Assembly: GCA_947625405.1 (NCBI GenBank)
Contig: CANQOF010000010.1
Coordinates: forward strand, 1 to 64,000
Length of the DNA: 64,000 nt
DNA from: an uncultured Atopobiaceae bacterium
GTDB lineage: Bacteria; Actinomycetota; Coriobacteriia; Coriobacteriales; Atopobiaceae
Direction of reading: 5' to 3'
Made by a program: the position numbers and the translations under genes. The notes under the pieces were generated by a model. It was not told where the DNA came from. It made no database searches and was given only the letters and a program-made list of their open reading frames with translations. Positions 1-64,000 of the stretch are shown here, one piece after another (position 1 is the stretch's first letter; each line of letters starts with the position of its first letter).

Positions 1-1314
1 CCCGGCGGCTTCTGCCGCAACGAGGAGGGCCTCGTCCACTTCAACGGCGAAAAGCTCTACGAGAAGGAAGAGCACCCGAACTGGGGCACCTTCAAGTTCG
101 ACCTCGGGCGTGGCGAGGTGCGCTCGTTCCTCGTGTCCAACGCGGTCTACTGGCTCGAGCGCTTCCACGCCGACGGCATGCGCATCGACGGCGTGACCTC
201 CATGCTCTACCTGAACTTCGGCATCGACGACCCGGGCCAGAAGAAGTTCAACGTGAACGGCACGGAGGAGGACTACACCAACATCGAGTTCATCAAGCAG
301 GTGAACGGCACCATCTCGGCGCTCCACCCCGACGTGATGATGATCGCCGAGGAGAGCACCGCGTGGCCGCTCGTCACGTACCCGCCCGCGGACGGCGGCC
401 TCGGCTTCCACTACAAGTGGGACATGGGCTGGATGCACGACACGCTGCACTACATGCAGACGGACTTCCCGTGGCGCCCCGGCAACCACAACCTGCTCAC
501 GTTCTCGATGATGTATGCCTTCAACGAGAACTTCATCCTCTCGCTCTCGCACGACGAGGTGGTGCACGGCAAGTGCTCGCTCATCACCCGCATGCCGGGC
601 GATTGGTGGCGCCAGTTCGCCGGGATGCGCATCCTCGCGATGTACCAGATCATGCACCCGGGCGGAAAGCTCAACTTCATGGGCAACGAGATCGCCCAGT
701 TCATCGAGTGGCGCTACTACGAGGGCATCCAATGGTTCCTCGCGCGCGACTACGAGACGCACCGCAACTACCAGCACTTCGTGGCCGAGCTCAACAAGTT
801 CTACAAGGAGCAGAAGGCTCTCTGGCAGAAGTCCTACACCTGGGACGGCTTCGAGTGGATCGACGCGGATGATTCTGAAGAATCGATCATCAGCTTCGTG
901 CGCAAGGGCGAGCGCCCGGTGGACGATCTCGTGATCCTCATCAACTTCGACCCCGCGGTGCACGAGTACTTCCGCCTCGGCCTTCCGCGCGAGGGCAACT
1001 ACGTGGAGGTCTTCAACTCCGATTCGCCTGAGTTCGGCGGCTCCGGCGTGGTGAACGAGGGCGTGCTCGTGTCGCACCCCGAGCCCGCGTCCGGCCGCGA
1101 GAATTCGATCCTCGTGCGCGTGCCGCCGCTCGCCGGCATCGTCCTTCGCCGCACGGGGAAGTCGAGCTACGTGCCCCCGAAGCCCGCGCGCAAGGGCGAT
1201 GAGGCGCGCGACTCCCACAAGAAGGTGCAAACCCAAGCCAAGGCCGCCAAGAAGGCCGCGGCGAAGCAAACCAAGGTCACAAGCCGCCGGGGCACGGCTG
1301 CGAATAAGCACTAG
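1..1314 (+). CDS. glgB: 1,4-alpha-glucan branching enzyme, C-terminal part (5' end outside window)
   Basis: GlgB cuts alpha-1,4 glucan chains and rejoins them through alpha-1,6 bonds to make glycogen branches. The reading frame is open from base 1, leaving 437 visible residues of what should be a protein of more than 600. GH13 catalytic blocks are intact: DGMRIDGVTSML with nucleophile Asp at visible residue 63, MMIAEEST with the acid/base Glu near 117, and LSHDEVVHG with the transition-state Asp near 185. After the C-terminal beta domain there is an unusual Lys/Ala-rich tail of about 50 residues. It is the first visible gene of a glg operon and ends 72 bp before glgP. Confidence 0.97.
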   Translation, partial: PGGFCRNEEGLVHFNGEKLYEKEEHPNWGTFKFDLGRGEVRSFLVSNAVYWLERFHADGMRIDGVTSMLYLNFGIDDPGQKKFNVNGTEEDYTNIEFIKQVNGTISALHPDVMMIAEESTAWPLVTYPPADGGLGFHYKWDMGWMHDTLHYMQTDFPWRPGNHNLLTFSMMYAFNENFILSLSHDEVVHGKCSLITRMPGDWWRQFAGMRILAMYQIMHPGGKLNFMGNEIAQFIEWRYYEGIQWFLARDYETHRNYQHFVAELNKFYKEQKALWQKSYTWDGFEWIDADDSEESIISFVRKGERPVDDLVILINFDPAVHEYFRLGLPREGNYVEVFNSDSPEFGGSGVVNEGVLVSHPEPASGRENSILVRVPPLAGIVLRRTGKSSYVPPKPARKGDEARDSHKKVQTQAKAAKKAAAKQTKVTSRRGTAANKH

Positions 1315-1386
1315 GCCTGCGGCTTCATACCGGCCACAGGGGCGTGGCCGCCTACGAAGGCCGCGTATCCAACCCGACGACGAAGG

Positions 1387-3819
1387 ATGGCTATGAACCA
1401 AATCTTCTCCTCCACTGAGGACTTCATCGAGAGCTACCGCCGCATGCTCGTGGCGGACATCGGCAAGGAGTTCGAGGAAGCCGACGCCTACGAGCGCCTC
1501 TCGGCGCTCTGCAATCTCATCAACTTCCGCGCCCGCAGCATCCACGTGCGAAACGACCGCGAGATCGCCCAGGGCAAGAAGAAGCGCGTCTTCTACTTCT
1601 CCCTCGAGTTCCTTCTCGGGCCGCTCCTCGAGAACTACCTCCTGAACTTCGGCATCCTCGACCTCGTGCGCGACGCCCTCTCGCAGATGGGCACGTCGCT
1701 CGAGGAGATCTCCTCCGCCGAGGCCGACCCCGGTCTCGGAAACGGCGGCCTCGGGCGCCTCGCCGCGTGCTTCTTGGATTCCATGGCCAAGGAGAACATC
1801 GCCGGCTACGGCAACGGCATGCGCTACCGCTATGGCCTCTTCAAGCAGGTGATCGAGGACGGCAGCCAGGTGGAGGAGACCGACAACTGGCTCGCCCACG
1901 GCTATCCCTGGGAGGTGCGCCGCCCGGAGAGCGCGGTGGAGATCACCTTCGGCGGCGAGGTCGTGCGCCATGAGGATGGCGATCGCTATTGGTTCACCGT
2001 CGAGAACGGCGAGACGGTGAAGGCCGTGCCCTACGACGTGCCGGTGATCGGTTACGGCGGCGAGACGGTGAACAAGCTGCGCATCTGGTCCGCCGAGCCC
2101 GTGACGGAGGAGTTCGACCTCGAGGCCTTCAACGCGGGCGAGTACGCCGAGGCCTCCCGCTATCGCGCGAACATCGAGGCCATCTCGATGATCCTCTATC
2201 CCAATGATTCCGGCGAGCACGGCAGGCTCCTGCGCCTGAAGCAGGAGTACCTCTTCGTGGCCGCGGGCATCGGCTCGATCCTGCGCACCTTCCGCCGCGA
2301 GAACGGCGACAACTGGGCCGCGCTTCCCGATCGCATCGCCATCCACACCAACGACACGCATCCTGCGCTCTGCGGCGCCGAGCTCATGCGCGTGCTCGTG
2401 GACGAGGAGGGCCTCGACTGGGACACCGCGTGGGACCTCACCACGCGCACGATCTCCTTCACGAACCACACGATCCTTCCCGAGGCGCTCGAGAAGTGGC
2501 CGATCGACCTCATGCGCACGCTCATCCCGCGCGTCTACATGTACATCGAGGAGATCGATCGCCGCTATCGCGAGAGCTTCCCGAAGGACGCCCCGAACTG
2601 GTACGACCAGCTGCGCGAGACCGCCATCCTCTGGGACGGCCAGGTGCGCATGGCGAACCTCTCGATCATCTGCTCGCACTCCGTGAACGGCGTGGCGAAG
2701 ATCCACACCGAGATCCTCGAGCGCGAGGTGCTAAAGCCCTTCTTCGAGCTCACCCCCGAGAAGTTCAACAACAAGACGAACGGCATCTCGCACCGTCGCT
2801 TCCTCGGCAACTCGAACCCGCCGCTCGCCCGCCTCGTCACGAGCGCGATCGGCGATGGCTGGCTCGCCGACGCGCGCGAGCTCAAGCGCCTCGAGCCCCT
2901 CGAGGGCGACGCCTCCTTCCTCGAGCGCTTCGGCGAGGCCAAGCGCGAGAACAAGGCGCGCCTCGCGAAGCTCGTGAAGGAAACCTCCGGCGTCGTCCTC
3001 GACCCCGATACGATCTTCGACGTGCAGGTGAAGCGCTTCCACGCCTACAAGCGCCAGCTCCTGAACATCTTCAAGGTGATGGACGTCTACAACCGCCTGA
3101 AGAGCGACCCGAACTACGCGCCGCGCCCCACGTCCTTCATCTTCGCGGGCAAGGCGGCGCAGTCCTACCTCTACGCCAAGGAGGTCATCCGCCTCATCAA
3201 CTCCGTGGCGGAGGAAGTGAATAACGACCCGCACGCGAGCCAGTTCATCAAGATCGCCTTCGTGCCGAACTTCGCCGTCTCGAACGCCGAGATCATCTAC
3301 CCCGCGGCCGAGATCTCCGAGCAGATCTCCACGGCGGGCATGGAGGCCTCCGGCACCTCGAACATGAAGCTCATGATGAACGGCGCCATCACGCTCGGCA
3401 CCCTCGACGGCGCGAACATTGAGATCGCCGAGCTCGCGGGCGCGGACAACATCAAGATCTTCGGCCTCACGGTGGACGAGGTGGAGGCCATCAAGCAAGA
3501 GGGCCACTACTTCTCCTGGGACCTCTACAACCAGGACAAGGATCGCCTCGGCCGCGTGGTGGACGAGCTCGTGGACGGCACGTTCGCGCGGCTGTCCGGA
3601 AACTTCAACATGATCTACGACAATCTCATGCACCAAAATGACGTCGACTTCGTGTTGAAGGACTTCAGGCCCTACGTGCAGGCGTGGGAGGAGCTCTGCG
3701 AGACGTATCAGGATCGCGCGCGCTGGAACCGCATGGCGCTCGCGAACGTGGCGAACTCCGGCTACTTCTCCTCCGACCGCACGATCCGCGAGTACGCGGA
3801 GGACATCTGGCACGTCTAG
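1387..3819 (+). CDS. glgP: Glycogen/maltodextrin phosphorylase
   Basis: This is a GT35 phosphorylase that releases glucose-1-phosphate from glucan ends, using pyridoxal phosphate. At about 810 residues it has normal family length. The motif [20 protein letters not shown] carries the PLP-binding Lys near residue 661, and [15 protein letters not shown] is the N-terminal phosphorylase signature. The ATG at 1393 has better spacing to AAGGA (1383-1387) than the ATG at 1387, so the true protein may be two residues shorter. It lies second in the glycogen operon, so degradation is encoded together with synthesis. Confidence 0.97.
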
Positions 3820-3898
3820 CGCGGGCCATGGGAGCATGGGATACATGGTTCCGAGCACCGGGACCTTTGGCTTAGAGGCACGAGCGGAAGGGGTGTGC

Positions 3899-5041
3899 AT
3901 GAGTCAAAAGGAGTGCGTGGCGATGCTGCTCGCCGGCGGCCAGGGCTCTCGTTTGATGGCGCTCACAAAGGCCATCGCGAAGCCGGCCGTATCGTTCGGC
4001 GGCAAGTACCGCATCATCGACTTCGCGCTATCGAACTGCGCGAACTCCGAGATCAACACGGTTGGGGTCTTGACGCAATATCGCCCCTACGCGCTGCATA
4101 GCTACATCGGAAACGGTGCGGCGTGGAACCTCGACGATCCCGACGGCGGCATCAGCGTGCTGCCTCCCTACGCCACCGAGAAGGGCGGCAACTGGTACGC
4201 CGGCACGGCCGACGCCATCTACCAAAACATCTGGTACCTCGAGGGCCAAGACCCGAAGTACGTGGTCATCCTCTCCGGCGACCACCTCTACTCGATGGAC
4301 TATCGCAAGATGCTCGCCCAGCATATCGAGCACCACGCCGACCTCACGGTCTCCGTCATGCAGGTGCCCTGGGAAGAGGCCCCGCGCTTCGGCATCCTCA
4401 CGGCCGACGAGAACGGCCAGATCTCGAAGTTCACGGAGAAGCCGGCCGAGCCTGATTCGAACCTCGCCTCCATGGGCATCTACATCTTCACCTGCGACGT
4501 GCTCATCAAAGCCCTGCGCGAGGACGCCGAGGACCCGAACTCCGAGCACGACTTCGGCAACAACATCATCCCGAAGATGCTCGCCGAGGGAAGGCGCCTC
4601 TTCGTGTACGAGTTCTCGGGCTTCTGGAAGGACGTGGGCACCATCGCGTCCTACATGGAGACGAACATGCAGCTCCTTGGCGAGGAGCCTGAGTTCAACC
4701 TCTACTCCAAGAGCTTCCCGATCATGACGAACGCCCCCACGCGCCCCGCCTCGCTCTTCGGCAAGGAGGCCAAGGTCGATGATTCGATCGTGGGCAACGG
4801 CTGCCGCATCTTCGGCCATGTGGAGCATTCCGTGATCTCCACCGACGCGCGCGTGGGCGCCCATGCGCACGTGAAGGATTCGATCCTGCTCCCCGGCGCG
4901 CGCGTGATGGACGGCGCGCGCGTGGAGAACGCCATCCTCGGCGAGAACGCCGTGGTGGAAGAGGGTGCCGTCTTCGGATCAGCCGGCGAGGACACGGCGG
5001 TGGTTGGCAACGACGCCGTCGTGAAGAAGGGGGATGAGTAG
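3899..5041 (+). CDS. glgC: Glucose-1-phosphate adenylyltransferase, catalytic subunit
   Basis: GlgC makes ADP-glucose from ATP and glucose-1-phosphate, the committed step of bacterial glycogen synthesis. The 380-residue protein has the nucleotide-binding signature [10 protein letters not shown] near residues 10-19, [15 protein letters not shown], the GTADAIYQN block, WKDVGTI, and a C-terminal left-handed beta-helix of hexapeptide repeats. The start at 3899 is set by GGAAGGGG at 3886-3893. An in-frame ATG at 3836 would add 21 unconserved residues. The neighbouring glgD suggests a GlgC/GlgD hetero-oligomer as in Bacillus. Confidence 0.96.
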
Positions 5042-5042
5042 C

Positions 5043-6137
5043 ATGGAGCGAGCCTGCGGCATCATTACCTGCAACTATTCGGTTACGCACCCCTCCGCGC
5101 TCACGGCCAACCGCCCGCCCGCGTCGGTGCCCATCGCCGGGCGCTTCCGCATGGTGGACTTCGCGCTCTCCGCGATGGTGAACTCCGGCATGCGCAACAT
5201 CGGTCTCATCATGCCGACGAACTACCGCTCGCTGATCGACCACGTGGGGAGCGGCAAGGACTGGTCGCTCGACCGCAAGCACGGCGGTCTCTTCCTGCTT
5301 CCGGGCTCGGCCTTCGGCTCCCAGCGCACCGGCGCGCGCTTCCTCATCCGCGACCTCGAGCAGAACGTCCAGTTCATCGAGCGCTCGGATAAGCCGTTCG
5401 TGATCCTCTCCTCCGCAAGCTGCATCTTCAACATCGACCTCGTGGAGCTCGTGGACGCGCACATCGCCTCCGGCGCCGACATCACGGTCGTCTGCAAGAA
5501 GATCGACCACGAGGAGCCCGCGCTCCAGGCCCTCACGGTCGATGAGAACGATCGCGTCACCTCCCTGCACATGGGCGCGAGCTACGGCGAGCTCGCCTCG
5601 CTCGACCTCTGCGTGATGAGCAAGGAGACGCTGCTCCAGGCCATCGCATGGGGCAGGGGCGTGGACTACCTCGACCTCTTCGAGGCCATGGCGGAGGACC
5701 TCGGCCGCATCGTCGTGCGCCCCTTCGTCTATGACGGCGAGGCCATGGCGATCTTCTCCTCCGACGACTACTACAAGTGCTCGATGCGCCTGCTCGAGCC
5801 CGACGTGGTGGAGAAGATCTTCGACCCGGCGCGTCCGATCCACACGAAGGCCCACGACAACCCGCCGGCGAAGTTCCTGCCCGGCGCGAACGTGAACAAC
5901 TGCCTCATGGCGGGCGGCGTGCGCGTGGCCGGCACGGTGCAGAACTCCATCCTCGGCCGCGACGTGATCGTCGAGCACGGCGCCACGGTGCGCAATTCCG
6001 TCATCATGCAGTCCTGCGTCATCTCCGAGGGCGCCAAGGTGGACCACGCCATCATCGACCGCGACAACACGGTCGCCCCGCGCGTGGAGCTCCGCGGCAC
6101 CCCAGAGAACATCCTCATCAAAGGGAGAGGGTTCTAA
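5043..6137 (+). CDS. glgD: GlgD, regulatory subunit of glucose-1-phosphate adenylyltransferase
   Basis: GlgD is a paralogue of GlgC that associates with and modulates the catalytic subunit. The fold is preserved (PIAGRFRMVDFALS near residue 35, hexapeptide-repeat C-terminus), but the GGxGxRL nucleotide signature of GlgC is replaced by an unrelated stretch, as expected for a non-catalytic subunit. The ATG at 5043 is preferred because AGGGGG (5028-5033) would abut the alternative ATG at 5034, which overlaps the glgC stop. Either start implies translational coupling to glgC. The stop is 3 bp before glgA. Confidence 0.93.
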   Translation: MERACGIITCNYSVTHPSALTANRPPASVPIAGRFRMVDFALSAMVNSGMRNIGLIMPTNYRSLIDHVGSGKDWSLDRKHGGLFLLPGSAFGSQRTGARFLIRDLEQNVQFIERSDKPFVILSSASCIFNIDLVELVDAHIASGADITVVCKKIDHEEPALQALTVDENDRVTSLHMGASYGELASLDLCVMSKETLLQAIAWGRGVDYLDLFEAMAEDLGRIVVRPFVYDGEAMAIFSSDDYYKCSMRLLEPDVVEKIFDPARPIHTKAHDNPPAKFLPGANVNNCLMAGGVRVAGTVQNSILGRDVIVEHGATVRNSVIMQSCVISEGAKVDHAIIDRDNTVAPRVELRGTPENILIKGRGF

Positions 6138-6140
6138 ACC

Positions 6141-7787
6141 ATGTCTCGAGTTCGAAGGAAGCTTCGCATCGTCTACGCCACCGCCGAGGCGGCGCCGTTC
6201 GTGAAGACGGGCGGCTTGGGCGACGTGGCGGGCTCGCTGCCGCGGGCCCTCGTCGAGCAGGGCTGCAAGGTCATCGTCATGCTCCCGAAGTACGGCACCA
6301 TCCCCTGGGAGTATGTCGAGAAGATGGAGCACGTCTGCGATTTCTATTTGAACCTCGGCTGGCGCAACGAGTACTGCGGCCTCGAGCGCCTCGAGAAGGA
6401 CGGCGTCGAGTTCTACTTCGTGGATAACGAGCGCTATTTCAAGCGCGAGCGCCCCTACGGCTACTTCGACGACGGCGAGCGCTTCGCGTTCTTCTCGAAG
6501 GCGATCACCGAATCGCTCCAGTACCTCGATCGCATCGCGGGCTTCACCACCGACGTCCTGCACTGCAACGACTGGCAAACCGCGCTCGCGCCCGTCTTCT
6601 TGCGCGAGTTCTACCAAGGCCTTCCCGTGTACGAGAACGTGAAGACCATGTTCACGGTGCACAACGTGAAGTTCCAGGGCCAGTACGGCGACACGGTGCT
6701 CTCCGACGTCTGCGGCCTCGCGGACATCCCGGCGGCGGCGTGGCAGCTCTACTGCGGCCCCAAGACCGTGAACTTCATGAAGGGCGCGCTCCTCTACAGC
6801 GATTGCCTCACCACCGTCTCGCCCACCTACGCCGAGGAGCTCAAGACCCCCTTCTACGGCGAGAACATGGACTGGATCTTCCGCGATCGCGCGAGCATCC
6901 TCCACGGCATCCTGAACGGCATCGACACGAAGGACTTCAACCCCGAGACGGACACGGCGATCCCCGCAAACTTCTCGAAGGAAGATCTCTCGAACAAAGC
7001 CATCTGCAAGGCGAAGCTCCAAGAGGAGCTCGGCCTCGAGGTGAACCCCGAGCGCCCACTCGTGGCGATGGTCTCGCGCCTCACGAAGCAGAAGGGCCTC
7101 GACCTCGTGCAATACGCGCTCGAGCGCCTGCTCTCCCGCTCCGTGCAGGTGGCGGTGCTCGGCACCGGCGACCAGAACTACGAAGACGCCATGCGCTACT
7201 TCGACTGGAAGTACCAAGGCTCCATGTGCGCGAGGATCGCGTTTGACGTGGGCCTCTCGAAGCGCATGTACGCCGGCGCGGACCTCTTCCTCATGCCGTC
7301 GCTCTTCGAGCCGTGCGGCCTCTCGCAGATGATCAGCATGCGCTACGGCACGCTGCCCGTCGTGCGCGAGACTGGCGGCCTTCGCGATTCCGTGCGTCCG
7401 TACAACTGCTTCACCGGCGAGGGCACGGGCTTCTCGTTCGCGAACTTCAACGGCGACGAGATGGCCGACTGCGTGCTCAACGCCTGCGAGGTCTTCTGGA
7501 CGGAGAAGGACGTGTGGCAGCGCCTGCAGGTGCAAGCCATGGAGGAGGACTTCTCCTGGGGTCGCGCCGCGGGCCGCTATATCGAGCTCTACGCGAACCT
7601 CAAGCCCGACGTGATCCCGTACACGCCGCCCGCGAAGCCCGAGCCGAAGCCAGAGTCGGAGCCGGAGCCCGCGAAGAAGGCCGAGAAGAAGGCCGCGCCT
7701 GAGAAGAAGGTCGAGAAGAAGGCCGCGCCCGAGAAGAGGGCCGCCGCGCCGAAGAAAGCCAAGACCACGCCGCCCAAGAAGGGCTAG
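6141..7787 (+). CDS. glgA: Glycogen synthase (ADP-glucose dependent)
   Basis: GlgA is a GT5 glucosyltransferase that extends alpha-1,4 chains from ADP-glucose. The N-terminal KTGGLGDVAGSLPRAL block binds ADP-glucose, and the C-terminal GT-B domain shows MPSLFEPCGLSQM and the GGLRDSV loop. Family length is about 480 residues. This protein has 548 because of a roughly 55-residue tail of alternating Lys, Glu, Ala and Pro from about residue 493, echoing the basic tail of the neighbouring GlgB. RBS-like AGGGAGAGGG lies just upstream, inside the end of glgD. Confidence 0.96.
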   Translation: MSRVRRKLRIVYATAEAAPFVKTGGLGDVAGSLPRALVEQGCKVIVMLPKYGTIPWEYVEKMEHVCDFYLNLGWRNEYCGLERLEKDGVEFYFVDNERYFKRERPYGYFDDGERFAFFSKAITESLQYLDRIAGFTTDVLHCNDWQTALAPVFLREFYQGLPVYENVKTMFTVHNVKFQGQYGDTVLSDVCGLADIPAAAWQLYCGPKTVNFMKGALLYSDCLTTVSPTYAEELKTPFYGENMDWIFRDRASILHGILNGIDTKDFNPETDTAIPANFSKEDLSNKAICKAKLQEELGLEVNPERPLVAMVSRLTKQKGLDLVQYALERLLSRSVQVAVLGTGDQNYEDAMRYFDWKYQGSMCARIAFDVGLSKRMYAGADLFLMPSLFEPCGLSQMISMRYGTLPVVRETGGLRDSVRPYNCFTGEGTGFSFANFNGDEMADCVLNACEVFWTEKDVWQRLQVQAMEEDFSWGRAAGRYIELYANLKPDVIPYTPPAKPEPKPESEPEPAKKAEKKAAPEKKVEKKAAPEKRAAAPKKAKTTPPKKG

Positions 7788-7803
7788 ACGAGGGGAAACA
7801 CGC

Positions 7804-10800
7804 ATGCGAATCCTGCATAACAGCAGGAGCGAAGCGTACAGAGAACCGTACGGTGCCGTCCCCTTGGGCGGCACCGTCACATTGCACGTGGATGTCTTCG
7901 ACGAGGAGCAGGCCACGTGTACGCTTCGACTCTGGATCGACGGCCAAGGCGAGACCCTCATCCCGATGCGGGAAGAGAACGCAGGCGACCACCTGCGATT
8001 TTCCGCGGAGCTCACGCCGAAGTGCGCCGAGATCCACTGGTACTGCTTCATCGTGGAGGGCGCGAAGGGCCAGGTGAGGTTCCTCGGCGCCAAGCAGGGA
8101 CGCACGGGCGGCGAGGGCGAGGCCTATGACGCGCTTCCCCCTTCGTTCCAGATCACCGTCTATAAGGAGCGCAGCGTCTACCCCGAATGGTGGGAGGACG
8201 CGATCGTCTACCAGATCTTCCCCGATCGCTTCGCGCGCGACGCGCACTGGAAGGACAAGGTCATACCCGCGCTCGAGGTGGAGCACGTGGGGCCGCGACG
8301 CCGCCTCATCGAGGACTGGAACGCGCCCGTCTCCTACGTGCGCAACCCCGACGGCACCATTGCCGCCTGGGACTTCTACGGCGGCACGCTCGACGGCATC
8401 GCCGAAAAGCTCGACTACCTCGCTGAGCTCGGCGTGAGCGCGATCTACCTCTGCCCCATCTTCTCCGCGGAATCGAACCACCGCTACGACACGGCGGACT
8501 ACCTGCACGTCTCGCCCATCCTCGGCGGAAACGAGGCCTTCCAACGCCTCGCGATGGAGGCGGGCAAGCGCGGCATCTCGCTCGTCCTCGACGGCGTCTT
8601 CAACCACACCGGCACCGACTCACGCTACTTCAACGAGTTCGGCAACTTCGACACCGTCGGCGCGGGGCAGTCGCCGGATTCGCCCTACCACGACTGGTAC
8701 GAGTGGAAGGACGACGGCACGTACGCCTCGTGGTGGGGCGTGAAGAACATGCCCGCCATGAACAAGCGGAGCAAGGGCTGGAGAGAGTTCGTGTTCGGGC
8801 CGGACGGCGTCGTGCCCACGTGGCTTCGCCGCGGCGCGCGCGGCTGGCGCCTCGACGTGGCGGACGAGTTGAACGACGAGTTCATCGCTCGCATCAAGGA
8901 AGCGGAGACGCGCGAGGCGCCCGACGCGCTCCTGCTCGGCGAGGTGTGGGAAGACGCATCGAACAAGATCGCGTATTCCGAGCTCAGGCACTATTTCTGC
9001 GGAGACGAGCTCGACGGCGTGATGAACTATCCCTTCAGGGACGCCCTCCTCGAGTTCCTGCGGGGCACCACGAGCGCCCCGGACTTCGCCGAGGCCATGG
9101 AGCGGCTCCACGAGAACTACCCGCCGCACGCCTTCGCGTCGTGCATGAACCTCCTCGGCTCGCACGACCGCGCGCGACTCCTCACGCTCCTCGCCGGCGC
9201 GTCCGACCCCGACACCCTCACCGACGAGGAGAAGCGCGCCTGGCGCATTCCCGAATGGGAGATGGGCAACGCGAAGGCGAAGATGTGGGGCGCCCTGCTC
9301 CTGCAGATGGCGTGGCCGGGCCCGCCCTGCATCTACTACGGCGACGAGGCCGGCCTCCAAGGCATGACCGATCCGTATAACCGGGGCACGTATCCCTGGG
9401 GCCACGAAGACCCCGACACCATGAACATGACGCGCAACGCCGTGGACCTGCGCCTTGCGCTCAACGCCCTGCGCAAGGGCGATTTCAGGGTCTTCAGCTG
9501 GGGCGACGACGTGGTGGGCGTCGAGCGAAGCCTGAAGGGGGAGGCGGTCACCGTCCTCGTGAACCGCTCGCGCACCGAGACCGCGTGGGTGGAGCTCGAG
9601 ATGAAGGGCGAGGTGGCGAGCGAGCTCGTGAGCGGCCAGCGCCTCGCCGTCTCCGGCGACGGATCGCGCGTGACCCTTCCCGTGTGGCCCCAGGCGAGCG
9701 CCGTCGTGCTCTTCCATCCGAAACGCGAACTCCAGCGCGAACTCGCCTTCGGCACCGGCGTCTTCTGCGCCATCACCTCGCTCCCCAAGGAGGGCGGCGG
9801 CCCCGGCACGCTCGGCGAGAGCGCGAAGCGCTTCGTGGACTACCTCGCCGACGCCGGCCAGAGCTATTGGCAGATCCTTCCCGTGAACCCCACCGACTCC
9901 TTCGGCTCGCCCTACGCCGGCTCCTCGGCCTTCGCGGGAAACGAGAAGCTCATCGACACCGGCTCCTCGACGCTCCGCGAGCTCGTGGCGAACTTCGAGC
10001 CCACGGCCGATTTCGTGCGGTTCTGCGAGCGCGAGGCACACTGGCTCGAGCCCTACGCCGCCTTCGAGGCCATCCGCGAAGTGGTGGCCGCGGGAGTGGC
10101 GATGGAGGCCGCGGGCGCGGCGCGCGAGATCGAGGGCCCCGCGTGCGAATGGGCGCGCTGGCCCGAGCAATACCGGCATTGGTCGAGGGAACTCCTTCGC
10201 CGCCCGGAGCTCCAGCAGAGGATTCGCGCGAAGCAGATCGCGCAGTACCTCTTCCAAACGCAATGGGACGAGCTCTCGGCCTACGCGAGGGAGCGCGGCG
10301 TGCAGATCGTGGGCGACATGCCCTTCTATGTGTCCGGTGATTCCGCGGACACCTGGGCGCATCCCGAGATCTTCACCCTCGACGACGGAAAGATCACCGA
10401 GGTGGGCGGATGCCCGCCGGATAACGAGACGCCGCAGGGGCAGGTCTGGGGGAGTCCGACGTATGACTGGGCCGAGCTCAAGCGACAGCACTACCAGTGG
10501 TGGATCGAGCGACTCGGCCGCGCGCTCGCGCTCTACGACTGCGTGCGCCTCGACCACTTCATCGGCTTCTCGCGCTTCTGGAGCGTGCCGGCGGGGCAGA
10601 CGGCCGATCACGGCCGTTGGCTGCACGGCCCCGGGGTGGCGCTCTTCGTGGCGGCCCATAAGCAGTTCGGGCCGCTTCCGATCATCGCGGAGGACCTCGG
10701 CTACCTCACGCCCGCCATTCGCTCGCTCGTGAAGCTCACGGGCTTCCTCGGCCAGCACAACGTGATCTTCGCGGACACCGACGTGCGCGAAACCTACGTG

Positions 10801-11340
10801 CCGCCGGCGAACGCCGTGGCCTATACGTCGACGCACGACACGACGACGCTCGTGGGCTGGGTGGAGGAGCGCTTCTTCCCCGAGGCGAACCTCTCGAGCC
10901 ACGAGCGGGCGCGCCACCTTCGCGAGGAGAACGCGGGGCAAGCCGAGCGTTGCGCGCAGGCGCGGACGGGCGAGGACGCCGTGGAGGAGCCGCTCGACAT
11001 TCGCGGTGGCAAGGAGCAAAACGAGGCGGACAAGGCCGCCGCGCGCGAGCTTGCCGCGGAGATCGCGAATCGCGTGCTCCAGACCGACGCTCCCATCACC
11101 ATCCAACAGCTCCAAGACGTGCTCTTGCTCGACGCCTCGGCGCGCATGAACACCCCGGGCACGGCCGAGGGCAACTGGCGCTGGCAGGCGGATTGGGACT
11201 CCATCGAAGCCTCCGCGCCGCGACTCCTCGCCATGACCTCTCGCGCGGGGCGCCTGCCCGAGGGCTTCGACGCCGCCTCGCATAACGCTGATCTCGACCT
11301 TCCCGAGAGCGGGCCGGGCGCGCCCGGCCCGCGCGAATAG
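7804..11340 (+). CDS. Fusion of GH13 alpha-glucosidase/neopullulanase-like domain and 4-alpha-glucanotransferase (MalQ)
   Basis: This 1178-residue protein joins two enzymes usually made separately. Residues 1-110 resemble an N-terminal starch-binding beta domain. Residues 125-620 are a GH13 barrel (IFPDRFARD, nucleophile Asp near 350 in WRLDVADE, acid/base Glu near 380 in LLGEVWED, NLLGSHDRAR). From about 642 a GH77 domain begins, with VRLDHFIGFSRFW (Asp near 915), IIAEDLGY (Glu near 963) and STHDTTT. A low-similarity insert lies at 1035-1090. Together they would hydrolyse or debranch and disproportionate maltodextrins released by GlgP. The gene lies 16 bp after glgA and 14 bp before mfd. Confidence 0.92.
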   Translation: MRILHNSRSEAYREPYGAVPLGGTVTLHVDVFDEEQATCTLRLWIDGQGETLIPMREENAGDHLRFSAELTPKCAEIHWYCFIVEGAKGQVRFLGAKQGRTGGEGEAYDALPPSFQITVYKERSVYPEWWEDAIVYQIFPDRFARDAHWKDKVIPALEVEHVGPRRRLIEDWNAPVSYVRNPDGTIAAWDFYGGTLDGIAEKLDYLAELGVSAIYLCPIFSAESNHRYDTADYLHVSPILGGNEAFQRLAMEAGKRGISLVLDGVFNHTGTDSRYFNEFGNFDTVGAGQSPDSPYHDWYEWKDDGTYASWWGVKNMPAMNKRSKGWREFVFGPDGVVPTWLRRGARGWRLDVADELNDEFIARIKEAETREAPDALLLGEVWEDASNKIAYSELRHYFCGDELDGVMNYPFRDALLEFLRGTTSAPDFAEAMERLHENYPPHAFASCMNLLGSHDRARLLTLLAGASDPDTLTDEEKRAWRIPEWEMGNAKAKMWGALLLQMAWPGPPCIYYGDEAGLQGMTDPYNRGTYPWGHEDPDTMNMTRNAVDLRLALNALRKGDFRVFSWGDDVVGVERSLKGEAVTVLVNRSRTETAWVELEMKGEVASELVSGQRLAVSGDGSRVTLPVWPQASAVVLFHPKRELQRELAFGTGVFCAITSLPKEGGGPGTLGESAKRFVDYLADAGQSYWQILPVNPTDSFGSPYAGSSAFAGNEKLIDTGSSTLRELVANFEPTADFVRFCEREAHWLEPYAAFEAIREVVAAGVAMEAAGAAREIEGPACEWARWPEQYRHWSRELLRRPELQQRIRAKQIAQYLFQTQWDELSAYARERGVQIVGDMPFYVSGDSADTWAHPEIFTLDDGKITEVGGCPPDNETPQGQVWGSPTYDWAELKRQHYQWWIERLGRALALYDCVRLDHFIGFSRFWSVPAGQTADHGRWLHGPGVALFVAAHKQFGPLPIIAEDLGYLTPAIRSLVKLTGFLGQHNVIFADTDVRETYVPPANAVAYTSTHDTTTLVGWVEERFFPEANLSSHERARHLREENAGQAERCAQARTGEDAVEEPLDIRGGKEQNEADKAAARELAAEIANRVLQTDAPITIQQLQDVLLLDASARMNTPGTAEGNWRWQADWDSIEASAPRLLAMTSRAGRLPEGFDAASHNADLDLPESGPGAPGPRE

Positions 11341-11354
11341 GGGCGAGGAGCGAG

Positions 11355-14300
11355 GTGCTTGCCGATCGCATCGCCAGGCCGCTCCTGCGCGCGGAGGCGC
11401 TTGCTGGCGCTCGTGCGCGCCTTTCCGCGGGCGAGGACGCGGGCATCGCCGTCGCGCCCTCGGGGCGCGCGCTCGCGCTCGTGGCGCTCTTCGCGGCGGA
11501 GCCACGCCCCACACTCTGCGTCGTGGCAAACGAGGAGGAGGGCGATCGCCTCTCGATCGCCCTCACCCCCTGGCTCGGCGCCGACCACGTGCTGCGCTAT
11601 CGCGATCGCCCCGATCTCCCCTGGCAGGACAAGGCCGCCGACCTCGGCATCGTCGGCGAGCGCTGCCAGGCGGTGGAGGCGCTCTCGAAGGGAGAGCCCG
11701 TGGTCGTGGTGGCCTCCGCCCGCTCGCTTCTGCGGAAGGTGCCGCCCAAGGGAAACGACTACTTCCGCGAGGTCGTGTTTTCCGTGGGCGACGAAGTGGA
11801 GCCGGCGGCCGCCGCCGAGAAGCTCCTCTTTGCGGGCTACGTGGCCACGGGAGACGCGGAGACCCCCGGCACCTTCGGCCTTCGGGGCGACATCCTCGAC
11901 GTCTTTCCCGCGCAGGCGGCCCACCCCGCGCGCATCGAGTTCTTCGGCGACGAGATCGATCGCGTGCGCGAGATGGTGGCGGCCACGGGACAGACGATCT
12001 CCGACGCGCTCGAGGTGCGCTGCGCCCCCGCGCGCGAATACGCCCTCACGGACGCGACGATCGCGAAGGCGGAGCGCGTCCTCAAGCGCGCCGCGCAGGA
12101 CTCAACCGACGTGGCCGCGGCGCTCGAATCGATCCGCGCGCGCATCCCCACGCCCACGACCGACCTCTACCTCGAGGCGCTCTACGGCGGCGCGGGCGCG
12201 ATGACGGACCACATCGCCCCCGAGACGCTCGTCGTCCTCTTCGAGCCCCGCGCGCTCTTCGACGACTGCCTGCGCGCGGCCGAGGAGCTCGCGCAGAAGG
12301 CGCGCGAGAAGGGCGCCGAGTACGCGGAGACGTTCATCGAGCCCCGCGCGATGGACTTCGGAGGGTGCCGCCAGCTCTCCCTCTCGAGCATCGAGACGGG
12401 CGCGCGCAGGCAGGCGAGCCCGGAGCTCCAGAGCCGCCAGCCGCAGATCTCGGGCGCCGATTCGCGCCTCCTCAACTCCGTGCGCGCCTTCGCGAGCCGC
12501 GGCTTCGCGTGCCTCTTCTGCGTGCCGGATCGCTCGGCGCGCGAGCACCTCATGCTCACCCTCACCGATAACGCCATCCCCATCGCCCAATCGCTCCTCG
12601 GCGAGGCGGCGAACGCGAGCCCGCTCGGCGCGCCCGCGCTCGACCCCGCGCCCGCGCTCGACCCCGGCGTCATCACCTTCACCGACCTCGACATCCCCCA
12701 AGGCTCGATCTTTCCCGAGGTGGGGCTGGCCGTGCTTTCCGTGGCGGATCTCACGCGCCGCCACGCGAAGGGCCGCCGCGCCTCGAACGTGGATCCCACG
12801 CAGGTGACCTTCCCCTTCAAGCCGGGCGACTACGTGGTGCACGAGACCTTCGGCATCGCGCGCTTCGCCGAGATCGAGCGCCTCGAGGTGGATGGCAAGG
12901 AGCGCGACTACTTCCGCCTCGAGTACGCCGCGGGCGACCTCCTCCACGTGCCCCTGGAGCTCGTCGATCGCCTCACGCGCTACGTGGGACCGGACGGCTC
13001 CGAGCCGCGCGTGACGCGCCTCCACTCCGCGGACTGGGCGCGCGCCACCGGCAAGGCGCGCGCAAACGCGAAGAAACTCGCGTTCGACCTCGTGGATCTC
13101 TACGCGCGTCGCGCGCAGGCGCGCGGCCACGCCTTCGGGCCCGACACCCCCGAGCAGCTCGCGATGGAGGCGAGCTTCCCCTACACGCTCACCTCCGACC
13201 AAGAGAACGCCATCGCCGACATCAAGGAGGACATGGAGCAGCCGCGGCCGATGGATCGCCTGCTCTGCGGCGACGTGGGCTTCGGCAAGACGGAGGTGGC
13301 GCTTCGCGCCGCGTTCAAGGCGGTGCAGGAGGGCCGGCAGGTGATGGTCCTCTGCCCCACGACGATCCTCGCCTCGCAGCACACGGAGACCTTCCGCGAG
13401 CGCTTCGAGCCCTTTGGCGTGCGCGTGGAGGCGCTCTCCCGCTTCCGCACGGCAAAGCAGCAGCGCGAGACCCTCTCCGCCTTCGCCGCGGGCGAGGTGG
13501 ACGTGCTCATCGGCACGCATCGCCTCCTCTCGGCGGACGTGAACCCCAAGAGCCTCGGCCTCGTGATCGTGGACGAGGAGCAGCGCTTCGGCGTCGGCCA
13601 CAAGGAGCAGCTGAAGAACCTCCGCGAGCAGATCGACGTGCTCACCCTCTCCGCCACCCCCATCCCGCGCACGATGCAGATGGCGCTTTCCGGGGTGCGC
13701 GACATGTCGCTCATCATGCAGGCGCCCTCGGGCAGGCTGCCCGTGAAGGTGGTGGTGGGGGAGTGGTCGGAGGACACCGTCTCCGCGGCCATCCGCGCTG
13801 AGTGCGCGCGCGGCGGGCAGGTGTACTACGTCTCGAATCGCGTGGCGGACATCGACGAGGCCACGGCGCGCGTGCGGGAGGCGGCGCCCGAGGCGAGGGT
13901 GGGCGTGGCGCATGGGCAGATGCCGCCGAAGGCCGTCGAGGAGGTGATGCTCGATTTCGCGGAACGGAGGATCGACGTCCTCGTGGCCACGACCATCATC
14001 GAGAGCGGCATCGACAACCCGCACACGAACACCCTCATCATCGAGGACTCGCAGCGTCTCGGTTTAGCGCAGCTCTACCAGCTGAAAGGTCGCGTGGGTC
14101 GCGGGCGCGTGCAAGCCTACGCGTACTTTCTCTTCCCGGGGGAGGTGCCCTTGACCGACGAGGCGCTCGAGCGCCTCGTGGCGATCGGAGAGTTCCAAGA
14201 GCTCGGGAGCGGCCTGCGCATCGCCATGCGCGACCTCGAGATCCGCGGCGCGGGCTCGCTCCTCGGCGCGGAGCAGCACGGCAACCTCTCGAACGTGGGC

Positions 14301-14825
14301 TTCGACCTCTTCACGCAGATGATCGGCGAGGCGGTGGCGGAGGCCCGCGGCGAGATCGCGGAGGCCGAGCCGCCCGAGGTGGCGGTGAACGTGCCCGCGG
14401 ACTTCTACTTCTCCGAGGACTACATCGGCGAGGTGGACGCGCGCGTGCTCGCGTATCGGCGCCTCGCCGCGGCGCGCACACTCGCGGACGTGGACGCCCT
14501 CGAGGAGGAGCTCGTGGCGCGCCATGGCCCCCTCGAGGAGCCGGGCGAGAACCTGCTCGATCGCCAGCGCATCCGCCTTCGCTCCGAGCGCCTCGGCGTG
14601 AGCGCGATCACGCTTGCGGGCGGCCGCCTCACCTTCGAGGGCCTTCGCCCCTCGCGGGCCGTCGCCGCGGAGATCCAGCGCATGAGCCTCGAGGTGCCGA
14701 AGGGCCAGCGCGCCGTCGTGTTCCCGAAGAGCGGACGCCTCACCTACCCCTGTCCGCGCACGCTCGGAGACCCCATCCCCGTGGTGCTCGCGGTGCTCGA
14801 GGTCGCCGGGGGCGACGACGAGTGA
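11355..14825 (+). CDS. mfd: Transcription-repair coupling factor
   Basis: Mfd removes RNA polymerase stalled at DNA lesions and recruits UvrA. At 1156 residues it has full length: a UvrB-homology N-terminus, a CarD-like RNA polymerase interaction domain (KPGDYVVHETFGIARF near residue 490), an SF2 translocase with Walker A CGDVGFGKTE near 638, DEEQRFGVGH near 740 and motif VI LKGRVGRGR, and a C-terminal TRCF domain. GTG start, with GAGGAG at 11345-11350. Its position directly behind the glycogen genes suggests cotranscription. Its end overlaps the convergent MFS gene by 82 bp. Confidence 0.97.
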   Translation: MLADRIARPLLRAEALAGARARLSAGEDAGIAVAPSGRALALVALFAAEPRPTLCVVANEEEGDRLSIALTPWLGADHVLRYRDRPDLPWQDKAADLGIVGERCQAVEALSKGEPVVVVASARSLLRKVPPKGNDYFREVVFSVGDEVEPAAAAEKLLFAGYVATGDAETPGTFGLRGDILDVFPAQAAHPARIEFFGDEIDRVREMVAATGQTISDALEVRCAPAREYALTDATIAKAERVLKRAAQDSTDVAAALESIRARIPTPTTDLYLEALYGGAGAMTDHIAPETLVVLFEPRALFDDCLRAAEELAQKAREKGAEYAETFIEPRAMDFGGCRQLSLSSIETGARRQASPELQSRQPQISGADSRLLNSVRAFASRGFACLFCVPDRSAREHLMLTLTDNAIPIAQSLLGEAANASPLGAPALDPAPALDPGVITFTDLDIPQGSIFPEVGLAVLSVADLTRRHAKGRRASNVDPTQVTFPFKPGDYVVHETFGIARFAEIERLEVDGKERDYFRLEYAAGDLLHVPLELVDRLTRYVGPDGSEPRVTRLHSADWARATGKARANAKKLAFDLVDLYARRAQARGHAFGPDTPEQLAMEASFPYTLTSDQENAIADIKEDMEQPRPMDRLLCGDVGFGKTEVALRAAFKAVQEGRQVMVLCPTTILASQHTETFRERFEPFGVRVEALSRFRTAKQQRETLSAFAAGEVDVLIGTHRLLSADVNPKSLGLVIVDEEQRFGVGHKEQLKNLREQIDVLTLSATPIPRTMQMALSGVRDMSLIMQAPSGRLPVKVVVGEWSEDTVSAAIRAECARGGQVYYVSNRVADIDEATARVREAAPEARVGVAHGQMPPKAVEEVMLDFAERRIDVLVATTIIESGIDNPHTNTLIIEDSQRLGLAQLYQLKGRVGRGRVQAYAYFLFPGEVPLTDEALERLVAIGEFQELGSGLRIAMRDLEIRGAGSLLGAEQHGNLSNVGFDLFTQMIGEAVAEARGEIAEAEPPEVAVNVPADFYFSEDYIGEVDARVLAYRRLAAARTLADVDALEEELVARHGPLEEPGENLLDRQRIRLRSERLGVSAITLAGGRLTFEGLRPSRAVAAEIQRMSLEVPKGQRAVVFPKSGRLTYPCPRTLGDPIPVVLAVLEVAGGDDE

Positions 14826-16429
14826 TCTCCCGCGCTCGGGCCTGAGCTCAACGGCGCCTCGCAGCGCGGGTTCGCCGCGCCGTGGTTGATGGTCGTGGCG
14901 AGCGGGTGCTCCTTGATGAAGCAGCAGAGCACGATCGTCACGGCGATGATCGGCACGAAGATGAGGAAGACGGGGATGAGCGCGTCGCAGTAGCCGTTCA
15001 CGATGACCTCGCGCACGGGCTTCGTGAGGTGCCCGAGCTCCTCGGGGGTGATGTTCGCGATGTCGAGGTGCGAGCTCGCGGGGAGCTTCGAGGAGATGTC
15101 GGCCGTGAGGCGCGCAGTGAAGAACGTGCCCACGAAGCTCGAGCCGAGCGTGGAGCCGATCTGCCTGAAGAAGTTGTTGCCCGCGGTCGCCGTGCCCACT
15201 ATTGCGTGGCTGAACTCGTTTTGCACGATGAGCACGTAGATCTGCTGGCCGAGGCCGTTGCCGAAGCCCATGATGAAGAGGTAGAGCCCGATCACGAAGA
15301 GCGTCGTGTGCACCGTGACGAGCGACATGAGGAAGAACGAGATCGTCACCACGACGCCGCACGCGATTGTCATCCACTTGTACTTGCCAGTCTTCGACGC
15401 GATGAAGCCCGTGGAGACGGACGTGATCATGAGGCCGATCACGCGCGGCACGCTCATGAGGCCCGCGAGCTCGGGCGAGAGCCCGTTTACGATCTGGAAG
15501 TACGTGGGGAGGTACGTGACGGTGCCCATCTGCCCGGCCATGATGAGGAGGCCGGAGATGGTGACGATGTTGAAGTTGCGATCCTTGAACATGTAGAGCG
15601 GGAGGATCGGCTCGGCGGCCTTGCGCTCCGAGAGCACGAGCAGGACGGACGCCACCACGCACACCACCGCCGCGCCGATCACCTGCACGCTATCCCACGC
15701 GTAGACCGTGCCGCCCCAGGAGACGGTGAGCACGAGGCCCGTCACGGCGAGCACCATGAAGATGATGCCCTTTACGTCGAGCGGCGCCGTGAGCTTGTGC
15801 ATCGGGGTCTTCAGGAAGATGCCGATGCAGATGATGGCGATGCCCGCGAGCGGCGCGTTGAAGGCGAACATCCAGCGCCACCCCGGCACCTGCACGAACC
15901 ATCCCCCGAGGATGGGGCCGAGCACGGTGGAGACGCTGAAGACCGCGCCGATGAAGCCGAGGTACTTGCCGATCTGCCTCGCCGGCACCACGTCGGCGAT
16001 GATCGCCTGCGAGAGGATCATGAGGCCGCCGCCGCCCATGCCGGAGATGAAGCGCCCCACGATGAGGAACTCCATCGACGGCGTGATCGCGCAGATCACC
16101 GAACCAACGAGGTAGATCGCGAGGGCGCTCATGATGAGGAACTTGCGGCCCATGAGGTCGCCGAGCTTGCCGTAGATGAGCATCGTGATGGTGGAGGCCA
16201 TGATGAAGGCCGTCGTCACCCACTGCATGAGCTCGACGCCGCCGAGATCGCCCACGATCGTGGGGAGCGCGGTCGCCGTCATGGTCTCGGCGAAGGACGC
16301 CGTGAACATCGCGATGGCGAGCGAAAGGAAGATCGTGATGACGTAGCGCTTGGAATACTGGGGATCGCCGGAGCTTTCGGGGGCGGGCGCAGTCGCAATC
16401 GCCGCGCTCGAGGTCTTGCGGGAAAACAC
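14744..16429 (-). CDS. MFS drug-efflux-type transporter (DHA2/EmrB-QacA family)
   Basis: This is an integral membrane protein of about 561 residues with 13-14 hydrophobic segments, typical of 14-TM drug:H+ antiporters. GKLGDLMGRKFLIM is the MFS loop 2-3 motif, and GPILGGWFVQVPGWRWMF is motif C of antiporters. The start is the GTG at 16429, because GGAGAGGAG lies 5 bp before it. An in-frame ATG at 16447 lies upstream of that RBS. The Ser/Pro-rich last 35 residues lie antisense to the mfd 3' end. Substrate unknown. It is transcribed divergently from the GH3 lipoprotein gene. Confidence 0.9.
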   Translation of the reverse strand: MFSRKTSSAAIATAPAPESSGDPQYSKRYVITIFLSLAIAMFTASFAETMTATALPTIVGDLGGVELMQWVTTAFIMASTITMLIYGKLGDLMGRKFLIMSALAIYLVGSVICAITPSMEFLIVGRFISGMGGGGLMILSQAIIADVVPARQIGKYLGFIGAVFSVSTVLGPILGGWFVQVPGWRWMFAFNAPLAGIAIICIGIFLKTPMHKLTAPLDVKGIIFMVLAVTGLVLTVSWGGTVYAWDSVQVIGAAVVCVVASVLLVLSERKAAEPILPLYMFKDRNFNIVTISGLLIMAGQMGTVTYLPTYFQIVNGLSPELAGLMSVPRVIGLMITSVSTGFIASKTGKYKWMTIACGVVVTISFFLMSLVTVHTTLFVIGLYLFIMGFGNGLGQQIYVLIVQNEFSHAIVGTATAGNNFFRQIGSTLGSSFVGTFFTARLTADISSKLPASSHLDIANITPEELGHLTKPVREVIVNGYCDALIPVFLIFVPIIAVTIVLCCFIKEHPLATTINHGAANPRCEAPLSSGPSAGDHSSSPPATSSTASTTGMGSPSVRGQG

Positions 16430-16504
16430 GGTAACTCCTCTCCACATGCCCCTTGTACCCGTTTACCATGACAAACGGTGGAATGGTTTCCCAGAGGAGG
16501 CCCA

Positions 16505-17788
16505 ATGCGACGCACACACCGGATTCCCGCGGCTTTGCTTGCCCTGCTTGCGCTCGTGCTCGTCTTCGGCATCGCGGCGTGCGCGCCCGCGGACGAGAAT
16601 CCCGCGCCAAGCGACGAGGACCTCCCCACGGTGACGGACGAGCCCGCGGAGCCGGAGCTCTCGCCTGCTGAGCAGAAGCTCGCGATGATGACGCTCGAGC
16701 AGAAGGTGGCGCAGCTCTTCATCGTCACGCCCGAGACGCTCGAGAATCCTGCGGCGGCGGCCGCGCAGGCCACCGGCGCCACCGACGATCCCTCCCAAGA
16801 GGTGGCGCCCGTCACCGAGGTGGACGACGACATCCGCCAAAACCTCCAGAAGTACCCCGTGGGCGGCGTCATCCTCTTCGCCCAGAACATCGTCGATCCC
16901 TCGCAAACCACCAAGCTCACGCGGGATCTCCAGGAGGCCGCGCAGGGCGTGCCGGGGCAAATCCCCCTCTTCATCTGCGTCGACGAGGAGGGCGGCATCG
17001 TCGCGCGGCTCGCCAACAACGAGAAGTTCGGCCTCCCCACCTACGAGAGCGCGGGGGCGGTGGGCTCCTCCGGCAACTCAGAGGACGCGCACGAGATGGG
17101 CTCGACGATCGGCAACTACCTCAAGACCTACGGCTTCACCGTGGACTTCGCGCCCGACGCGGACGTGAACACGAACCCCGACAATCCGGTCATCGGCACG
17201 CGCGCGTTCTCGTCGGATCCCCAGGTGGCGGCTGAGATGGCGGACGCCTTCGCCGAGGGTCTGCGCGAAAACGGCGTGATCGCCACTTTCAAGCACTTCC
17301 CCGGCCACGGCAACACCGCCCAAGACTCCCACACGACCCTCGCCACCACGAACGCGACCCTCGACGAGCTCACCACCTGCGAGTTCCTCCCCTTCGAGAA
17401 GGCCACGGACGAGGATTGGGTGATGGTCGGCCACATCGCCGCGCCGCAGGTGACGGGCGACGATACGCCCGCGAGCCTCTCCTCGACGCTCGTCACGGAC
17501 ACCCTTCGCGCCAAGCTCGGCTTCAACGGCATCGTCGTCACCGACGCGCTCAACATGGGCGCGATCGTCGAGAGCTACGGCGCGGGCGAGTGCGCGGTGA
17601 AGGCGCTCCAAGCGGGGTGCGACGTGCTGCTCATGCCCGTCGATTTCGAGAAGGCGTCGAGCGCCGTCCTCTCGGCGGTGCAGGATGGCACCCTCACGGA
17701 GGATCGCATCAACGAGAGCGTCCTCAAGATCCTCGAGGCGAAGTACGGCGCGGACCCCGCGGCGGCGAGCGATTCCGCGAGCTCGTAG
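16505..17788 (+). CDS. nagZ: Glycoside hydrolase family 3 lipoprotein, beta-N-acetylhexosaminidase (NagZ-like)
   Basis: Predicted to release N-acetylglucosamine from muropeptides or host glycans outside the membrane. The 427-residue protein has a lipoprotein signal peptide ending in FGIAAC. The GH3 motifs include DEEGGIVARL, KHFPGHGNTAQDSH with the Asp/His acid-base dyad of NagZ enzymes, and the nucleophile Asp in VVTDALNMGA. AGAGGAGG at 16493-16500 fixes the ATG at 16505. A single-domain NagZ without the C-terminal Ig-like GH3 domain is consistent with hexosaminidase rather than glucosidase activity. Confidence 0.9.
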   Translation: MRRTHRIPAALLALLALVLVFGIAACAPADENPAPSDEDLPTVTDEPAEPELSPAEQKLAMMTLEQKVAQLFIVTPETLENPAAAAAQATGATDDPSQEVAPVTEVDDDIRQNLQKYPVGGVILFAQNIVDPSQTTKLTRDLQEAAQGVPGQIPLFICVDEEGGIVARLANNEKFGLPTYESAGAVGSSGNSEDAHEMGSTIGNYLKTYGFTVDFAPDADVNTNPDNPVIGTRAFSSDPQVAAEMADAFAEGLRENGVIATFKHFPGHGNTAQDSHTTLATTNATLDELTTCEFLPFEKATDEDWVMVGHIAAPQVTGDDTPASLSSTLVTDTLRAKLGFNGIVVTDALNMGAIVESYGAGECAVKALQAGCDVLLMPVDFEKASSAVLSAVQDGTLTEDRINESVLKILEAKYGADPAAASDSASS

Positions 17789-17826
17789 GCTCCTCAACCC
17801 TTCCTCGCAAAGCGGGTGGAGGAGCC
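17788..17826 (+). terminator. Stem-loop after nagZ
   Basis: An inverted repeat with arms GGCTCCTCAACCC and GGGTGGAGGAGCC (one mismatch) and a 13-nt loop begins inside the nagZ stop codon. No clear T-run follows, so this may be a weak or Rho-assisted terminator or an mRNA-stabilising hairpin. Confidence 0.45.
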
Positions 17827-17886
17827 TTCGACTGATACACTGCGAAGGGAACGGATGGGGCATTTTCCTCGAGGAAGCGGGCACTG

Positions 17887-19701
17887 ATGCAAGGTCTCAT
17901 TCTCGCCGCCGGCATGGGCAAGCGCCTGAAGGCGCTCACCGCGGAAGACACGAAGTGCATGGTGAAGGTGAACGGCGTTCCCCTCATCGATCGCATGCTC
18001 GGCCAGCTCGAGAAGCTCCACCTCGAGCGGGTCGTCATCGTCGTGGGCTACCGCGCGGAGCGCTTGATCGAGCACATCAAGGGGCTACCCATCACCACGC
18101 CCATCATCTACGTGGAAAACCCCGACTACGCGAGCACGAACAACATCTTCTCACTCGGCCTCGCGGCCAACGAGCTCGCCTCCGACGACACCCTCCTCCT
18201 CGAGAGCGACCTCATCTTCGAGGACGGCGTGCTCGAGGATCTCGTGGCCGACCCACGCCCCACGCTCGCGCTCGTGGACGCGTACCAGCCGTGGATGGAC
18301 GGCACCGTCGTCACCCTCGACGACGAGGATCACATCACGAGCTTCGTGCCTGGCAAGCAGATGGATTTCTCCCACACGCAGGGCTACTTCAAGACCGTGA
18401 ACGTCTATAAGTTCGCGAAGGACTTCTCGCGCGACGTCTACGTGCCCTTCCTCAAGGCCTACATGCGCGCCCTCGGCGTGAACGAGTACTACGAGCAGGT
18501 GCTTCGCGTGATCACCATGGTCGATTCCACCGAGGTGCAGGGCAAGCGCATGGAGGGGCGCCACTGGTACGAGATCGACGACCTGCAGGACCTCGATATC
18601 GCCGAATCGATCTTCGCGCCCACGCCCGACGAGCGCCTCGCGAAGATCGCGGGCCGCTACGGCGGCTACTGGCGCTATCCCGGGCTCCTCGACTTCTGCT
18701 ACCTCGTGAACCCGTACTACCCCACCCCTCGCCTCATGTCCGAGATGCGCGCGAGCTTCGACGCGCTCCTCCAGAACTACCCCTCGGGCATGCGCGTGAA
18801 CTCGCTTCTCGCCGCGAAGACCTTCGGCGTGAACCAGCGAAAGATCCTCGTGGGAAACGGCGCGGCGGAGCTCATCCGCGACCTCATGGCGCGCTTCACG
18901 GGCAAGGTCGGCTTCATTCGCCCCACCTTCGAGGAGTACCCGAATCGCTGCGACGCGGCACGAAGCGTCGTCTTCGTGCCCGAGAACGCGGACTTCTCCT
19001 ACGGCGCGCGGGATGTGATGAACTTCTTCGCCGAGGAGGACCTCGAGGCGCTCGTGCTCGTGAACCCCGACAACCCCACCGGGAACTACCTCGCGAAGGC
19101 CGAGGTCGAGGAGCTTTGCGCGTGGTGCGAGGCGCGGCAGACGACGCTCGTGCTCGACGAGAGCTTCGTGGACTTCGCCGCCGAGGAGGGCGCGACGTTC
19201 CTTGATGACGAGCTCCTCGAGCGCCACCCCACGCTCGTCGTCGTGAAGTCGATCTCGAAGTCCCACGGCGTGCCGGGCGCGCGCCTGGGCGTGCTCGCCT
19301 CGGCCAATGAGGCGCTCATCGACGGCCTCAAGCGCAGCGCGGCCATCTGGAACATCAACTCCTTCGGGGAGTTCTACCTGCAGATCGCCGAGAAGTACAA
19401 GGCCGACTACCAGCGCTCGCTCGCCCTCCTGCGCGCCGAGCGCGCGCGGCTCTTCGAGGCGCTCGCCGCTATCCGCGGCCTGCGCCCCATCCCCTCCGAG
19501 GCGAATTACCTCATGGCCGAGGTGCTCCATCCCATGGGCTCGAAGGAGCTCACGAGCCGCCTCCTCTCCGAGGATTCGATCCTCATCAAGGACCTCGCGC
19601 CGAAGATGGGCGGCCGGAGCTTCATCCGCGTCGCCGTGCGCGACGCGGCGGACAATGCTCGCCTCGTCACCGCGCTCAAGGCAAAGCTCGGCGAGGAGTA
19701 G
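17887..19701 (+). CDS. Fusion of LicC-like nucleotidyltransferase and class I/II PLP aminotransferase
   Basis: The N-terminal 240 residues are a sugar/choline-phosphate-type nucleotidyltransferase (LILAAGMGKRLKALT, then KCMVKVNGVPLIDRML), resembling phosphocholine cytidylyltransferase LicC. Residues 265-604 are a fold-type I PLP enzyme close to HisC/CobD (VNPDNPTGNY, VLDESFVDF, and SISKSHGVPGARLG with the PLP Lys at about 458). Fusing an activating and an amine-forming or decarboxylating enzyme suggests synthesis of a CDP-linked amino-alcohol or aminophosphonate. The substrate is inferred, not shown. Neighbours are an OCD-family dehydrogenase and polymerase-like envelope enzymes. Confidence 0.85.
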   Translation: MQGLILAAGMGKRLKALTAEDTKCMVKVNGVPLIDRMLGQLEKLHLERVVIVVGYRAERLIEHIKGLPITTPIIYVENPDYASTNNIFSLGLAANELASDDTLLLESDLIFEDGVLEDLVADPRPTLALVDAYQPWMDGTVVTLDDEDHITSFVPGKQMDFSHTQGYFKTVNVYKFAKDFSRDVYVPFLKAYMRALGVNEYYEQVLRVITMVDSTEVQGKRMEGRHWYEIDDLQDLDIAESIFAPTPDERLAKIAGRYGGYWRYPGLLDFCYLVNPYYPTPRLMSEMRASFDALLQNYPSGMRVNSLLAAKTFGVNQRKILVGNGAAELIRDLMARFTGKVGFIRPTFEEYPNRCDAARSVVFVPENADFSYGARDVMNFFAEEDLEALVLVNPDNPTGNYLAKAEVEELCAWCEARQTTLVLDESFVDFAAEEGATFLDDELLERHPTLVVVKSISKSHGVPGARLGVLASANEALIDGLKRSAAIWNINSFGEFYLQIAEKYKADYQRSLALLRAERARLFEALAAIRGLRPIPSEANYLMAEVLHPMGSKELTSRLLSEDSILIKDLAPKMGGRSFIRVAVRDAADNARLVTALKAKLGEE

Positions 19702-19728
19702 GCGCGAAGGGAGCTCTCGGAGGCCACC

Positions 19729-20679
19729 ATGGATGTCTATACGTTTGACGACTTCGTGGCCGCCCACGTGGCCCCGAGGCAATGGGTTGAGTGGGCGAGG
19801 GAAGCGCTTCGCTTGAAGGATGGCGCCGTCCTCGCGCCGAAGATCAGCTTGAAGCCAAGCGGCATCGAGCACTGCTTCTACAACACGATGCCCTGCGTCA
19901 TCCCCGCCATCAACCGCGCGGGCGTGAAGCTCGTCACGCGCTATCCCGGGCGTCGGCCGAGCGTGCAGGCGGAGCTCCTCCTCCACGACCTCGCGAGCGG
20001 CGAGCCCCTCGCGCTCATGGACGCCACCTACCTCACGACCGTGCGGACGGGCGCGGTCGCGGCGCTCACCATCGATCTCCTCGCGAAGCGCGACTACGAG
20101 ACGGTGGGCGTCATGGGCCTCGGAAACACCGCCACCGCGACGATCCTCGCCCTCCTCGCGATCGTCGATCGCCCGCTCACGGTGAATCTCCTTCGCTATA
20201 AAGACCACGCGGAGCGCTTCTCGGCGCGCTTCGAGGCGTATCCGAATGCGCGCTTCGAGGTCGTGGAGGATCCCGAGACGCTCGTGCGCCACTCCGACGT
20301 CGTCGTCTCCTGCGTGACGGCCGCCGACGAGGATTTCGTGAGGGACGACGACGCGTTTGCCCCCGGAATCCTCGTGGTGCCCGTGCACACGCGCGGCTTC
20401 ATGGCGTGCGACCTCACGTTCGATCGCGTGTTCTGCGACGATCGCGGCCATTTGCACAACTTCGGGAACTTCAAGGCCTTCGAGCCGAAGCTCACGGAGC
20501 TCGCGGAGGTCATCACAGGCGCGAAGCCCGGGCGCGCGAGCGATGAGGAGCGGATCCTCGCCTACAACATCGGCATCGCGCTCCAGGACGTCTACTTCGC
20601 CACGAAGTTCATGGAGCGCCTCACGCCCGCGCGTCCCGAAATCACGCTCCTCGGCGATACCGAGCAGTACTGGCTCTAG
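19729..20679 (+). CDS. Ornithine cyclodeaminase/mu-crystallin family NAD(P)-dependent enzyme
   Basis: At 316 residues it has normal family length. MDATYLTTVRTGAVAAL near residues 97-113 is the family signature and VGVMGLGNTATATIL is the Rossmann dinucleotide loop. Members include ornithine cyclodeaminase, alanine dehydrogenase and SbnB-type imine or amino-acid dehydrogenases, so the substrate cannot be read from sequence. It starts 27 bp after the cytidylyltransferase-aminotransferase gene and is very likely cotranscribed with it. That implies a role in supplying or recycling an amino compound for the same pathway. It is convergent with the sulfatase gene. Confidence 0.85.
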   Translation: MDVYTFDDFVAAHVAPRQWVEWAREALRLKDGAVLAPKISLKPSGIEHCFYNTMPCVIPAINRAGVKLVTRYPGRRPSVQAELLLHDLASGEPLALMDATYLTTVRTGAVAALTIDLLAKRDYETVGVMGLGNTATATILALLAIVDRPLTVNLLRYKDHAERFSARFEAYPNARFEVVEDPETLVRHSDVVVSCVTAADEDFVRDDDAFAPGILVVPVHTRGFMACDLTFDRVFCDDRGHLHNFGNFKAFEPKLTELAEVITGAKPGRASDEERILAYNIGIALQDVYFATKFMERLTPARPEITLLGDTEQYWL

Positions 20680-20732
20680 ACCCGCCCGCGGAGGGCGCGC
20701 CGGGGCGCCGGGGCACGAGCGTTTCCCGAGTC

Positions 20733-23096
20733 CTACTCGTCGTCCTGTGGCGAGGCGAGTGGCGAGGGCTCGCCGTTGGCGGGCTCGGCGAGGCCACCCG
20801 GCTGGATCTCGAGGTAGTTTCCGGTGAAGTGCCAGTCGTCGAAGTTGGTCGCGTCGCCTTGGACGAGGTACTCGAGCAGCTCGTAGTCCTCGTGGCCGTC
20901 GTGCGTCAAATACCAGAAGTAGCGATCCCTCGGCTCGTCGGGGATCTCGAACACCGTGGGGCCGAACTCGCTCGTGTCGCCGCCCACTCCGGCGACGACG
21001 GTGGCCGCGTAATCCACATGCCCCGTGGGCACGTAGGACACCTTCAAGGGCTGCGCGGCCTCCTCGGGCGTTTCCGCGGGCTTCACGAGCATGATGGGCG
21101 AGGTCGCCTTGCTCATGAAGTCGACGCCGATGTTCCAGCGCCCGTGGTCGGCGGTGATGATGATGGTGGATTGGTCGTAGACCCCGAGCCGCTTGAGCTC
21201 CCTCAGGTACTCCTCCACGTAGTTGATGACGCCCGCCGCCTGGGGGACCACGCTCGATTGCTCGGGCACGGTGTTGCCGTTCTCGTCCATGGTGTAGGGC
21301 CAGTGCGCGCCCGCGGTGTGGATGAAGCGGAACGTCTTGTCCGCCGTCTCGGAGATGGTGAGCCCGTTTTCGAAGATGTTCTCGTAGTAGGTGGCGTTGT
21401 CGGACGTGTACTCGTCGATGGAGCTCACGTTGAGGTCGCCCGTATAGAACCGGAAGAACGGCTTCAGGATCCAAGGCGCCTCGCGGAAGAGCGACATCCT
21501 CTCAAGGGATTTCCAGAGTTGCTTGTTGTCGAATTCCCGGTTGTGCTCGGGATGGATGTTTTCCGCGAAGTAGGCGATGGCGTTCCTGTCGACCGTGTCG
21601 GTGTAGATCCCGATCTCATACCCCGCGTCCTTCACGGCGGTGAGGAACCGGTTGTCCGCGTAGCGGCGATCCATGTAGTTCTGGAACGTCTCGTCCGTTT
21701 GGGGGAACTCGTTGGTCACGAGGAACGGTATGCCGAAGCGAGTGGGGATCAACGACCCCAAGGAGTTGTGGAAGAGCGTGAAGCCCGTGAACTCGTCCAG
21801 GGCGGAGGGGTCGGTCTCGAGCAAGAGGTCCAGGTAATCCGTATCGAACATGTCGAGCACGAACACGGTGACATCGCCCTCGGCGCCCACTTCGTTGAGG
21901 CCCGCGGTGGTCATCACCATGGGGTCGCTCCTGTTTGCAAGTTCCACGCGCTCCTCGTCGGCGATGCCCACCATCGAGACGATTTGCACCACGAGGAGGA
22001 GCACGCTCAAGAAGGGGAGGAGCACGCGTGCGAGCTGCGTCTTCTTCGCGTTGAAGAGGAGGAGGCCCACGAAGAGCGCCACCCAGACGATCGTGTCGAT
22101 GAGCGTGATGCCAAGATGCTCCGAGAGATGGAAAGCGGAGCCGTCGGCGGAGGGAAGCGAGACGTTCAGGAAGAGCGCCTGCAGGAAGCACCCGAGGCCG
22201 ATGCCCACGAGCACGCAGAATACGACGTCGAAGACCTTCCCCCGAAGGAGCGTGAGCACGAGTGCCACCACGAGCGCGATCCCGACTCCGACGCTGATGA
22301 TGACATCCGTGACGTCGAAGAAGCCGAAGGTGAGGCTCTCCGAGCTCGCGGCCACGAGCTCGAGCGGCGTGAAGATGAAGATCGTGGAGATGGTGAACGC
22401 CGAGGCCGCGAGGGCGAGGAGCAGGCGCATGGGCCATTTGAGCCTCTTCGCCGGGCGGCCGTTGGCGGCCTCGTCGTAGAGCGCGCGAGCCCGCTCATCG
22501 GCTTCCTCGCGCGTGACGCACGCGGCTATCGGAAGCTCGTCCGCGGGCTCGGCCGCAGGCTCTGCCTCGGACTCTCCCGAGGGCTCGTCCGCGGGCTCGG
22601 CCGCAGGCTCCTCATCGAGCGCCGCGGGTTCATCGGTATCCGCGATCTCGGCTGGCTCCTCGTTCGGCGCGTCTTCGTCGGACGCGCCCTCCTCGGACGC
22701 CTCTTCGGCTTCCTCTGGCTCTTCGGCCTCGGGCTCGTCGGCTTCCTCGAGGTCCTCGCCGTTCGCGGGTTCCGCGTCCTCGCGCGTTTCGAGCACGTCC
22801 GCGAGCGGATGCACCTCGGGATCGACGATCTTGTTCGCGTTCTCGTCGATCTTGAGCACCTTGTAGATCACGCGCCGCGTGCGGCGGAAGGCGACGCCAA
22901 GCACCGCGCCGAGCGCCACCGCGACGCCCGCCACGGCTTGGATCGTGTAGGTCACCACCGATGGGTCCACGTAGGCCAAGGCGAGCGTGGGCACCGCGAG
23001 CGACGCCACGATCGCGCCGATGACGGCGGCGGCGAGGTCGAGCTTGAGCTCGCGCATGCTCCGTGTGGACGTCAACTTCACTCGCATCTCTCCCAC
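20733..23096 (-). CDS. Membrane-anchored sulfatase/phosphatidylglycerol-transferase-like protein (LTA synthase superfamily)
   Basis: 787 residues. An N-terminal hairpin of membrane segments (about 20-65) is followed by an acidic Glu/Ala/Pro-rich linker (about 105-190), six or so TM segments (220-385) and an extracellular alkaline-phosphatase-fold domain. Metal-site motifs are VTVFVLDMFDTD and IIITADHGRW. A Thr in IPTRFGIPF is a plausible nucleophile, as in lipoteichoic acid synthases and phosphoethanolamine transferases. It abuts the upstream YidC-fusion gene (stop TGA followed directly by GTG), so the two are coupled. ATG at 23087 or GTG at 23081 are alternative starts. It probably transfers a phospho-alcohol onto a surface polymer. 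Confidence 0.82.
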   Translation of the reverse strand: MGEMRVKLTSTRSMRELKLDLAAAVIGAIVASLAVPTLALAYVDPSVVTYTIQAVAGVAVALGAVLGVAFRRTRRVIYKVLKIDENANKIVDPEVHPLADVLETREDAEPANGEDLEEADEPEAEEPEEAEEASEEGASDEDAPNEEPAEIADTDEPAALDEEPAAEPADEPSGESEAEPAAEPADELPIAACVTREEADERARALYDEAANGRPAKRLKWPMRLLLALAASAFTISTIFIFTPLELVAASSESLTFGFFDVTDVIISVGVGIALVVALVLTLLRGKVFDVVFCVLVGIGLGCFLQALFLNVSLPSADGSAFHLSEHLGITLIDTIVWVALFVGLLLFNAKKTQLARVLLPFLSVLLLVVQIVSMVGIADEERVELANRSDPMVMTTAGLNEVGAEGDVTVFVLDMFDTDYLDLLLETDPSALDEFTGFTLFHNSLGSLIPTRFGIPFLVTNEFPQTDETFQNYMDRRYADNRFLTAVKDAGYEIGIYTDTVDRNAIAYFAENIHPEHNREFDNKQLWKSLERMSLFREAPWILKPFFRFYTGDLNVSSIDEYTSDNATYYENIFENGLTISETADKTFRFIHTAGAHWPYTMDENGNTVPEQSSVVPQAAGVINYVEEYLRELKRLGVYDQSTIIITADHGRWNIGVDFMSKATSPIMLVKPAETPEEAAQPLKVSYVPTGHVDYAATVVAGVGGDTSEFGPTVFEIPDEPRDRYFWYLTHDGHEDYELLEYLVQGDATNFDDWHFTGNYLEIQPGGLAEPANGEPSPLASPQDDE

Positions 23097-25001
23097 TCAG
23101 GCGGCCGCTTGGCGCTCCGCCTGCCTGTCCATGATCGTCTCGAGAAGATAGGCGCCCGCCACTTCGCCGCCGTGCCCGAGGTTATAGAAGAAGTGCTCGC
23201 GCACCTTGGCGATGCGCTCGTGCCACTCGTCCATGTCCTTGAGCATCTCGTCCACGACCTCGCCCACGTGCTCGCGCAGGTCAGACGGCGCGATCGCCAC
23301 CCCCACCTCGTTCCTGAGCGTAAGGTCCGTCGCGTCGCAGCCATACTCGCGCCAGTTCGGGTTGTTCACCTTCGCCGGGGTGTCCACGAAGATCACCGGC
23401 TTCAGCGTGGTGAAGCAGAACTCGCTCGAGATCGAGGACCAGTCCGTGACGAGGATGTCAGAGGCGAGGATCGAGTCGTTCGTGCTGAAGTCCTTCTCGA
23501 AGAAGAGCTCCTCTTCGCTCACGTGCTCGTAGCGCTGCTTGAGCGCGTCCCAGCGCGGCCGGAAGCGCTTCAGGTACTCGGGGTGCGGCCGCACGATGAT
23601 GCGGTAGCCCTTGCCGAGGAGCGGCCCCACGAGGTCGTCGAAGCAGCTGTCGAGGATATTGTCCTCCTGCCAGCTCGGCGCGATGAGGATCGTGGGGCGC
23701 GCGTTCTCCTCGTGCTCGCGTGCCTCGTAGTCGCGAATCTCCTGATCGATGAGATCGTAGCCGCACTCCACGAGCTTCTTCTCGGGGGTGTGGCGGTGCT
23801 CCTCGATGGCGCGAAGCTCGGCCACCTGGTGCGGCCCCGTGCAGAGCATCGTGTCGTAGTGGTCGTAGCAGCCCTCGGGCGAGATCATGTTCACCGACGT
23901 CGTGTGGTGGAACATGTAGACGTACTCGACGTCCTTCTTCACGTACGAGCGCTTCATGTAGTAGTTGTCGAGGTCGGGGAGGGTGAGCGCCACGACGTCG
24001 GCCTCCATCTTCATGAACATCGTGATGGCGCGCTTCTCGCTCACGTAGTAGGGGAAGATCCGCGGGTTTTCCTCGGCGATCTTGAAGATCTGGTCCTCGG
24101 GGTCGTTCGTCACGTAGTGGATGATCAAGTCGGAGTGTCCGAGCAGGTATTCGATGGCGCCGCGGAAGTATTTATAGAATCCGCTGCCCTCGGAGTAGAA
24201 CACGATGTGCTTGCCCACGATGTTGAAGAAGCGCTTGTAGTCGCGCTTCTCGCGCCGTGCGAGCGGGTTCGGCTTCCACCATGGCGTCTTGCCGCCGACG
24301 TTCCTCAGCGCCTCGAGCTCCTTGCGGGTGGCGTTCACCTCGTCGCGGTCGATGTACTTGTTGGGGTTCACCACGAGGTTGCACACGAGCTGCACGCCGA
24401 TGGCGAGCACGTTCGAGCAGATCCAATAGAACGCCATGCCCGCCGCCACGAAGACGCCGAGCACGAGCGAGAGCGCCACGGAGAGGCCGTTGGTGGAGAA
24501 CTGCTCGGCCTTGGACTGCTCGCGCTGGAGCGGGTTGATGTGGTTTTGCGCGAGGCCGAGGAGAAGCGCGGAGAGGCCCGCGAGCGGCGGCATGATCCAC
24601 GAGAGTCCGCCATCCGTCGCGGGCACGAGCCCGAGGAACTCCGTCCCCGGCTGGCCGCTGTTGGTGATGCCGCGCACCACGTCCACGAGGCCGAAGAGGA
24701 TGAGGATCTGCACGCCGAGGGGGATGAGCGAGAGCAGGGGATGGTAGTGGTTCTCCTTGTAGAGCTTGGTCTGCTCCTCGCCGATGGTCTCGTTGTCGCC
24801 GAAGTAGCGCGCCTTCAGGCGGTTCACCTGCGGCATGATCTGCACCATGCGGATGGAGTTCTTCTGCACCCAAAACGAGAGCGGCAGGAGCACGACCTTG
24901 ATCACGAGGGTGAAGAGGAGAATCGTGATCCACCAATTGCCCGTGAGGCCAAAGATGGGGTCGAGTATCAGGGAAAACAGGTCTGAGAGCGCTTCGAGCA
25001 T
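23097..25001 (-). CDS. Fusion of YidC/Oxa1-type membrane insertase domain and CDP-glycerol glycerophosphotransferase-like (TagF) domain
   Basis: 634 residues. The first 230 or so are a complete YidC/Oxa1 core with about five TM segments (NWWITILLFTLVIKVVLLPL, then MPQVNRLKARY and a characteristic amphipathic loop). From about 270 there is a GT-B fold resembling TagF/TarF: HHTTSVNM, IVRPHPEYLKRF and VTDWSSISSEF are the recognisable blocks, with His and Asp/Ser residues typical of CDP-glycerol transferases. YidC normally inserts membrane proteins and TagF normally polymerises poly(glycerol phosphate) at the inner leaflet. Fusion would tether the polymerase or couple polymer extension to lipid insertion. 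It is first in a two-gene minus-strand operon. Confidence 0.85.
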   Translation of the reverse strand: MLEALSDLFSLILDPIFGLTGNWWITILLFTLVIKVVLLPLSFWVQKNSIRMVQIMPQVNRLKARYFGDNETIGEEQTKLYKENHYHPLLSLIPLGVQILILFGLVDVVRGITNSGQPGTEFLGLVPATDGGLSWIMPPLAGLSALLLGLAQNHINPLQREQSKAEQFSTNGLSVALSLVLGVFVAAGMAFYWICSNVLAIGVQLVCNLVVNPNKYIDRDEVNATRKELEALRNVGGKTPWWKPNPLARREKRDYKRFFNIVGKHIVFYSEGSGFYKYFRGAIEYLLGHSDLIIHYVTNDPEDQIFKIAEENPRIFPYYVSEKRAITMFMKMEADVVALTLPDLDNYYMKRSYVKKDVEYVYMFHHTTSVNMISPEGCYDHYDTMLCTGPHQVAELRAIEEHRHTPEKKLVECGYDLIDQEIRDYEAREHEENARPTILIAPSWQEDNILDSCFDDLVGPLLGKGYRIIVRPHPEYLKRFRPRWDALKQRYEHVSEEELFFEKDFSTNDSILASDILVTDWSSISSEFCFTTLKPVIFVDTPAKVNNPNWREYGCDATDLTLRNEVGVAIAPSDLREHVGEVVDEMLKDMDEWHERIAKVREHFFYNLGHGGEVAGAYLLETIMDRQAERQAAA

Positions 25002-25119
25002 GCAGGGGTTCTTCCATGCGTTCGTACTGGCAATTTCGTTCCACGGGAGACTTTAAAGCACCGCCGCGCCCCCCTCAAGCGCCACCTAAGACCCCCACAA
25101 AGCCGATTTGCGGGGCGCA

Positions 25120-25755
25120 TTATCGCGGTCTGCGGCGCCAAGACCAGACAGCGATTTGCGTGCGGTTCTTGAGGTTGAGCTTCGCGAGGACCATCGAGAT
25201 GTGGTTGCGGACGGTCCCCTCGGAGAGGTGCAGCTCGGAGGCTATTTCTCGGTTGTCTTTGCCCTCGGCGATGAGGGCGACGATCGCCCGCTCGCGCTCC
25301 GTGAGGGGAGTGCGAGGGTCGGGCGCGGCGCTGGTCCCAAGACATTGGGGACGGATCCTTTTGTCTTGCGGGGCCACCTCGCCGGCGAGGACGGTCTGGC
25401 CGGCCATCACCTCGCGAAGCGCGGGGGCGATGGCGCGCGCCTCCTGCTTGATGAGGAAGCCCTTCGCGCCGAGGCGAAGGGCGCGCACGAGGTAGTCGTC
25501 GTCGGCGAAGGTCGTGAGGTAGACGAGGCGCGCCGCGGGGTCGGCCGCCATGATGGCCTCGCCGGCCGCGAGCCCGTCGCCCTTCGGCATACGCACGTCG
25601 AGGAGGGCGATGTCGGGGGAAAGCTCGAGGTAGCGCGCCTGTGCTTCTGGCCCGCTCGAGGCGGTGCCCACCACCTCGATGTCCGGTTGCGCGCCGAGGA
25701 TCGTGGCGAGCGATTCGACGACGATGGGGTCGTCGTCTGCGATGAGTACCCTCAT
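25120..25755 (-). CDS. NarL/LuxR-type response regulator
   Basis: 211 residues. The receiver domain (1-120) has acidic pocket DDD near 8-10, phospho-acceptor Asp in ALLDVRMP near 54, and the conserved Lys in FLIKQEA. The LuxR-type HTH (about 145-205) is TERERAIVALIAEGKDNREI. It overlaps the kinase stop by 4 bp (ATGA), so translation is coupled. The inter-domain linker (near residues 130-139) is encoded by a REP-like repeat, which is unusual. It probably controls the upstream ABC transporter genes of the same operon. Confidence 0.92.
   Translation of the reverse strand: MRVLIADDDPIVVESLATILGAQPDIEVVGTASSGPEAQARYLELSPDIALLDVRMPKGDGLAAGEAIMAADPAARLVYLTTFADDDYLVRALRLGAKGFLIKQEARAIAPALREVMAGQTVLAGEVAPQDKRIRPQCLGTSAAPDPRTPLTERERAIVALIAEGKDNREIASELHLSEGTVRNHISMVLAKLNLKNRTQIAVWSWRRRPR
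25338..25368. repeat. REP-like 31-bp element inside response regulator gene
   Basis: Bounded by CAAGAC and GTCTTG with a GGGGACGG core. It matches the element at 30503-30532 in ends, core and length, and is read through in frame as part of the regulator linker. Confidence 0.7.
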
Positions 25756-26900
25756 GCGCGCGCCTCCTCGTCATCCTTCGCCTTCGGCACGCTGCAGAAG
25801 ACGCGCCAGCCGTGCCCGCTCGGCGCGGGCCCCGCAAAGAAGTGGCCGCCGAGCGCGATGACGCGCTCCTCCATCGAGGAGAGTCCGAGGCCCGTGGCGC
25901 CTGAGGAGGCCGCGGTACTCGCCTCCGCCTCGCCGTCGTCCTCCACCGTGAGCTGCCAGAGTGCGGGGTACTCCACCACCCGCACGCTCGCGGCCTTCGC
26001 GCGGCCGTGGTGCACGGCGTTTGCGAGCGCCTCGCGCACGCAGGCCGTGAAGGCGAGGCAGACGGGCGCCGAGACGCTGTCGAAGTCGCAGGTGAGCGCC
26101 ACGGTCATGCCACTCTGCTGCTCAAACTCACCCACTAAGCCGCGGAGCTTGTCGGCGAGGTCGAGTGTGCCCTCGTGGAGCTCGTGCACGCTCTCGCGCA
26201 CGGAGGCGAGCGCCTCGTCCACCGTCGCCTGCACGGCGGCGAGGCTCGCGTCGAGCGCGCCGTCCGCGTCGCCCTCGTGCGCCACGCGCAGCGCCTCCAC
26301 CTGCAGGCTCGCGCGCGTGAGGAGGTGGCCCACGTTGTCGTGGATGTCGCGCGCGATGCGCCCGCGCTCGGCCATCGTCGCGAGGTCCACCTCGTAGTCG
26401 CGTCGCTCGCGGAGGTCGCGATTGCGCGCCTCGAGGGCGATGCCGCGCCCGCGCAGCTCGTCCTCGGTGCGCTGCTGGCGAAGCGCGCGCTCCCGCATGG
26501 TCGTCGTGCGCCACGAGAGCATGGCGGCAAGCCCCGAGAAGAGAAAGACGAGCACCCCGGGCACCACGGCGAGCATGAGCGCCGCGTTGATGAGCACGAT
26601 GACGGCAAGCCCGAGCGGCACCACCTCGGGAAGCGTCGGCCCCTCGCCCTCGCGTCGCCTCCAGCGAAGCGCGTCGTAGACGATGAGCGGCGCCATCGGG
26701 AGGAAGAGCGGCCAGATGAGGCAAAGCACGAGGTAGGCGTCGAGCGGAAGCGTGCGCCACGGCGCCCCCAGCCACTCGAAGAGTCCCGATGCCACGAGCG
26801 CCCAGAGCACGGCGACGATGGCGAAGGCGTCGGGCTCCGCCACCACGATGATGGCGACGCACCCGATGCTCACGATGAGCTTGTCGATGAGCCTGTCCAC
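25752..26900 (-). CDS. Sensor histidine kinase (HisKA_3/NarX-DesK type)
   Basis: About 382 residues from a GTG at 26900. Five to six N-terminal TM segments (to about 140) act as an intramembrane sensor with almost no extracellular domain. A coiled coil then leads to the dimerisation helix MAERGRIARDIHDNVGHLL with the phospho-His. The ATPase domain shows VREALANAVHHGRA (N box) and GLGLSSMEERV (G box). An in-frame start at 26972 would overlap the permease gene and add 24 unconserved residues. It follows the permease stop by 7 bp and is followed by its regulator. Confidence 0.9.
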   Translation of the reverse strand: MDRLIDKLIVSIGCVAIIVVAEPDAFAIVAVLWALVASGLFEWLGAPWRTLPLDAYLVLCLIWPLFLPMAPLIVYDALRWRRREGEGPTLPEVVPLGLAVIVLINAALMLAVVPGVLVFLFSGLAAMLSWRTTTMRERALRQQRTEDELRGRGIALEARNRDLRERRDYEVDLATMAERGRIARDIHDNVGHLLTRASLQVEALRVAHEGDADGALDASLAAVQATVDEALASVRESVHELHEGTLDLADKLRGLVGEFEQQSGMTVALTCDFDSVSAPVCLAFTACVREALANAVHHGRAKAASVRVVEYPALWQLTVEDDGEAEASTAASSGATGLGLSSMEERVIALGGHFFAGPAPSGHGWRVFCSVPKAKDDEEARA

Positions 26901-26907
26901 GCGCCTA

Positions 26908-28134
26908 TCATGCCGTATCCGCACTCGCGGAAAGGGCCCCTCGTCGCCCGAGACGCGCTCGCCCCACCGCAAGCCCCACGGCGCCCACGGCGCAGGCGAA
27001 GAGCAGCACGACCCCGAGGTCCGGCAGCGCCGCCGCCCAGATCTCAGCTGCCGTGCCGGTGGAGCCCGCGGCGAGGTTGATCGCGCTCATCTCCCAGAAG
27101 TTCGGGATGAAGTGGGCGAGCGCCCGGAGCTCCGGCCCGAGGAGATCGAGGCTCACCCACGAGCCTCCGAGGAAGGAAAACACGAGCGCGAGGATATTGC
27201 CCACGGCGTTTGCCACCGAATCCCCAACCCCGAGCTGGCTCAAAAGGAAGCCCACGGCAAGGGCGAAGAAGGCGTAGGCGAGCATCGCCACCGCCACGAG
27301 GACGATGCGCCACGTAGCCACGCCTTCGAGCGCCCAGCCGAAGGCCACGAGTCCCACGAAAATCATCACCGCCCAGACTACGAGCGCGCAGACGAAGCTC
27401 GCTCCGGCGATGGCGAGCGAGAGCGTGAGCGCGCGCTCCGGCGAGGCCTCGGTGCGCGCCCGCACGGCGCCCTCGGAAAACTCGCGCATGGACGTGCTCA
27501 GGAGGACGACGATGGAGCACATGATCGGATAGGACGTGAAGAGCGCGTAGATCGTGAAGTTCTGAGGAAGCGGCGTCGAGACGCCCTCGGGCACCACATA
27601 GCTCGCCTCGCTCTGCGCCTCGCAGTCCGTAAGCGCGCCGGCGGCGAGCGCCTCAAGCGGTGCCGAGGTGTCGAAGCTCGCGCGCACTCCGAGGCAGGAG
27701 AGATAGGAATCGATCACGGCCTCGAGGTCGACGCTCGCGATGTCGTAGTAGCTCTGCGCGATTTCGATCTCGGGAGGCGTGGCGCCGGCGCGCACGGCGG
27801 CCACGTAGTCCTCGCCGAAATCCTCGGGCACGATCACGAGCACCTGTACCTCGTCCTTCGCCACCGCATCCTGCATGGCGAGCGTCTCGTCGGGCACGTC
27901 CACGAGTGCGTCGCGGGAGGCGAGGAGCGTTCGCAGCCCGTCCGCCACCGCGCCACCGTCGCGGTCGACGAAGCCGATGTCGAGCTGCTCGCCTTCCCAC
28001 GCGCCGGGGTCGGCGGCCGGCGCGCCCGCGCCGAGCCCCATGAAGACGCCCATGAAGGCGAGCCACACGGTGTAGACGAGGATGTAGACCTTGTGCGAGG
28101 CTAGGACCTTGAGCGCGCAGTTAAAGGTGGGCAA
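26908..28134 (-). CDS. ABC-2 type transporter permease (second subunit)
   Basis: 408 residues. A single N-terminal TM segment is followed by a large extracytoplasmic region (about 45-220) and five C-terminal TM segments (about 230-390), the YhgE/ABC-2 layout. It overlaps the preceding permease gene by 14 bp. With the ATPase and the other permease it would form a heterodimeric exporter of lipids, peptides or drugs. Substrate unknown. Linkage to a two-component system suggests an envelope-stress or antimicrobial-response exporter. Confidence 0.87.
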   Translation of the reverse strand: MPTFNCALKVLASHKVYILVYTVWLAFMGVFMGLGAGAPAADPGAWEGEQLDIGFVDRDGGAVADGLRTLLASRDALVDVPDETLAMQDAVAKDEVQVLVIVPEDFGEDYVAAVRAGATPPEIEIAQSYYDIASVDLEAVIDSYLSCLGVRASFDTSAPLEALAAGALTDCEAQSEASYVVPEGVSTPLPQNFTIYALFTSYPIMCSIVVLLSTSMREFSEGAVRARTEASPERALTLSLAIAGASFVCALVVWAVMIFVGLVAFGWALEGVATWRIVLVAVAMLAYAFFALAVGFLLSQLGVGDSVANAVGNILALVFSFLGGSWVSLDLLGPELRALAHFIPNFWEMSAINLAAGSTGTAAEIWAAALPDLGVVLLFACAVGAVGLAVGRARLGRRGALSASADTA

Positions 28135-29401
28135 GGCTGTTCCTCCTCATGAGCGCGGCCATGATGGCGAGGCAGGCGGCCGTGAACGCGGCGAGCGCCG
28201 CGAGAGAGTGCCAGTACGGGCCGAGCATGTCGTAGTTATAGAGGGCGAAGAGCGCGTCGGAGATGGCCTTGGCGGGGTTCACGTAGCTCGTCCACGGCGC
28301 CACTCGGCTCACCATGTCGGCGAAGTCCATGCACGGCGTGCCGTAGAGGCCCGCGAAGAGCGCGCCGACGCAGCCGATGGCCGTGACGAAGCCCGCCCGC
28401 GCCCGCTCCGAGAGAGCGGGGAGCGCGCCGACGACGCCACCGAGCGCGGTGGCGAGGGCCGCGCCCAAGGGGAGCGCCCCGAGGAAGGCGAGCGTGTCCG
28501 CGCCGAGATCGATGCGCAGCACGAGCGAGATGTAGGCGTAGCCGATGACGAGGCACGCGAAGGCGAGGATCCACGCGGCGAGGAGCGCCGCGATGGCGAG
28601 CCGCACGCGGCCGATGCCGCCGACGTTTCGGCGCGCGCCCACCGGCGAGCCGCCCGCCCGCACGTTCACGATGGCCACGAGGCCGATGTTCGCGGTGAGA
28701 AGCACGGCCATGCCGAAGAGCGCGTAGTAGTAGCGGATCGTCTGGTCCGGCGCGTTCTTCGTGAGGGAAACCTCGCGCACGTGCCCCGCCTCGCTCGCGC
28801 GGCGTGCGTGGTCCTCGATGGTGCTTGCGGAATCTTGCAGGCGGAGGAGCTCGTCGAGCGCCGCCTGGTCTCCGGCCTGCGCTTTCGCGACGAGGGCGGC
28901 GATGCGATCCCGGAGATCCTCGACGCTGCCGTTCACGGCGGCATTCACCTGCAGCGTCGAGTCGACGACGGTCTTCACCACCATCTCGCGGATGCGCGTG
29001 GTGTCGTTGGCGTCGGAGCCGGTGGACATCCGCATGGAAAGGCGCGGCTCGCCGTCCTCGAAGGAGAGGGCGCAGAGGGCGTCGCCGGATTCGACGAGGT
29101 CCTCGGCTTCGTCGAGCGTCGGCACCTCGCGCACCGTAAGGAGCGGCTCGCCCTCCTCGGTGCCGGTGTCGGGTTCAGCGAGGTTCGCGACCACGCTGCG
29201 AAGCGTTTCTGCCTCCTCCGATCCCCAGCCTTCGTCCGCCACCACTACGACCGGGATGTTCGCCGCGATGCCGAGCTCGTCGAGGCCGCTGAACATCACG
29301 GAGAACAACGTGGCGAGGATGCAGGGGAAGAGGAGCGACCACACGAGGAGGCCCGGCACGCGAAAGAAGCGCTTGAAGACGCTCGCGAATTCGGATCCCA
29401 T
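28121..29401 (-). CDS. ABC-2 type transporter permease (first subunit)
   Basis: 426 residues with the same layout as the next gene: TM1 near residues 20-40 (PGLLVWSLLFPCILATLF), a long external domain and five or six C-terminal TM segments. It starts 9 bp after the ATPase stop, behind AGGGGCG. Two non-identical permeases imply a heterodimeric channel. Confidence 0.87.
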   Translation of the reverse strand: MGSEFASVFKRFFRVPGLLVWSLLFPCILATLFSVMFSGLDELGIAANIPVVVVADEGWGSEEAETLRSVVANLAEPDTGTEEGEPLLTVREVPTLDEAEDLVESGDALCALSFEDGEPRLSMRMSTGSDANDTTRIREMVVKTVVDSTLQVNAAVNGSVEDLRDRIAALVAKAQAGDQAALDELLRLQDSASTIEDHARRASEAGHVREVSLTKNAPDQTIRYYYALFGMAVLLTANIGLVAIVNVRAGGSPVGARRNVGGIGRVRLAIAALLAAWILAFACLVIGYAYISLVLRIDLGADTLAFLGALPLGAALATALGGVVGALPALSERARAGFVTAIGCVGALFAGLYGTPCMDFADMVSRVAPWTSYVNPAKAISDALFALYNYDMLGPYWHSLAALAAFTAACLAIMAALMRRNSLAHL

Positions 29402-29410
29402 GGCGCGCCC

Positions 29411-30385
29411 CTAATCGCGAAGTTCGGTGCCGGTGAGCTCGAGGAAGACGTCGTTCAGCGTCGGCGGCTCGGAGTAGACGCGCGCGAAGGGCACGCCGCG
29501 GGCGCGAAGTACCTCGAGGACGTCCGTGAGGTTGTGGGCGCCGGTCGCACAGTCCACGGAGAGCGTGCCGTTCGCGAGCGAGGCGCGGAGCACGTGGGGG
29601 AGCGCGCGGAGGGCGTCGAGGAGGGCGTCGGCGGAGGCACCCGGGACGTCCGCGCCGCCCGCGAGCTCGCCCACCTCCACGCGGATCTTCTCGCCCGTGC
29701 CGATCATGGCCTTGAGCTCGTCGTTCGTGCCCTCGGCGATGGCGCGCCCGCGGTCCATGATCATGATCCTCGAGCAGATCTGCTCGACTTCCTCCATGTA
29801 GTGCGAGGTGTAGACGATGGTGGAGCCAGCGCGGTTCAGCTCGAGGATGCCCTCGAGGATGCGGTTTCGGCTCTGCGGGTCCACGGCCACGGTGGGCTCG
29901 TCGAGGAAGATGAGCTCGGGGCGGTGCGCGATGCCGCACGCGATGTTGAGGCGCCGGCGCAGGCCGCCGGAGAGTTTCGCGGGTCGGAAGCGCCGGTGGT
30001 CCTCGAGGCCCACGAAGCGGATCGCGTCCTCCACGAGGGCGCGACGCTCGCGCTTGTCCGAGACGTAGAGCGCGCAGAAGTAGTCGATGTTCTCGGCGAC
30101 GGTGAGCTCCTCCACCACGGCCACCTCCTGCGGCACGACGCCGATCCTCCGCTTGAGGTCGTAGCGCGTGGGCGCCATGGGCTCGCCGAAGAGCTGGATC
30201 TCGCCTTGGTCGAAGGCGAGGAGCGAGAGGATACAGTTGATGGCCGTGGTCTTGCCGGAGCCGTTGGGCCCGAGCAGGCCGAATACCTCGCCTTTTTCGA
30301 TGGTGAGGTCGAAGTGGTCAAGCGCGACGAGGTCGCCATAGCGCTTCACGAGCTCGCGCACGGCGACGACGGGGGAGGTGCCCAT
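29411..30385 (-). CDS. ABC transporter ATP-binding protein
   Basis: 324 residues. Walker A is GPNGSGKTT near 41-49, Q-loop VVPQEV, signature LSGGLRRRLNIA and Walker B LIFLDEPT, followed by the DUF4162-like C-terminal domain of drug/lipid exporters. ATG at 30385 is chosen because AAGGAG (30392-30397) lies 5 bp upstream. A GTG at 30391 would sit on top of that RBS. It is the first gene of the five-gene operon atpase-permease-permease-kinase-regulator. Confidence 0.94.
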   Translation of the reverse strand: MGTSPVVAVRELVKRYGDLVALDHFDLTIEKGEVFGLLGPNGSGKTTAINCILSLLAFDQGEIQLFGEPMAPTRYDLKRRIGVVPQEVAVVEELTVAENIDYFCALYVSDKRERRALVEDAIRFVGLEDHRRFRPAKLSGGLRRRLNIACGIAHRPELIFLDEPTVAVDPQSRNRILEGILELNRAGSTIVYTSHYMEEVEQICSRIMIMDRGRAIAEGTNDELKAMIGTGEKIRVEVGELAGGADVPGASADALLDALRALPHVLRASLANGTLSVDCATGAHNLTDVLEVLRARGVPFARVYSEPPTLNDVFLELTGTELRD

Positions 30386-30447
30386 AGGCACTCCTTGGGT
30401 AGGGGCGTGCAGGTACGCCCCTCATCTTCGCGACCCGCCGCGAATCG

Positions 30448-30462
30448 CAGAAGTGACTTCTG
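30448..30462. promoter_or_regulatory. Palindrome upstream of ABC/two-component operon (candidate operator)
   Basis: CAGAAGTGACTTCTG is a perfect 7-bp inverted repeat around a single G, 63-77 bp upstream of the ATPase start codon. The position and symmetry fit a binding site for the NarL-type regulator of the same operon. No footprint evidence is visible. Confidence 0.45.
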
Positions 30463-30476
30463 TCACGAGTTCGCCG

Positions 30477-30532
30477 CAAGACGCTAGAGACACTAGGGAC
30501 CGCAAGACACCAGGGACGGTTCTTTCGTCTTG
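30477..30532. repeat. REP-like element, one complete and one partial copy
   Basis: A complete copy at 30503-30532 (CAAGAC ... GGGACGG ... GTCTTG) is preceded by a partial copy at 30477-30500. Same family as the element inside the response regulator gene 5 kb away. Confidence 0.65.
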
Positions 30533-30626
30533 CACGCAACGCATCTCGCGCCCTCTGGTTCGCCTCCCGTCCCCTTCGTGCTTTACATAAGATCTCAGAA
30601 TTACACGGTCTTGCGGCAGGGGAGCA

Positions 30627-30677
30627 CAGAAACACTTGCCCTCATGCCATCGGGTGGCACGAGGGCAAGAGTTTCTG
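30627..30677. repeat. 51-bp interrupted palindrome
   Basis: Nested arms CAGAAAC/GTTTCTG outside and TGCCCTCATGCCA/TGGCACGAGGGCA inside surround the loop TCGGG. It could form a long hairpin in RNA or a REP/MITE-like DNA element. Confidence 0.6.
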
Positions 30678-30800
30678 ACATGGATTCCGCCCAAATCTGG
30701 CGTGAGGACGGGAGTTTCTGTCTTTTCGTGGCGCGAAGCCCACTCTTTCTGCGTTTTCAACCCCTCGAATCGGGATTCCGAGTCAGAAACTCTAGCTCTC

Positions 30801-30868
30801 GCGGCAGAGGCAGCGGCAGAGGCGGCGGCAGAGGCAGCGGCAGGGGCAGCGACAGCGGCAGGGGCAGC
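30801..30868. repeat. GGCAGC/GGCAGA tandem repeat tract
   Basis: About eleven imperfect copies of a 6-bp unit of the GCGGCA/GAGGCA type, prone to length variation. Confidence 0.6.
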
Positions 30869-30889
30869 TTGCGCTAGGTCCGGCTGGTG

Positions 30890-32122
30890 CTAAATCACGC
30901 TCACGGGAACGGCGTCGACGCGGTCGCTGAGCGCGTAGGGCTCTGCGGTCTGGCAGATCACGTGGCCATGGCCGAGCTCATAGCCCGAGAACTCGCCAAG
31001 CAGGTCGAAGTACTTCGTCGCGTTCTTGCGAACACGGCCAGCGAGTTTCACCTCCACGGGGTGCAGCACGCGTCCGTCTTGAATGACGAGGTCGATCTCG
31101 CGCTTGCGTGCATCGCGGTAGAAGCACACGTCGCGCACGTTGCGTCCCGCGTTGAGATAGCTCTTGAGTACTTCGGAGGCCACGAACGACTCGAATGCTT
31201 GACCGGCGAATGCGCCGTCGCGTAGTTGATCGGGCGTGGTCCAACGCGTGAGATAGCACGCAAGACCCACGTCCATGAAGTGCAGTTTGGGCATCTTCGA
31301 GAGTCGTTTCTCCATGTTCGGCCAGAAAGGCTCGATGAGGCGGACAATCCCCGAGGCTCGAAGCACAGAGAGCCATGAGATGATGGTCTTGCTATCGACG
31401 CCCACCGTATCGGCGATGCTCGAAGCGTTGAACAGCTGCGCGGTACGTGCGGCGCAGGCAACCATGAAGGAGTAGAAGCGACGTTCGTCGCGCACATGGA
31501 TGAGATCGCGAAGGTCGCGCTCGAGGTAGGAGCGCACATAGTCGCGATAGTACGTCTCCCAATCGATGCTTGGATCAAGAAGTTCCGGCATTGACCCTCG
31601 ATGGATGATGCGCCAGAGATTCCCTTGGAGATGCGGGGCATGTGCCTCTGTGGATTGGTCGGCTATGGGGGAATTTGAGTGCGGCACATAGGGATGCGGA
31701 TTTTGCGCTTGGCCGAGGAGCTCGCGAAGCGAGAGGCTTGGGAGCTCGAGGATGCGTACGCGTCCGGCAAGCGACTCGCTCACGCCCTTCATGAGGTGGT
31801 AAGTCTGCGAGCCGGTGAGGATGAATTGGCCCTTCTCATTCGAGCGATCCACCACCAGCTTGATGGGGAGGAAGAGTTCGGGTGCGCGCTGGATCTCGTC
31901 GATGATGAGCGGGCGCGGGTGCGCGGCGAGGAAGAGGTCGATATCATCCTCGGCTTGGGCGAGCTCGATGGGGTCATCAAGCGTGACGTAGTCGAAACGG
32001 TCGCCAAGGTGCTCCCGCAGCATGGTGGTCTTGCCCACCTGGCGAGCTCCGGTAACGAGCACCACTTTGCCCTGCGTGAGAAGGGCATCGACGGTAGGCT
32101 CTGCTTCGCGAGGCAGGTACAT
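30890..32122 (-). CDS. AAA+ ATPase with DUF4143 domain
   Basis: 410 residues. Walker A is VLVTGARQVGKTT near 20-32 and Walker B PLIIDEIQRAPE near 75. The C-terminal DUF4143 region ends in a PD-(D/E)xK-like block (KREIDLVIQDGR ... PVEVKLAG) typical of nuclease-fold domains. Such proteins are widespread in mobile or accessory regions and their role is unsettled. GAGGAG precedes the ATG by about 5 bp. It is divergent from a second, related ATPase gene, with a shared 176-bp promoter region containing strong repeats. Confidence 0.85.
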   Translation of the reverse strand: MYLPREAEPTVDALLTQGKVVLVTGARQVGKTTMLREHLGDRFDYVTLDDPIELAQAEDDIDLFLAAHPRPLIIDEIQRAPELFLPIKLVVDRSNEKGQFILTGSQTYHLMKGVSESLAGRVRILELPSLSLRELLGQAQNPHPYVPHSNSPIADQSTEAHAPHLQGNLWRIIHRGSMPELLDPSIDWETYYRDYVRSYLERDLRDLIHVRDERRFYSFMVACAARTAQLFNASSIADTVGVDSKTIISWLSVLRASGIVRLIEPFWPNMEKRLSKMPKLHFMDVGLACYLTRWTTPDQLRDGAFAGQAFESFVASEVLKSYLNAGRNVRDVCFYRDARKREIDLVIQDGRVLHPVEVKLAGRVRKNATKYFDLLGEFSGYELGHGHVICQTAEPYALSDRVDAVPVSVI

Positions 32123-32154
32123 GAAGGCTCCTCAAAGGCATACCGCATACATAG

Positions 32155-32191
32155 CTGTGATTTTTCGGAATACTAATCCGAAAAATCACAG
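32155..32191. promoter_or_regulatory. Perfect 15-bp inverted repeat between divergent ATPase genes
   Basis: Arms CTGTGATTTTTCGGA and TCCGAAAAATCACAG are separated by 7 bp, 33 bp upstream of the minus-strand ATPase start. Between two divergent genes this is more likely an operator or cruciform element than a terminator. Confidence 0.6.
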
Positions 32192-32223
32192 TATTTGCGC
32201 CGGAACCGTGTGCGCGATGGAGA

Positions 32224-32287
32224 AAACTGTGCACTGCACGAAAAAATCCAATGGAATAAACTGTGCACTGCACGAAATAATCCAATG
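32224..32287. repeat. Two 30-bp direct repeats upstream of the second ATPase gene
   Basis: Copies at 32224-32253 and 32258-32287 differ at one base (period 34 bp). Each contains the 11-bp palindrome GTGCACTGCAC. They end 11 bp before the start codon, so a bound protein would block initiation. Confidence 0.75.
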
Positions 32288-32298
32288 AAGGAACTGCA

Positions 32299-33585
32299 AT
32301 GAGGATCGAACGCGACGCGTACGTGCAAGAGCTGGTCGAGAGGATGGGCAACGGGCTCATCAAGATCGTCACCGGGCTCAGGCGTTCGGGGAAGACGTAT
32401 TTGCTCTCCATCCTCTTCGCGGACAAGCTGAGGGAGCTCGGCGTCGACGAGGCGAAGATTATCGCCATCTCCCTCGATGACGAGGCAAACGCCGAGCTCA
32501 GGGATCCGCGCGCACTGTACGAGCATGTGCTTGATCGCATTGCCGACGATGGGATGCACTACGTGTTCCTCGACGAAGTCCAGTACGCGATCTCGAGTTC
32601 AGAGCTCAGGGATCCCTCGGCTCCGCCTCGGCTCTACGGGGTGCTGAACGGGTTGCTCCAGCGCCGAAACGTGGACGTCTACGTCACGGGGAGCAACTCG
32701 CGGCTCCTCTCCACCGACGTGATGACGCAGTTTCGGGGGAGGGGCGACGAAGTGCGTGTGCACCCTCTCTCGTTTGCGGAGTTCCATGGCGCTCGATCGC
32801 TCGATCGCCTTTCGGCGTGGCAGGAGTACCTGCGCTACGGCGGCATGCCCCACATTCTCGCCGAGCCGAGCGACCAGAGGAAGGCGGCGTATCTCGCGCG
32901 GCTCTTCGAGGAGACATACGCGCGCGATATCCTCGAGCGCTACCAGCTCGGACGGCCGCAAGAGCTCGACGATCTCATAGACGTGCTCGCGTCGAGTATC
33001 GGCTCGCTCACGAATCCCGCGAAGATTCGCGCGACGTTCGAGAGTGTCCTCAAGGTTCCAGTCACGCAGACCACGATCTCGAAATACCTGCGATTCCTCG
33101 GCGATTCGTTTCTCGTGAGTGAAGCGCGGCGCTTCGACATACGCGGGCGCCGCCACATTGGCTCTCCGAAGAAGTATTACTTCGAGGACCTTGGCTTGAG
33201 GAACGCGCGTCTCAACTTCCGGCAGTTCGACCCCGGCCCGATGATGGAAAACGTGATCTACAACGAGCTGAGGCGGCGAGGCTATGCCGTGGACGTGGGC
33301 GTGGTGGAGCGGTTTGCGACGCGGAATGGCACGCGTGAGCGCCAGAAGTTCGAGGCGGATTTCGTCGCGAACCTGGGGGATCAGCGCGTCTACGTGCAGT
33401 CTGCGTGGACCATCCCCGACGAGGCGAAACGCTGGCAAGAGACCGCGTCGCTGAGGGCCATCAACGACGGATTTAGGAAAATCCTCATCGTGGGTGATCC
33501 CGTACCCGCGCATTACGACCAAGACGGGATTCTCACCATGAACGTGCTCGACTTCCTGCTCGACCCACACAGCCTCGCCGGGTGA
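32299..33585 (+). CDS. AAA+ ATPase (AAA_14/DUF4143 family)
   Basis: 428 residues. Walker A GLRRSGKTYLLS lies near 26-37 and Walker B YVFLDEVQ near 90, with sensor-like TGSNSRLL. The C-terminal half matches DUF4143 architecture (EADFVANLGDQRVYVQ resembling a nuclease-fold core). It is divergent from the ATPase at 30890-32122, which shares the domain layout but not close sequence. Function unknown. Confidence 0.85.
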   Translation: MRIERDAYVQELVERMGNGLIKIVTGLRRSGKTYLLSILFADKLRELGVDEAKIIAISLDDEANAELRDPRALYEHVLDRIADDGMHYVFLDEVQYAISSSELRDPSAPPRLYGVLNGLLQRRNVDVYVTGSNSRLLSTDVMTQFRGRGDEVRVHPLSFAEFHGARSLDRLSAWQEYLRYGGMPHILAEPSDQRKAAYLARLFEETYARDILERYQLGRPQELDDLIDVLASSIGSLTNPAKIRATFESVLKVPVTQTTISKYLRFLGDSFLVSEARRFDIRGRRHIGSPKKYYFEDLGLRNARLNFRQFDPGPMMENVIYNELRRRGYAVDVGVVERFATRNGTRERQKFEADFVANLGDQRVYVQSAWTIPDEAKRWQETASLRAINDGFRKILIVGDPVPAHYDQDGILTMNVLDFLLDPHSLAG

Positions 33586-33600
33586 TGGGGTGGCCCGCCT

Positions 33601-33621
33601 GGTAGCCCTCGTAGCTACCAT
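33601..33621. terminator. Short hairpin after ATPase gene
   Basis: TGGTAGC and GCTACCA form a perfect 7-bp stem with a 7-nt loop, 15 bp after the stop codon. No T-tract follows, so the terminator call is weak. Confidence 0.35.
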
Positions 33622-33675
33622 CCATGTGGGTACATACGATGCATGTATGATGTAAGTGCGGAAAAGGAGGCCATG

Positions 33676-33969
33676 ATGGCCGCATCGACGTTGACCATGA
33701 GGATAGACAACGACCTGAAGCGTGAGGCCGCGGCGGTCGCGGAATTCTATGGCTTCGACCTTTCCAGCGTGACGCGGGCGTTCTATAAGCAGATGGTTCG
33801 CGACCACGCAATTCCGCTCGATCTTGGTTACTCCCACGAGATTCCCAACGAGGAAACACTTGCCGCGATGAGGGAAGCAGAAGAGATCATCGCCAATGGG
33901 GGCATGGGGAGAAGCTTTAGCACAGCGAAGGAGATGCTGGCATTCATCAAAAGCGAACCGGACGAATGA
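33676..33969 (+). CDS. RelB/DinJ-family antitoxin without an adjacent toxin
   Basis: 97 residues. The N-terminal ribbon-helix-helix is TLTMRIDNDLKREAAAVAEF, followed by the DinJ-like segment FDLSSVTRAFYKQMVRD and an Ile/Pro hinge. ATG at 33676 is best placed behind AAGGAGG (33664-33670). ATG at 33673 and 33643 are alternatives. No RelE/YafQ-like toxin follows in the next 260 bp, so it is either an orphan antitoxin or a solitary repressor. A CATAC...GTATG inverted repeat at 33634-33650 may be its operator. Confidence 0.85.
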   Translation: MAASTLTMRIDNDLKREAAAVAEFYGFDLSSVTRAFYKQMVRDHAIPLDLGYSHEIPNEETLAAMREAEEIIANGGMGRSFSTAKEMLAFIKSEPDE

Positions 33970-34023
33970 GCGCGCTGCGGGCTCGCAAGGCGAGCTATTC
34001 CGTTGAACGTCGAGAGACGCTCG

Positions 34024-34047
34024 TTTTGCGCCGGATGACGCCACATT
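34024..34047 (+). repeat. Dispersed repeat TTTTGCGCCGGATGACG, copy 1
   Basis: Related copies lie at 34904-34928 (same orientation) and 34975-34996 (inverted), flanking the lipoprotein gene. The rest of 33970-34233 shows no gene. Confidence 0.5.
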
Positions 34048-34233
34048 TGCAGAGTTAGATATAAGAGTAATGCAGAAAAGTGTAGGAGTAAGTGAGTAGA
34101 CAATAGGAGTGATGGCGTCTGCGGGGCGTGCACGTGAGTGCACGACCGGAAATCAAGTGCTGTGAGGTGTTGAAACGGCGGGCAGCGGCGAACCGGTGTT
34201 TCCGCTCGCCCGTTGAGCCTTGCTTGCGGACGC

Positions 34234-34779
34234 CTACTCTCCCAGCTCGAACGTCGCCGTCACGGTGCCGTCTCCGAGGATCTCGCGGAGCTCGTCGGCC
34301 GAGACGCCCTCCACGCGGCCGAGGCGGGTGAAGTCCCAGTGGTTCACGTCGTAGTAGATGGTGATCTGGTTTCCCTGGTAGAGGATCACGTCGCCGGGCT
34401 CGGTGGTGATGGGCTCGTCGTTTGTGGGTAGCGTGTAGCCGAGCGGCCCGACCACCTCGAAGCCGCCATAGTGGTGCATCTGGACGGTGAGGGGGCCCTC
34501 AGCGAGGAGCTCGCGCAGGGCGTCCGCGGAGCTGTTGTTGGCGAGGGCGACGCGGAGCGTGTGGTTGTTGACGGTGACGTTCATGGTGGAGTCCTCGATG
34601 GAGGTGGGAGTGGGGGATTCGGGCGTTGCTTCGGCCTCGGATGCGGTTTCAGGTGCCGTTTGCGTGGCGGGTGCCTCCGCAACGCCATCCGCCGAGCTCG
34701 GCGTCTCAGCCGCCGACGCTCCGCACGCACTCAGCGAAAGCACCGTAGCAAATGCGAGGACGAGCGCGCGCCACGTCAT
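34234..34779 (-). CDS. Lipoprotein with cyclophilin-like domain
   Basis: 181 residues. A lipoprotein signal peptide (lipobox LSAC near residue 19) is followed by a Pro/Thr/Glu/Ala-rich linker to about residue 62. The cyclophilin-like barrel of the TM1367 family follows (TVQMHHYGGFEVVGPLGYTLP, GDVILYQGNQITIYY, WDFTRLGRVEG). Members lack known prolyl isomerase activity. Single gene with no obvious operon partner. Confidence 0.8.
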   Translation of the reverse strand: MTWRALVLAFATVLSLSACGASAAETPSSADGVAEAPATQTAPETASEAEATPESPTPTSIEDSTMNVTVNNHTLRVALANNSSADALRELLAEGPLTVQMHHYGGFEVVGPLGYTLPTNDEPITTEPGDVILYQGNQITIYYDVNHWDFTRLGRVEGVSADELREILGDGTVTATFELGE

Positions 34780-35187
34780 AGCGATCCCCTCTAGCAGTGT
34801 CGGTGGACAACTCCAGTGTTCGACTAGTGCTGGGCGATAGCAAATACCTATGACGCATATAGAAGTATGTGGGAGAAGAAGTGTCGAGCGATGTCGAAGA
34901 TCCTTTTGCGCCAGATGACGTCATTTTCGGTGCGAGATGAAGAGCCGAGGACAAGGTGATCCAGTTGCTCGCTCAAAAAGTGACGCCATCCGGCGACCGC
35001 ACAGGCTGTACGCGAAAGCGCGCAGCCAGAAAGCAAGAGAAAGGGAGCAAATAGCTGAGAATGGTTCAAATCGTGGCAAACGCTAGATATAGACAACATA
35101 TGAACAGATTATGGAAATCATCTGTTCTGCTAGCCTTTCAATCCCGTAGATTCCAGATGTTTTAGTACTCGGTACGAGGGAGAATAC
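34780..35187. other. Intergenic region, 408 bp
   Basis: No gene seen. It holds an inverted pair of the TTTTGCGCC-type repeat at 34904-34928 and 34975-34996, and an 8-bp inverted repeat at 35102-35127. The DNA is AT-richer than the flanks. Confidence 0.5.
35102..35127. promoter_or_regulatory. Inverted repeat upstream of DUF5648 gene
   Basis: GAACAGAT and ATCTGTTC are separated by 10 bp, about 60 bp before the start codon of the secreted protein. A plausible operator. Confidence 0.35.
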
Positions 35188-36093
35188 ATGCATCGAATTC
35201 TTAGACCTTTGGAGCGCCTAGTGGTTATGGTTGCTGCCGCAATTATGTGCGTAGCGCCTTCAGTCGCATGGAGCCTTGAGGCGAGCAATCGAACCGCTGA
35301 GACGCCCTCTTCTCGGGCGTCAAGTTTGGCTTACGCGTCTACCATGGACGCAAGTGACATCGTGACGGTACTCCGTCTCTATAACGAGTGGACGGGAGAG
35401 CATCTCTTCACCACCGATCAGGCCGAGTACGACGCTCTCGTGAAGGACGGTTGGAGTGGAGAAAACGTCGCTTGGTATTCTCCCTCAGATCCGAATGTCG
35501 GCGAGCCGGTCTACCGCATCTACAATCAGTGGAGCGGAGACCACTACTACACGAAGGATCATGCAGAGGCCGAGCAGCGCGTGAGCGAAGGCTGGCAGTG
35601 GGACGAGGGCGGCAAGCCCCTTTTCTATAGCGTTAAGAACACAGATTCGAACGTAACGGCCTACCCCATCTACCAGCTCTTTAACCAATACGTCGAGATC
35701 GGCACGCACCACTGGACCACCAAAGAGAGCGAGTATGAGGCCTGCAAGGCGCGAGGTTGGAATGGCGAAAATGTGAAGTTCTACGCCTCCGCCTTGCCAC
35801 CGGAAACTTCGAATCCTGGTGGTGGCAGTGGTGGAGGTTCCCAGCCTACTTCGGAGCCCTCAAATCCCGGCGGGGGCGGTGGAGGAGGATCCCAGCCTTC
35901 GAACCCACAGGTGGAGCCCTATTATTGGGTAAACACGAAGTCACACGTCATCCATGGCGATAGTTGCCCGTCTCTGAAGAATGCAAATCTCAATGCCAGC
36001 CATTGGAAGAAAGTTTCCACAGCGGACGAAGCTAGGGGTTATCTCAGCAAAGGCTACTCAAAATGCAAGAACTGTAGTCCAGTGGGTATCTAG
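35188..36093 (+). CDS. Secreted protein with three DUF5648 repeats and a C-terminal Cys/His motif
   Basis: 301 residues. A signal peptide occupies about 1-31. Three repeats of the lysozyme-associated DUF5648 type follow (VLRLYNEWTGEHLFTTDQAE, YRIYNQWSGDHYYTKD, YQLFNQYVEIGTHHWTTKE, starting near 60, 111 and 164). A Gly/Ser/Pro linker (about 210-245) leads to a C-terminal HGDSCPSLKNA...CKNC block resembling a small metal-binding motif. No catalytic domain is recognised, so a surface-binding role is likely. Codon use is less GC-biased than in the glycogen operon. RBS GAGGGAG. Confidence 0.82.
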   Translation: MHRILRPLERLVVMVAAAIMCVAPSVAWSLEASNRTAETPSSRASSLAYASTMDASDIVTVLRLYNEWTGEHLFTTDQAEYDALVKDGWSGENVAWYSPSDPNVGEPVYRIYNQWSGDHYYTKDHAEAEQRVSEGWQWDEGGKPLFYSVKNTDSNVTAYPIYQLFNQYVEIGTHHWTTKESEYEACKARGWNGENVKFYASALPPETSNPGGGSGGGSQPTSEPSNPGGGGGGGSQPSNPQVEPYYWVNTKSHVIHGDSCPSLKNANLNASHWKKVSTADEARGYLSKGYSKCKNCSPVGI

Positions 36094-36117
36094 AGCGCAA
36101 AAGATTATTAAGACACG

Positions 36118-36154
36118 AATCACCCTGTCCTTCTGTAAAGAGGACAGGGTGATT
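36118..36154. terminator. Strong stem-loop terminator
   Basis: A perfect 14-bp stem (AATCACCCTGTCCT / AGGACAGGGTGATT) with a 9-nt loop, 24 bp after the DUF5648 stop, followed by TTCG. A-rich on the left and T-rich on the right, so it could work in both directions. Confidence 0.75.
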
Positions 36155-36367
36155 TCGTAGCAGCGCTGCGTGAAGCTTCTCATTTGCGTAACGCTGTATC
36201 GATGACTATTTCAACATCAGCTATGGTGTTGCGACTTTCATATCCCTGACTTAGTGTAGGATCATTGGCATCGATGTTGGAAGATGGTAGTCATATGGCT
36301 AATTGCTGATTCGCTTAGCGCGAATAATGATGGTGATTCCACTGATTAATTAGCTCACGTCGCAGAT

Positions 36368-36847
36368 TTGCGTGTGCATATCGGTGATGTCCATATGCTG
36401 AACGTGATTCTGAAGGGGCCGAGCGCTTCGGGCAAGACCTGGGTCGCCTGCGCGATCGGCATGGCCGCATGCCGCAGGGGCTACAGGGTGCGCTACTACA
36501 AGGCCCGAAACCTCGTCGCCGAGCTCCGCGTCGCGAGGAAGGTGATCGACGGCTCCTACCAGAGGGCGATCTCCAGGCTGAGGAAAACCCAGCTCCTCAT
36601 CATCGACGACTTCCTGCTCCACGAGGTCACCTCCGAGGAGGTTGGCGAGCTTCTAGAGCTTGTCGACGCGAGGCGCATCGTGGGTTCGACCATCTTCTGC
36701 TCCCATTACCGCCACGGGGGTTGGATCGAGATCATCGGCCGCTCGCCGGTGAGCAAACAGTTCATGTCGAGGGTGTCCTCGAGCTCCTACGTGCTCCGCA
36801 TGGATTCATCGGAAGACATGCGCACACTTGGCTCCGAGATCATCTGA
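36368..36847 (+). pseudogene. IstB-like ATPase of an IS21-family element, 5' truncated
   Basis: IstB is the AAA+ helper of the IS21 transposase. Only the part from Walker A onward survives (VILKGPSASGKTWVACAIG, Walker B LLIIDDFLLHEV, C-terminal RVSSSSYVLRM), about 150 of the usual 250 residues. No istA transposase gene is present upstream. The 36094-36367 region before it is AT-rich and shows no gene apart from the terminator. A dead relic. Confidence 0.85.
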
Positions 36848-36892
36848 GCCCATCGGGCGTCCGTCGTGCTTGCGGCGGGCGCCCACCCATGG

Positions 36893-36948
36893 CGGTAATT
36901 AGCAGCAGGGGTGGTGGTAATTAGTGGAATGCGTGGCGGTTTATAGCA
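36893..36948. mobile_element. IS21 right-end multiple terminal repeats
   Basis: Three copies of a GGYGGTWWATAG/GGYGGTAATTAG motif (near 36893, 36913 and 36938) follow the istB relic. IS21 elements carry such repeated transposase-binding sites at their ends. Confidence 0.6.
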
Positions 36949-36976
36949 ACGGAATCAGGTCGACGGGACGCAAGCT

Positions 36977-38032
36977 CTACTTCGCCGTCAGATCACCCAA
37001 TGACGGCATCCTGGCTTCCATGGCTTCAGCGACCTCTCCCGAAGCATCTGCATAGTCGATGGTCTGGCCATCCGTGGTGTTTTGCCAGCACTCAAGTTCG
37101 TGCGAAAAATCAGAGATCTCTCGCGCGGCATTGAACGAGTTCACGAAGTCTGCGATCCCATCAATCAGTGCGTGCTCCGCCTCACTGAATGGGTCGTTCG
37201 CAGGCAATTTGTTTGGCACTAGCACTTCGCCCCATCCCTGTTCGCAGAATTCCACGATGCCGCTCTCTGCCAGCAGGTAGCGCAAACCTTCCATGCCATC
37301 GACTACGGGGCCGTAGGTGGCGTGGGCGTAGCGGAGACCCGTCAAAGATCTGCCACGGCAAGCGCAGGCAAACATGTCGGCAAAGAAAATCGCCTTCTGG
37401 CTTTTCGTCCAAAAGAGATCTTTGCATTTTTGGGCGAGTAGATATACCAACGCTAAGGCTCGATCGGGGTCGAATGCTCGATATCCATTCTTCGCCGAAG
37501 GCGCGTCTGCAGTCTGGCCTTCCAATTTCGATGGCAGTGGTCGCGCCCAAGGGAGTTCCTTGGCTGGCATCGAGAGCGCCATTTCAATGCTCTCTATAGA
37601 ACGCTCGCTCAGCCTGTTTCGGTTCTTTGCTAAAAGCTGTCGCGCGCCCTGAGGCGTCTTTGTCTGTTCCAGCACCAAGCTGTGCGTTGGATCTGGAATA
37701 TCCCCTCGCTCATATCGATAGACGGTCTGTTCGCCAAACCCAAGGAAGCGGCTGAATTCACGAAGGGAGAGCCCGTAGTGCTCTCGTAGCTCGCGAATCT
37801 CTTCCGGCGATGGAATGCCATGGCGAGCTCGATAGATTGCATAGGCACGATCCAAGTTCTCGCCCTCGACGCGAGCGTCCCCGATTTCCATGCCACAGTT
37901 TGGGCAAATCGCCACGGTCTCCGTGAAGTCGATCTCATCGCCACGAACACGCAGCTTTGCCGGCTGCTCTCGGAGCTCGGAGCAAACGTTCGTGTCGCAC
38001 TCAGGGCAGTAGGTGTCCAAGGAATCAATCAT
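36977..38032 (-). CDS. Zinc-finger/XRE/Panacea (DUF4065) antitoxin
   Basis: 351 residues in three domains. An N-terminal YgiT-type zinc finger (CPECDTNVC ... CPNCGME) comes first. An XRE helix-turn-helix near residues 80-130 (LREHYGLSLREFSRFLGFGE) follows, and then a C-terminal DUF4065/Panacea domain (KSQKAIFFADMFACACRGRS, YGPVVDGMEGL). Panacea domains are a described class of toxin-neutralising modules, and YgiT fingers occur in MqsA antitoxins. ATG at 38032 overlaps the toxin stop by 8 bp behind GAGAGGCG. An in-frame ATG at 38089 lies inside the toxin gene. Toxin-first order is typical of mqsRA. Confidence 0.88.
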   Translation of the reverse strand: MIDSLDTYCPECDTNVCSELREQPAKLRVRGDEIDFTETVAICPNCGMEIGDARVEGENLDRAYAIYRARHGIPSPEEIRELREHYGLSLREFSRFLGFGEQTVYRYERGDIPDPTHSLVLEQTKTPQGARQLLAKNRNRLSERSIESIEMALSMPAKELPWARPLPSKLEGQTADAPSAKNGYRAFDPDRALALVYLLAQKCKDLFWTKSQKAIFFADMFACACRGRSLTGLRYAHATYGPVVDGMEGLRYLLAESGIVEFCEQGWGEVLVPNKLPANDPFSEAEHALIDGIADFVNSFNAAREISDFSHELECWQNTTDGQTIDYADASGEVAEAMEARMPSLGDLTAK

Positions 38033-38372
38033 CTTCGCGCCTCTCACTAAACGCATGTACTGACAGGCATTTCGCCTGTCTCTTATCAACTCGGATGGAC
38101 AGCTTCAGATAAAACTTCTCGCCCTTGAATGACGGTGAGAACTCGGCAACGTTCCAGTTATCTGCAAAACGTGGATCTCTGTCTCTTTCGGGGCCGTCAA
38201 AGCAATCTTCTACCTCGAGCGAGAGGATGATCTCCTCGAGCATTGTCGGCGTCATGCCGCGATCAGCCATGAACTTGAGGCTTGCACGTCGGCGCACGAG
38301 GATGATGGAGCTTTCCGTCACGAAGCGCTTCAGCTGGGCGAGGAAGAGTGCGGCGAATTGCGTGCGAGTCAT
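38025..38372 (-). CDS. MqsR-like toxin
   Basis: 115 residues. The pattern FVTESSIILVRRRASLKFMA ... LSLEVEDCFDGPERDRDP ... YLKLSIRVDKRQAKCLSVHAF resembles the RelE-fold MqsR-family mRNA interferases, where a GPExD motif follows a helix. ATG at 38372 is supported by GGAGG 7 bp upstream. An in-frame ATG at 38411 would overlap the palindromic operator. It precedes and overlaps the zinc-finger/Panacea antitoxin. The family call rests on motif pattern and gene context. Confidence 0.72.
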   Translation of the reverse strand: MTRTQFAALFLAQLKRFVTESSIILVRRRASLKFMADRGMTPTMLEEIILSLEVEDCFDGPERDRDPRFADNWNVAEFSPSFKGEKFYLKLSIRVDKRQAKCLSVHAFSERREDD

Positions 38373-38392
38373 GTCTCTCCCTCCGAGCTGTA

Positions 38393-38410
38393 TGTCATCA
38401 TATGATGACA
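38393..38410. promoter_or_regulatory. 18-bp perfect palindrome, operator of the toxin-antitoxin operon
   Basis: TGTCATCATATGATGACA lies 21 bp upstream of the toxin start. Its symmetry suits the XRE domain of the antitoxin as autorepressor. The remaining bases to 38527 show no gene. Confidence 0.65.
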
Positions 38411-38527
38411 CGCTGCGAAGGTCAACTGATCAATACGAGACTGCGCGATTGTGTGCGCGGTGGAAGAGGTGTGTTGGCTTGACGAGCGTTTGGTTCTCAA
38501 TGTCTACAGACTACGCCTCGTTCTCTT

Positions 38528-39466
38528 CTACCCCTCGTCGGCGAAGTAGTCGAGGTCGACGCGCTTGAGCCTGATCGTGCTCTCGGTGGTGACGCCGAGG
38601 TCGTACTTGATCATGAGCTCTACCAGGCGCTTTCCGTCAATGAGCGAAATCGTAGAATGCGGATAGCCATGTGCAAACTCCCGCGCACCGCGACTGAAGG
38701 TGCTGGTGGTCACGAAGATGCCGTTGCGCACGCTGCCAAGCGCCCCGGCAAAGCTCTGGATGGCTTCCCGCCCGACGGTGTTGCCCGGCTCATAGCGTTT
38801 CGCCTGCGTGTAGATGGGATGGAATCCCAGCTCATCAGTTGAGATGATGCCGTCGATGCCATCATCTCCGGACTTCTTCGTCACGGAGCCGATGCCATAC
38901 CCCATCTTCACGAGCAAATCCACCACGAGCCGCTCGAAGAAGTCGGAATCATGGTCGAGGATCGCCTTGAGCAAATCCTCGCCGAGCACCTCGTCCATCT
39001 GGTCTTTCAAGCTCTCAATGCGCTCCCTCGGAGACTGCTCGTCCTGCTCCAAGGAGTCGATATCCTTCGAGTTTTCCTCTTGCTTGATCAAGCCCTCCGA
39101 CGTGCGTTTGGCAGTCGGCTCTCTCCTCTGCCAGGGATTGAGTTCCGAGATCCGTTGCCGCAAGAGCGCGCTCAGCTCAACGGGACTAAGCTCCTGAGCT
39201 TGCACTTTCCTTCCTGTGTCATTGATCGCGTAAAAGCCTTTGCGCACCCTATCTATGAGTTGTGCTCGCTCGAGATAAGAGATGCTCCAACCCGTGCGAC
39301 TGCCATAGACCGTAGATCCGCTTGACGTCTGTTTTGCGCAGTCTTCCGGAGAGAGGTTCAATAAATCCCGAACCGCCTCTCTGGCAGTCTTGCGTGAGTA
39401 TTCCTGGCCGTTCGCGAAGAGGTCAAGAACGATCCCGTACATATCAGTCTGGCTGGGAATGGCCAT
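38528..39466 (-). CDS. Mrr-type restriction endonuclease
   Basis: 312 residues. An N-terminal winged helix (Mrr_N, about 1-90), a charged linker and a C-terminal PD-(D/E)xK nuclease domain follow (DFFERLVVDLLVKMGYG, catalytic Asp in GDDGIDGII, QxK as YTQAKRYEPG). Mrr enzymes cut methylated DNA, so this is a type IV restriction system. The start at 39466 is set by AAGGAG 6 bp upstream. An ORF extension to 39682 runs into an Abi relic and is not used. Confidence 0.9.
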   Translation of the reverse strand: MAIPSQTDMYGIVLDLFANGQEYSRKTAREAVRDLLNLSPEDCAKQTSSGSTVYGSRTGWSISYLERAQLIDRVRKGFYAINDTGRKVQAQELSPVELSALLRQRISELNPWQRREPTAKRTSEGLIKQEENSKDIDSLEQDEQSPRERIESLKDQMDEVLGEDLLKAILDHDSDFFERLVVDLLVKMGYGIGSVTKKSGDDGIDGIISTDELGFHPIYTQAKRYEPGNTVGREAIQSFAGALGSVRNGIFVTTSTFSRGAREFAHGYPHSTISLIDGKRLVELMIKYDLGVTTESTIRLKRVDLDYFADEG

Positions 39467-39497
39467 GCTGGCTCCTTCGGCCGTGCAGATAATACAG

Positions 39498-39716
39498 TTA
39501 TGCAGCCAGTTTAGCGTGCAGTGTGCTGATGTCTGGAGAGTACCTTGTACCTGGCTCGAAAAGGTCATCGGAGATAGGGAAGGGATCCCTGTAGCCATTG
39601 ATAACCTGCGAGTAACCCTCCCGTGTGAGATGCTCCTGGGCACCAGCATCGATGATAAGGTCACGACTTTTGAGAAGCTCAAGCTGTGCGTCTCAAGCGA
39701 TGAAGGGCTTGTCTAA
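39498..39716 (-). pseudogene. Abi_2-family abortive infection protein, N-terminal fragment
   Basis: Reading the minus strand from 39716 gives KPFIA, an in-frame TGA at 39693-39695, then QLELLKSRDLIIDAGAQEHL ... GYSQVINGYRDPF ... LFEPGTRYSPDISTLHAKLA and TAA at 39498. This is the start of an Abi_2 (AbiD/AbiF-like) protein, where the stop normally is an aromatic residue. The remaining two thirds are missing. Not visible as an intact ORF. Confidence 0.65.
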
Positions 39717-40297
39717 TCATTCGCTCCGAAAGGCGACGAGGCCGCTCGTGGCGACCCCGAAGAGCCGGGCCGGCGTACCGTTGCCCGGTCTGATCACACG
39801 TTCAGGATAACGTGAAGTTGTGCAGATTCGGTCGGGGGAATCGATCAAGTCTCGAATGTTGGTGCATGCGCGGATCCCAGACAGGGATCAGGGATGGATA
39901 ATGTTTACTGTCAAGAATCTCAGGGTGACATCGGAGACTTAGGTAAAGGCATTGGCCCAACAACGCCTCTAGCCGATAGGTGTAGTCGCTGCCCCGCCGT
40001 TCAAGTGGATTGTTCGGCATACCGGCACTGGTGAAGCTGCTTTTCGAAGTGTCCTTAAACATGAGGTCGAGAACGTGCGGCCAAATGCGCTCTCCGAGGC
40101 GCTGGGGGATCAACACAACATCCCCCTCGCTCGAGGAGCAGAAGCTCGCTCGACTTCGCTCTGAGACATTGCGGCGTCTACCCGCTAGAGAATCTCCTTC
40201 GAGTCCAGTTTCTCCAGATCGATCGTCTTATCGGCGATGACCCTGTGGATCGCGTTGTCGCTTGCGGTGATGACGGGATCCCAAGCCCAATACGGCA
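39717..40297. other. Decayed intergenic region
   Basis: No intact gene. A minus-strand frame ending at 40186 reads VITASDNAIHRVIADKTI then DLEKLDSKEIL and stop, which looks like the C-terminus of a lost protein. A plus-strand frame near 40040-40160 (AFRSVLKHEVENVRPNALSE) is also protein-like. Neither could be assigned. Confidence 0.4.
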
Positions 40298-40573
40298 ACC
40301 GACGCCGCATCGGGATGGATCCTCGACGAGCTCGAAGAGGGAAAGGTTCTCCCCAAGGCGCGCAAACGGGAAGACGTCGTCCCCGACGGCGAGGGCTTCG
40401 TGAGCCTCCTCGCCCTCGACATGGACGCGTACGCGGAGCGCTACGGCAGGAAGGCCGTTCGCAAGAATCTCACGATCCCCGCATGACTGAACACGTTCGC
40501 GGAGAAGAACTCGATCAATTTCTCGCAAGTCCTCCAGGAAGCGCTCACGCGCACCTACCTCGCCCAGGCGTAA
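40298..40573 (+). pseudogene. HicB-like antitoxin remnant with internal TGA
   Basis: The plus-strand frame reads WILDELEEGKVLP ... GFVSLLALDMDAYAERYGRK AVRKNLTIPA, then TGA at 40484-40486, then LNTFAEKNSINFSQVLQEAL and TAA. In HicB homologues a Trp stands where the TGA is, so one base change broke it. The N-terminus (HicB fold start) is also missing, and no hicA partner is present. Confidence 0.75.
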
Positions 40574-41247
40574 GCGGCGCAACGTGGGCTATCTCCGTAT
40601 GTGCATATTGCAACCCGATTTGAGGGTGCGAATGCGTACTTTGCACACCAAATCCAACGGCAAGACGCGTATCTTGCAAACCTTGGGCGCGGAGCGATGG
40701 CATGCATCGGCGAGGACCGCCAAGGTCGGCGTCGGCGCGAGTCATTGGGGGCTGAGGTGCAGGTCGAGGCCATAAGCGTTCTTAGGATGTGCGTCACGAT
40801 GCCAGCGGGGCCCTTGCGGTGTACTTCGTGGCACGGATGCCATTCCGGTGTACGCGCGCGGCTCGATTTCGTACACCATAAGCGCACCTGCGGCGTTTTC
40901 GTACACCGCAAGCTCGTCCTTGGCAGCGGACCCGTACACCGCAAGGCCCTTCGCGGTCCGAAGTACACCGCAAGCTCACGTATGCCACTGCAAGATCAAA
41001 TGCCACCGCAAGCTCACGTATGCCACCGCGAGCGCACCAGAGTTGTCGCATCTACACCAGCGCATCCGTTCATTTCGAGGAAAACGAGCATTCCATTCCG
41101 AGGATTTCCGTTATCCCGTTTCGAGGATTTCCGTTACCTCGTTTCGAGAATCCGCGTAGGCGGATGGAACAGAGGGACGAGTACGTCGAGGAACTCCGGT
41201 CCGAATTCCCTGCTGGCGAGGCGCAGTCTCCTCCCCATCGGCATACT
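40574..41247. other. Non-coding region rich in diverged mosaic repeats
   Basis: Several short frames run through this region but follow the repeat units and show no protein family. It contains mosaic repeat copy C (40811-40975), trailing degenerate units to about 41040, and an AT-rich stretch of ATTCCRT/GAGGATTTCCGTTA direct repeats at 41085-41150. Confidence 0.55.
40811..40975. repeat. Mosaic repeat, copy C
   Basis: A left inverted core CTTGCGGTGTACTT at 40813 is followed by forward cores (GTACACCGCAAG) at 40871 (degenerate), 40901, 40934 and 40963. The 30/33/29-bp spacing of the forward cores is identical to copies A and B, although the intervening sequence has diverged. Confidence 0.75.
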
Positions 41248-41283
41248 CGTAATTGTTGTGAAGTGCGCGTGCGAGACTCGGAG
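41248..41283 (+). repeat. Dispersed 35-bp element (CGTAATTGTTGTGAAG type), copy 1
   Basis: It matches 57556-57590 at nearly all positions. A weaker copy lies at 43679-43700. Each sits upstream of a gene (mazE, a small ORF, recQ). Confidence 0.65.
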
Positions 41284-41308
41284 CGATCGAGAAACTGCCT
41301 ATACTGTC

Positions 41309-41320
41309 TATACATGTATA
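41309..41320. promoter_or_regulatory. 12-bp palindrome in mazEF promoter
   Basis: TATACATGTATA, 16 bp before the mazE start and overlapping a TATACT-like -10 box, fits an autoregulatory operator for the MazE antitoxin. Confidence 0.5.
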
Positions 41321-41336
41321 AACGAAGGGACACCAC

Positions 41337-41588
41337 ATGGTAGCGATGCATGCCACGCTCACGAAATGGGGCAACGGGCGGGGAATCCTCTTGCCAAAGG
41401 AAATGTGCGAGGCGCTCTCGCTCTCCGTCGGCGACAGCGTCTCGCTCGTGCTCGATGAATCGAGCCGCACCGTGGTGCTCGAGAACCCTAAGGCCTACAC
41501 GCTCAGTGCGCTCATGGCCGGCTACGACGGTCCCAAGCCAGGCGAGGTTGATGCGCCCGACGCGTCGGTTGGCGGGGAGCTCTGGTAG
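41337..41588 (+). CDS. mazE: MazE-type (AbrB-fold) antitoxin
   Basis: 83 residues. The swapped-hairpin AbrB/MazE DNA-binding motif is at the N-terminus (LTKWGNGRGILLPKEMCEAL, then VGDSVSLVLDE), with a flexible acidic C-terminus that would wrap the toxin. AAGGGA lies 7 bp upstream. The ATG at 41346 is an alternative. Two bases separate it from mazF, a normal mazEF arrangement. Confidence 0.92.
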   Translation: MVAMHATLTKWGNGRGILLPKEMCEALSLSVGDSVSLVLDESSRTVVLENPKAYTLSALMAGYDGPKPGEVDAPDASVGGELW

Positions 41589-41590
41589 CG

Positions 41591-41914
41591 ATGGTCTTTT
41601 CCCAGGGCGACATCATTCGATTTGACCTCACTCCTTCCATCGGCCACGAACCACGAGGCAAGCGCCCAGCCATGGTGGTGAGTTCATTCGAGTTCAACGC
41701 GTCCACGAGCATGACGCTCGTGTGCCCGATTACCACGACGCTCAATCGCTTCCCGCTTCACCTCGAGCTCCCCGCGGGGCTCGACACCATCGGTTGCGTC
41801 GCGTGCGAGCAGGTGCGTGCGTACGACCTCGAGGCGAGGGGCGCGGAACGCGTCGAATCCGTCCCACAGGATTTCATCGACAAGGTCAGAACCTGCATGA
41901 AGTCGTTCTTCTAG
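41591..41914 (+). CDS. mazF: MazF/PemK-type mRNA interferase toxin
   Basis: 107 residues, full family length. MazF hallmarks are GDIIRFDLTPSIGHEPRGKR PAMVVS (active-site Arg loop and the RPA/VV strand), LVCPITTTLN, and the C-terminal CEQVRAYDL strand. It cleaves mRNA at short sequence motifs when MazE is degraded. Coupled directly to mazE. Confidence 0.93.
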   Translation: MVFSQGDIIRFDLTPSIGHEPRGKRPAMVVSSFEFNASTSMTLVCPITTTLNRFPLHLELPAGLDTIGCVACEQVRAYDLEARGAERVESVPQDFIDKVRTCMKSFF

Positions 41915-42222
41915 GGCCGCCCCGCATCCCCGAGGCCACGATCATCGTCGGGCAGATCACCCCATGGGAGTTGAACGAAACTCGGGCATACCTGCGCGAG
42001 GTGGGCGGCATGGCCGAGCGAATCAACGTGCGACCCGCCGTGGAGTGGCTCATCGAAGGCTGAGCGCTGCTGAGCGCTGCCATGGAAAGGCGCCTGGGCT
42101 CGCCCGTAGCACCCGCTGCCGCTCTCGCGGAGGCGTCGGGAGAGCGTGCCCGCAGGGCTGTCGGCTTGCAACGGGCATCGTGATGCTCGAAGCGCATCAC
42201 TCCATGCATCTACTTGGGGTGC
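41915..42222. other. Intergenic, with a protein-like fragment
   Basis: The plus-strand frame ending at 42063 reads TIIVGQITPWELNETRAYLR and continues for 27 residues to TGA. It looks like the C-terminus of a lost protein I cannot name. Nothing recognised in 42064-42222. No immunity-type gene is seen after the MuF toxin relic. Confidence 0.4.
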
Positions 42223-43110
42223 TTACCTTATTCTTCGCAAGGAGCCGTCTCGCAGGATGAGGTATATCTTGCCTCGCTTGAAGGCGTGGCTTCGCTTGAT
42301 CCATCTCGCCACGTCCTCGTCGGTTGCGCTGCTCTTATTGAGCGAGTTGTTGAAGACGATGACCTTGGCGTCTTTCTTGCCGCGACTCGTTTGCTTGATG
42401 TGGCTATCGATGGTGTTGAACGAAGAGGCCTCCCTGAGCGTCTTGATCTCGAGTCCACCCGCGCAATCGGCAAGCCCGCGCGTGTGCGTGATCTCATTTA
42501 TTGTTTCTTCGTACTGGTCGACGACGAAGGTGCAGCGAACGCCATGCTTCTTCAGGGCTTCCGCGGTTCTCAATTCGTCGGCATGGTCTGCCCGCGCCTG
42601 CTCCGTTCTGGTTTTCCATTCCTTCGTCCCCGGTTTGTCGTAACCGATTTCCGGTTCCTTGCCGCTTCGCAGCCACTCGGGATCGCGGGTGGCCATCTCT
42701 GCAAGGATGGCGCGGGCGGTGGCATCGTCGATCTTGGGGACTTCCTCTTTCGGTATTACGCGCCCGTCGAATATGGTTGCCGCGCAGTCGCAATAGCCCC
42801 GGTACAGGGCATCGGGGTCGTAGCCCTCGTGATCAGTCGCGGGGAGCCGCTTGTATCCGCCCGATCCGTCCACACCTCATGCGAGTCGAACGACGGATCC
42901 ACCTGGCGGTCGCATCCGGCATGGTAGCGGTCGAGCTTGCTCGCCTTATCCTCAGAACGGCAGACGAACCCCCCCGATCGCAAGAGCCAGGAGAAGGAAT
43001 ACGTCTCCGACCTCGTGGAGATGCGTGCGAAGCGGAGCCCGATCTGGTTGCGCATCCCGTTCGCGAACATCGTGGTACCGGTGGCGTTGCCGATTCGACC
43101 ATGTTTCAGT
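42223..43110 (-). pseudogene. Frameshifted phage MuF-type head protein with C-terminal nuclease-like toxin domain
   Basis: The minus-strand frame from 43110 (TTMFANGMRNQIGLRFARI) aligns with the intact MuF protein at 55356-56654 (TTMFANGAADRAHPRFARV). After a frameshift near 42850-42890, the frame ending at 42223 continues DHEGYDPDALYRGYCD. The last 115 residues (GLEIKTLREASSFNTIDSHI, DAKVIVFNNSL, GKIYLILRDGSLRRI) look like a tRNA-nuclease or BECR-type toxin domain, unlike the papain-like domain of the other copy. MuF polymorphic toxins of temperate phages are a described class. The 5' half is missing. Confidence 0.68.
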
Positions 43111-43202
43111 CTGCGCCCGAGATCGTGCTCACCACTCCGCGAGCCTCACGAAGTAGAGACCGCAAGTGCGTTTACGGCGCACGCCACGATGTCGTGGGGG
43201 TC

Positions 43203-43272
43203 CTTGCGGCGTACTTCGTGGCACAGAGGCCTTTCGGGTGCGCGCGATCGACCCGATTTCGCACACCGCAAG
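43203..43272. repeat. Mosaic repeat, copy D (short)
   Basis: Left core CTTGCGGCGTACTT at 43203 and right core GCACACCGCAAG at 43261 are separated by exactly the 58 bp seen in copy C. It abuts the IS3 relic. Confidence 0.65.
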
Positions 43273-43276
43273 GCCA

Positions 43277-43473
43277 AACGCCTTCTCCGAGGGCCTCTTC
43301 GGGCGTCTCAAGGTCGAGTTCTTCCACGGCAGGGACTGGCAGGGCGTGGCCATCGACGAGTTCGAGAGGATGCTCGACGTCTACCTCACGTGGTATCGCG
43401 ACGTGAGACGCAAGAGCAATCTGGCTACGTGAGTCCGATGCAGTACCGGAGGGAGCTGGGGCTGATAGCATGA
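43277..43473 (+). pseudogene. IS3-family transposase C-terminal fragment, frameshifted
   Basis: NAFSEGLFGRLKVEFFHGRD, then AIDEFERMLDVYLTWYRD and RRKSNL, is the end of the DDE integrase core of IS3 OrfB. One missing base near 43424 shifts the frame before SPMQYRRELGLIA and TGA, the usual IS3 C-terminus. The sequence from 43474 to 43775 holds no gene. It includes a weak copy of the CGTAATTGTTGTG element at 43679. Confidence 0.85.
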
Positions 43474-43775
43474 CCGTCGGCGGTCCAGGATTTCCACCGC
43501 ATTCCCCAATTAGGCGAAGAGTCCTTCACGCCGACTTTCGGGACTCAAACCGTCTTCGAGCTGCTGCAATGCGGGCGCAGGATCCATCTTGCAGTTGCCC
43601 GTAAACTCGGTCGCGTGCAGAATGCGAGCCTCGCTCGCTGTCGAGGAACACGCCGCACCTGCGTCAGCGCGGATGCCCCTAATTGTTGTTGAGTTCGCGT
43701 TGTAGGCTGAGCGAACGTTGGAGGATCGGGCGTTGCGCCTTCACTGAGGTGCCGCCCGCGGGGAAATGAGACGCC

Positions 43776-45737
43776 ATGACGCTCGCCACCATGGACGAGG
43801 CCACAAGGGTCCTCGCTGCCGCCTTCGGATACGAGAGCTTCCGTCCCGGGCAGGAGGAGCTGGTACGAGCCGTGCTCCAAGGTCGAGACGTCCTCGGCGT
43901 CATGCCCACCGGCGCGGGCAAATCCCTCGCGTACCAGATCCCCGCCATCGTCTTGCCGGGCCTCGCCATCGTCATCAGCCCGCTCGTCTCGCTCATGGGA
44001 GATCAGGTGCGCTCCCTCCGCGAGAACGGCGTGCGCGCGGCCTTCCTCAACTCCACGCTCTCGGCCTCCGAGCAGGGCGCGGTCATCCGCGAGGCGCTCG
44101 ATGGCGCCTACGACATCCTCTACGTGGCGCCGGAGCGCTTGGCCGACCCCCGCTTCATGGAATTCGCCGCCCAGGCGCGGATCTCGCTCGTGGCCGTGGA
44201 CGAGGCGCACTGCGTCTCGCAATGGGGCCAGGACTTCCGGCCTTCCTACCTCGCCATCGGCCAGTTCATCGACTCGCTTGCCGTGAGGCCGCCCGTTTGC
44301 GCGCTCACCGCCACGGCCACTGGCCGCGTGCGCGCTGACATCGTGCGGCTCCTCGGCCTTTGGGATCCCTTCGAGCTGGTCACGGGCTTCGATCGTCCGA
44401 ACTTGCGCTTCGACGTTAAGCGCCTCGCGCCCAAGGACAAGCTCGCCCACATCATGTCCTACGTCCGCGAGCACCCCGGAGATTCCGGCATCGTCTACTG
44501 TTCCACCCGCAAAGACGTGGAGAAAGTCCACGAGGCGCTCCGCGAGGCGGGCATCTCTGCCACCCGCTATCACGCGGGCCTTTCCAAAGACGAGCGCCTC
44601 GCCAACCAAGAGGCCTTCATCCTCGACAACGCGCCGGTCATGGTGGCGACGAACGCCTTCGGCATGGGCATCGACAAATCGAACGTGCGCTTCGTCATTC
44701 ACCACAACCTGCCCGGGTCCATGGAGGCCTACTACCAAGAGGCGGGCAGGGCCGGCCGCGACGGCGAGCCCGGGGAGTGCCTCCTCCTCTGGAGCGACGG
44801 AGACATCTCCACCTGCCGCTACTTCATTGAGGCCGAGGTGAAAAACGACGAGCTCGCGCCCGAAGAGGTGGAGGTCGTTCGCGCCAGCAGACGTCGCATG
44901 CTCGAGGCGATGGTGGGCTACTGCTACACGACGGAGTGCCTGCGCGGCTACATCCTGCGCTACTTCGGCGAGGCCGCCCGCGGCGCGTGTGGCAATTGCG
45001 GCAACTGCTCGGGCGAGGCCAAGGCCGTCGATGTGACGAACGAGGCGCGGGCGGTCATGCGCTGCGTGCACCAGCTGCGAGGACGCTTTGGCAAAGGCGT
45101 CGTGGTCGATGTGTTGAGGGGCGCCCATACGGCGCGCGTCGAGCAGTTGGGACTGGGCTCATGCGGCTTCTTCGGCGCGCTGGCAGAGGGGGCGCCGAGG
45201 CGCTCCGACGGCAAGCCGCTCTCGGCCACGGTGCCCGCGGGGCGCATCCGCGAGGTGGTGGAGCTCCTCGCTGCGGGCGGCTACCTCGTGGTTTCCGAGG
45301 GCAAATATCCCACGGTGGGATTCGGCCCGCGCTTTCGCGAGGCGGCTGAGCCGGGATTCTCGCTGCTGATGAAGGAGGTTCCGGCCAAGGCCGCTCGCAA
45401 GGGGAGGCGACGGGGATCCACGATTGACGCGGGAGATGGATTGGAGGCGCCGGTCCACGAGCGCTCCGAAGACGAGGAGCTTTTCCAGCGTTTGCGGGCG
45501 CTTCGGCGCTCAATCGCCGAGGTCAACGAGGTGCCACCCTACGTGGTGTTCTCTGACGCTACGCTGCGCGACATGTGCCTGCTCCGCCCCGCCTCGCGCG
45601 AAGCGTTCCTCGAGGTCTCCGGCGTAGGCGCGGTCAAGCTCGATCGCTACGGCGAAGCATTTCTCAAGGAGATCGCCAGTTTCGAGGACGAGAAGGCGAA
45701 TGATGCCACGCCTTCGAGCTCGAGCTTCGACGTTTAG
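43776..45737 (+). CDS. recQ: ATP-dependent DNA helicase RecQ
   Basis: 653 residues. A superfamily 2 helicase core has motif 0 FRPGQEELV, Walker A MPTGAGKSLAYQIP near residue 48 and DEAHCVSQWGQDFRPSY (DEAH box with aromatic-rich loop). Motif V/VI is ATNAFGMGIDKSNVRFVIH and QEAGRAGRDGEPG. A RecQ zinc-binding region (CYTTECLRGYILRYFG ... CGNCGNC) and a winged helix come next. A C-terminal HRDC domain starts near 555. Full bacterial RecQ layout with an acidic linker before HRDC. It unwinds recombination intermediates and is not obviously tied to the defence genes around it. Confidence 0.95.
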   Translation: MTLATMDEATRVLAAAFGYESFRPGQEELVRAVLQGRDVLGVMPTGAGKSLAYQIPAIVLPGLAIVISPLVSLMGDQVRSLRENGVRAAFLNSTLSASEQGAVIREALDGAYDILYVAPERLADPRFMEFAAQARISLVAVDEAHCVSQWGQDFRPSYLAIGQFIDSLAVRPPVCALTATATGRVRADIVRLLGLWDPFELVTGFDRPNLRFDVKRLAPKDKLAHIMSYVREHPGDSGIVYCSTRKDVEKVHEALREAGISATRYHAGLSKDERLANQEAFILDNAPVMVATNAFGMGIDKSNVRFVIHHNLPGSMEAYYQEAGRAGRDGEPGECLLLWSDGDISTCRYFIEAEVKNDELAPEEVEVVRASRRRMLEAMVGYCYTTECLRGYILRYFGEAARGACGNCGNCSGEAKAVDVTNEARAVMRCVHQLRGRFGKGVVVDVLRGAHTARVEQLGLGSCGFFGALAEGAPRRSDGKPLSATVPAGRIREVVELLAAGGYLVVSEGKYPTVGFGPRFREAAEPGFSLLMKEVPAKAARKGRRRGSTIDAGDGLEAPVHERSEDEELFQRLRALRRSIAEVNEVPPYVVFSDATLRDMCLLRPASREAFLEVSGVGAVKLDRYGEAFLKEIASFEDEKANDATPSSSSFDV

Positions 45738-45917
45738 TTTCCTGCCAAGCTAGGACATTGATGGGCCATGGATATGGCGCGCAGCTTTGTGGCGTGGATG
45801 CGCGCGCGGCATGCGGCTCGTTGCCGTGGGTGCGCGTGTGGTGGGTGCGTGCTGCCGCAGAGGCCTTTGCGGTGTAGCGACTACGCATGCGGCGTCGCGT
45901 ATGCAGCCGCAGATGCC

Positions 45918-46140
45918 CTTACGGTGTACTTCATGGCATGGGGTTGCTTGGGGTGTACGTTTTCCTACACCGCAAGCGGGTTCGCGGCGTTTTCCTACAC
46001 CGCAAGCGTGCCCGTGGCAGCGAGCCCTTACACCCCAAGCCCACCCGCGGCTGGAAGTACACCGCAAAGAGGCCTACGGCACCGCCAGTACACCGCAAAG
46101 AGGCCTGCGGCACCGCCAGTACACCGCAAGGCCAAGCGCG
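45918..46140. repeat. 223-bp mosaic repeat, copy A (left of CRISPR-Cas locus)
   Basis: It aligns without gaps to 57098-57320, with about four mismatches. Internal cores (TACACCGCAAG) lie at 45966, 45996, 46029 (variant), 46058, 46089 and 46120, spaced 30, 33, 29, 31 and 31 bp. The left edge carries the core in inverse orientation (CTTACGGTGTACTT). No protein family is encoded in any frame. Confidence 0.9.
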
Positions 46141-46249
46141 ACACCATGCGTACGCTGGGAGAGCAGCATGCGCGCCGTCTTTCGTCGGATGCCAGCGAGC
46201 GGCGCGCATCGCCGTTCGCGTATGCGGACTTGCCGTGTCCTTGGCGCGT

Positions 46250-46352
46250 GCTACGATCATCCCCAGAGTGATTCTCAACAAGCTATGGACTCGTTAGCCA
46301 TAGTGACTTCTCAGTCTTCCCGGCAACGGGGGACTAACCTTTCGGGGTTTTG
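46250..46352 (+). ncRNA. tracrRNA of the type II-C CRISPR-Cas system
   Basis: AGAGTGATTCTCAAC at 46265-46279 is complementary to the first 15 bases of the CRISPR repeat, with one G-U pair and one end mismatch. Upstream CTACGATCAT partly pairs with the repeat's second half. Downstream follow a CTATGG/CCATAG hairpin (46283-46303), a CCCG-GCAA-CGGG tetraloop hairpin (46319-46330) and an AACC...GGTT stem before TTTTGATTT, a likely terminator. The order antirepeat, AAGC, hairpin, GTGACT resembles actinobacterial type II-C tracrRNAs. It lies about 90 bp upstream of cas9 on the same strand. The 5' end is estimated. Confidence 0.85.
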
Positions 46353-46441
46353 ATTTATGCGCTTGGACTGTTCGCTCTTGCGCTAATCAGATAATTCATT
46401 CATTACTCGTGGCGTCTCTCTATTTGATTGAAGGAGTTGCC

Positions 46442-49400
46442 ATGGGTAGGCGTTGCCGTTATCGCGTGGGCATTGACGTCGGTTTGTACTCCGTCGGGCT
46501 CGCTGCTATCGAGATAGACGATTCGAGCGATAACCCGCTGGAAGCGATGCCAATGCGGGTGCTGTCCCTCATGTCGGTAATTCACGATGGTGCATTGGAT
46601 CCTCAGAATCAAAAGACGGCACAATCTAGGAAGCTCGTATCCGGCGTGGCGCGCCGAACTCGCCGTTTACGCGAGCGTCGCCGCAAGCGCTATGAGCATA
46701 TCGACGAGCTGCTTGACGAATACGGCTATCCCTATGCGCAGGCCGAGACCATGGTCACGGCTATGAAGGGTGTTGATCCCTATCTCCCATGGCATGCCAG
46801 GAAGAACCTTGTTGAGGGCTACATCGAAGACGAACACGAGCGTAAGCTCGCACTCGCCGTTGCCATACGGCACATCGCCCGGCACCGCGGTTGGCGAAAC
46901 CCCTACGTATCGGTGAAGACGCTTGTTGAGCAGTCGTCGACGGCGTCTTCGTTCTACATGGCATACTTCAAGAACGTGCAGAAATGGCTTAAGAGACATG
47001 GCTTGGGGCTTTATCCAGGTGTATCCGTGATTGAAGGGGAAGACGGGTCGCCAAGTCTCGAAGGAGTACCTGACTGGGAAAATCCAGAAGTGGGCGCTCA
47101 TCGTCCAACCATCGCTGAGCTTGTAGAGCCATTCTTGCGTCCTCTTCCGGAGTATCGCTTCCGCAGTTCGTCGGATAAGAATGGCGACGTTAAAGATACG
47201 GTCCAAATTGGCAAGCTCCACCAAAGTGATAACTGCTATGAGCTGCTGAAGATATTCAAAACCCAGCGAGTTCCGGAGGAGGAGCAAAAGAAACTCATAG
47301 AGGCAGTTTTCCATCAGGTGAGCCCGAAAGAGGTGGGTGCTGCAGCGCAACTCGTTGGGAGAGATGATCTGCAGCCCAACAGGTATCGCGCCTCTCGCTC
47401 CTCTATCGCGTTCCAGGAATACCGAATTCTCTCTACGCTCGCGAACTTGCGAATTCGGGAGGACGGAAGGCAGCGAAGGCTCAACGACGATGAGCGGATA
47501 GCGCTCTTCGAATACCTCACTTCCAAGGAGGTATCGGATCTTGCGACCAATCTTTCGTGGACAGATGTGGCTGATCAGCTAGGCATAGAAAGAAGTGACT
47601 TGAAGGGTGTGGGCGGAGAAACCGAGGACGGACTTCCAATATCCGCCAAGCGACCACCCTATCTAGAAACGGAATCGGTCATACGTTCCAAGATCGACAA
47701 AAACAAGAACTTCAAACGTCTTCGCGATTGGTGGGAGAACGAAGCGGATCCTCTCGACAAGGAGTTCTTCCTCATGTTCTTCGACAACGCGGGGGTTCCC
47801 ACCTCGTCGCTCGATGACCGGGAACTCCAGGCAAAAGAGCATGTCGAAAACTTGCTGGCGGATCTTGCCATGCTAGACGACGACTCCTTGAGTGCTCTGG
47901 ACAACATGAAACTCGCATCGGGCAGGGCCGCATACAGCATCGATACCCTTCGGCGTCTTAATCGGCGAATGCTCGAGGAGGGCCTTGATCTACACGAGGC
48001 GCGGAAGGCTGAGTTCGGAGTGAGTGATGATTGGAAGCCGAAGCCGGAGAAGCTCGGCACGCCTACGGGAAATCCTGCTGTCGATCGCACGATAAAGATC
48101 GTCTCGAGATGGCTCCTTGCTTGTGAGCGAGAGTGGGGCGTGCCAGAGACCATCGCCATCGAACATGTGCGTGAGGGATTCCAAACTGAGAAGCAAAAGC
48201 GCGAACGCGAGCGTGCGATGAATAGCAGGAACAAAGCAAATGACAAGGTACGCGATCAGATCATCGAGGCGCTTGGTGAGCGGGAAGGATCGGGTATCAC
48301 CGGTAGGGGCAGCATCAGAACTTCCGGAATCCGCAAGTGGCAGGCCCTGCAGCGACAAAACAATCAGTGTCTCTATTGCGGCAAGACCATCACGTACGAC
48401 ACTGCGCAAATGGATCACATCGTGCCGAGAAAGGGGCCAGGAAGCTCGAACGAATTGTCAAATCTCGTGGCGACCTGTGCGGATTGCAATAAATCCAAGA
48501 GCAACACCCTCTTCTGGACATGGGCAACGCCAGCGCAACGTGATGAAACTATCGATCGCGTGAACTTCTGGACGAGGGATCCCTATTTCAGCAGCGAAAA
48601 GGAATTCCGCAAATTCAAGAGAGACGTCATCGCTCGACTCAAGCAGCGCGAGGAGGATGAACCGCTCGACAACAGGTCGATGGAGTCGGTTGCATGGATG
48701 GCGCTTGAACTCCGGGATCAGATCGCCGGTGAATTCTACGGGCGTGATGGACAGTTCGCTGCCACGCTGGGAAGTGGCGCCGAGAGTGAGATCGCTCAGA
48801 GAGTCATGGTGTACAAAGGCTGGATCACCGCCGAGGCAAGACGTGCAAGTGGTATTGAAGGGAAATTGCCTTGGATAGGCGATTTCAAGGCCAAGACGAG
48901 GCTTGATCGTAGGCATCATGCGGTCGATGCGGCCGTCATCGCCTTCATGCGTCCCGGCGTGGCGAAGACGCTCATTGAACGAGATGCCCTGCGTCGTGAG
49001 CAGCGTGACCTCGGACAAGATGGGTCGTATGGGCACTACGGCGATTTCCGAGATTGGATAGGGGCAAGCGAAGCGGATACGGAGCTCTACCAGCTCTGGC
49101 GCGATGCCCAGATGCCTTGCTTGCAGAAGATCGTGGCGAAAGCCATGGAAGAGGATCGCATCGTCGTCACGGAGCCGTTACGTCTGCGCGTGGGAATTGG
49201 ACGTGCGCATGGGGATACGATCAAGCCAATGCTCAAAAAGCATGTTGGCGATCAGCTGAGCGTCGTAGCCATTGACAAAGCGGAGACACCTGCGTTGTGG
49301 GTTGCGCTAACCAGATGCCCGGAATACGACCCCAGGGAAGGATTGCCTGCGGATCCCAATCGCACGATTCGCGTACACGATCGTTGGCTCAGTGCTGATG

Positions 49401-50146
49401 ACGAGATCGGTTTCATGGCGGAGCCAGGAAAACTTGATACAAGGGAAGCGCCAGTTACCGCAAAAGTGCGCAATGGTTTCGCCGAAATCGGCGATACCAT
49501 CCATCACGCAAGGTTCTATCGCATAACCAAGAAGAATAGCAAAGGGGCTATAACGAAATACGAGTATGCGATGCTACGCGTGTTTCAAGTCGATTTGAAT
49601 CGCTACCACCAAGAAGATCTCTTTAGTGTTGAACTACCCCCACAATCCATTTCAGCGAGAACGGCACTACCAAGATTGCGCGAAGCGCTAAGCGAGGGTA
49701 CGGCTGAATACTTAGGCTGGGCGGTGACGGGAGATGAAATCGTCATCGATCGAGAAGCGAAACTGTTCTCTTCAGATGGTAACAACAAGATCAACCTCTT
49801 TATGAGGGCGTTTCCCGATACAAACCGCTTCGTCATCACCGGATTTGGTACCAATGGAAGGCTAACATTGCGACCGAGATACTTCGCTTCAGAAGGTGTG
49901 TCAGAGCTTGATTCGAATATCTCGCTGGACGATGAGAATGTACGTAAAACTATCGAGCGCATTTATGGGGATCACGAATGGTCGCTCGATGATATTAAAA
50001 AGATCAATACCGTAATAGAGGGAAATTGTCCCTTGGCGATTAACAAGATCCTCCCCACCCATCCCACGATCATCCGCAGGAATACTTTGGGCATGGAGCG
50101 CTGGAAATCGAACAACCATATGCCGACCAGCTGGAAGGTTCCGTAG
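46442..50146 (+). CDS. cas9: CRISPR-associated endonuclease Cas9 (type II-C)
   Basis: 1234 residues. RuvC-I is VGIDVGLYSVGLAAIEID with Asp12, and the Arg-rich bridge helix lies near 70-83 (RRTRRLRERRRKRYEH). RuvC-II is ETIAIEHVREGF with Glu574. HNH is MDHIVPRKGPGSSNELSNL with His659, flanked by CLYC and CADC. RuvC-III is RRHHAVDAAVIAF with Asp829. All catalytic residues are present. AAGGAG 6 bp before ATG 46442 fixes the start. An ATG at 46409 would add 11 residues. Length and the cas9-cas1-cas2 set without csn2 or cas4 indicate subtype II-C, in the actinobacterial lineage. Confidence 0.98.
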   Translation: MGRRCRYRVGIDVGLYSVGLAAIEIDDSSDNPLEAMPMRVLSLMSVIHDGALDPQNQKTAQSRKLVSGVARRTRRLRERRRKRYEHIDELLDEYGYPYAQAETMVTAMKGVDPYLPWHARKNLVEGYIEDEHERKLALAVAIRHIARHRGWRNPYVSVKTLVEQSSTASSFYMAYFKNVQKWLKRHGLGLYPGVSVIEGEDGSPSLEGVPDWENPEVGAHRPTIAELVEPFLRPLPEYRFRSSSDKNGDVKDTVQIGKLHQSDNCYELLKIFKTQRVPEEEQKKLIEAVFHQVSPKEVGAAAQLVGRDDLQPNRYRASRSSIAFQEYRILSTLANLRIREDGRQRRLNDDERIALFEYLTSKEVSDLATNLSWTDVADQLGIERSDLKGVGGETEDGLPISAKRPPYLETESVIRSKIDKNKNFKRLRDWWENEADPLDKEFFLMFFDNAGVPTSSLDDRELQAKEHVENLLADLAMLDDDSLSALDNMKLASGRAAYSIDTLRRLNRRMLEEGLDLHEARKAEFGVSDDWKPKPEKLGTPTGNPAVDRTIKIVSRWLLACEREWGVPETIAIEHVREGFQTEKQKRERERAMNSRNKANDKVRDQIIEALGEREGSGITGRGSIRTSGIRKWQALQRQNNQCLYCGKTITYDTAQMDHIVPRKGPGSSNELSNLVATCADCNKSKSNTLFWTWATPAQRDETIDRVNFWTRDPYFSSEKEFRKFKRDVIARLKQREEDEPLDNRSMESVAWMALELRDQIAGEFYGRDGQFAATLGSGAESEIAQRVMVYKGWITAEARRASGIEGKLPWIGDFKAKTRLDRRHHAVDAAVIAFMRPGVAKTLIERDALRREQRDLGQDGSYGHYGDFRDWIGASEADTELYQLWRDAQMPCLQKIVAKAMEEDRIVVTEPLRLRVGIGRAHGDTIKPMLKKHVGDQLSVVAIDKAETPALWVALTRCPEYDPREGLPADPNRTIRVHDRWLSADDEIGFMAEPGKLDTREAPVTAKVRNGFAEIGDTIHHARFYRITKKNSKGAITKYEYAMLRVFQVDLNRYHQEDLFSVELPPQSISARTALPRLREALSEGTAEYLGWAVTGDEIVIDREAKLFSSDGNNKINLFMRAFPDTNRFVITGFGTNGRLTLRPRYFASEGVSELDSNISLDDENVRKTIERIYGDHEWSLDDIKKINTVIEGNCPLAINKILPTHPTIIRRNTLGMERWKSNNHMPTSWKVP

Positions 50147-50194
50147 GCGAGCAAAGTCATAGATGCCGAGTGATTCAATTCGGGGGGTTGTGCG

Positions 50195-51100
50195 ATGGCC
50201 GATAACTGGAGAGTGCTCGATTTCACGAACTTCCACGGCGATCTGCGCTTCTCGAGTGCAAAGCAGGTTTTGGAAACCTGCGATAGTGAGACTGGCGAGG
50301 TGACGCGCCACGCACTCGGCGACGTGAACATCGTCTTCCTCGGCATCTACGTAAGGCTTGAGCCCGCTACCATGTACCACTTCGCGAAGCATGACGTGGT
50401 CGTGCTCTTCTGCGATTGGCGTGGATTGCCTGTGAGCAGTATGTATCCATGGATAGACGCCCATGGTCGCGTTGCAGCGAGGCAGCGAGCGCAGGCGTCG
50501 CTCAGCGTTCCGCGATCGAAGAATGCTTGGATGCGGCTGATCAAGGCGAAGGTCAAGGGACAGGCGAATAACCTCAAGGATATTGATCCCGCGGCATCAA
50601 AGAAGCTCAACGAACTCGCACGCACGGTGAAATCCGGTGACACGACGAATGTTGAGGGCGTTGCGGCGAGGGTTTACTGGCAAGCGCTCTTCGGTGATCC
50701 GACGTTTCGTCGGACGCCGGGGGAACAAAGCGAATGGAGAAACTCGCTCCTCGACTATGGCTATACGCTCCTGCGTGGCAATAGCATGAGGGCAGTTCTC
50801 TCGGCGGGGCTCACGCCCGCGCTTGGCATGTATCACAGAAACCGCTCGAATCTCTTTGCGCTGGCCGATGATCTCATCGAGCCGTTTCGACCTGCGGTGG
50901 ATCGCGTGATCGTCAAGCTCGATGAGGACTCCGTGCTTGAGAACAAGACTGTCCGCAAACAGCTCATGATGGCGACGCAACAACCCTTCGATGCAAAGGG
51001 CCTCTCCGTTGCTGCGGTGATGACCGATCTGGCTCAGCAATATGGCCGCTATGTAGAGGGGGAGGTGGAATATCTGACCGTGCCTGTGTGGCAGCCATGA
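50195..51100 (+). CDS. cas1: CRISPR-associated integrase Cas1
   Basis: 301 residues, usual for type II Cas1. The metal-binding residues of the spacer integrase are recognisable: Glu near 153 in NVEGVAARVYWQALFG, His near 213 in LTPALGMYHRNRSNLF, and the following acidic ADDLIEPFRP. With Cas2 it inserts new spacers at the leader end. GGGGGG precedes the ATG. It follows cas9 by 48 bp and precedes cas2 by 52 bp. Confidence 0.97.
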   Translation: MADNWRVLDFTNFHGDLRFSSAKQVLETCDSETGEVTRHALGDVNIVFLGIYVRLEPATMYHFAKHDVVVLFCDWRGLPVSSMYPWIDAHGRVAARQRAQASLSVPRSKNAWMRLIKAKVKGQANNLKDIDPAASKKLNELARTVKSGDTTNVEGVAARVYWQALFGDPTFRRTPGEQSEWRNSLLDYGYTLLRGNSMRAVLSAGLTPALGMYHRNRSNLFALADDLIEPFRPAVDRVIVKLDEDSVLENKTVRKQLMMATQQPFDAKGLSVAAVMTDLAQQYGRYVEGEVEYLTVPVWQP

Positions 51101-51152
51101 CTTGTGCGGTTAGCTGCCGCAAATACGTGAACCTTCGAGAAACGAGCTTGAG

Positions 51153-51482
51153 ATGAGGAACAGAAGGTTTGATCCCATGTGGTGTGTCGTGATGTTTGAT
51201 CTGCCCGTGCAGACGAAGAAGGAGCGGAAAGAGGCGACGCAGTTCCGAAATCTTCTAGTGAAGACTGGCTACTCAATGATCCAGTTCAGCGTCTACGGGA
51301 AGTATTCTCCGACTACGAACAGCAACATGCAGATTGAGCAGTTCATCAAGGCGAACCTGCCTACCAACGGGGAGGTACGGATCTTCCACCTGACCGACAA
51401 CCAGTGGGCGGCTGCTACGAGATTCCGTTCGAAAAAACTGGAGGCGAACGAGCCGGCACCAGAGCAGTACACGCTCTTTTAG
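51153..51482 (+). CDS. cas2: CRISPR-associated protein Cas2
   Basis: 109 residues. The ferredoxin-like fold starts MWCVVMFDLPVQTKKERKEA with the conserved Asp of Cas2, and EVRIFHLTDNQW is the central strand-helix. It is the structural partner of Cas1 in spacer acquisition. The RBS is weak and may rely on coupling. The stop lies 85 bp before the first repeat. Confidence 0.96.
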   Translation: MRNRRFDPMWCVVMFDLPVQTKKERKEATQFRNLLVKTGYSMIQFSVYGKYSPTTNSNMQIEQFIKANLPTNGEVRIFHLTDNQWAAATRFRSKKLEANEPAPEQYTLF

Positions 51483-51567
51483 CGGCGGATCTTAGCCGAG
51501 AAGACATAGACTAGCTAGTGAAGCTGCTGGTAGTGACGGCAACCCCGGCAAGAACCTCTTACCGACT
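51483..51567 (+). promoter_or_regulatory. CRISPR leader
   Basis: The 85 bp between cas2 and the first repeat. Since the repeats decay at the far end, this is the acquisition end. It contains AGACTAGCTAGTGAAGC, which shares ACTAG with the repeat 3' end. No clear promoter could be read. Confidence 0.6.
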
Positions 51568-54036
51568 ATTGGGAATCACTCTAAATCCCTCGTGATAAAC
51601 TAGCCTACACCATCGACACGCGCAGCGTGACATTGGGAATCACTCTAAATCCCTCGTGATAAACTAGCCAGAGCGCGCGTATACGCGCACGCGCGATTGG
51701 GAATCACTCTAAATCCCTCGTGATAAACTAGACGCACGCGCACGCACACGCGACGCGCGATTGGGAATCACTCTAAATCCCTCGTGATAAACTAGAGCGA
51801 CATCGTCCTCCCCGGGCTGCTCGATTGGGAATCACTCTAAATCCCTCGTGATAAACTAGAGGTCGCCGTGCTCGTCTCCACCGTAGAATTGGGAATCACT
51901 CTAAATCCCTCGTGATAAACTAGGACCGGCGTCTCTAGTCTTGCTGGCGCTATTGGGAATCACTCTAAATCCCTCGTGATAAACTAGCTGGCGTGAGGTA
52001 GGCATGAAAGACGGTATTGGGAATCACTCTAAATCCCTCGTGATAAACTAGGCGTCGGGAATCACGAGAGGTTCGCCGAATTGGGAATCACTCTAAATCC
52101 CTCGTGATAAACTAGCGCGCCAACGGTGGGTGCGCTCGTGCTTATTGGGAATCACTCTAAATCCCTCGTGATAAACTAGAGACCGAGCTATTCGAGGACG
52201 TGATGCTATTGGGAATCACTCTAAATCCCTCGTGATAAACTAGTCTGCAGTCCACTCGCGGCCATCCTTGTATTGGGAATCACTCTAAATCCCTCGTGAT
52301 AAACTAGAAGTGGCGTTTGACGATAGACATTGACGATTGGGAATCACTCTAAATCCCTCGTGATAAACTAGGAGCCCGAGCGCGACTGCCATGCCAGAAA
52401 TTGGGAATCACTCTAAATCCCTCGTGATAAACTAGCGGCCCGGATGAAGCCGTCGAAGTCGCCATTGGGAATCACTCTAAATCCCTCGTGATAAACTAGT
52501 AGGGCGGTCGCGTAGTCGGTTGGCTCGATTGGGAATCACTCTAAATCCCTCGTGATAAACTAGCACGAGCGCCAAAACGCTTTCGACGCGCATTGGGAAT
52601 CACTCTAAATCCCTCGTGATAAACTAGTGAACGACCTGCAAGCCGTGATGAACGAATTGGGAATCACTCTAAATCCCTCGTGATAAACTAGCATCAAGTC
52701 GCTTGGTGTTCTCTGCCATATTGGGAATCACTCTAAATCCCTCGTGATAAACTAGATAGCTGCTAGAAGCCAGTGTTTAATCCATTGGGAATCACTCTAA
52801 ATCCCTCGTGATAAACTAGTCCTGACCGGAGCTAAAGCGACCGAGCCATTGGGAATCACTCTAAATCCCTCGTGATAAACTAGGCCCGCGCACGGCTCGG
52901 CCCATGTCGGTATTGGGAATCACTCTAAATCCCTCGTGATAAACTAGCTTACTGCGTGGACTGATGCTATTGATCATTGGGAATCACTCTAAATCCCTCG
53001 TGATAAACTAGTCACGGGAGGCGCCGAGATCGAGTTCACATTGGGAATCACTCTAAATCCCTCGTGATAAACTAGGCGGCAATGATCCCGAACTCATCAC
53101 TCTATTGGGAATCACTCTAAATCCCTCGTGATAAACTAGGCCGTTGCCTTCCCCACGTGCATGGCGTATTGGGAATCACTCTAAATCCCTCGTGATAAAC
53201 TAGACACGCCCTTGTACTTCTCGTTCCTTAGATTGGGAATCACTCTAAATCCCTCGTGATAAACTAGTCGAGCGGTTGTTGATCTGCTGCGTGAAATTGG
53301 GAATCACTCTAAATCCCTCGTGATAAACTAGTCTGTCACTCTTGCTCGTCCTTCCATTGATTGGGAATCACTCTAAATCCCTCGTGATAAACTAGCGGAC
53401 AAGGCCAAGGAGCGGGCCGACGAATTGGGAATCACTCTAAATCCCTCGTGATAAACTAGAAATGGTCCGCCGAAAGATGCAAGCGGGATTGGGAATCACT
53501 CTAAATCCCTCGTGATAAACTAGAAGAGGGATAGGAGGCGCTCCTCGGTGGATTGGGAATCACTCTAAATCCCTCGTGATAAACTAGCTCTATCAACGTC
53601 CCTCCTCACCGGGCGATTGGGAATCACTCTAAATCCCTCGTGATAAACTAGCGCGCTCGGGTGGCGTGGACCCGCGCCGATTGGGAATCACTCTAAATCC
53701 CTCGTGATAAACTAGCGTTCCTCCTCCAGAGGCTCGGCATCCTATTGGGAATCACTCTAAATCCCTCGTGATAAACTAGGCCTCCCCTTTTCGAAGACTA
53801 CCTTCGGATTGGGAATCACTCTAAATCCCTCGTGATAAACTAGTGAAGAGCTCTCCCACGTCGCTCGTGTTATTGGGAATCACTCTAAATCCCTCGTGAT
53901 AAACTAGTGTGCCAGATCATCAGGTGAGCCATGAGCATTGGGAATCACTCTAAATCCCACATGAGAAACTAGGTGCATGCGAAGAGCTGCGTTCTGGCAG
54001 ATTGGTAATCACTCTATCTTCTATGTGATAATATCA
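51568..54036 (+). CRISPR. Type II-C CRISPR array, 37 intact repeats plus 2 decayed
   Basis: A 36-bp repeat begins ATTGGGAATCACTCT and ends GTGATAAACTAG. Thirty-seven identical copies start every 64 bp from 51568 to 53872, so spacers are 28 nt. The 37th spacer is 29 nt. Repeat 38 (53937) has several changes and repeat 39 (54001) is badly decayed, marking the old trailer end. Complementarity to the tracrRNA shows transcription on the plus strand, away from cas2. About 38 spacers in total. Spacers 2 and 3 are low-complexity CG/CA-alternating sequences. Confidence 0.99.
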
Positions 54037-54117
54037 TTTTTACCATGTTACATCGGATCAGAATGAAGTGGTTTCGATAGGCGCAGCTTCACCGTTTTGT
54101 TGCGAATGATCACCTTA

Positions 54118-54306
54118 TTAATGATGCCTTACCATACTAAAGTCATTTGAAGTTATTATTGTCGTACCGGCGGCGATGACCTCCGGAGTGGTGATGCCGA
54201 GCACCCGCTGGAGATCGTCCACGTCGTGCTGGAAGTTCGCGATGAATTCGATGTCTTGGGCCTTGACGAGGTCTTCGGCCTTAATAGTGTTATCCAAAAC
54301 AGCCAT
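54118..54306 (-). pseudogene. Phage major capsid protein, N-terminal fragment
   Basis: MAVLDNTIKAEDLVKAQDIE then FIANFQHDVDDLQRVLGI and PEVIAAGTTI is the start of a siphophage-type capsid protein of about 300 residues. Only about 50 capsid residues remain before unrelated sequence and a stop. GGAGG precedes the ATG, and the gene follows the scaffold gene by 9 bp as in intact head modules. It was truncated on the side facing the CRISPR array. Confidence 0.78.
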
Positions 54307-54315
54307 GATGGCCTC

Positions 54316-54861
54316 CTAATTGAACGCGTCGATGTTGCGGGCGATTTCCCGCACTCGCTCTGTCGGGTTCTTGATGGCGAGGATTTCCTCCTTGGACTTG
54401 CCGGGCGCCTTTTGGTGGCCGCCGTCCTTGACCTCGGGCCAACGCGTCTTGGAGGTCTCGGCGAGGAGCTTGGCGTTCGCCTCGATCTCCTCCTCGGTGT
54501 CGCCCTGCATGCGGACGAGCACCTCGGCGCTCACGTTGGCCTTCTTCGCGATCTCGCGGGCAAGCGTCTCGCGCTCGCGCTCGGCCTTCATGCGCTCGAG
54601 CTCTCCCTTGAGGGCGTCGAGCTGCTCGGAGGCCGATTGCTCCTTGGCCGCGTCATCCTTGGCCTTGGTCTCGTAGCCGTCGAGCTGCTTCTGCAGCGCG
54701 TCGAGGTCGGCCTTGAGCTGCTTGTTCTCCCTGTTGGAGTCCTTCGCGCGCTTCTCCCACTTGCGCGATGCGGCCTTCCAGTCGGCTTCCTCGCCCTGCG
54801 GCTCGTCCGCCTCCGGCGCCCTAGCGCTGGTGGTCTCGTCGATCGTGGCCTCGTCCGGCAT
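54316..54861 (-). CDS. Phage capsid scaffolding protein
   Basis: 181 residues, highly charged, with a long coiled coil (about 25-110, heptads in KDSNRENKQLKADLDALQKQ). The C-terminal SKEEILAIKNPTERVREIAR N is typical of DUF4355/Gp20-type scaffolds that guide capsid assembly. ATG at 54861 has GAGGA 4 bp upstream. An ATG at 54903 is possible. Intact, but its capsid partner is truncated. Confidence 0.82.
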   Translation of the reverse strand: MPDEATIDETTSARAPEADEPQGEEADWKAASRKWEKRAKDSNRENKQLKADLDALQKQLDGYETKAKDDAAKEQSASEQLDALKGELERMKAERERETLAREIAKKANVSAEVLVRMQGDTEEEIEANAKLLAETSKTRWPEVKDGGHQKAPGKSKEEILAIKNPTERVREIARNIDAFN

Positions 54862-54949
54862 TCGATCCTCGCTTTCCGGGCCATGCGGCCCACTCGTCCC
54901 CATGCGGGGATGTGCAAAGAGAAAGCCCCATGCGGGGCTAGTTAACGAT

Positions 54950-55036
54950 TGGTGGCCTCGAAAGGATTTGCACCTTCACGCCCTTGCGGGCACACGCTTC
55001 TGGGGCGTGCGCGTCTGCTGTTTCCGCCACGAGGCC
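54950..55036 (-). tRNA. tRNA-Leu (anticodon CAG), phage-borne and degenerate
   Basis: Acceptor arms GGCCTCG and CGAGGCC pair perfectly, followed by ACCA (CCA encoded). The anticodon stem CACGC/GCGTG encloses CCCAGAA (anticodon CAG), and a long variable arm GCCC-GCAA-GGGC is of class II Leu type. The D loop lacks the usual GG and the T loop reads TGCAAAT instead of TTCAAAT. Position 33 is C rather than U. Located between the scaffold and toxin genes of the phage relic. Confidence 0.75.
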
Positions 55037-55111
55037 GAATAGAAAAGCCCCTCGCGGGGCCCGATTCATGAAGCTGCCAGCAACAGCACCTACTCAGGCA
55101 GCGCAAAAATG

Positions 55112-55348
55112 TCATTCACCGTCGGAGTAGAACGTTTCGATTATTTCAAAGCCCTCGTCCGGTGTAGCGATCCTTGCCGTTTCATGCTTGGACAACACGA
55201 ATGCTGGAGCGCCAGTTGGTACGGGGACGCCATCGGCTAGTTTGGAATGCAGGCTCCAAACGTCATAGCCATTCCAGCTTCCTAGATGGCTCGACAGCAC
55301 GAACCCCGCAGATTCGGCAACTCTATGTAGAGATTCAAACTTAGGCAT
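55112..55348 (-). CDS. Small protein downstream of MuF toxin, candidate immunity protein
   Basis: 78 residues, acidic, no TM segment. MPKFESLHRVAESAGFVLSS, then GYDVWSLHSKLADGVP and ALPAFVLS-like PAFVLSKHETARIATPDE suggest a small alpha/beta fold. No known family recognised. It starts 7 bp after the stop of a MuF protein with a papain-like toxin domain, the usual place of an immunity gene. TATAAT at 55355-55360 lies so close that transcription would begin at or next to the ATG. Confidence 0.6.
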   Translation of the reverse strand: MPKFESLHRVAESAGFVLSSHLGSWNGYDVWSLHSKLADGVPVPTGAPAFVLSKHETARIATPDEGFEIIETFYSDGE

Positions 55349-55354
55349 AATTAA

Positions 55355-55360
55355 ATTATA
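55355..55360 (-). promoter_or_regulatory. -10 box of the candidate immunity gene
   Basis: TATAAT on the minus strand overlaps the toxin stop codon and ends 6 bp before the ATG at 55348. TTGAGG lies 19 bp further upstream. This arrangement predicts a leaderless mRNA. Confidence 0.5.
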
Positions 55361-56654
55361 CCCTATCCTCGCAGCATTCCCTCAAAAGGTCATCGGGCAT
55401 ATCGCAGCCATCAATCCGGAACACGGCAACGGCGCTCTTTCCCGTCTTCGCAAGTCGAAAATATGACTTGCAGCTCTGCCTTCCGTTCTGCGGGTCGCAG
55501 TAGGTGGTCTTTCCATCCACCCTATCTGCGACGAACACGTGGGCGCTCCCGCTCTCCCACTGGATGTAAACGACCGCCGTAGCATTGTCGCCGCAGCTCC
55601 GCATGAAACGCTCGACTTTTCCAAGTTGAGCGTTTCGCGTCGGCGCTCCGCAGTCCGTAAAATCGCTGAAATGAGCACCACCGTAAATCTCAGTCCAGCG
55701 GTTCTTAAAGTCATCATCCTTATCAAGTCCTTCTTGATCAAGCACGGCTGGCTTCGCCACGACGTCGAACCCACGCCTTCGCGCGAGATAGGTCGGCACG
55801 CATCTCTGGCAGTTGACCTGATATTCCAGACCCTTTTTGAAGTTTGGGTTCGCATTGGCAATGTCATCTTGCCGAGTATGTTGACCGGAGATTCGATGGT
55901 AATTGCCCGTCTCTCTTGGTCCCCTGGTGCGTGGCGTTGCCTTCTTTCTTGCCTTTGCCCGACTCGCCGATGCCGAAAGGCCCTCGGCGCTGAGCTCGCC
56001 GCTTGCCATGAGCTTCTGGTAACGGTCGTAATACTCTTCCGGATCGTAACCCTCGTAGCTCTCGCCGCCGAACTGCGGCACCACGCGGCAGTCGCAATGG
56101 GAGTGGTAGTGGTCGAGGTTCCCGGCACGCTCCGATGACCAATAGACGAAGCCTCGGCTCGCGAGCATGATGCAGAAGGGGCACGTCTCGGCGCCCGTGG
56201 GCACGCGCGCGAACCTCGGGTGGGCCCGGTCGGCGGCGCCGTTCGCAAACATGGTGGTACCGGCGGCGCGCTTCGCCTCGTAGTCGAGGCGCGCACGGAC
56301 GGCCCGGATGAAGGCGTCCATGTCATCCTTGCTCTGGGCCGCGGCCGCGTACATGGCCTTGCGCGTCCACTCCTCGGCTCGGTCGGGGTAGGCGAGGGCG
56401 CCCATCCCCTCCCCAAGCGCCTCCGACCTGAGCAGGTCGTATGAGGTGGCTGAGATCGATGCCGTCCGCTCGGAAACCGCTTGGAAGAGCGGCTCCAGCT
56501 CCTTGAGCGCGTCCTTCACAAGGTCGTGAGGGTTGGCGTAGTCGCCCGCATCGACGAGGCGTCGCAGTATCGCCTCGGCCGCGTTCTGGCCCGCGCCCGA
56601 GATCATGTTCACGGCGTCCGTGAGGGTCTTCAGGTACGCCATCGAGATGGCCAC
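55356..56654 (-). CDS. Phage MuF-type minor head protein with C-terminal papain-like toxin domain
   Basis: 432 residues. The N-terminal 280 or so form the MuF/minor capsid domain (EEWTRKAMYAAAAQSKDDMD, CPFCIMLASRGFVYWSS, HYHSHCDCRVVPQFGGESYE). From residue 281 a papain-fold toxin (Tox-PL-like) follows. Catalytic Cys is near 285 in NCQRCVPTYLARRRG, His near 372 in GSAHVFVADRVDG and Asp near 387 in YCDPQNG. MuF polymorphic toxins travel in the phage head. This one probably deamidates or cleaves a target protein. GTG at 56654 follows GGAGG by 6 bp, overlapping the portal relic's end. Confidence 0.82.
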   Translation of the reverse strand: MAISMAYLKTLTDAVNMISGAGQNAAEAILRRLVDAGDYANPHDLVKDALKELEPLFQAVSERTASISATSYDLLRSEALGEGMGALAYPDRAEEWTRKAMYAAAAQSKDDMDAFIRAVRARLDYEAKRAAGTTMFANGAADRAHPRFARVPTGAETCPFCIMLASRGFVYWSSERAGNLDHYHSHCDCRVVPQFGGESYEGYDPEEYYDRYQKLMASGELSAEGLSASASRAKARKKATPRTRGPRETGNYHRISGQHTRQDDIANANPNFKKGLEYQVNCQRCVPTYLARRRGFDVVAKPAVLDQEGLDKDDDFKNRWTEIYGGAHFSDFTDCGAPTRNAQLGKVERFMRSCGDNATAVVYIQWESGSAHVFVADRVDGKTTYCDPQNGRQSCKSYFRLAKTGKSAVAVFRIDGCDMPDDLLRECCEDRV

Positions 56655-56655
56655 G

Positions 56656-57033
56656 TCACGCCTCCGTCGGGGTTTGGGCCTGTGTCTGCGTCTGGGTGAT
56701 GGCCGCGAGCAGGTTGTTCGTGTCGGCCTTTGCCCTCGTACTTTGGAGGCGGCGGCGCTGGCCCTCGTCGAAGCCCAGCATCTCAAGGAAGACGTCGCTT
56801 TCGGCCACCCATGGCGCCACCGACGCGATCTTCACGGCGGCGTCGGCCTGCGATACCACGCTTGGCATGGACGGGTCGGCGAACTTCGCCACTACGGTTT
56901 TCTGCACGTCCGTGAGGCCATCGATCGAGCAATCGCCCTCAACGGCCATGGCCATGAGGGCGACGTTCCTCAGGCTCTCGCCGTTGGACTCGTTCAAGTC
57001 CTCGGCGGCGATGCAGATGTCCTCGCGGCTCGC
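56656..57033 (-). pseudogene. Phage portal protein, C-terminal fragment
   Basis: The frame from 57033 (after TAG at 57034) reads ASREDICIAAEDLNESNGES and continues through VVSQADAAVKIASVAPWVAE, MLGFDEGQRRRL to a Thr/Gln-rich end. This matches the C-terminus of SPP1-type portals. The first 300 or more residues are missing, replaced by the mosaic repeat that begins at 57098. Confidence 0.65.
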
Positions 57034-57097
57034 CTAGCGGGGTGCGGCGTATCTCTGTAGATTCGCTTGCAATCTCGCGCACGGTGCCGTGGAGGTT

Positions 57098-57320
57098 CTT
57101 ACGGTGTACTTCATGGCATGGGGTTGCTTGGGGTGTACGTTTTCCTACACCGCAAGCGGGTTCGCGGCGTTTTCCTACACCGCAAGCGTGCCCGTGGCAG
57201 CGAGCCCGTACACCCCAAGCCCACCCGCGGCTCGAAGTACACCGCAAAGAGACCTACGGCGCCGCCAGTACACCGCAAAGAGGCCTGCGGCACCGCCAGT
57301 ACACCGCAAGGCCAAGCGCG
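57098..57320. repeat. 223-bp mosaic repeat, copy B (right of phage relic)
   Basis: Direct repeat of 45918-46140, same length, about 98% identical. It truncates the phage portal gene. Frames through the repeat give Tyr-Thr-Ala-Ser or His-Arg-Lys strings with no family match. The sequence from 57321 to 57555 shows no gene. Confidence 0.9.
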
Positions 57321-57555
57321 GTGGGCTCACCGTGATGGTCTCGTTGATCGGCTTTTGGGAAGCATCTGCACCCAGCGCCAATCGACTTTCCCCGGTCCAG
57401 ATACCGTAAACACGTAGAGAGAACGACAGAATTACACGTAAATCCGTGCATATTTGAACGAAATTGCAGTAACGCAAGAACGCGAGCTTGCTCGACGCCG
57501 ATGTCTCCTTCCAAAGCTGGCTGCTGCCGCTCTCACAGCGGCGCATTGGATCGGC

Positions 57556-57590
57556 CGTAATTGTTGTGAAGCGCGCGTGCGACACTCGGA
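57556..57590 (+). repeat. Dispersed 35-bp element (CGTAATTGTTGTGAAG type), copy 2
   Basis: Nearly identical to 41248-41283. It lies 55 bp upstream of a small ORF with a good RBS. Confidence 0.65.
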
Positions 57591-57645
57591 TTGGCTGGAA
57601 ACGCTCGGTGACGCCGGGGTGACGTGCCCGTGGAAGGGATCAATC

Positions 57646-57804
57646 ATGGATGAGCGCGACGAGAAGAAGAGAAGTGAAAGCTGGGCGAGGTATAAGCAGC
57701 ACTCCCGCGACCTCAAGGAGGCCAAGGCGCGCGGCGACAAGGAAACAGTTCGCCGCATCCTCGAGGAGATCCTAGAGCAAGCCGCGCCTGCGAGCAATCA
57801 CTGA
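57646..57804 (+). CDS. Small charged helical protein
   Basis: 52 residues, MDERDEKKRSESWARYKQHS then LKEAKARGDKETVRRILEEI and a short tail. Predicted fully helical with alternating charges. GGAAGGGA lies about 6 bp before the ATG, which supports translation. No family recognised. It sits alone between repeat elements and hicAB. Confidence 0.5.
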   Translation: MDERDEKKRSESWARYKQHSRDLKEAKARGDKETVRRILEEILEQAAPASNH

Positions 57805-57943
57805 GCACGCTTCCGTTGATGAGGCCATTTCCGCTCGACGTTACCCTTCAGGCCATCTGAGCGCGCCTCGGTTCTCAGTCCGGCTCGCAGAATAAGGCCT
57901 TGTCTCGTTAAATGAACGGTATCAAATACGGTACTATTATGCT

Positions 57944-58198
57944 ATGAATGTGATGAAAGACATACTTGAAGTCATGCGTCGCAATCCTGCTGGAGTGCGC
58001 TTTAAGGATGCCGCGAAATGCGCCGTGCACTACTTCGGCGAGCCGCGCATCCACGGCTCCCACTATGTCTTCAGCATGCCGTAAGCTTCGGATCCTAGGG
58101 TGAATCTTCAAGATAGGCATGGGTATGCGCCGGCGTATCAGGTACGTCAGCCCCTCAGGGCAATCGAACGAATGGAAGATGAGCATGAGAAGCGCTAA
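57944..58198 (+). pseudogene. hicA: hicA-type toxin gene with in-frame stop
   Basis: The frame reads MNVMKDILEVMRRNPAGVRF, then HYFGEPRIHGSHYVFSMP, then TAA at 58082-58084, then ASDPRVNLQDRHGYAPAYQV and to TAA at 58196. HicA toxins have the GSHHVF active-site His followed by an intact PWP/DPRVN segment, so a premature stop removes the second half. The 46-residue product keeps the catalytic His but lacks the last strands, and is probably inactive. Confidence 0.82.
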
Positions 58199-58505
58199 GG
58201 AATACACATATCGCATCTTTTGGAGTTCCGAGGACGATGGCTTCGTTGCCATCGCCGATGAGTTCCCGTCTCTTTCAGCCGTCGAGGACGATCAGGCGAA
58301 GGCACTCGAGAGCATCGACGGACTCGTTCAGGATGTGCTCGCGGACATGGAAGAATCGGGCGAAACGCCTCCCGAGCCGTTGGGCGTGAGGCGCTATTCC
58401 GGCAAGATTTCCCTGCGTATGAGCCCAGAACAGCATCGTCGAATCTCGATGGAAGCCGCGGAGGCCGGCGTTTCGCTCAACAAGCTCATCCTCTCGCGGA
58501 TCTAG
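58185..58505 (+). CDS. hicB: HicB-family antitoxin
   Basis: 106 residues. The HicB partial RNase H-like fold (YRIFWSSEDDGFVAIADEFP SL, SIDGLVQDVLADMEESGE) is followed by a C-terminal ribbon-helix-helix (SGKISLRMSPEQHRRISMEA). The start at 58185 is set by GGAAG 6 bp upstream. ATG at 58179 or 58119 are poorer. It overlaps the end of the broken hicA by 14 bp. The antitoxin is intact while the toxin is interrupted. Confidence 0.88.
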   Translation: MRSAKEYTYRIFWSSEDDGFVAIADEFPSLSAVEDDQAKALESIDGLVQDVLADMEESGETPPEPLGVRRYSGKISLRMSPEQHRRISMEAAEAGVSLNKLILSRI

Positions 58506-58753
58506 GGAAACCCCGAGGATTTCGCACGTGTACTCGAGCTCGCCACGTGGCTTCTTCGAAGCGATGCTTCTGCGGACACTGCACGAAACTGTGCCAGCTA
58601 TGCACGAATGCGCGATTTTCACGTCGCTCGCGTGGATTCGCGCGACGAGGCCTCCACCGCGGCCAAGGGTGCGTATGATCCCAATCGAATTCGGCCAGCC
58701 GCCCGAAAGAGGCCGGGCGGCAGGGGCCGAAGCGCCATGAAAGGAGCGCGGCA

Positions 58754-59095
58754 ATGAACGAGAACCTTCAGAAGATGTTCGACGACATGCAGGACGACGA
58801 GGCGCTGCGCGCGGAGCTCCAGGCGCGCTACGACATCGTCGAGGAGGCCGACGAGGCCGACAAGCCTGAGGCGATCCGCGAGTTCCTCGTGTTCGCGCAG
58901 AGCAAGGGCTACGACCTTGGCGTCGCGGACGGCGCCGAGCTCTCCGACGACGAGCTCATGGCAGTCGTGGGCGGCGGCAACATCTTCACTGACATCTGGA
59001 GTGGCATCAAGAAGGGCTTCGACGATCTCGGCGACACCCTCTCGAAGGTCGGCCAGGACATCTACGGCGGCGTAAAGAAGCTCCTCAAGAAGTAG
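58754..59095 (+). CDS. Double-glycine leader peptide, Nif11-like bacteriocin/RiPP precursor
   Basis: 113 residues. A long acidic helical leader resembling Nif11-type leaders (AIREFLVFAQSKGYDLGVAD) ends in ELSDDELMAVVGGG at 73-75. A 38-residue basic amphipathic core follows (NIFTDIWSGIKKGFDDLGD... ending VKKLLKK). The core has no Cys, so an unmodified pore-forming bacteriocin is likely after cleavage by a C39-peptidase exporter. AAGGAG precedes ATG by 7 bp. No exporter or modification enzyme is in the window. The 248 bp upstream hold no gene. Confidence 0.78.
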   Translation: MNENLQKMFDDMQDDEALRAELQARYDIVEEADEADKPEAIREFLVFAQSKGYDLGVADGAELSDDELMAVVGGGNIFTDIWSGIKKGFDDLGDTLSKVGQDIYGGVKKLLKK

Positions 59096-59129
59096 CGCGA
59101 TCCACGCCAGCGCATCCGCAACACTGCAA

Positions 59130-59159
59130 AAAGGCGCACGCCCTCCCGCGTGCGCCTTT
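59130..59159 (+). terminator. Rho-independent terminator after bacteriocin-like gene
   Basis: AAAGGCGCACG and CGTGCGCCTTT form a perfect 11-bp stem with an 8-nt loop, followed by CTTCTT. It ends 21 bp before the next start. Confidence 0.85.
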
Positions 59160-59179
59160 CTTCAATTGGAGGGAAACCC

Positions 59180-59359
59180 ATGAGCGATATCACGCACATC
59201 GATTCCGCCGACCCCGAGGACGAGCAGCTCGAGGATGAGGAGCTCGATCAGGCGACGGGCGGCGACGCCTCGAACTTCCACTTCTTTGATCCCGTCATCA
59301 CCCCGGACATGATCGAGGAGATGCGGGAACGGGGCGATCTTACGGGCCAGTCGCAATAG
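59180..59359 (+). CDS. Second short double-glycine peptide precursor
   Basis: 59 residues, strongly acidic. The leader MSDITHIDSADPEDEQLEDE ends ELDQATGG at 27-28, the same ELxxxxGG logic as the preceding gene. A 31-residue tail is rich in aromatic and acidic residues (ASNFHFFDPVITPDMIEEM). GGAGGG 5 bp upstream supports ATG 59180. It may be a second peptide or an accessory peptide. No maturation genes nearby. Confidence 0.65.
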   Translation: MSDITHIDSADPEDEQLEDEELDQATGGDASNFHFFDPVITPDMIEEMRERGDLTGQSQ

Positions 59360-59498
59360 CCGAACCTGCGAAACCTTCCCTCCTTGGCACCTATCACGCG
59401 TTGCGAATGAGCGCCGAGCAGGGTCTTCTTGCGTAAGCGGCCTGCGAGCGGGAACAAGAACGATGAGGCAGGGTTTAGATCGAGATCCGAGGTTCCGC

Positions 59499-60332
59499 AT
59501 GAAGAATTCGACACTCCTCAAGATCGCCGGGGCGGCCGGGGCGCTCGCGGGTGGCTACCTCTTCTCGATCGCGCCGCGCACGGGCAAGCGCGCCGAGATG
59601 GAGCCGTTCTTCAAGACGCTCATCGCGCACCGAGGCTTCTTCAACAACGTCGACATCCCCGAGAACTCGATCCCCGCGTTCCAGCGCGCGGTCGATCGCG
59701 GATTCGGCATCGAACTCGACATCCAGATGACGACGGATGGCCGGTTGATGGTCTTCCACGACGAATCGGTGGAGCGGATGTGCGGCGTCGACCGCGCGCT
59801 CACGAAGATGAGCTCGGACGAGGCGCGGGCGCTCAAGCTGGGGAACACCGACGCGCGGATCCCGTTCTTCGAGGACGTGCTCGCCACCATCGGCGGCAAG
59901 GTGCCGCTCATCGTGGAGATGAAGACCGAGGGCCCCTCCATCGAGGCCACGGCGAAGACGGTAGAGCTGCTCAAGACCTATGACGGGTCGTACGTGATGG
60001 AATCGTTCGACCCGCGCATCTGCGCGTGGCTGAAGGATCACGCGCCCGAGATCGTGCGCGGCCAGCTCGCCATGGATTTCATGCGAGAGCCGTCTGGCCT
60101 CCCCGGCCCGCTGCGCTTTCTGCTCTCGAACCTCATGGCGAACTTCCTCTCCCGTCCGGACTTCATCGCCTACAACCACCTTGACGCAAACCAGCCGTCG
60201 TTCGCGCTCTGCCGCACGCTCTTCCACCCCGTGTGCGTCGCCTGGACGATCAAGAGCAAGGAGGAGCTCGAGAAGGCCAGGCAGGTCTTCGACGTCATCA
60301 TCTTCGACAGCTTCGACCCCGAGGCCGAGTAG
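59499..60332 (+). CDS. Glycerophosphodiester phosphodiesterase
   Basis: 277 residues. An N-terminal hydrophobic anchor (LLKIAGAAGALAGGYLFSI) leads to a GDPD TIM barrel. The motifs are LIAHRGFFNNVDIPENS (catalytic HR), ELDIQMTTDGRLMVFHDE (ExD and catalytic His) and LIVEMKTEG. It hydrolyses glycerophosphodiesters to glycerol-3-phosphate, probably at the outer membrane face. ATG 59499 is preferred over 59463 because of GAGG 7 bp upstream. The link with the TagF-like locus at 20-25 kb is only thematic. Confidence 0.92.
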   Translation: MKNSTLLKIAGAAGALAGGYLFSIAPRTGKRAEMEPFFKTLIAHRGFFNNVDIPENSIPAFQRAVDRGFGIELDIQMTTDGRLMVFHDESVERMCGVDRALTKMSSDEARALKLGNTDARIPFFEDVLATIGGKVPLIVEMKTEGPSIEATAKTVELLKTYDGSYVMESFDPRICAWLKDHAPEIVRGQLAMDFMREPSGLPGPLRFLLSNLMANFLSRPDFIAYNHLDANQPSFALCRTLFHPVCVAWTIKSKEELEKARQVFDVIIFDSFDPEAE

Positions 60333-60416
60333 ATCGAATTCCGGCCGTTCCCCCTGAGGACTGGAAGCGTCGCTGGGAAATAATCGTCAGGAAACTTCCG
60401 CGAAGTCTGGCAGTGT

Positions 60417-60767
60417 TCAGAGGGAATGCCCTGCCTCTTCGAGTCCTGCGAGTACTTTCCGAATATCTCTGCCGCTCAAGGTACCTATAATTTGCTTTAT
60501 CTCTGAAATTGGGATTTTCACGATTTTCGAACAACGCACTGTGGAAGGTGAGAGCAGACCCTCGGCCTTCCAGTCTTCCAATGCCACTTCCCCTGGGAAT
60601 TCGGGCCGGGGTATGTGACTCGTTATCTTGGCCATGATCACGAAAAGATAATCACTGTCCATACCGATGACAACCGCAGGGCGTGGCTTCGATACCTCGG
60701 GCTTGTCCTCGAAGGCGAATCGAACGATCGCAACGTCGAAGAGGTCAATCGCTGAATGCGGCGTCAT
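60417..60767 (-). CDS. PemK/MazF-like toxin
   Basis: 116 residues. The start LFDVAIVRFAFEDKPEVSKP RPAVVIG matches the first strands of the PemK/MazF barrel with the RPA(V/M)VI motif, and TVRCSKIVKIPISEIKQIIG matches the C-terminal strand. ATG at 60767 has GGAGG 9 bp upstream. The ATG at 60788 is less likely. It overlaps the upstream antitoxin gene by 23 bp, so the two form one operon. Confidence 0.8.
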   Translation of the reverse strand: MTPHSAIDLFDVAIVRFAFEDKPEVSKPRPAVVIGMDSDYLFVIMAKITSHIPRPEFPGEVALEDWKAEGLLSPSTVRCSKIVKIPISEIKQIIGTLSGRDIRKVLAGLEEAGHSL

Positions 60768-61035
60768 AGATATCATCCTCCGGGTCATCCCAGTCTGCGG
60801 GCACCACGACGCCAGCCGAAGTTATCCTTGGAATGTAGACCTGCGAAGGTTTCACGTAGCCCAGTTGATGGCTATTGATGAGCGGAAATGGTATGCCATT
60901 CGCGCGAATTGCCTGGCGGAGAAAGAGGTTGATCGCAGTTGACATATCCAATCCCAATTCATCGAATACGCGTTTGGCCTGCTCTTTGACCTCTGGATCA
61001 ACTTTGAGATTGATCGTGGATGTAGCTGCTGCCAT
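60745..61035 (-). CDS. RelB/DinJ-family antitoxin
   Basis: 96 residues. A ribbon-helix-helix starts STINLKVDPEVKEQAKRVFD, followed by the DinJ signature LGLDMSTAINLFLRQAIRAN GIPF. AAGGA 7 bp before the ATG. The gene downstream and overlapping is PemK-like rather than the usual RelE/YafQ, an exchanged pair. Confidence 0.9.
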   Translation of the reverse strand: MAAATSTINLKVDPEVKEQAKRVFDELGLDMSTAINLFLRQAIRANGIPFPLINSHQLGYVKPSQVYIPRITSAGVVVPADWDDPEDDIYDAAFSD

Positions 61036-61210
61036 TATATATCCTTCTTCATCATGTCATATGTATGTTGTAGTTATCTTACCCTCCTTAAGACCATCCC
61101 ACAGGCGCATGAACCTCTTTTCCTTCGCATCTTCATAATGAATTGCGACGTGTGGCGGGGTTTCGCGCGTACGATGTGCGGGTGGGGAGAGCTCGCAGGA
61201 GAGGATTGAT

Positions 61211-61405
61211 ATGCCGCTGGAGCTTAAGAGGGACGATCTCTTCGATCTGCCGGATCCGAATTCCGAGGAGTACCGCGTGCCGAGGGTGACCATCACGGTG
61301 GATGGCCTGGTGTTCGAGGGCCTCGACGATGCGATGGGGGAGGAGCTCGAGGAGGAGGTCGTTGAGGAGATCGACGATGCTTCCGCTGACGACGAGGAGG
61401 CATAG
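61211..61405 (+). CDS. Small acidic protein
   Basis: 64 residues, with more than a third Asp or Glu, ending in a run of Glu and Asp. GGAGAGG lies about 7 bp upstream. No known family. The stop is 4 bp before the GH5 gene, suggesting cotranscription and possible translational coupling through GAGGAGG, which serves as the next RBS. Confidence 0.6.
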   Translation: MPLELKRDDLFDLPDPNSEEYRVPRVTITVDGLVFEGLDDAMGEELEEEVVEEIDDASADDEEA

Positions 61406-61409
61406 GGGC

Positions 61410-62582
61410 ATGGCCGCAACGCGGAGACGCAGGACGCGCAGGAAATGGGCGATACGCTTTGCGGGGCTTCTGGCGATTCTCGTAATGGCGGTGGCATGTC
61501 TGGCGGCATGCGGGGCACCTGCAGCTGAGAATGGAGCATCTACCAGCGGAAACGCTGCAGAAGAGGCAGAAGTCTCCGAGTCTCAACTTGACGCTCAAGC
61601 GGACGTTGAGAGTTCTGGCGAAACCGCAGGTCAGCAGCCTAAAGCGGTGGCTAACGCCCCAGAGGGCTCGCCACTCGCCATGTACGGCGCGCTCCACGTG
61701 GAAGGCACCTCTTTGGCGAGCGCCGACGGCACGCCGGTGCAACTTCGCGGCGCCTCCACGCACGGCCTCGCGTGGTTTCCGCAGTACGTGAACAGCGCCG
61801 CCTTCAGGACCCTTCGCGACGATTGGCATGCGAACTGCGTGCGTCTCGCGCTCTACACCGCCGAGTACGACGGCTACTGTGAAGGCGGGGACCAGGCGAA
61901 GCTTAAGGCGCTCGTGCGCTCGGGCGTGGACGCCGCCACCGACCTCGGCCTTTACGTGATCATCGACTGGCACGTCCTCCACGACCTCACTCCGCTCACC
62001 TACATCGACCAAGCGGAGGCATTCTTTGACGAGATGAGCGCCGCCTATGCGGATAATCCCAACGTGCTTTATGAAATCTGCAACGAGCCGAATGGAGATA
62101 CGAGCTGGGCTGATGTGAAGTCCTATGCCGAGCAGGTCATTCCCATAATTCACCACAATGCGCCCGATGCGATCGTGATCGTGGGCACGCCGGAGTGGTC
62201 GCAGCGCGTGGACAGTGCCGCGGCGGATCCGCTTACGGGCGAGGTGGGGAAGAACGTGCTCTACTCGCTGCACTTCTATGCCGCGACGCACGGAGAATGG
62301 CTGCGCGAGCGCATGGTGCAGGCGCTCGACGCGGGGCTACCTATTTTCATAAGCGAGTTCGGCACGCCGGATGCGAGTGGCGCGGGCGCGAACGACTTCG
62401 CCTCGGCAAACGCTTGGCTCGATCTCGCGGACGAGCGAAACGTGAGCTATTGCTGCTGGAGTCTTTCTAATAAAGACGAAGCCGCGAGCCTTCTCGCGCC
62501 AACGAGCACCGCCACCTCGGGCTGGACAGACGCGGACCTCTCCGAGACTGGCGCTTGGTACCGAGAACGGCTGGCGCGGTAG
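61410..62582 (+). CDS. Glycoside hydrolase family 5 lipoprotein (endo-beta-glucanase)
   Basis: 390 residues. An Arg-rich N-terminus and lipoprotein signal (VACLAAC near residue 28), then a Gln/Glu/Ala linker to about 85, then the GH5 barrel. GH5 motifs are LRGASTHGLAWFP, VIIDWHVL, VLYEICNEPNGDTSW with acid/base Glu, LHFYAATHG, and IFISEFGTPDASG with nucleophile Glu. It most resembles subfamily 2 cellulases. ATG 61410 follows GAGGAGG by 9 bp. Cell-surface attack on beta-glucans from diet or biofilm is likely. Confidence 0.93.
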   Translation: MAATRRRRTRRKWAIRFAGLLAILVMAVACLAACGAPAAENGASTSGNAAEEAEVSESQLDAQADVESSGETAGQQPKAVANAPEGSPLAMYGALHVEGTSLASADGTPVQLRGASTHGLAWFPQYVNSAAFRTLRDDWHANCVRLALYTAEYDGYCEGGDQAKLKALVRSGVDAATDLGLYVIIDWHVLHDLTPLTYIDQAEAFFDEMSAAYADNPNVLYEICNEPNGDTSWADVKSYAEQVIPIIHHNAPDAIVIVGTPEWSQRVDSAAADPLTGEVGKNVLYSLHFYAATHGEWLRERMVQALDAGLPIFISEFGTPDASGAGANDFASANAWLDLADERNVSYCCWSLSNKDEAASLLAPTSTATSGWTDADLSETGAWYRERLAR

Positions 62583-62668
62583 CGGAATAATGCGGGATCT
62601 ACTCTTTAGATCGCGATAAACGTGGCATAAATATGGGATAAAAGACCCACGTGAGAGGATAGCGAGCG

Positions 62669-62935
62669 ATGCAAATAGTCCCAATATAAGAGCTTAAGGA
62701 TGGTTCACGCATTTCCCAAATGTGCCATGAGAGCGACGAGCCCATTCACGTGACGAAGAACGGGTATGCCGACATGGTGATCATGAGCGCTGAGACGTAT
62801 GAGCGGCTCGCCACATTCGCGTATAGGGATTACGTGGCTTCAGCGGTGCGGGAGGGCATTGCCGCGGCTCAGCGCGGAGAAACCGTTGACGCCTTCGAGG
62901 CAATTGCCGACTTGAAGGCACGTTATGGCGTATGA
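62669..62935 (+). pseudogene. Phd/YefM-family antitoxin with early in-frame stop
   Basis: The full frame reads MQIVPI, TAA at 62687-62689, then ELKDGSRISQMCHESDEPIH VTKNGYADMVIMS to the C-terminus at 62935. Phd proteins normally read through here (MQIxPIxELKD). RBS-like GAGAGGA precedes the ATG at 62669. Reinitiation at ATG 62720 would give 71 residues lacking the first DNA-binding strand, with no good RBS. The toxin-binding C-terminus may still be made. Confidence 0.75.
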
Positions 62936-63260
62936 GGTGGTACTCTCAACGCACGCAACAGACGAGCTTGAGGGCATCGTACGCTACCTCGCAGTCTCCC
63001 CTGATGCCCCTGGGGCCGCGAGCGCGATGCTCGATGAGCTCGATCGCAAACTCTCAATCCTCCGTACCACACCACGAATGTATCCAATCGATGAAGATAT
63101 ATCTGAACTTGTGGGGGCGGAAGTTCGTGTTTTTCACATAAAGCGGTACGTTGCTTGGTACACGATAGACGAGACGTGCTGCTTAGTCACCATTGCCGCG
63201 ATACTCCATTGCCGCCAGGATGCTGAGCGATGGCTTATCGCCGGTTGGATGAAAGACTGA
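62925..63260 (+). CDS. RelE/ParE-family toxin
   Basis: 111 residues. The ParE/RelE fold starts YEVVLSTHATDELEGIVRYL, with LDRKLSILRTTPRMYPIDED and the C-terminal strand FHIKRYVAWYTIDE ... VTIAAILHCRQDAERW typical of this superfamily. It overlaps the antitoxin end by 11 bp. Intact, although its antitoxin has an early stop. It abuts convergent hypA with no intergenic base. Confidence 0.9.
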   Translation: MAYEVVLSTHATDELEGIVRYLAVSPDAPGAASAMLDELDRKLSILRTTPRMYPIDEDISELVGAEVRVFHIKRYVAWYTIDETCCLVTIAAILHCRQDAERWLIAGWMKD

Positions 63261-63605
63261 TTACTCCACCTGCATGTCCTTGATGATGAACTCGTTGCCT
63301 TGCACGAGGAACGTGTGGTTGCTGCCGCAGTGCGGGCAGGTCTTGCCGTATTCCACCGTCGGGTAGTCGCGCTTGCAGTCCTCGCAAAACGTCACGGCGG
63401 GGATCGTCTCGATCTCAAGCTCGGCGTCGGCCATGAGCGACTCCTTCTTCACCGCCCACTTCCACGCGTCGCGCAAGAGCTCGTGCACCACGCCTGATAC
63501 CTCGCCGATCTCGAGCGTCACGCAGTCCACGCGCGTGACGTCGTTCTCCTCAGCCACGGCCTTCACGTCGCGGATGACGTAGAAGACGACCCCCAGTTCA
63601 TGCAT
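63261..63605 (-). CDS. hypA: Hydrogenase/urease nickel incorporation protein HypA
   Basis: 114 residues, normal length. N-terminal MHEL gives the Ni(II) ligands (amino terminus, His2, Glu3). The zinc site is CEDCKRDYPTVEYGKTCPHC, two CxxC pairs. HypA delivers nickel to [NiFe]-hydrogenase with HypB. Those partners must lie outside the window. It follows the iron-sulfur oxidoreductase gene by 79 bp on the same strand. Confidence 0.94.
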   Translation of the reverse strand: MHELGVVFYVIRDVKAVAEENDVTRVDCVTLEIGEVSGVVHELLRDAWKWAVKKESLMADAELEIETIPAVTFCEDCKRDYPTVEYGKTCPHCGSNHTFLVQGNEFIIKDMQVE

Positions 63606-63684
63606 CAGGGGCCGCCTTCCGCGTCCGACTTTTCATTAAATGTGCCACGTTGCCGCTGCGAGCGCCGCCGCGCCGATGCGGGCG

Positions 63685-64000
63685 CTAGGCCTCAGCTTCC
63701 GTGGCCGGCTTCGCGGCCTTCTTGCCCTTGCGGAGCCCCTTCGTGGCGATCTTCGCGGCGCGCTTGGCGGCGTAGGGGAGGATGTACTTGAACTTGTCCT
63801 CCGAGCTCACCATATGCGTGGCCTCGGGGTGGTCGCGCTCGAGGTGGATCGCGTCGAACATGCAGCGCGTGGTGCAGAGGCCGCAGCCGATGCACTTGTT
63901 CTCGTCGACGATCACGCGCCCGCAGCTGAGGCAGCGCTCCGCCTCGGCCCTCGCCTGTTCCTCGGTGAAGTCGAGCGTGGGATCGGCGAAGCCATGCGGG
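63685..64000 (-). CDS. C-terminal end of an iron-sulfur oxidoreductase (partial)
   Basis: The frame is open to the window edge, about 105 residues. ARAEAERCLSCGRVIVDENK is followed by CIGCGLCTTRCMFDAIHLER, a [4Fe-4S] ferredoxin-type motif, then a basic C-terminus ending KKAAKPATEAEA. AEAxRCLxCG is the hallmark of GltD-like FAD/NAD(P) oxidoreductases with C-terminal ferredoxin domains. An internal GTG at 63915 is not the start. Nearby hypA suggests an electron-transfer or hydrogenase-linked context. Confidence 0.8.
   Translation of the reverse strand, partial: PHGFADPTLDFTEEQARAEAERCLSCGRVIVDENKCIGCGLCTTRCMFDAIHLERDHPEATHMVSSEDKFKYILPYAAKRAAKIATKGLRKGKKAAKPATEAEA

Follow-up and report, generated by a model that had tools for sequence, protein, structure and literature searches.

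The minus strand of the window, by which we mean the whole 64,000-nucleotide stretch analyzed here from an uncultured Atopobiaceae bacterium, encodes a single 634-residue protein in which a YidC/Oxa1-type membrane domain is fused to a TagF-like GT-B transferase domain. The fusion is real, is shared by many gut bacteria, and is followed by the gene for a sulfatase-fold membrane enzyme. We judge the chances to be about even that these proteins constitute a membrane-bound machine for envelope decoration, in which a head group would be transferred on the inner face of the membrane, the YidC domain would handle the lipid, and the sulfatase-fold enzyme would carry out a step on the outer face. The relevant features are as follows.

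23097-25001, minus strand: YidC-GT fusion protein, 634 aa, stop codon included (open reading frame, Pfam, relatives, AlphaFold2, Foldseek)
24357-25001, minus strand: YidC/Oxa1-type membrane domain, about residues 1-215 (60KD_IMP at 23-208)
24231-24356, minus strand: linker, residues 216-257 (fastest-evolving part)
23097-24230, minus strand: TagF-like GT-B transferase domain, residues 258-634 (Pfam, Foldseek, invariant core)
20733-23096, minus strand: downstream partner, a sulfatase-fold membrane enzyme (conserved next gene, fusion partner in relatives)
17887-19701, plus strand: LicC/PntC-like nucleotidyltransferase joined to a PLP enzyme resembling CobD (NTP_transf_3 and Aminotran_1_2)
19729-20679, plus strand: ornithine cyclodeaminase/mu-crystallin family protein (PF02423, 2.7e-33)

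The original prediction placed a YidC core and a TagF-like GT-B transferase in one frame, and Pfam, AlphaFold2, and Foldseek all bear this out. Residues 23-208 match the Pfam model 60KD_IMP (E 2.2e-29; 103 bits against a gathering score of 35), residues 401-539 match Glyphos_transf (E 3.4e-10; 39.8 bits against a cut-off of 22.1), and the NCBIfam model of the YidC/Oxa1 C-terminal domain scores 91.4 bits (cut-off 84.3). Structure prediction had been proposed as a check; the AlphaFold2 model, computed from a 53-row alignment, shows both domains well folded (pLDDT 90.3, pTM 0.74), and a Foldseek search with this model retrieves TagF (3l7k, E 3.8e-11) and E. coli YidC (6al2, E 4.6e-7, approximately 216 columns). 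A PDB search with a profile of the full fusion returned significant scores for the YidC half only, and a Pfam search of the fusion protein found no match to the LicD family. The claim that no characterized protein couples these domains agrees with our literature searches for YidC-TagF, YidC-phosphonate, and YidC-CDP-glycerol fusions, which yielded no description of such a protein.

A stop codon conserved between two genes in relatives would have betrayed a sequencing artefact; instead, the join is kept in relatives at 55-88% identity, nearly all of which lack an internal stop, and artefactual joining is therefore ruled out. More than 100 related gut bacteria carry YidC and transferase in one protein. 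The domain search across Coriobacteriia that had been suggested identifies the fusion in 74 of 400 genomes, full or contig-truncated (a few lie on broken contigs); all are within the window's own order, the other orders sampled lack it, and one large family of the window's order has no fusion among these 400 genomes. Among the matches listed for 397 genomes sampled across the phylum, none from outside the order is a full fusion. A collection scan with the family alignment places the fusion in named members of Atopobiaceae and Eggerthellaceae (Adlercreutzia, Slackia, Gordonibacter, Olsenella, Tractidigestivibacter, Lancefieldella, Atopobium, Ellagibacter, and Berryella) and in many Clostridia genomes (Angelakisella, Anaerotruncus, Oscillospiraceae, Lachnospiraceae, and Christensenellaceae). 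The fusion records labeled Planctomycetia or Saccharibacteria are metagenome-assembled genomes (MAGs) that may be mis-binned. The nearest relatives of the window (88-92%) are rabbit-gut Atopobiaceae MAGs, and the genome is Atopobiaceae-like.

The YidC half shares with the YidC/Oxa1/Alb3 family (PF02096) the five-helix core, the amphipathic N-terminal helix, the fold of E. coli YidC, and a positively charged groove residue. This residue, Lys35 (codon 24899-24897), aligns with groove Arg366 of E. coli YidC in an alignment to the E. coli and B. halodurans proteins and is a lysine in 80/80 fused copies, compared with 17 arginines and five lysines in a set of 22 canonical copies; one more divergent fused copy, from another sample, has arginine at this position. 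W44, N48, and Q162 are invariant across the fused set and different in most canonical copies. In a tree with the 22 canonical copies, all of which come from genomes of the same phylum, the fused domains form a clade of their own (support 0.82) on a stem of 1.04 substitutions per site. Unlike other family members, the fused domain is joined to an enzyme and coexists with a canonical YidC: contig C3 of the host genome encodes an ordinary YidC (1.5e-51), which rules out the fusion as the sole YidC of this genome and makes the fused copy an extra paralogue. In the YidC topology the core ends in the cytoplasm, and thus the transferase is predicted to lie on the cytoplasmic side, the site of nucleotide donors.

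Many envelope transferases need to be anchored in the membrane, and the simplest reading of this topology is that the YidC domain is a mere anchor or docking platform holding the transferase close to its lipid, with no role in transport or insertion. We consider this reading possible but doubtful: in the two closest relatives dN/dS of the YidC domain is as low as that of the transferase (0.14 to 0.15), with the linker evolving faster than either domain, and such strong purifying selection, together with the private invariant polar residues K35, N48, and Q162 in 80/80 copies, exceeds what a plain anchor would be expected to need. From these sequence comparisons, we infer that the fused YidC domain is probably selected for more than anchoring.

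The original prediction was right about the TagF-like/YidC join but overlooked the adjacent sulfatase-fold enzyme, which in several genomes is itself fused to the YidC-GT protein. The partner gene directly abuts the fusion gene and starts at either GTG 23096 or ATG 23057; its product consists of a short transmembrane segment that we term YDPS, an acidic linker, five predicted membrane helices, and a sulfatase-fold domain. The partner model matches PbgA/YejM, EptA, and LtaS (6xlp, 5fgn, and 2w5r), with which it has in common membrane helices and an extracytoplasmic alkaline-phosphatase-fold domain with conserved metal and nucleophile residues (D402, T439, H585, and D637-H638-G639, numbered from ATG 23057). 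Fold and catalytic residues thus place it among sulfatase/alkaline-phosphatase-fold enzymes. It differs from these three in forming its own subfamily, in carrying the YDPS segment, and in being linked or fused to YidC-GT; the NCBIfam equivalog for LtaS scores only 21.1 bits against a cut-off of 970, which does not support identifying the partner as LtaS.

Of 101 loci, 75 have a detected sulfatase partner and 77 a YDPS segment; truncation affects many of the others. The YDPS segment, a membrane segment with the pattern AYxDPSxxTYxxQxxAG, has no Pfam or NCBIfam match and makes up the first ~65 residues of the protein encoded at window positions 20736-23057 (minus strand). In Coriobacteriia, the partner comes after the fusion and the segment is built into the sulfatase protein; in Clostridia, the sulfatase-fold gene mostly lies ahead of the fusion, and YDPS has a small gene of its own behind the fusion (L098:15204-15437 and L109:13693-13992). 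At least seven genomes (loci L033-L039) encode all parts in a single open reading frame, arranged YidC-GT-YDPS-sulfatase and ~1,330-1,390 aa long. The reversed order, which comes from one Clostridial MAG (L129, 411-3986), is sulfatase-YidC-transferase in an open reading frame of 1,192 aa (Pfam: Sulfatase 230-454, 60KD_IMP 580-769, Glyphos_transf 821-1099). That fusion occurred twice independently, with the parts in opposite order, is a strong argument for joint action of the sulfatase-fold enzyme and YidC-GT. Some loci have two or three tandem sulfatase-fold paralogues behind one YidC-GT gene (L077:10946-18023, L081:11048-17405, and L065:10934-15171), suggesting a diversified outer-face step.

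This arrangement bears on a second reading of the YidC domain, as a dedicated insertase for the partner membrane proteins (YDPS and the sulfatase-fold enzyme), with the fusion serving only to co-localize assembly. Small membrane proteins are among the typical substrates of YidC, the YDPS protein of Clostridia is short, hydrophobic, and encoded by a neighboring gene, and the fused domain retains the YidC fold and most core residues. In the triple fusions, however, the insertase would contain its own substrate, the genome encodes an ordinary YidC elsewhere, and the link to a transferase would be left unexplained, all of which make a dedicated insertase unlikely.

The transferase half is the only Glyphos_transf protein of the host genome, and its active site is intact. 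The sequence blocks HHTTS, RPHPEY, and TDWSS of the original prediction map to H365-H366-TTS, R471-P-H-P474, and T519-D-W-S-S523; H365, R471-P-H-P474, and D520-W-S522 are invariant across 53 fusions, which excludes a degenerate transferase and the loss of catalytic residues that would have spoken against an active enzyme. The histidine, RPHP, and DxS pattern is also kept in unfused homologues of the transferase. A transferase-only profile searched against the PDB reaches Cps3D, TagF, TarL, and Bcs3, with Cps3D and TagF the best sequence matches, and the resulting alignment pairs RPHP with the RxH of TagF and TDWSS with TDYSS; pairing of the invariant H365 with the second TagF histidine goes beyond what this alignment gives. 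The domain therefore shares the GT-B fold, the RPHP/RxH motif, and the TDxS core with the TagF/TarL/Cps3D CDP-polyol phosphotransferases (PF04464), from which it differs in its low identity (about 16% in the fold alignment), in a host that lacks a CDP-glycerol synthesis gene, and in its linkage to genes for the activation of choline, ethanolamine, or phosphonate.

This linkage is evident in co-occurrence. A LicC/PntC-type nucleotidyltransferase, assigned by family resemblance, is present in 71/74 genomes with the fusion versus 106/326 without it (Fisher p 8e-26) and, in the window's own family, in 30/31 versus 26/80 (p 2e-10), both tests counting related genomes as independent and ignoring phylogeny. 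One species of the window's own genus (G192) has neither fusion nor nucleotidyltransferase. By a hand count, the nucleotidyltransferase lies within 5 kb of the fusion in at least 15 of ~58 genomes (binomial p about 1e-10 with an assumed 3% background), and in many fusion genomes it lies far away. Three sets of donor genes adjoin the fusion: nucleotidyltransferase-CobD (the window and L104-L114); choline-kinase/transporter-like genes (L068, L091, and L171-L174); and PEP mutase, phosphonopyruvate decarboxylase, Fe-alcohol dehydrogenase, and cytidylyltransferase (L098, L100, L105, L107, and L131). Phosphoserine-decarboxylase-like genes are likewise among the neighbors of the cytidylyltransferase or the fusion. 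Unfused transferase homologues keep similar company: one closes a phosphonate operon, behind the genes for cytidylyltransferase, PEP mutase, decarboxylase, and Fe-alcohol dehydrogenase (L164), two adjoin nucleotidyltransferase-CobD (L165 and L166), and one is near a phosphonate set (L167).

In the window, we propose that the enzyme at 17887-19701, whose best NCBIfam match is CobD (183 bits, below the cut-off of that model), is a candidate maker of a CDP-activated donor, CDP-ethanolamine or similar. Between this gene and the fusion operon lies the ornithine cyclodeaminase/mu-crystallin family gene, which is restricted to close relatives (3/101 loci) and may modify the head-group precursor. These arrangements resemble lic1 (LicA-D) and Pnt (PntC) systems, in which a C2 head group is activated by a cytidylyltransferase (PMC6697681), here encoded in the same genome as the fusion, and kinase/transporter or PEP-mutase genes are found alongside. 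The fusion differs from them in that the proposed transferase is GT-B/TagF-like with a YidC domain rather than LicD and has an additional sulfatase-fold partner. PntC activates 2-aminoethylphosphonate; two members of the window's family, Olsenella uli and Atopobium rimae, have phosphonate clusters with lic genes near them, and whole cells of O. uli give 31P NMR signals in a study that mentions neither YidC nor CDP-glycerol (PMC6697681). It is fairly likely that the donor belongs to the choline/ethanolamine/phosphonate class. The host genome also encodes a separate LicD, and it may in reality be this protein that uses the activated head group. Of the 71 genomes having both fusion and nucleotidyltransferase, 50 encode LicD and 21 lack it, compared with 80 encoding it among the 106 that have the nucleotidyltransferase without the fusion.

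Taken as a model, the original prediction amounts to a polymerase of teichoic type that depends on CDP-glycerol and is held in the membrane by YidC. Its fusion, conservation, and catalytic residues have held, and TagF with CDP-glycerol (3l7k) is the best fold match, Cps3D and TagF are best by sequence, and Glyphos_transf scores above its cut-off. However, the CDP-glycerol donor, and with it the extension of a glycerol-phosphate polymer, is not supported. Glycerol-3-phosphate cytidylyltransferase (GCT) was not found in the 98.5% complete host genome (best score 15 bits); above the cut-off, it occurs in 4/74 fusion genomes versus 51/326 others, and at a loose threshold in 16/74 versus 75/326, which is no association, and the genes linked to the fusion activate groups of the choline/ethanolamine/phosphonate type. 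CDP-glycerol is consequently disfavored as donor, and we regard such a polymerase as quite improbable. A search of the host genome for CDP-ribitol synthesis found one full-strength IspD-family protein, which may simply be IspD, and weaker partial matches, leaving CDP-ribitol a possible donor. A role of the GT-B domain in sugar transfer or epimerase-like catalysis, in place of phosphotransfer, is highly improbable, since UDP-GlcNAc epimerase, MurG, and other GT-B sugar enzymes match the fold at lower rank, whereas the best fold and the significant sequence matches are the TagF/TarL/Cps3D/Bcs3 polymerases, with which it has the RPHP and DxS core in common, and the domain is linked to cytidylyltransferases.

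In the envelope-decoration machine that we propose, a nearby CTP-using nucleotidyltransferase would activate a small zwitterionic or alkyl head group, perhaps phosphoethanolamine-like in the window's lineage and either a phosphonate or phosphocholine in relatives. On the cytoplasmic side, the TagF-like domain would transfer the phospho- or phosphono-head group to a lipid-linked acceptor in the inner leaflet; the YidC-type domain, with its invariant groove lysine, would hold the lipid-linked product and provide a polar path across the membrane; and the sulfatase-fold partner, fused or adjacent, would act on it outside the membrane, either as a phosphodiesterase or as a phosphotransferase of the EptA/LtaS kind. 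More tentatively, and with more doubt than confidence, we suggest that a YidC-family domain has here become a dedicated route across the membrane for a glycolipid or phospholipid made by an enzyme; this lipid would be synthesized inside, passed through the groove, and processed outside, in some species by one polypeptide of ~1,350 residues. Handling of a lipid-linked substrate by the groove, which the original prediction raised for a lipid-linked polymer, gains plausibility from a study in which YidC and other members of the Oxa1 family scrambled lipids, both in vitro and in simulation (PMC10491306). Scrambling is, however, a general in-vitro property that need not be the biological role of the fusion, and the model is also weakened by the presence of the nucleotidyltransferase in a third of the genomes without the fusion and its frequent distance from the fusion in genomes that have both. 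A parallel in logic is TacF, the teichoic-acid flippase of Streptococcus pneumoniae, which couples phosphocholine content to the export of a lipid-linked polymer (PMC13385700); TacF, however, is a transporter of the MOP superfamily unrelated to YidC.

The system is of interest in two respects. The Oxa1/YidC family is known for protein insertion, and we know of no dedicated bacterial role for lipid scrambling by YidC; a YidC paralogue that always occurs fused to an enzyme modifying lipids or glycans, and in some cases to an outer-face phosphotransferase as well, would provide a direct test of whether evolution has used the groove to move lipids. Surface choline, ethanolamine, and phosphonate groups affect recognition by the host, and the model, if true, would supply a transferase without the LicD fold for such groups in anaerobes that are common in the gut and mouth (Atopobiaceae, Eggerthellaceae, Oscillospiraceae, and Lachnospiraceae).

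Elsewhere in the window, a glycogen cluster comprises a phosphorylase, a GlgC-like nucleotidyltransferase, and a starch synthase at 1387-7787 and, within the same cluster, a 1,178-aa protein that combines an alpha-amylase-type domain with a GH77 4-alpha-glucanotransferase (7804-11340, plus strand). A protein with a helix-turn-helix and a SocA/Panacea antitoxin-like domain is encoded at 36977-38089 (minus strand), and a 1,245-aa Cas9-family protein with HNH, RuvC III, and C-terminal domains at 46409-50146 (plus strand).
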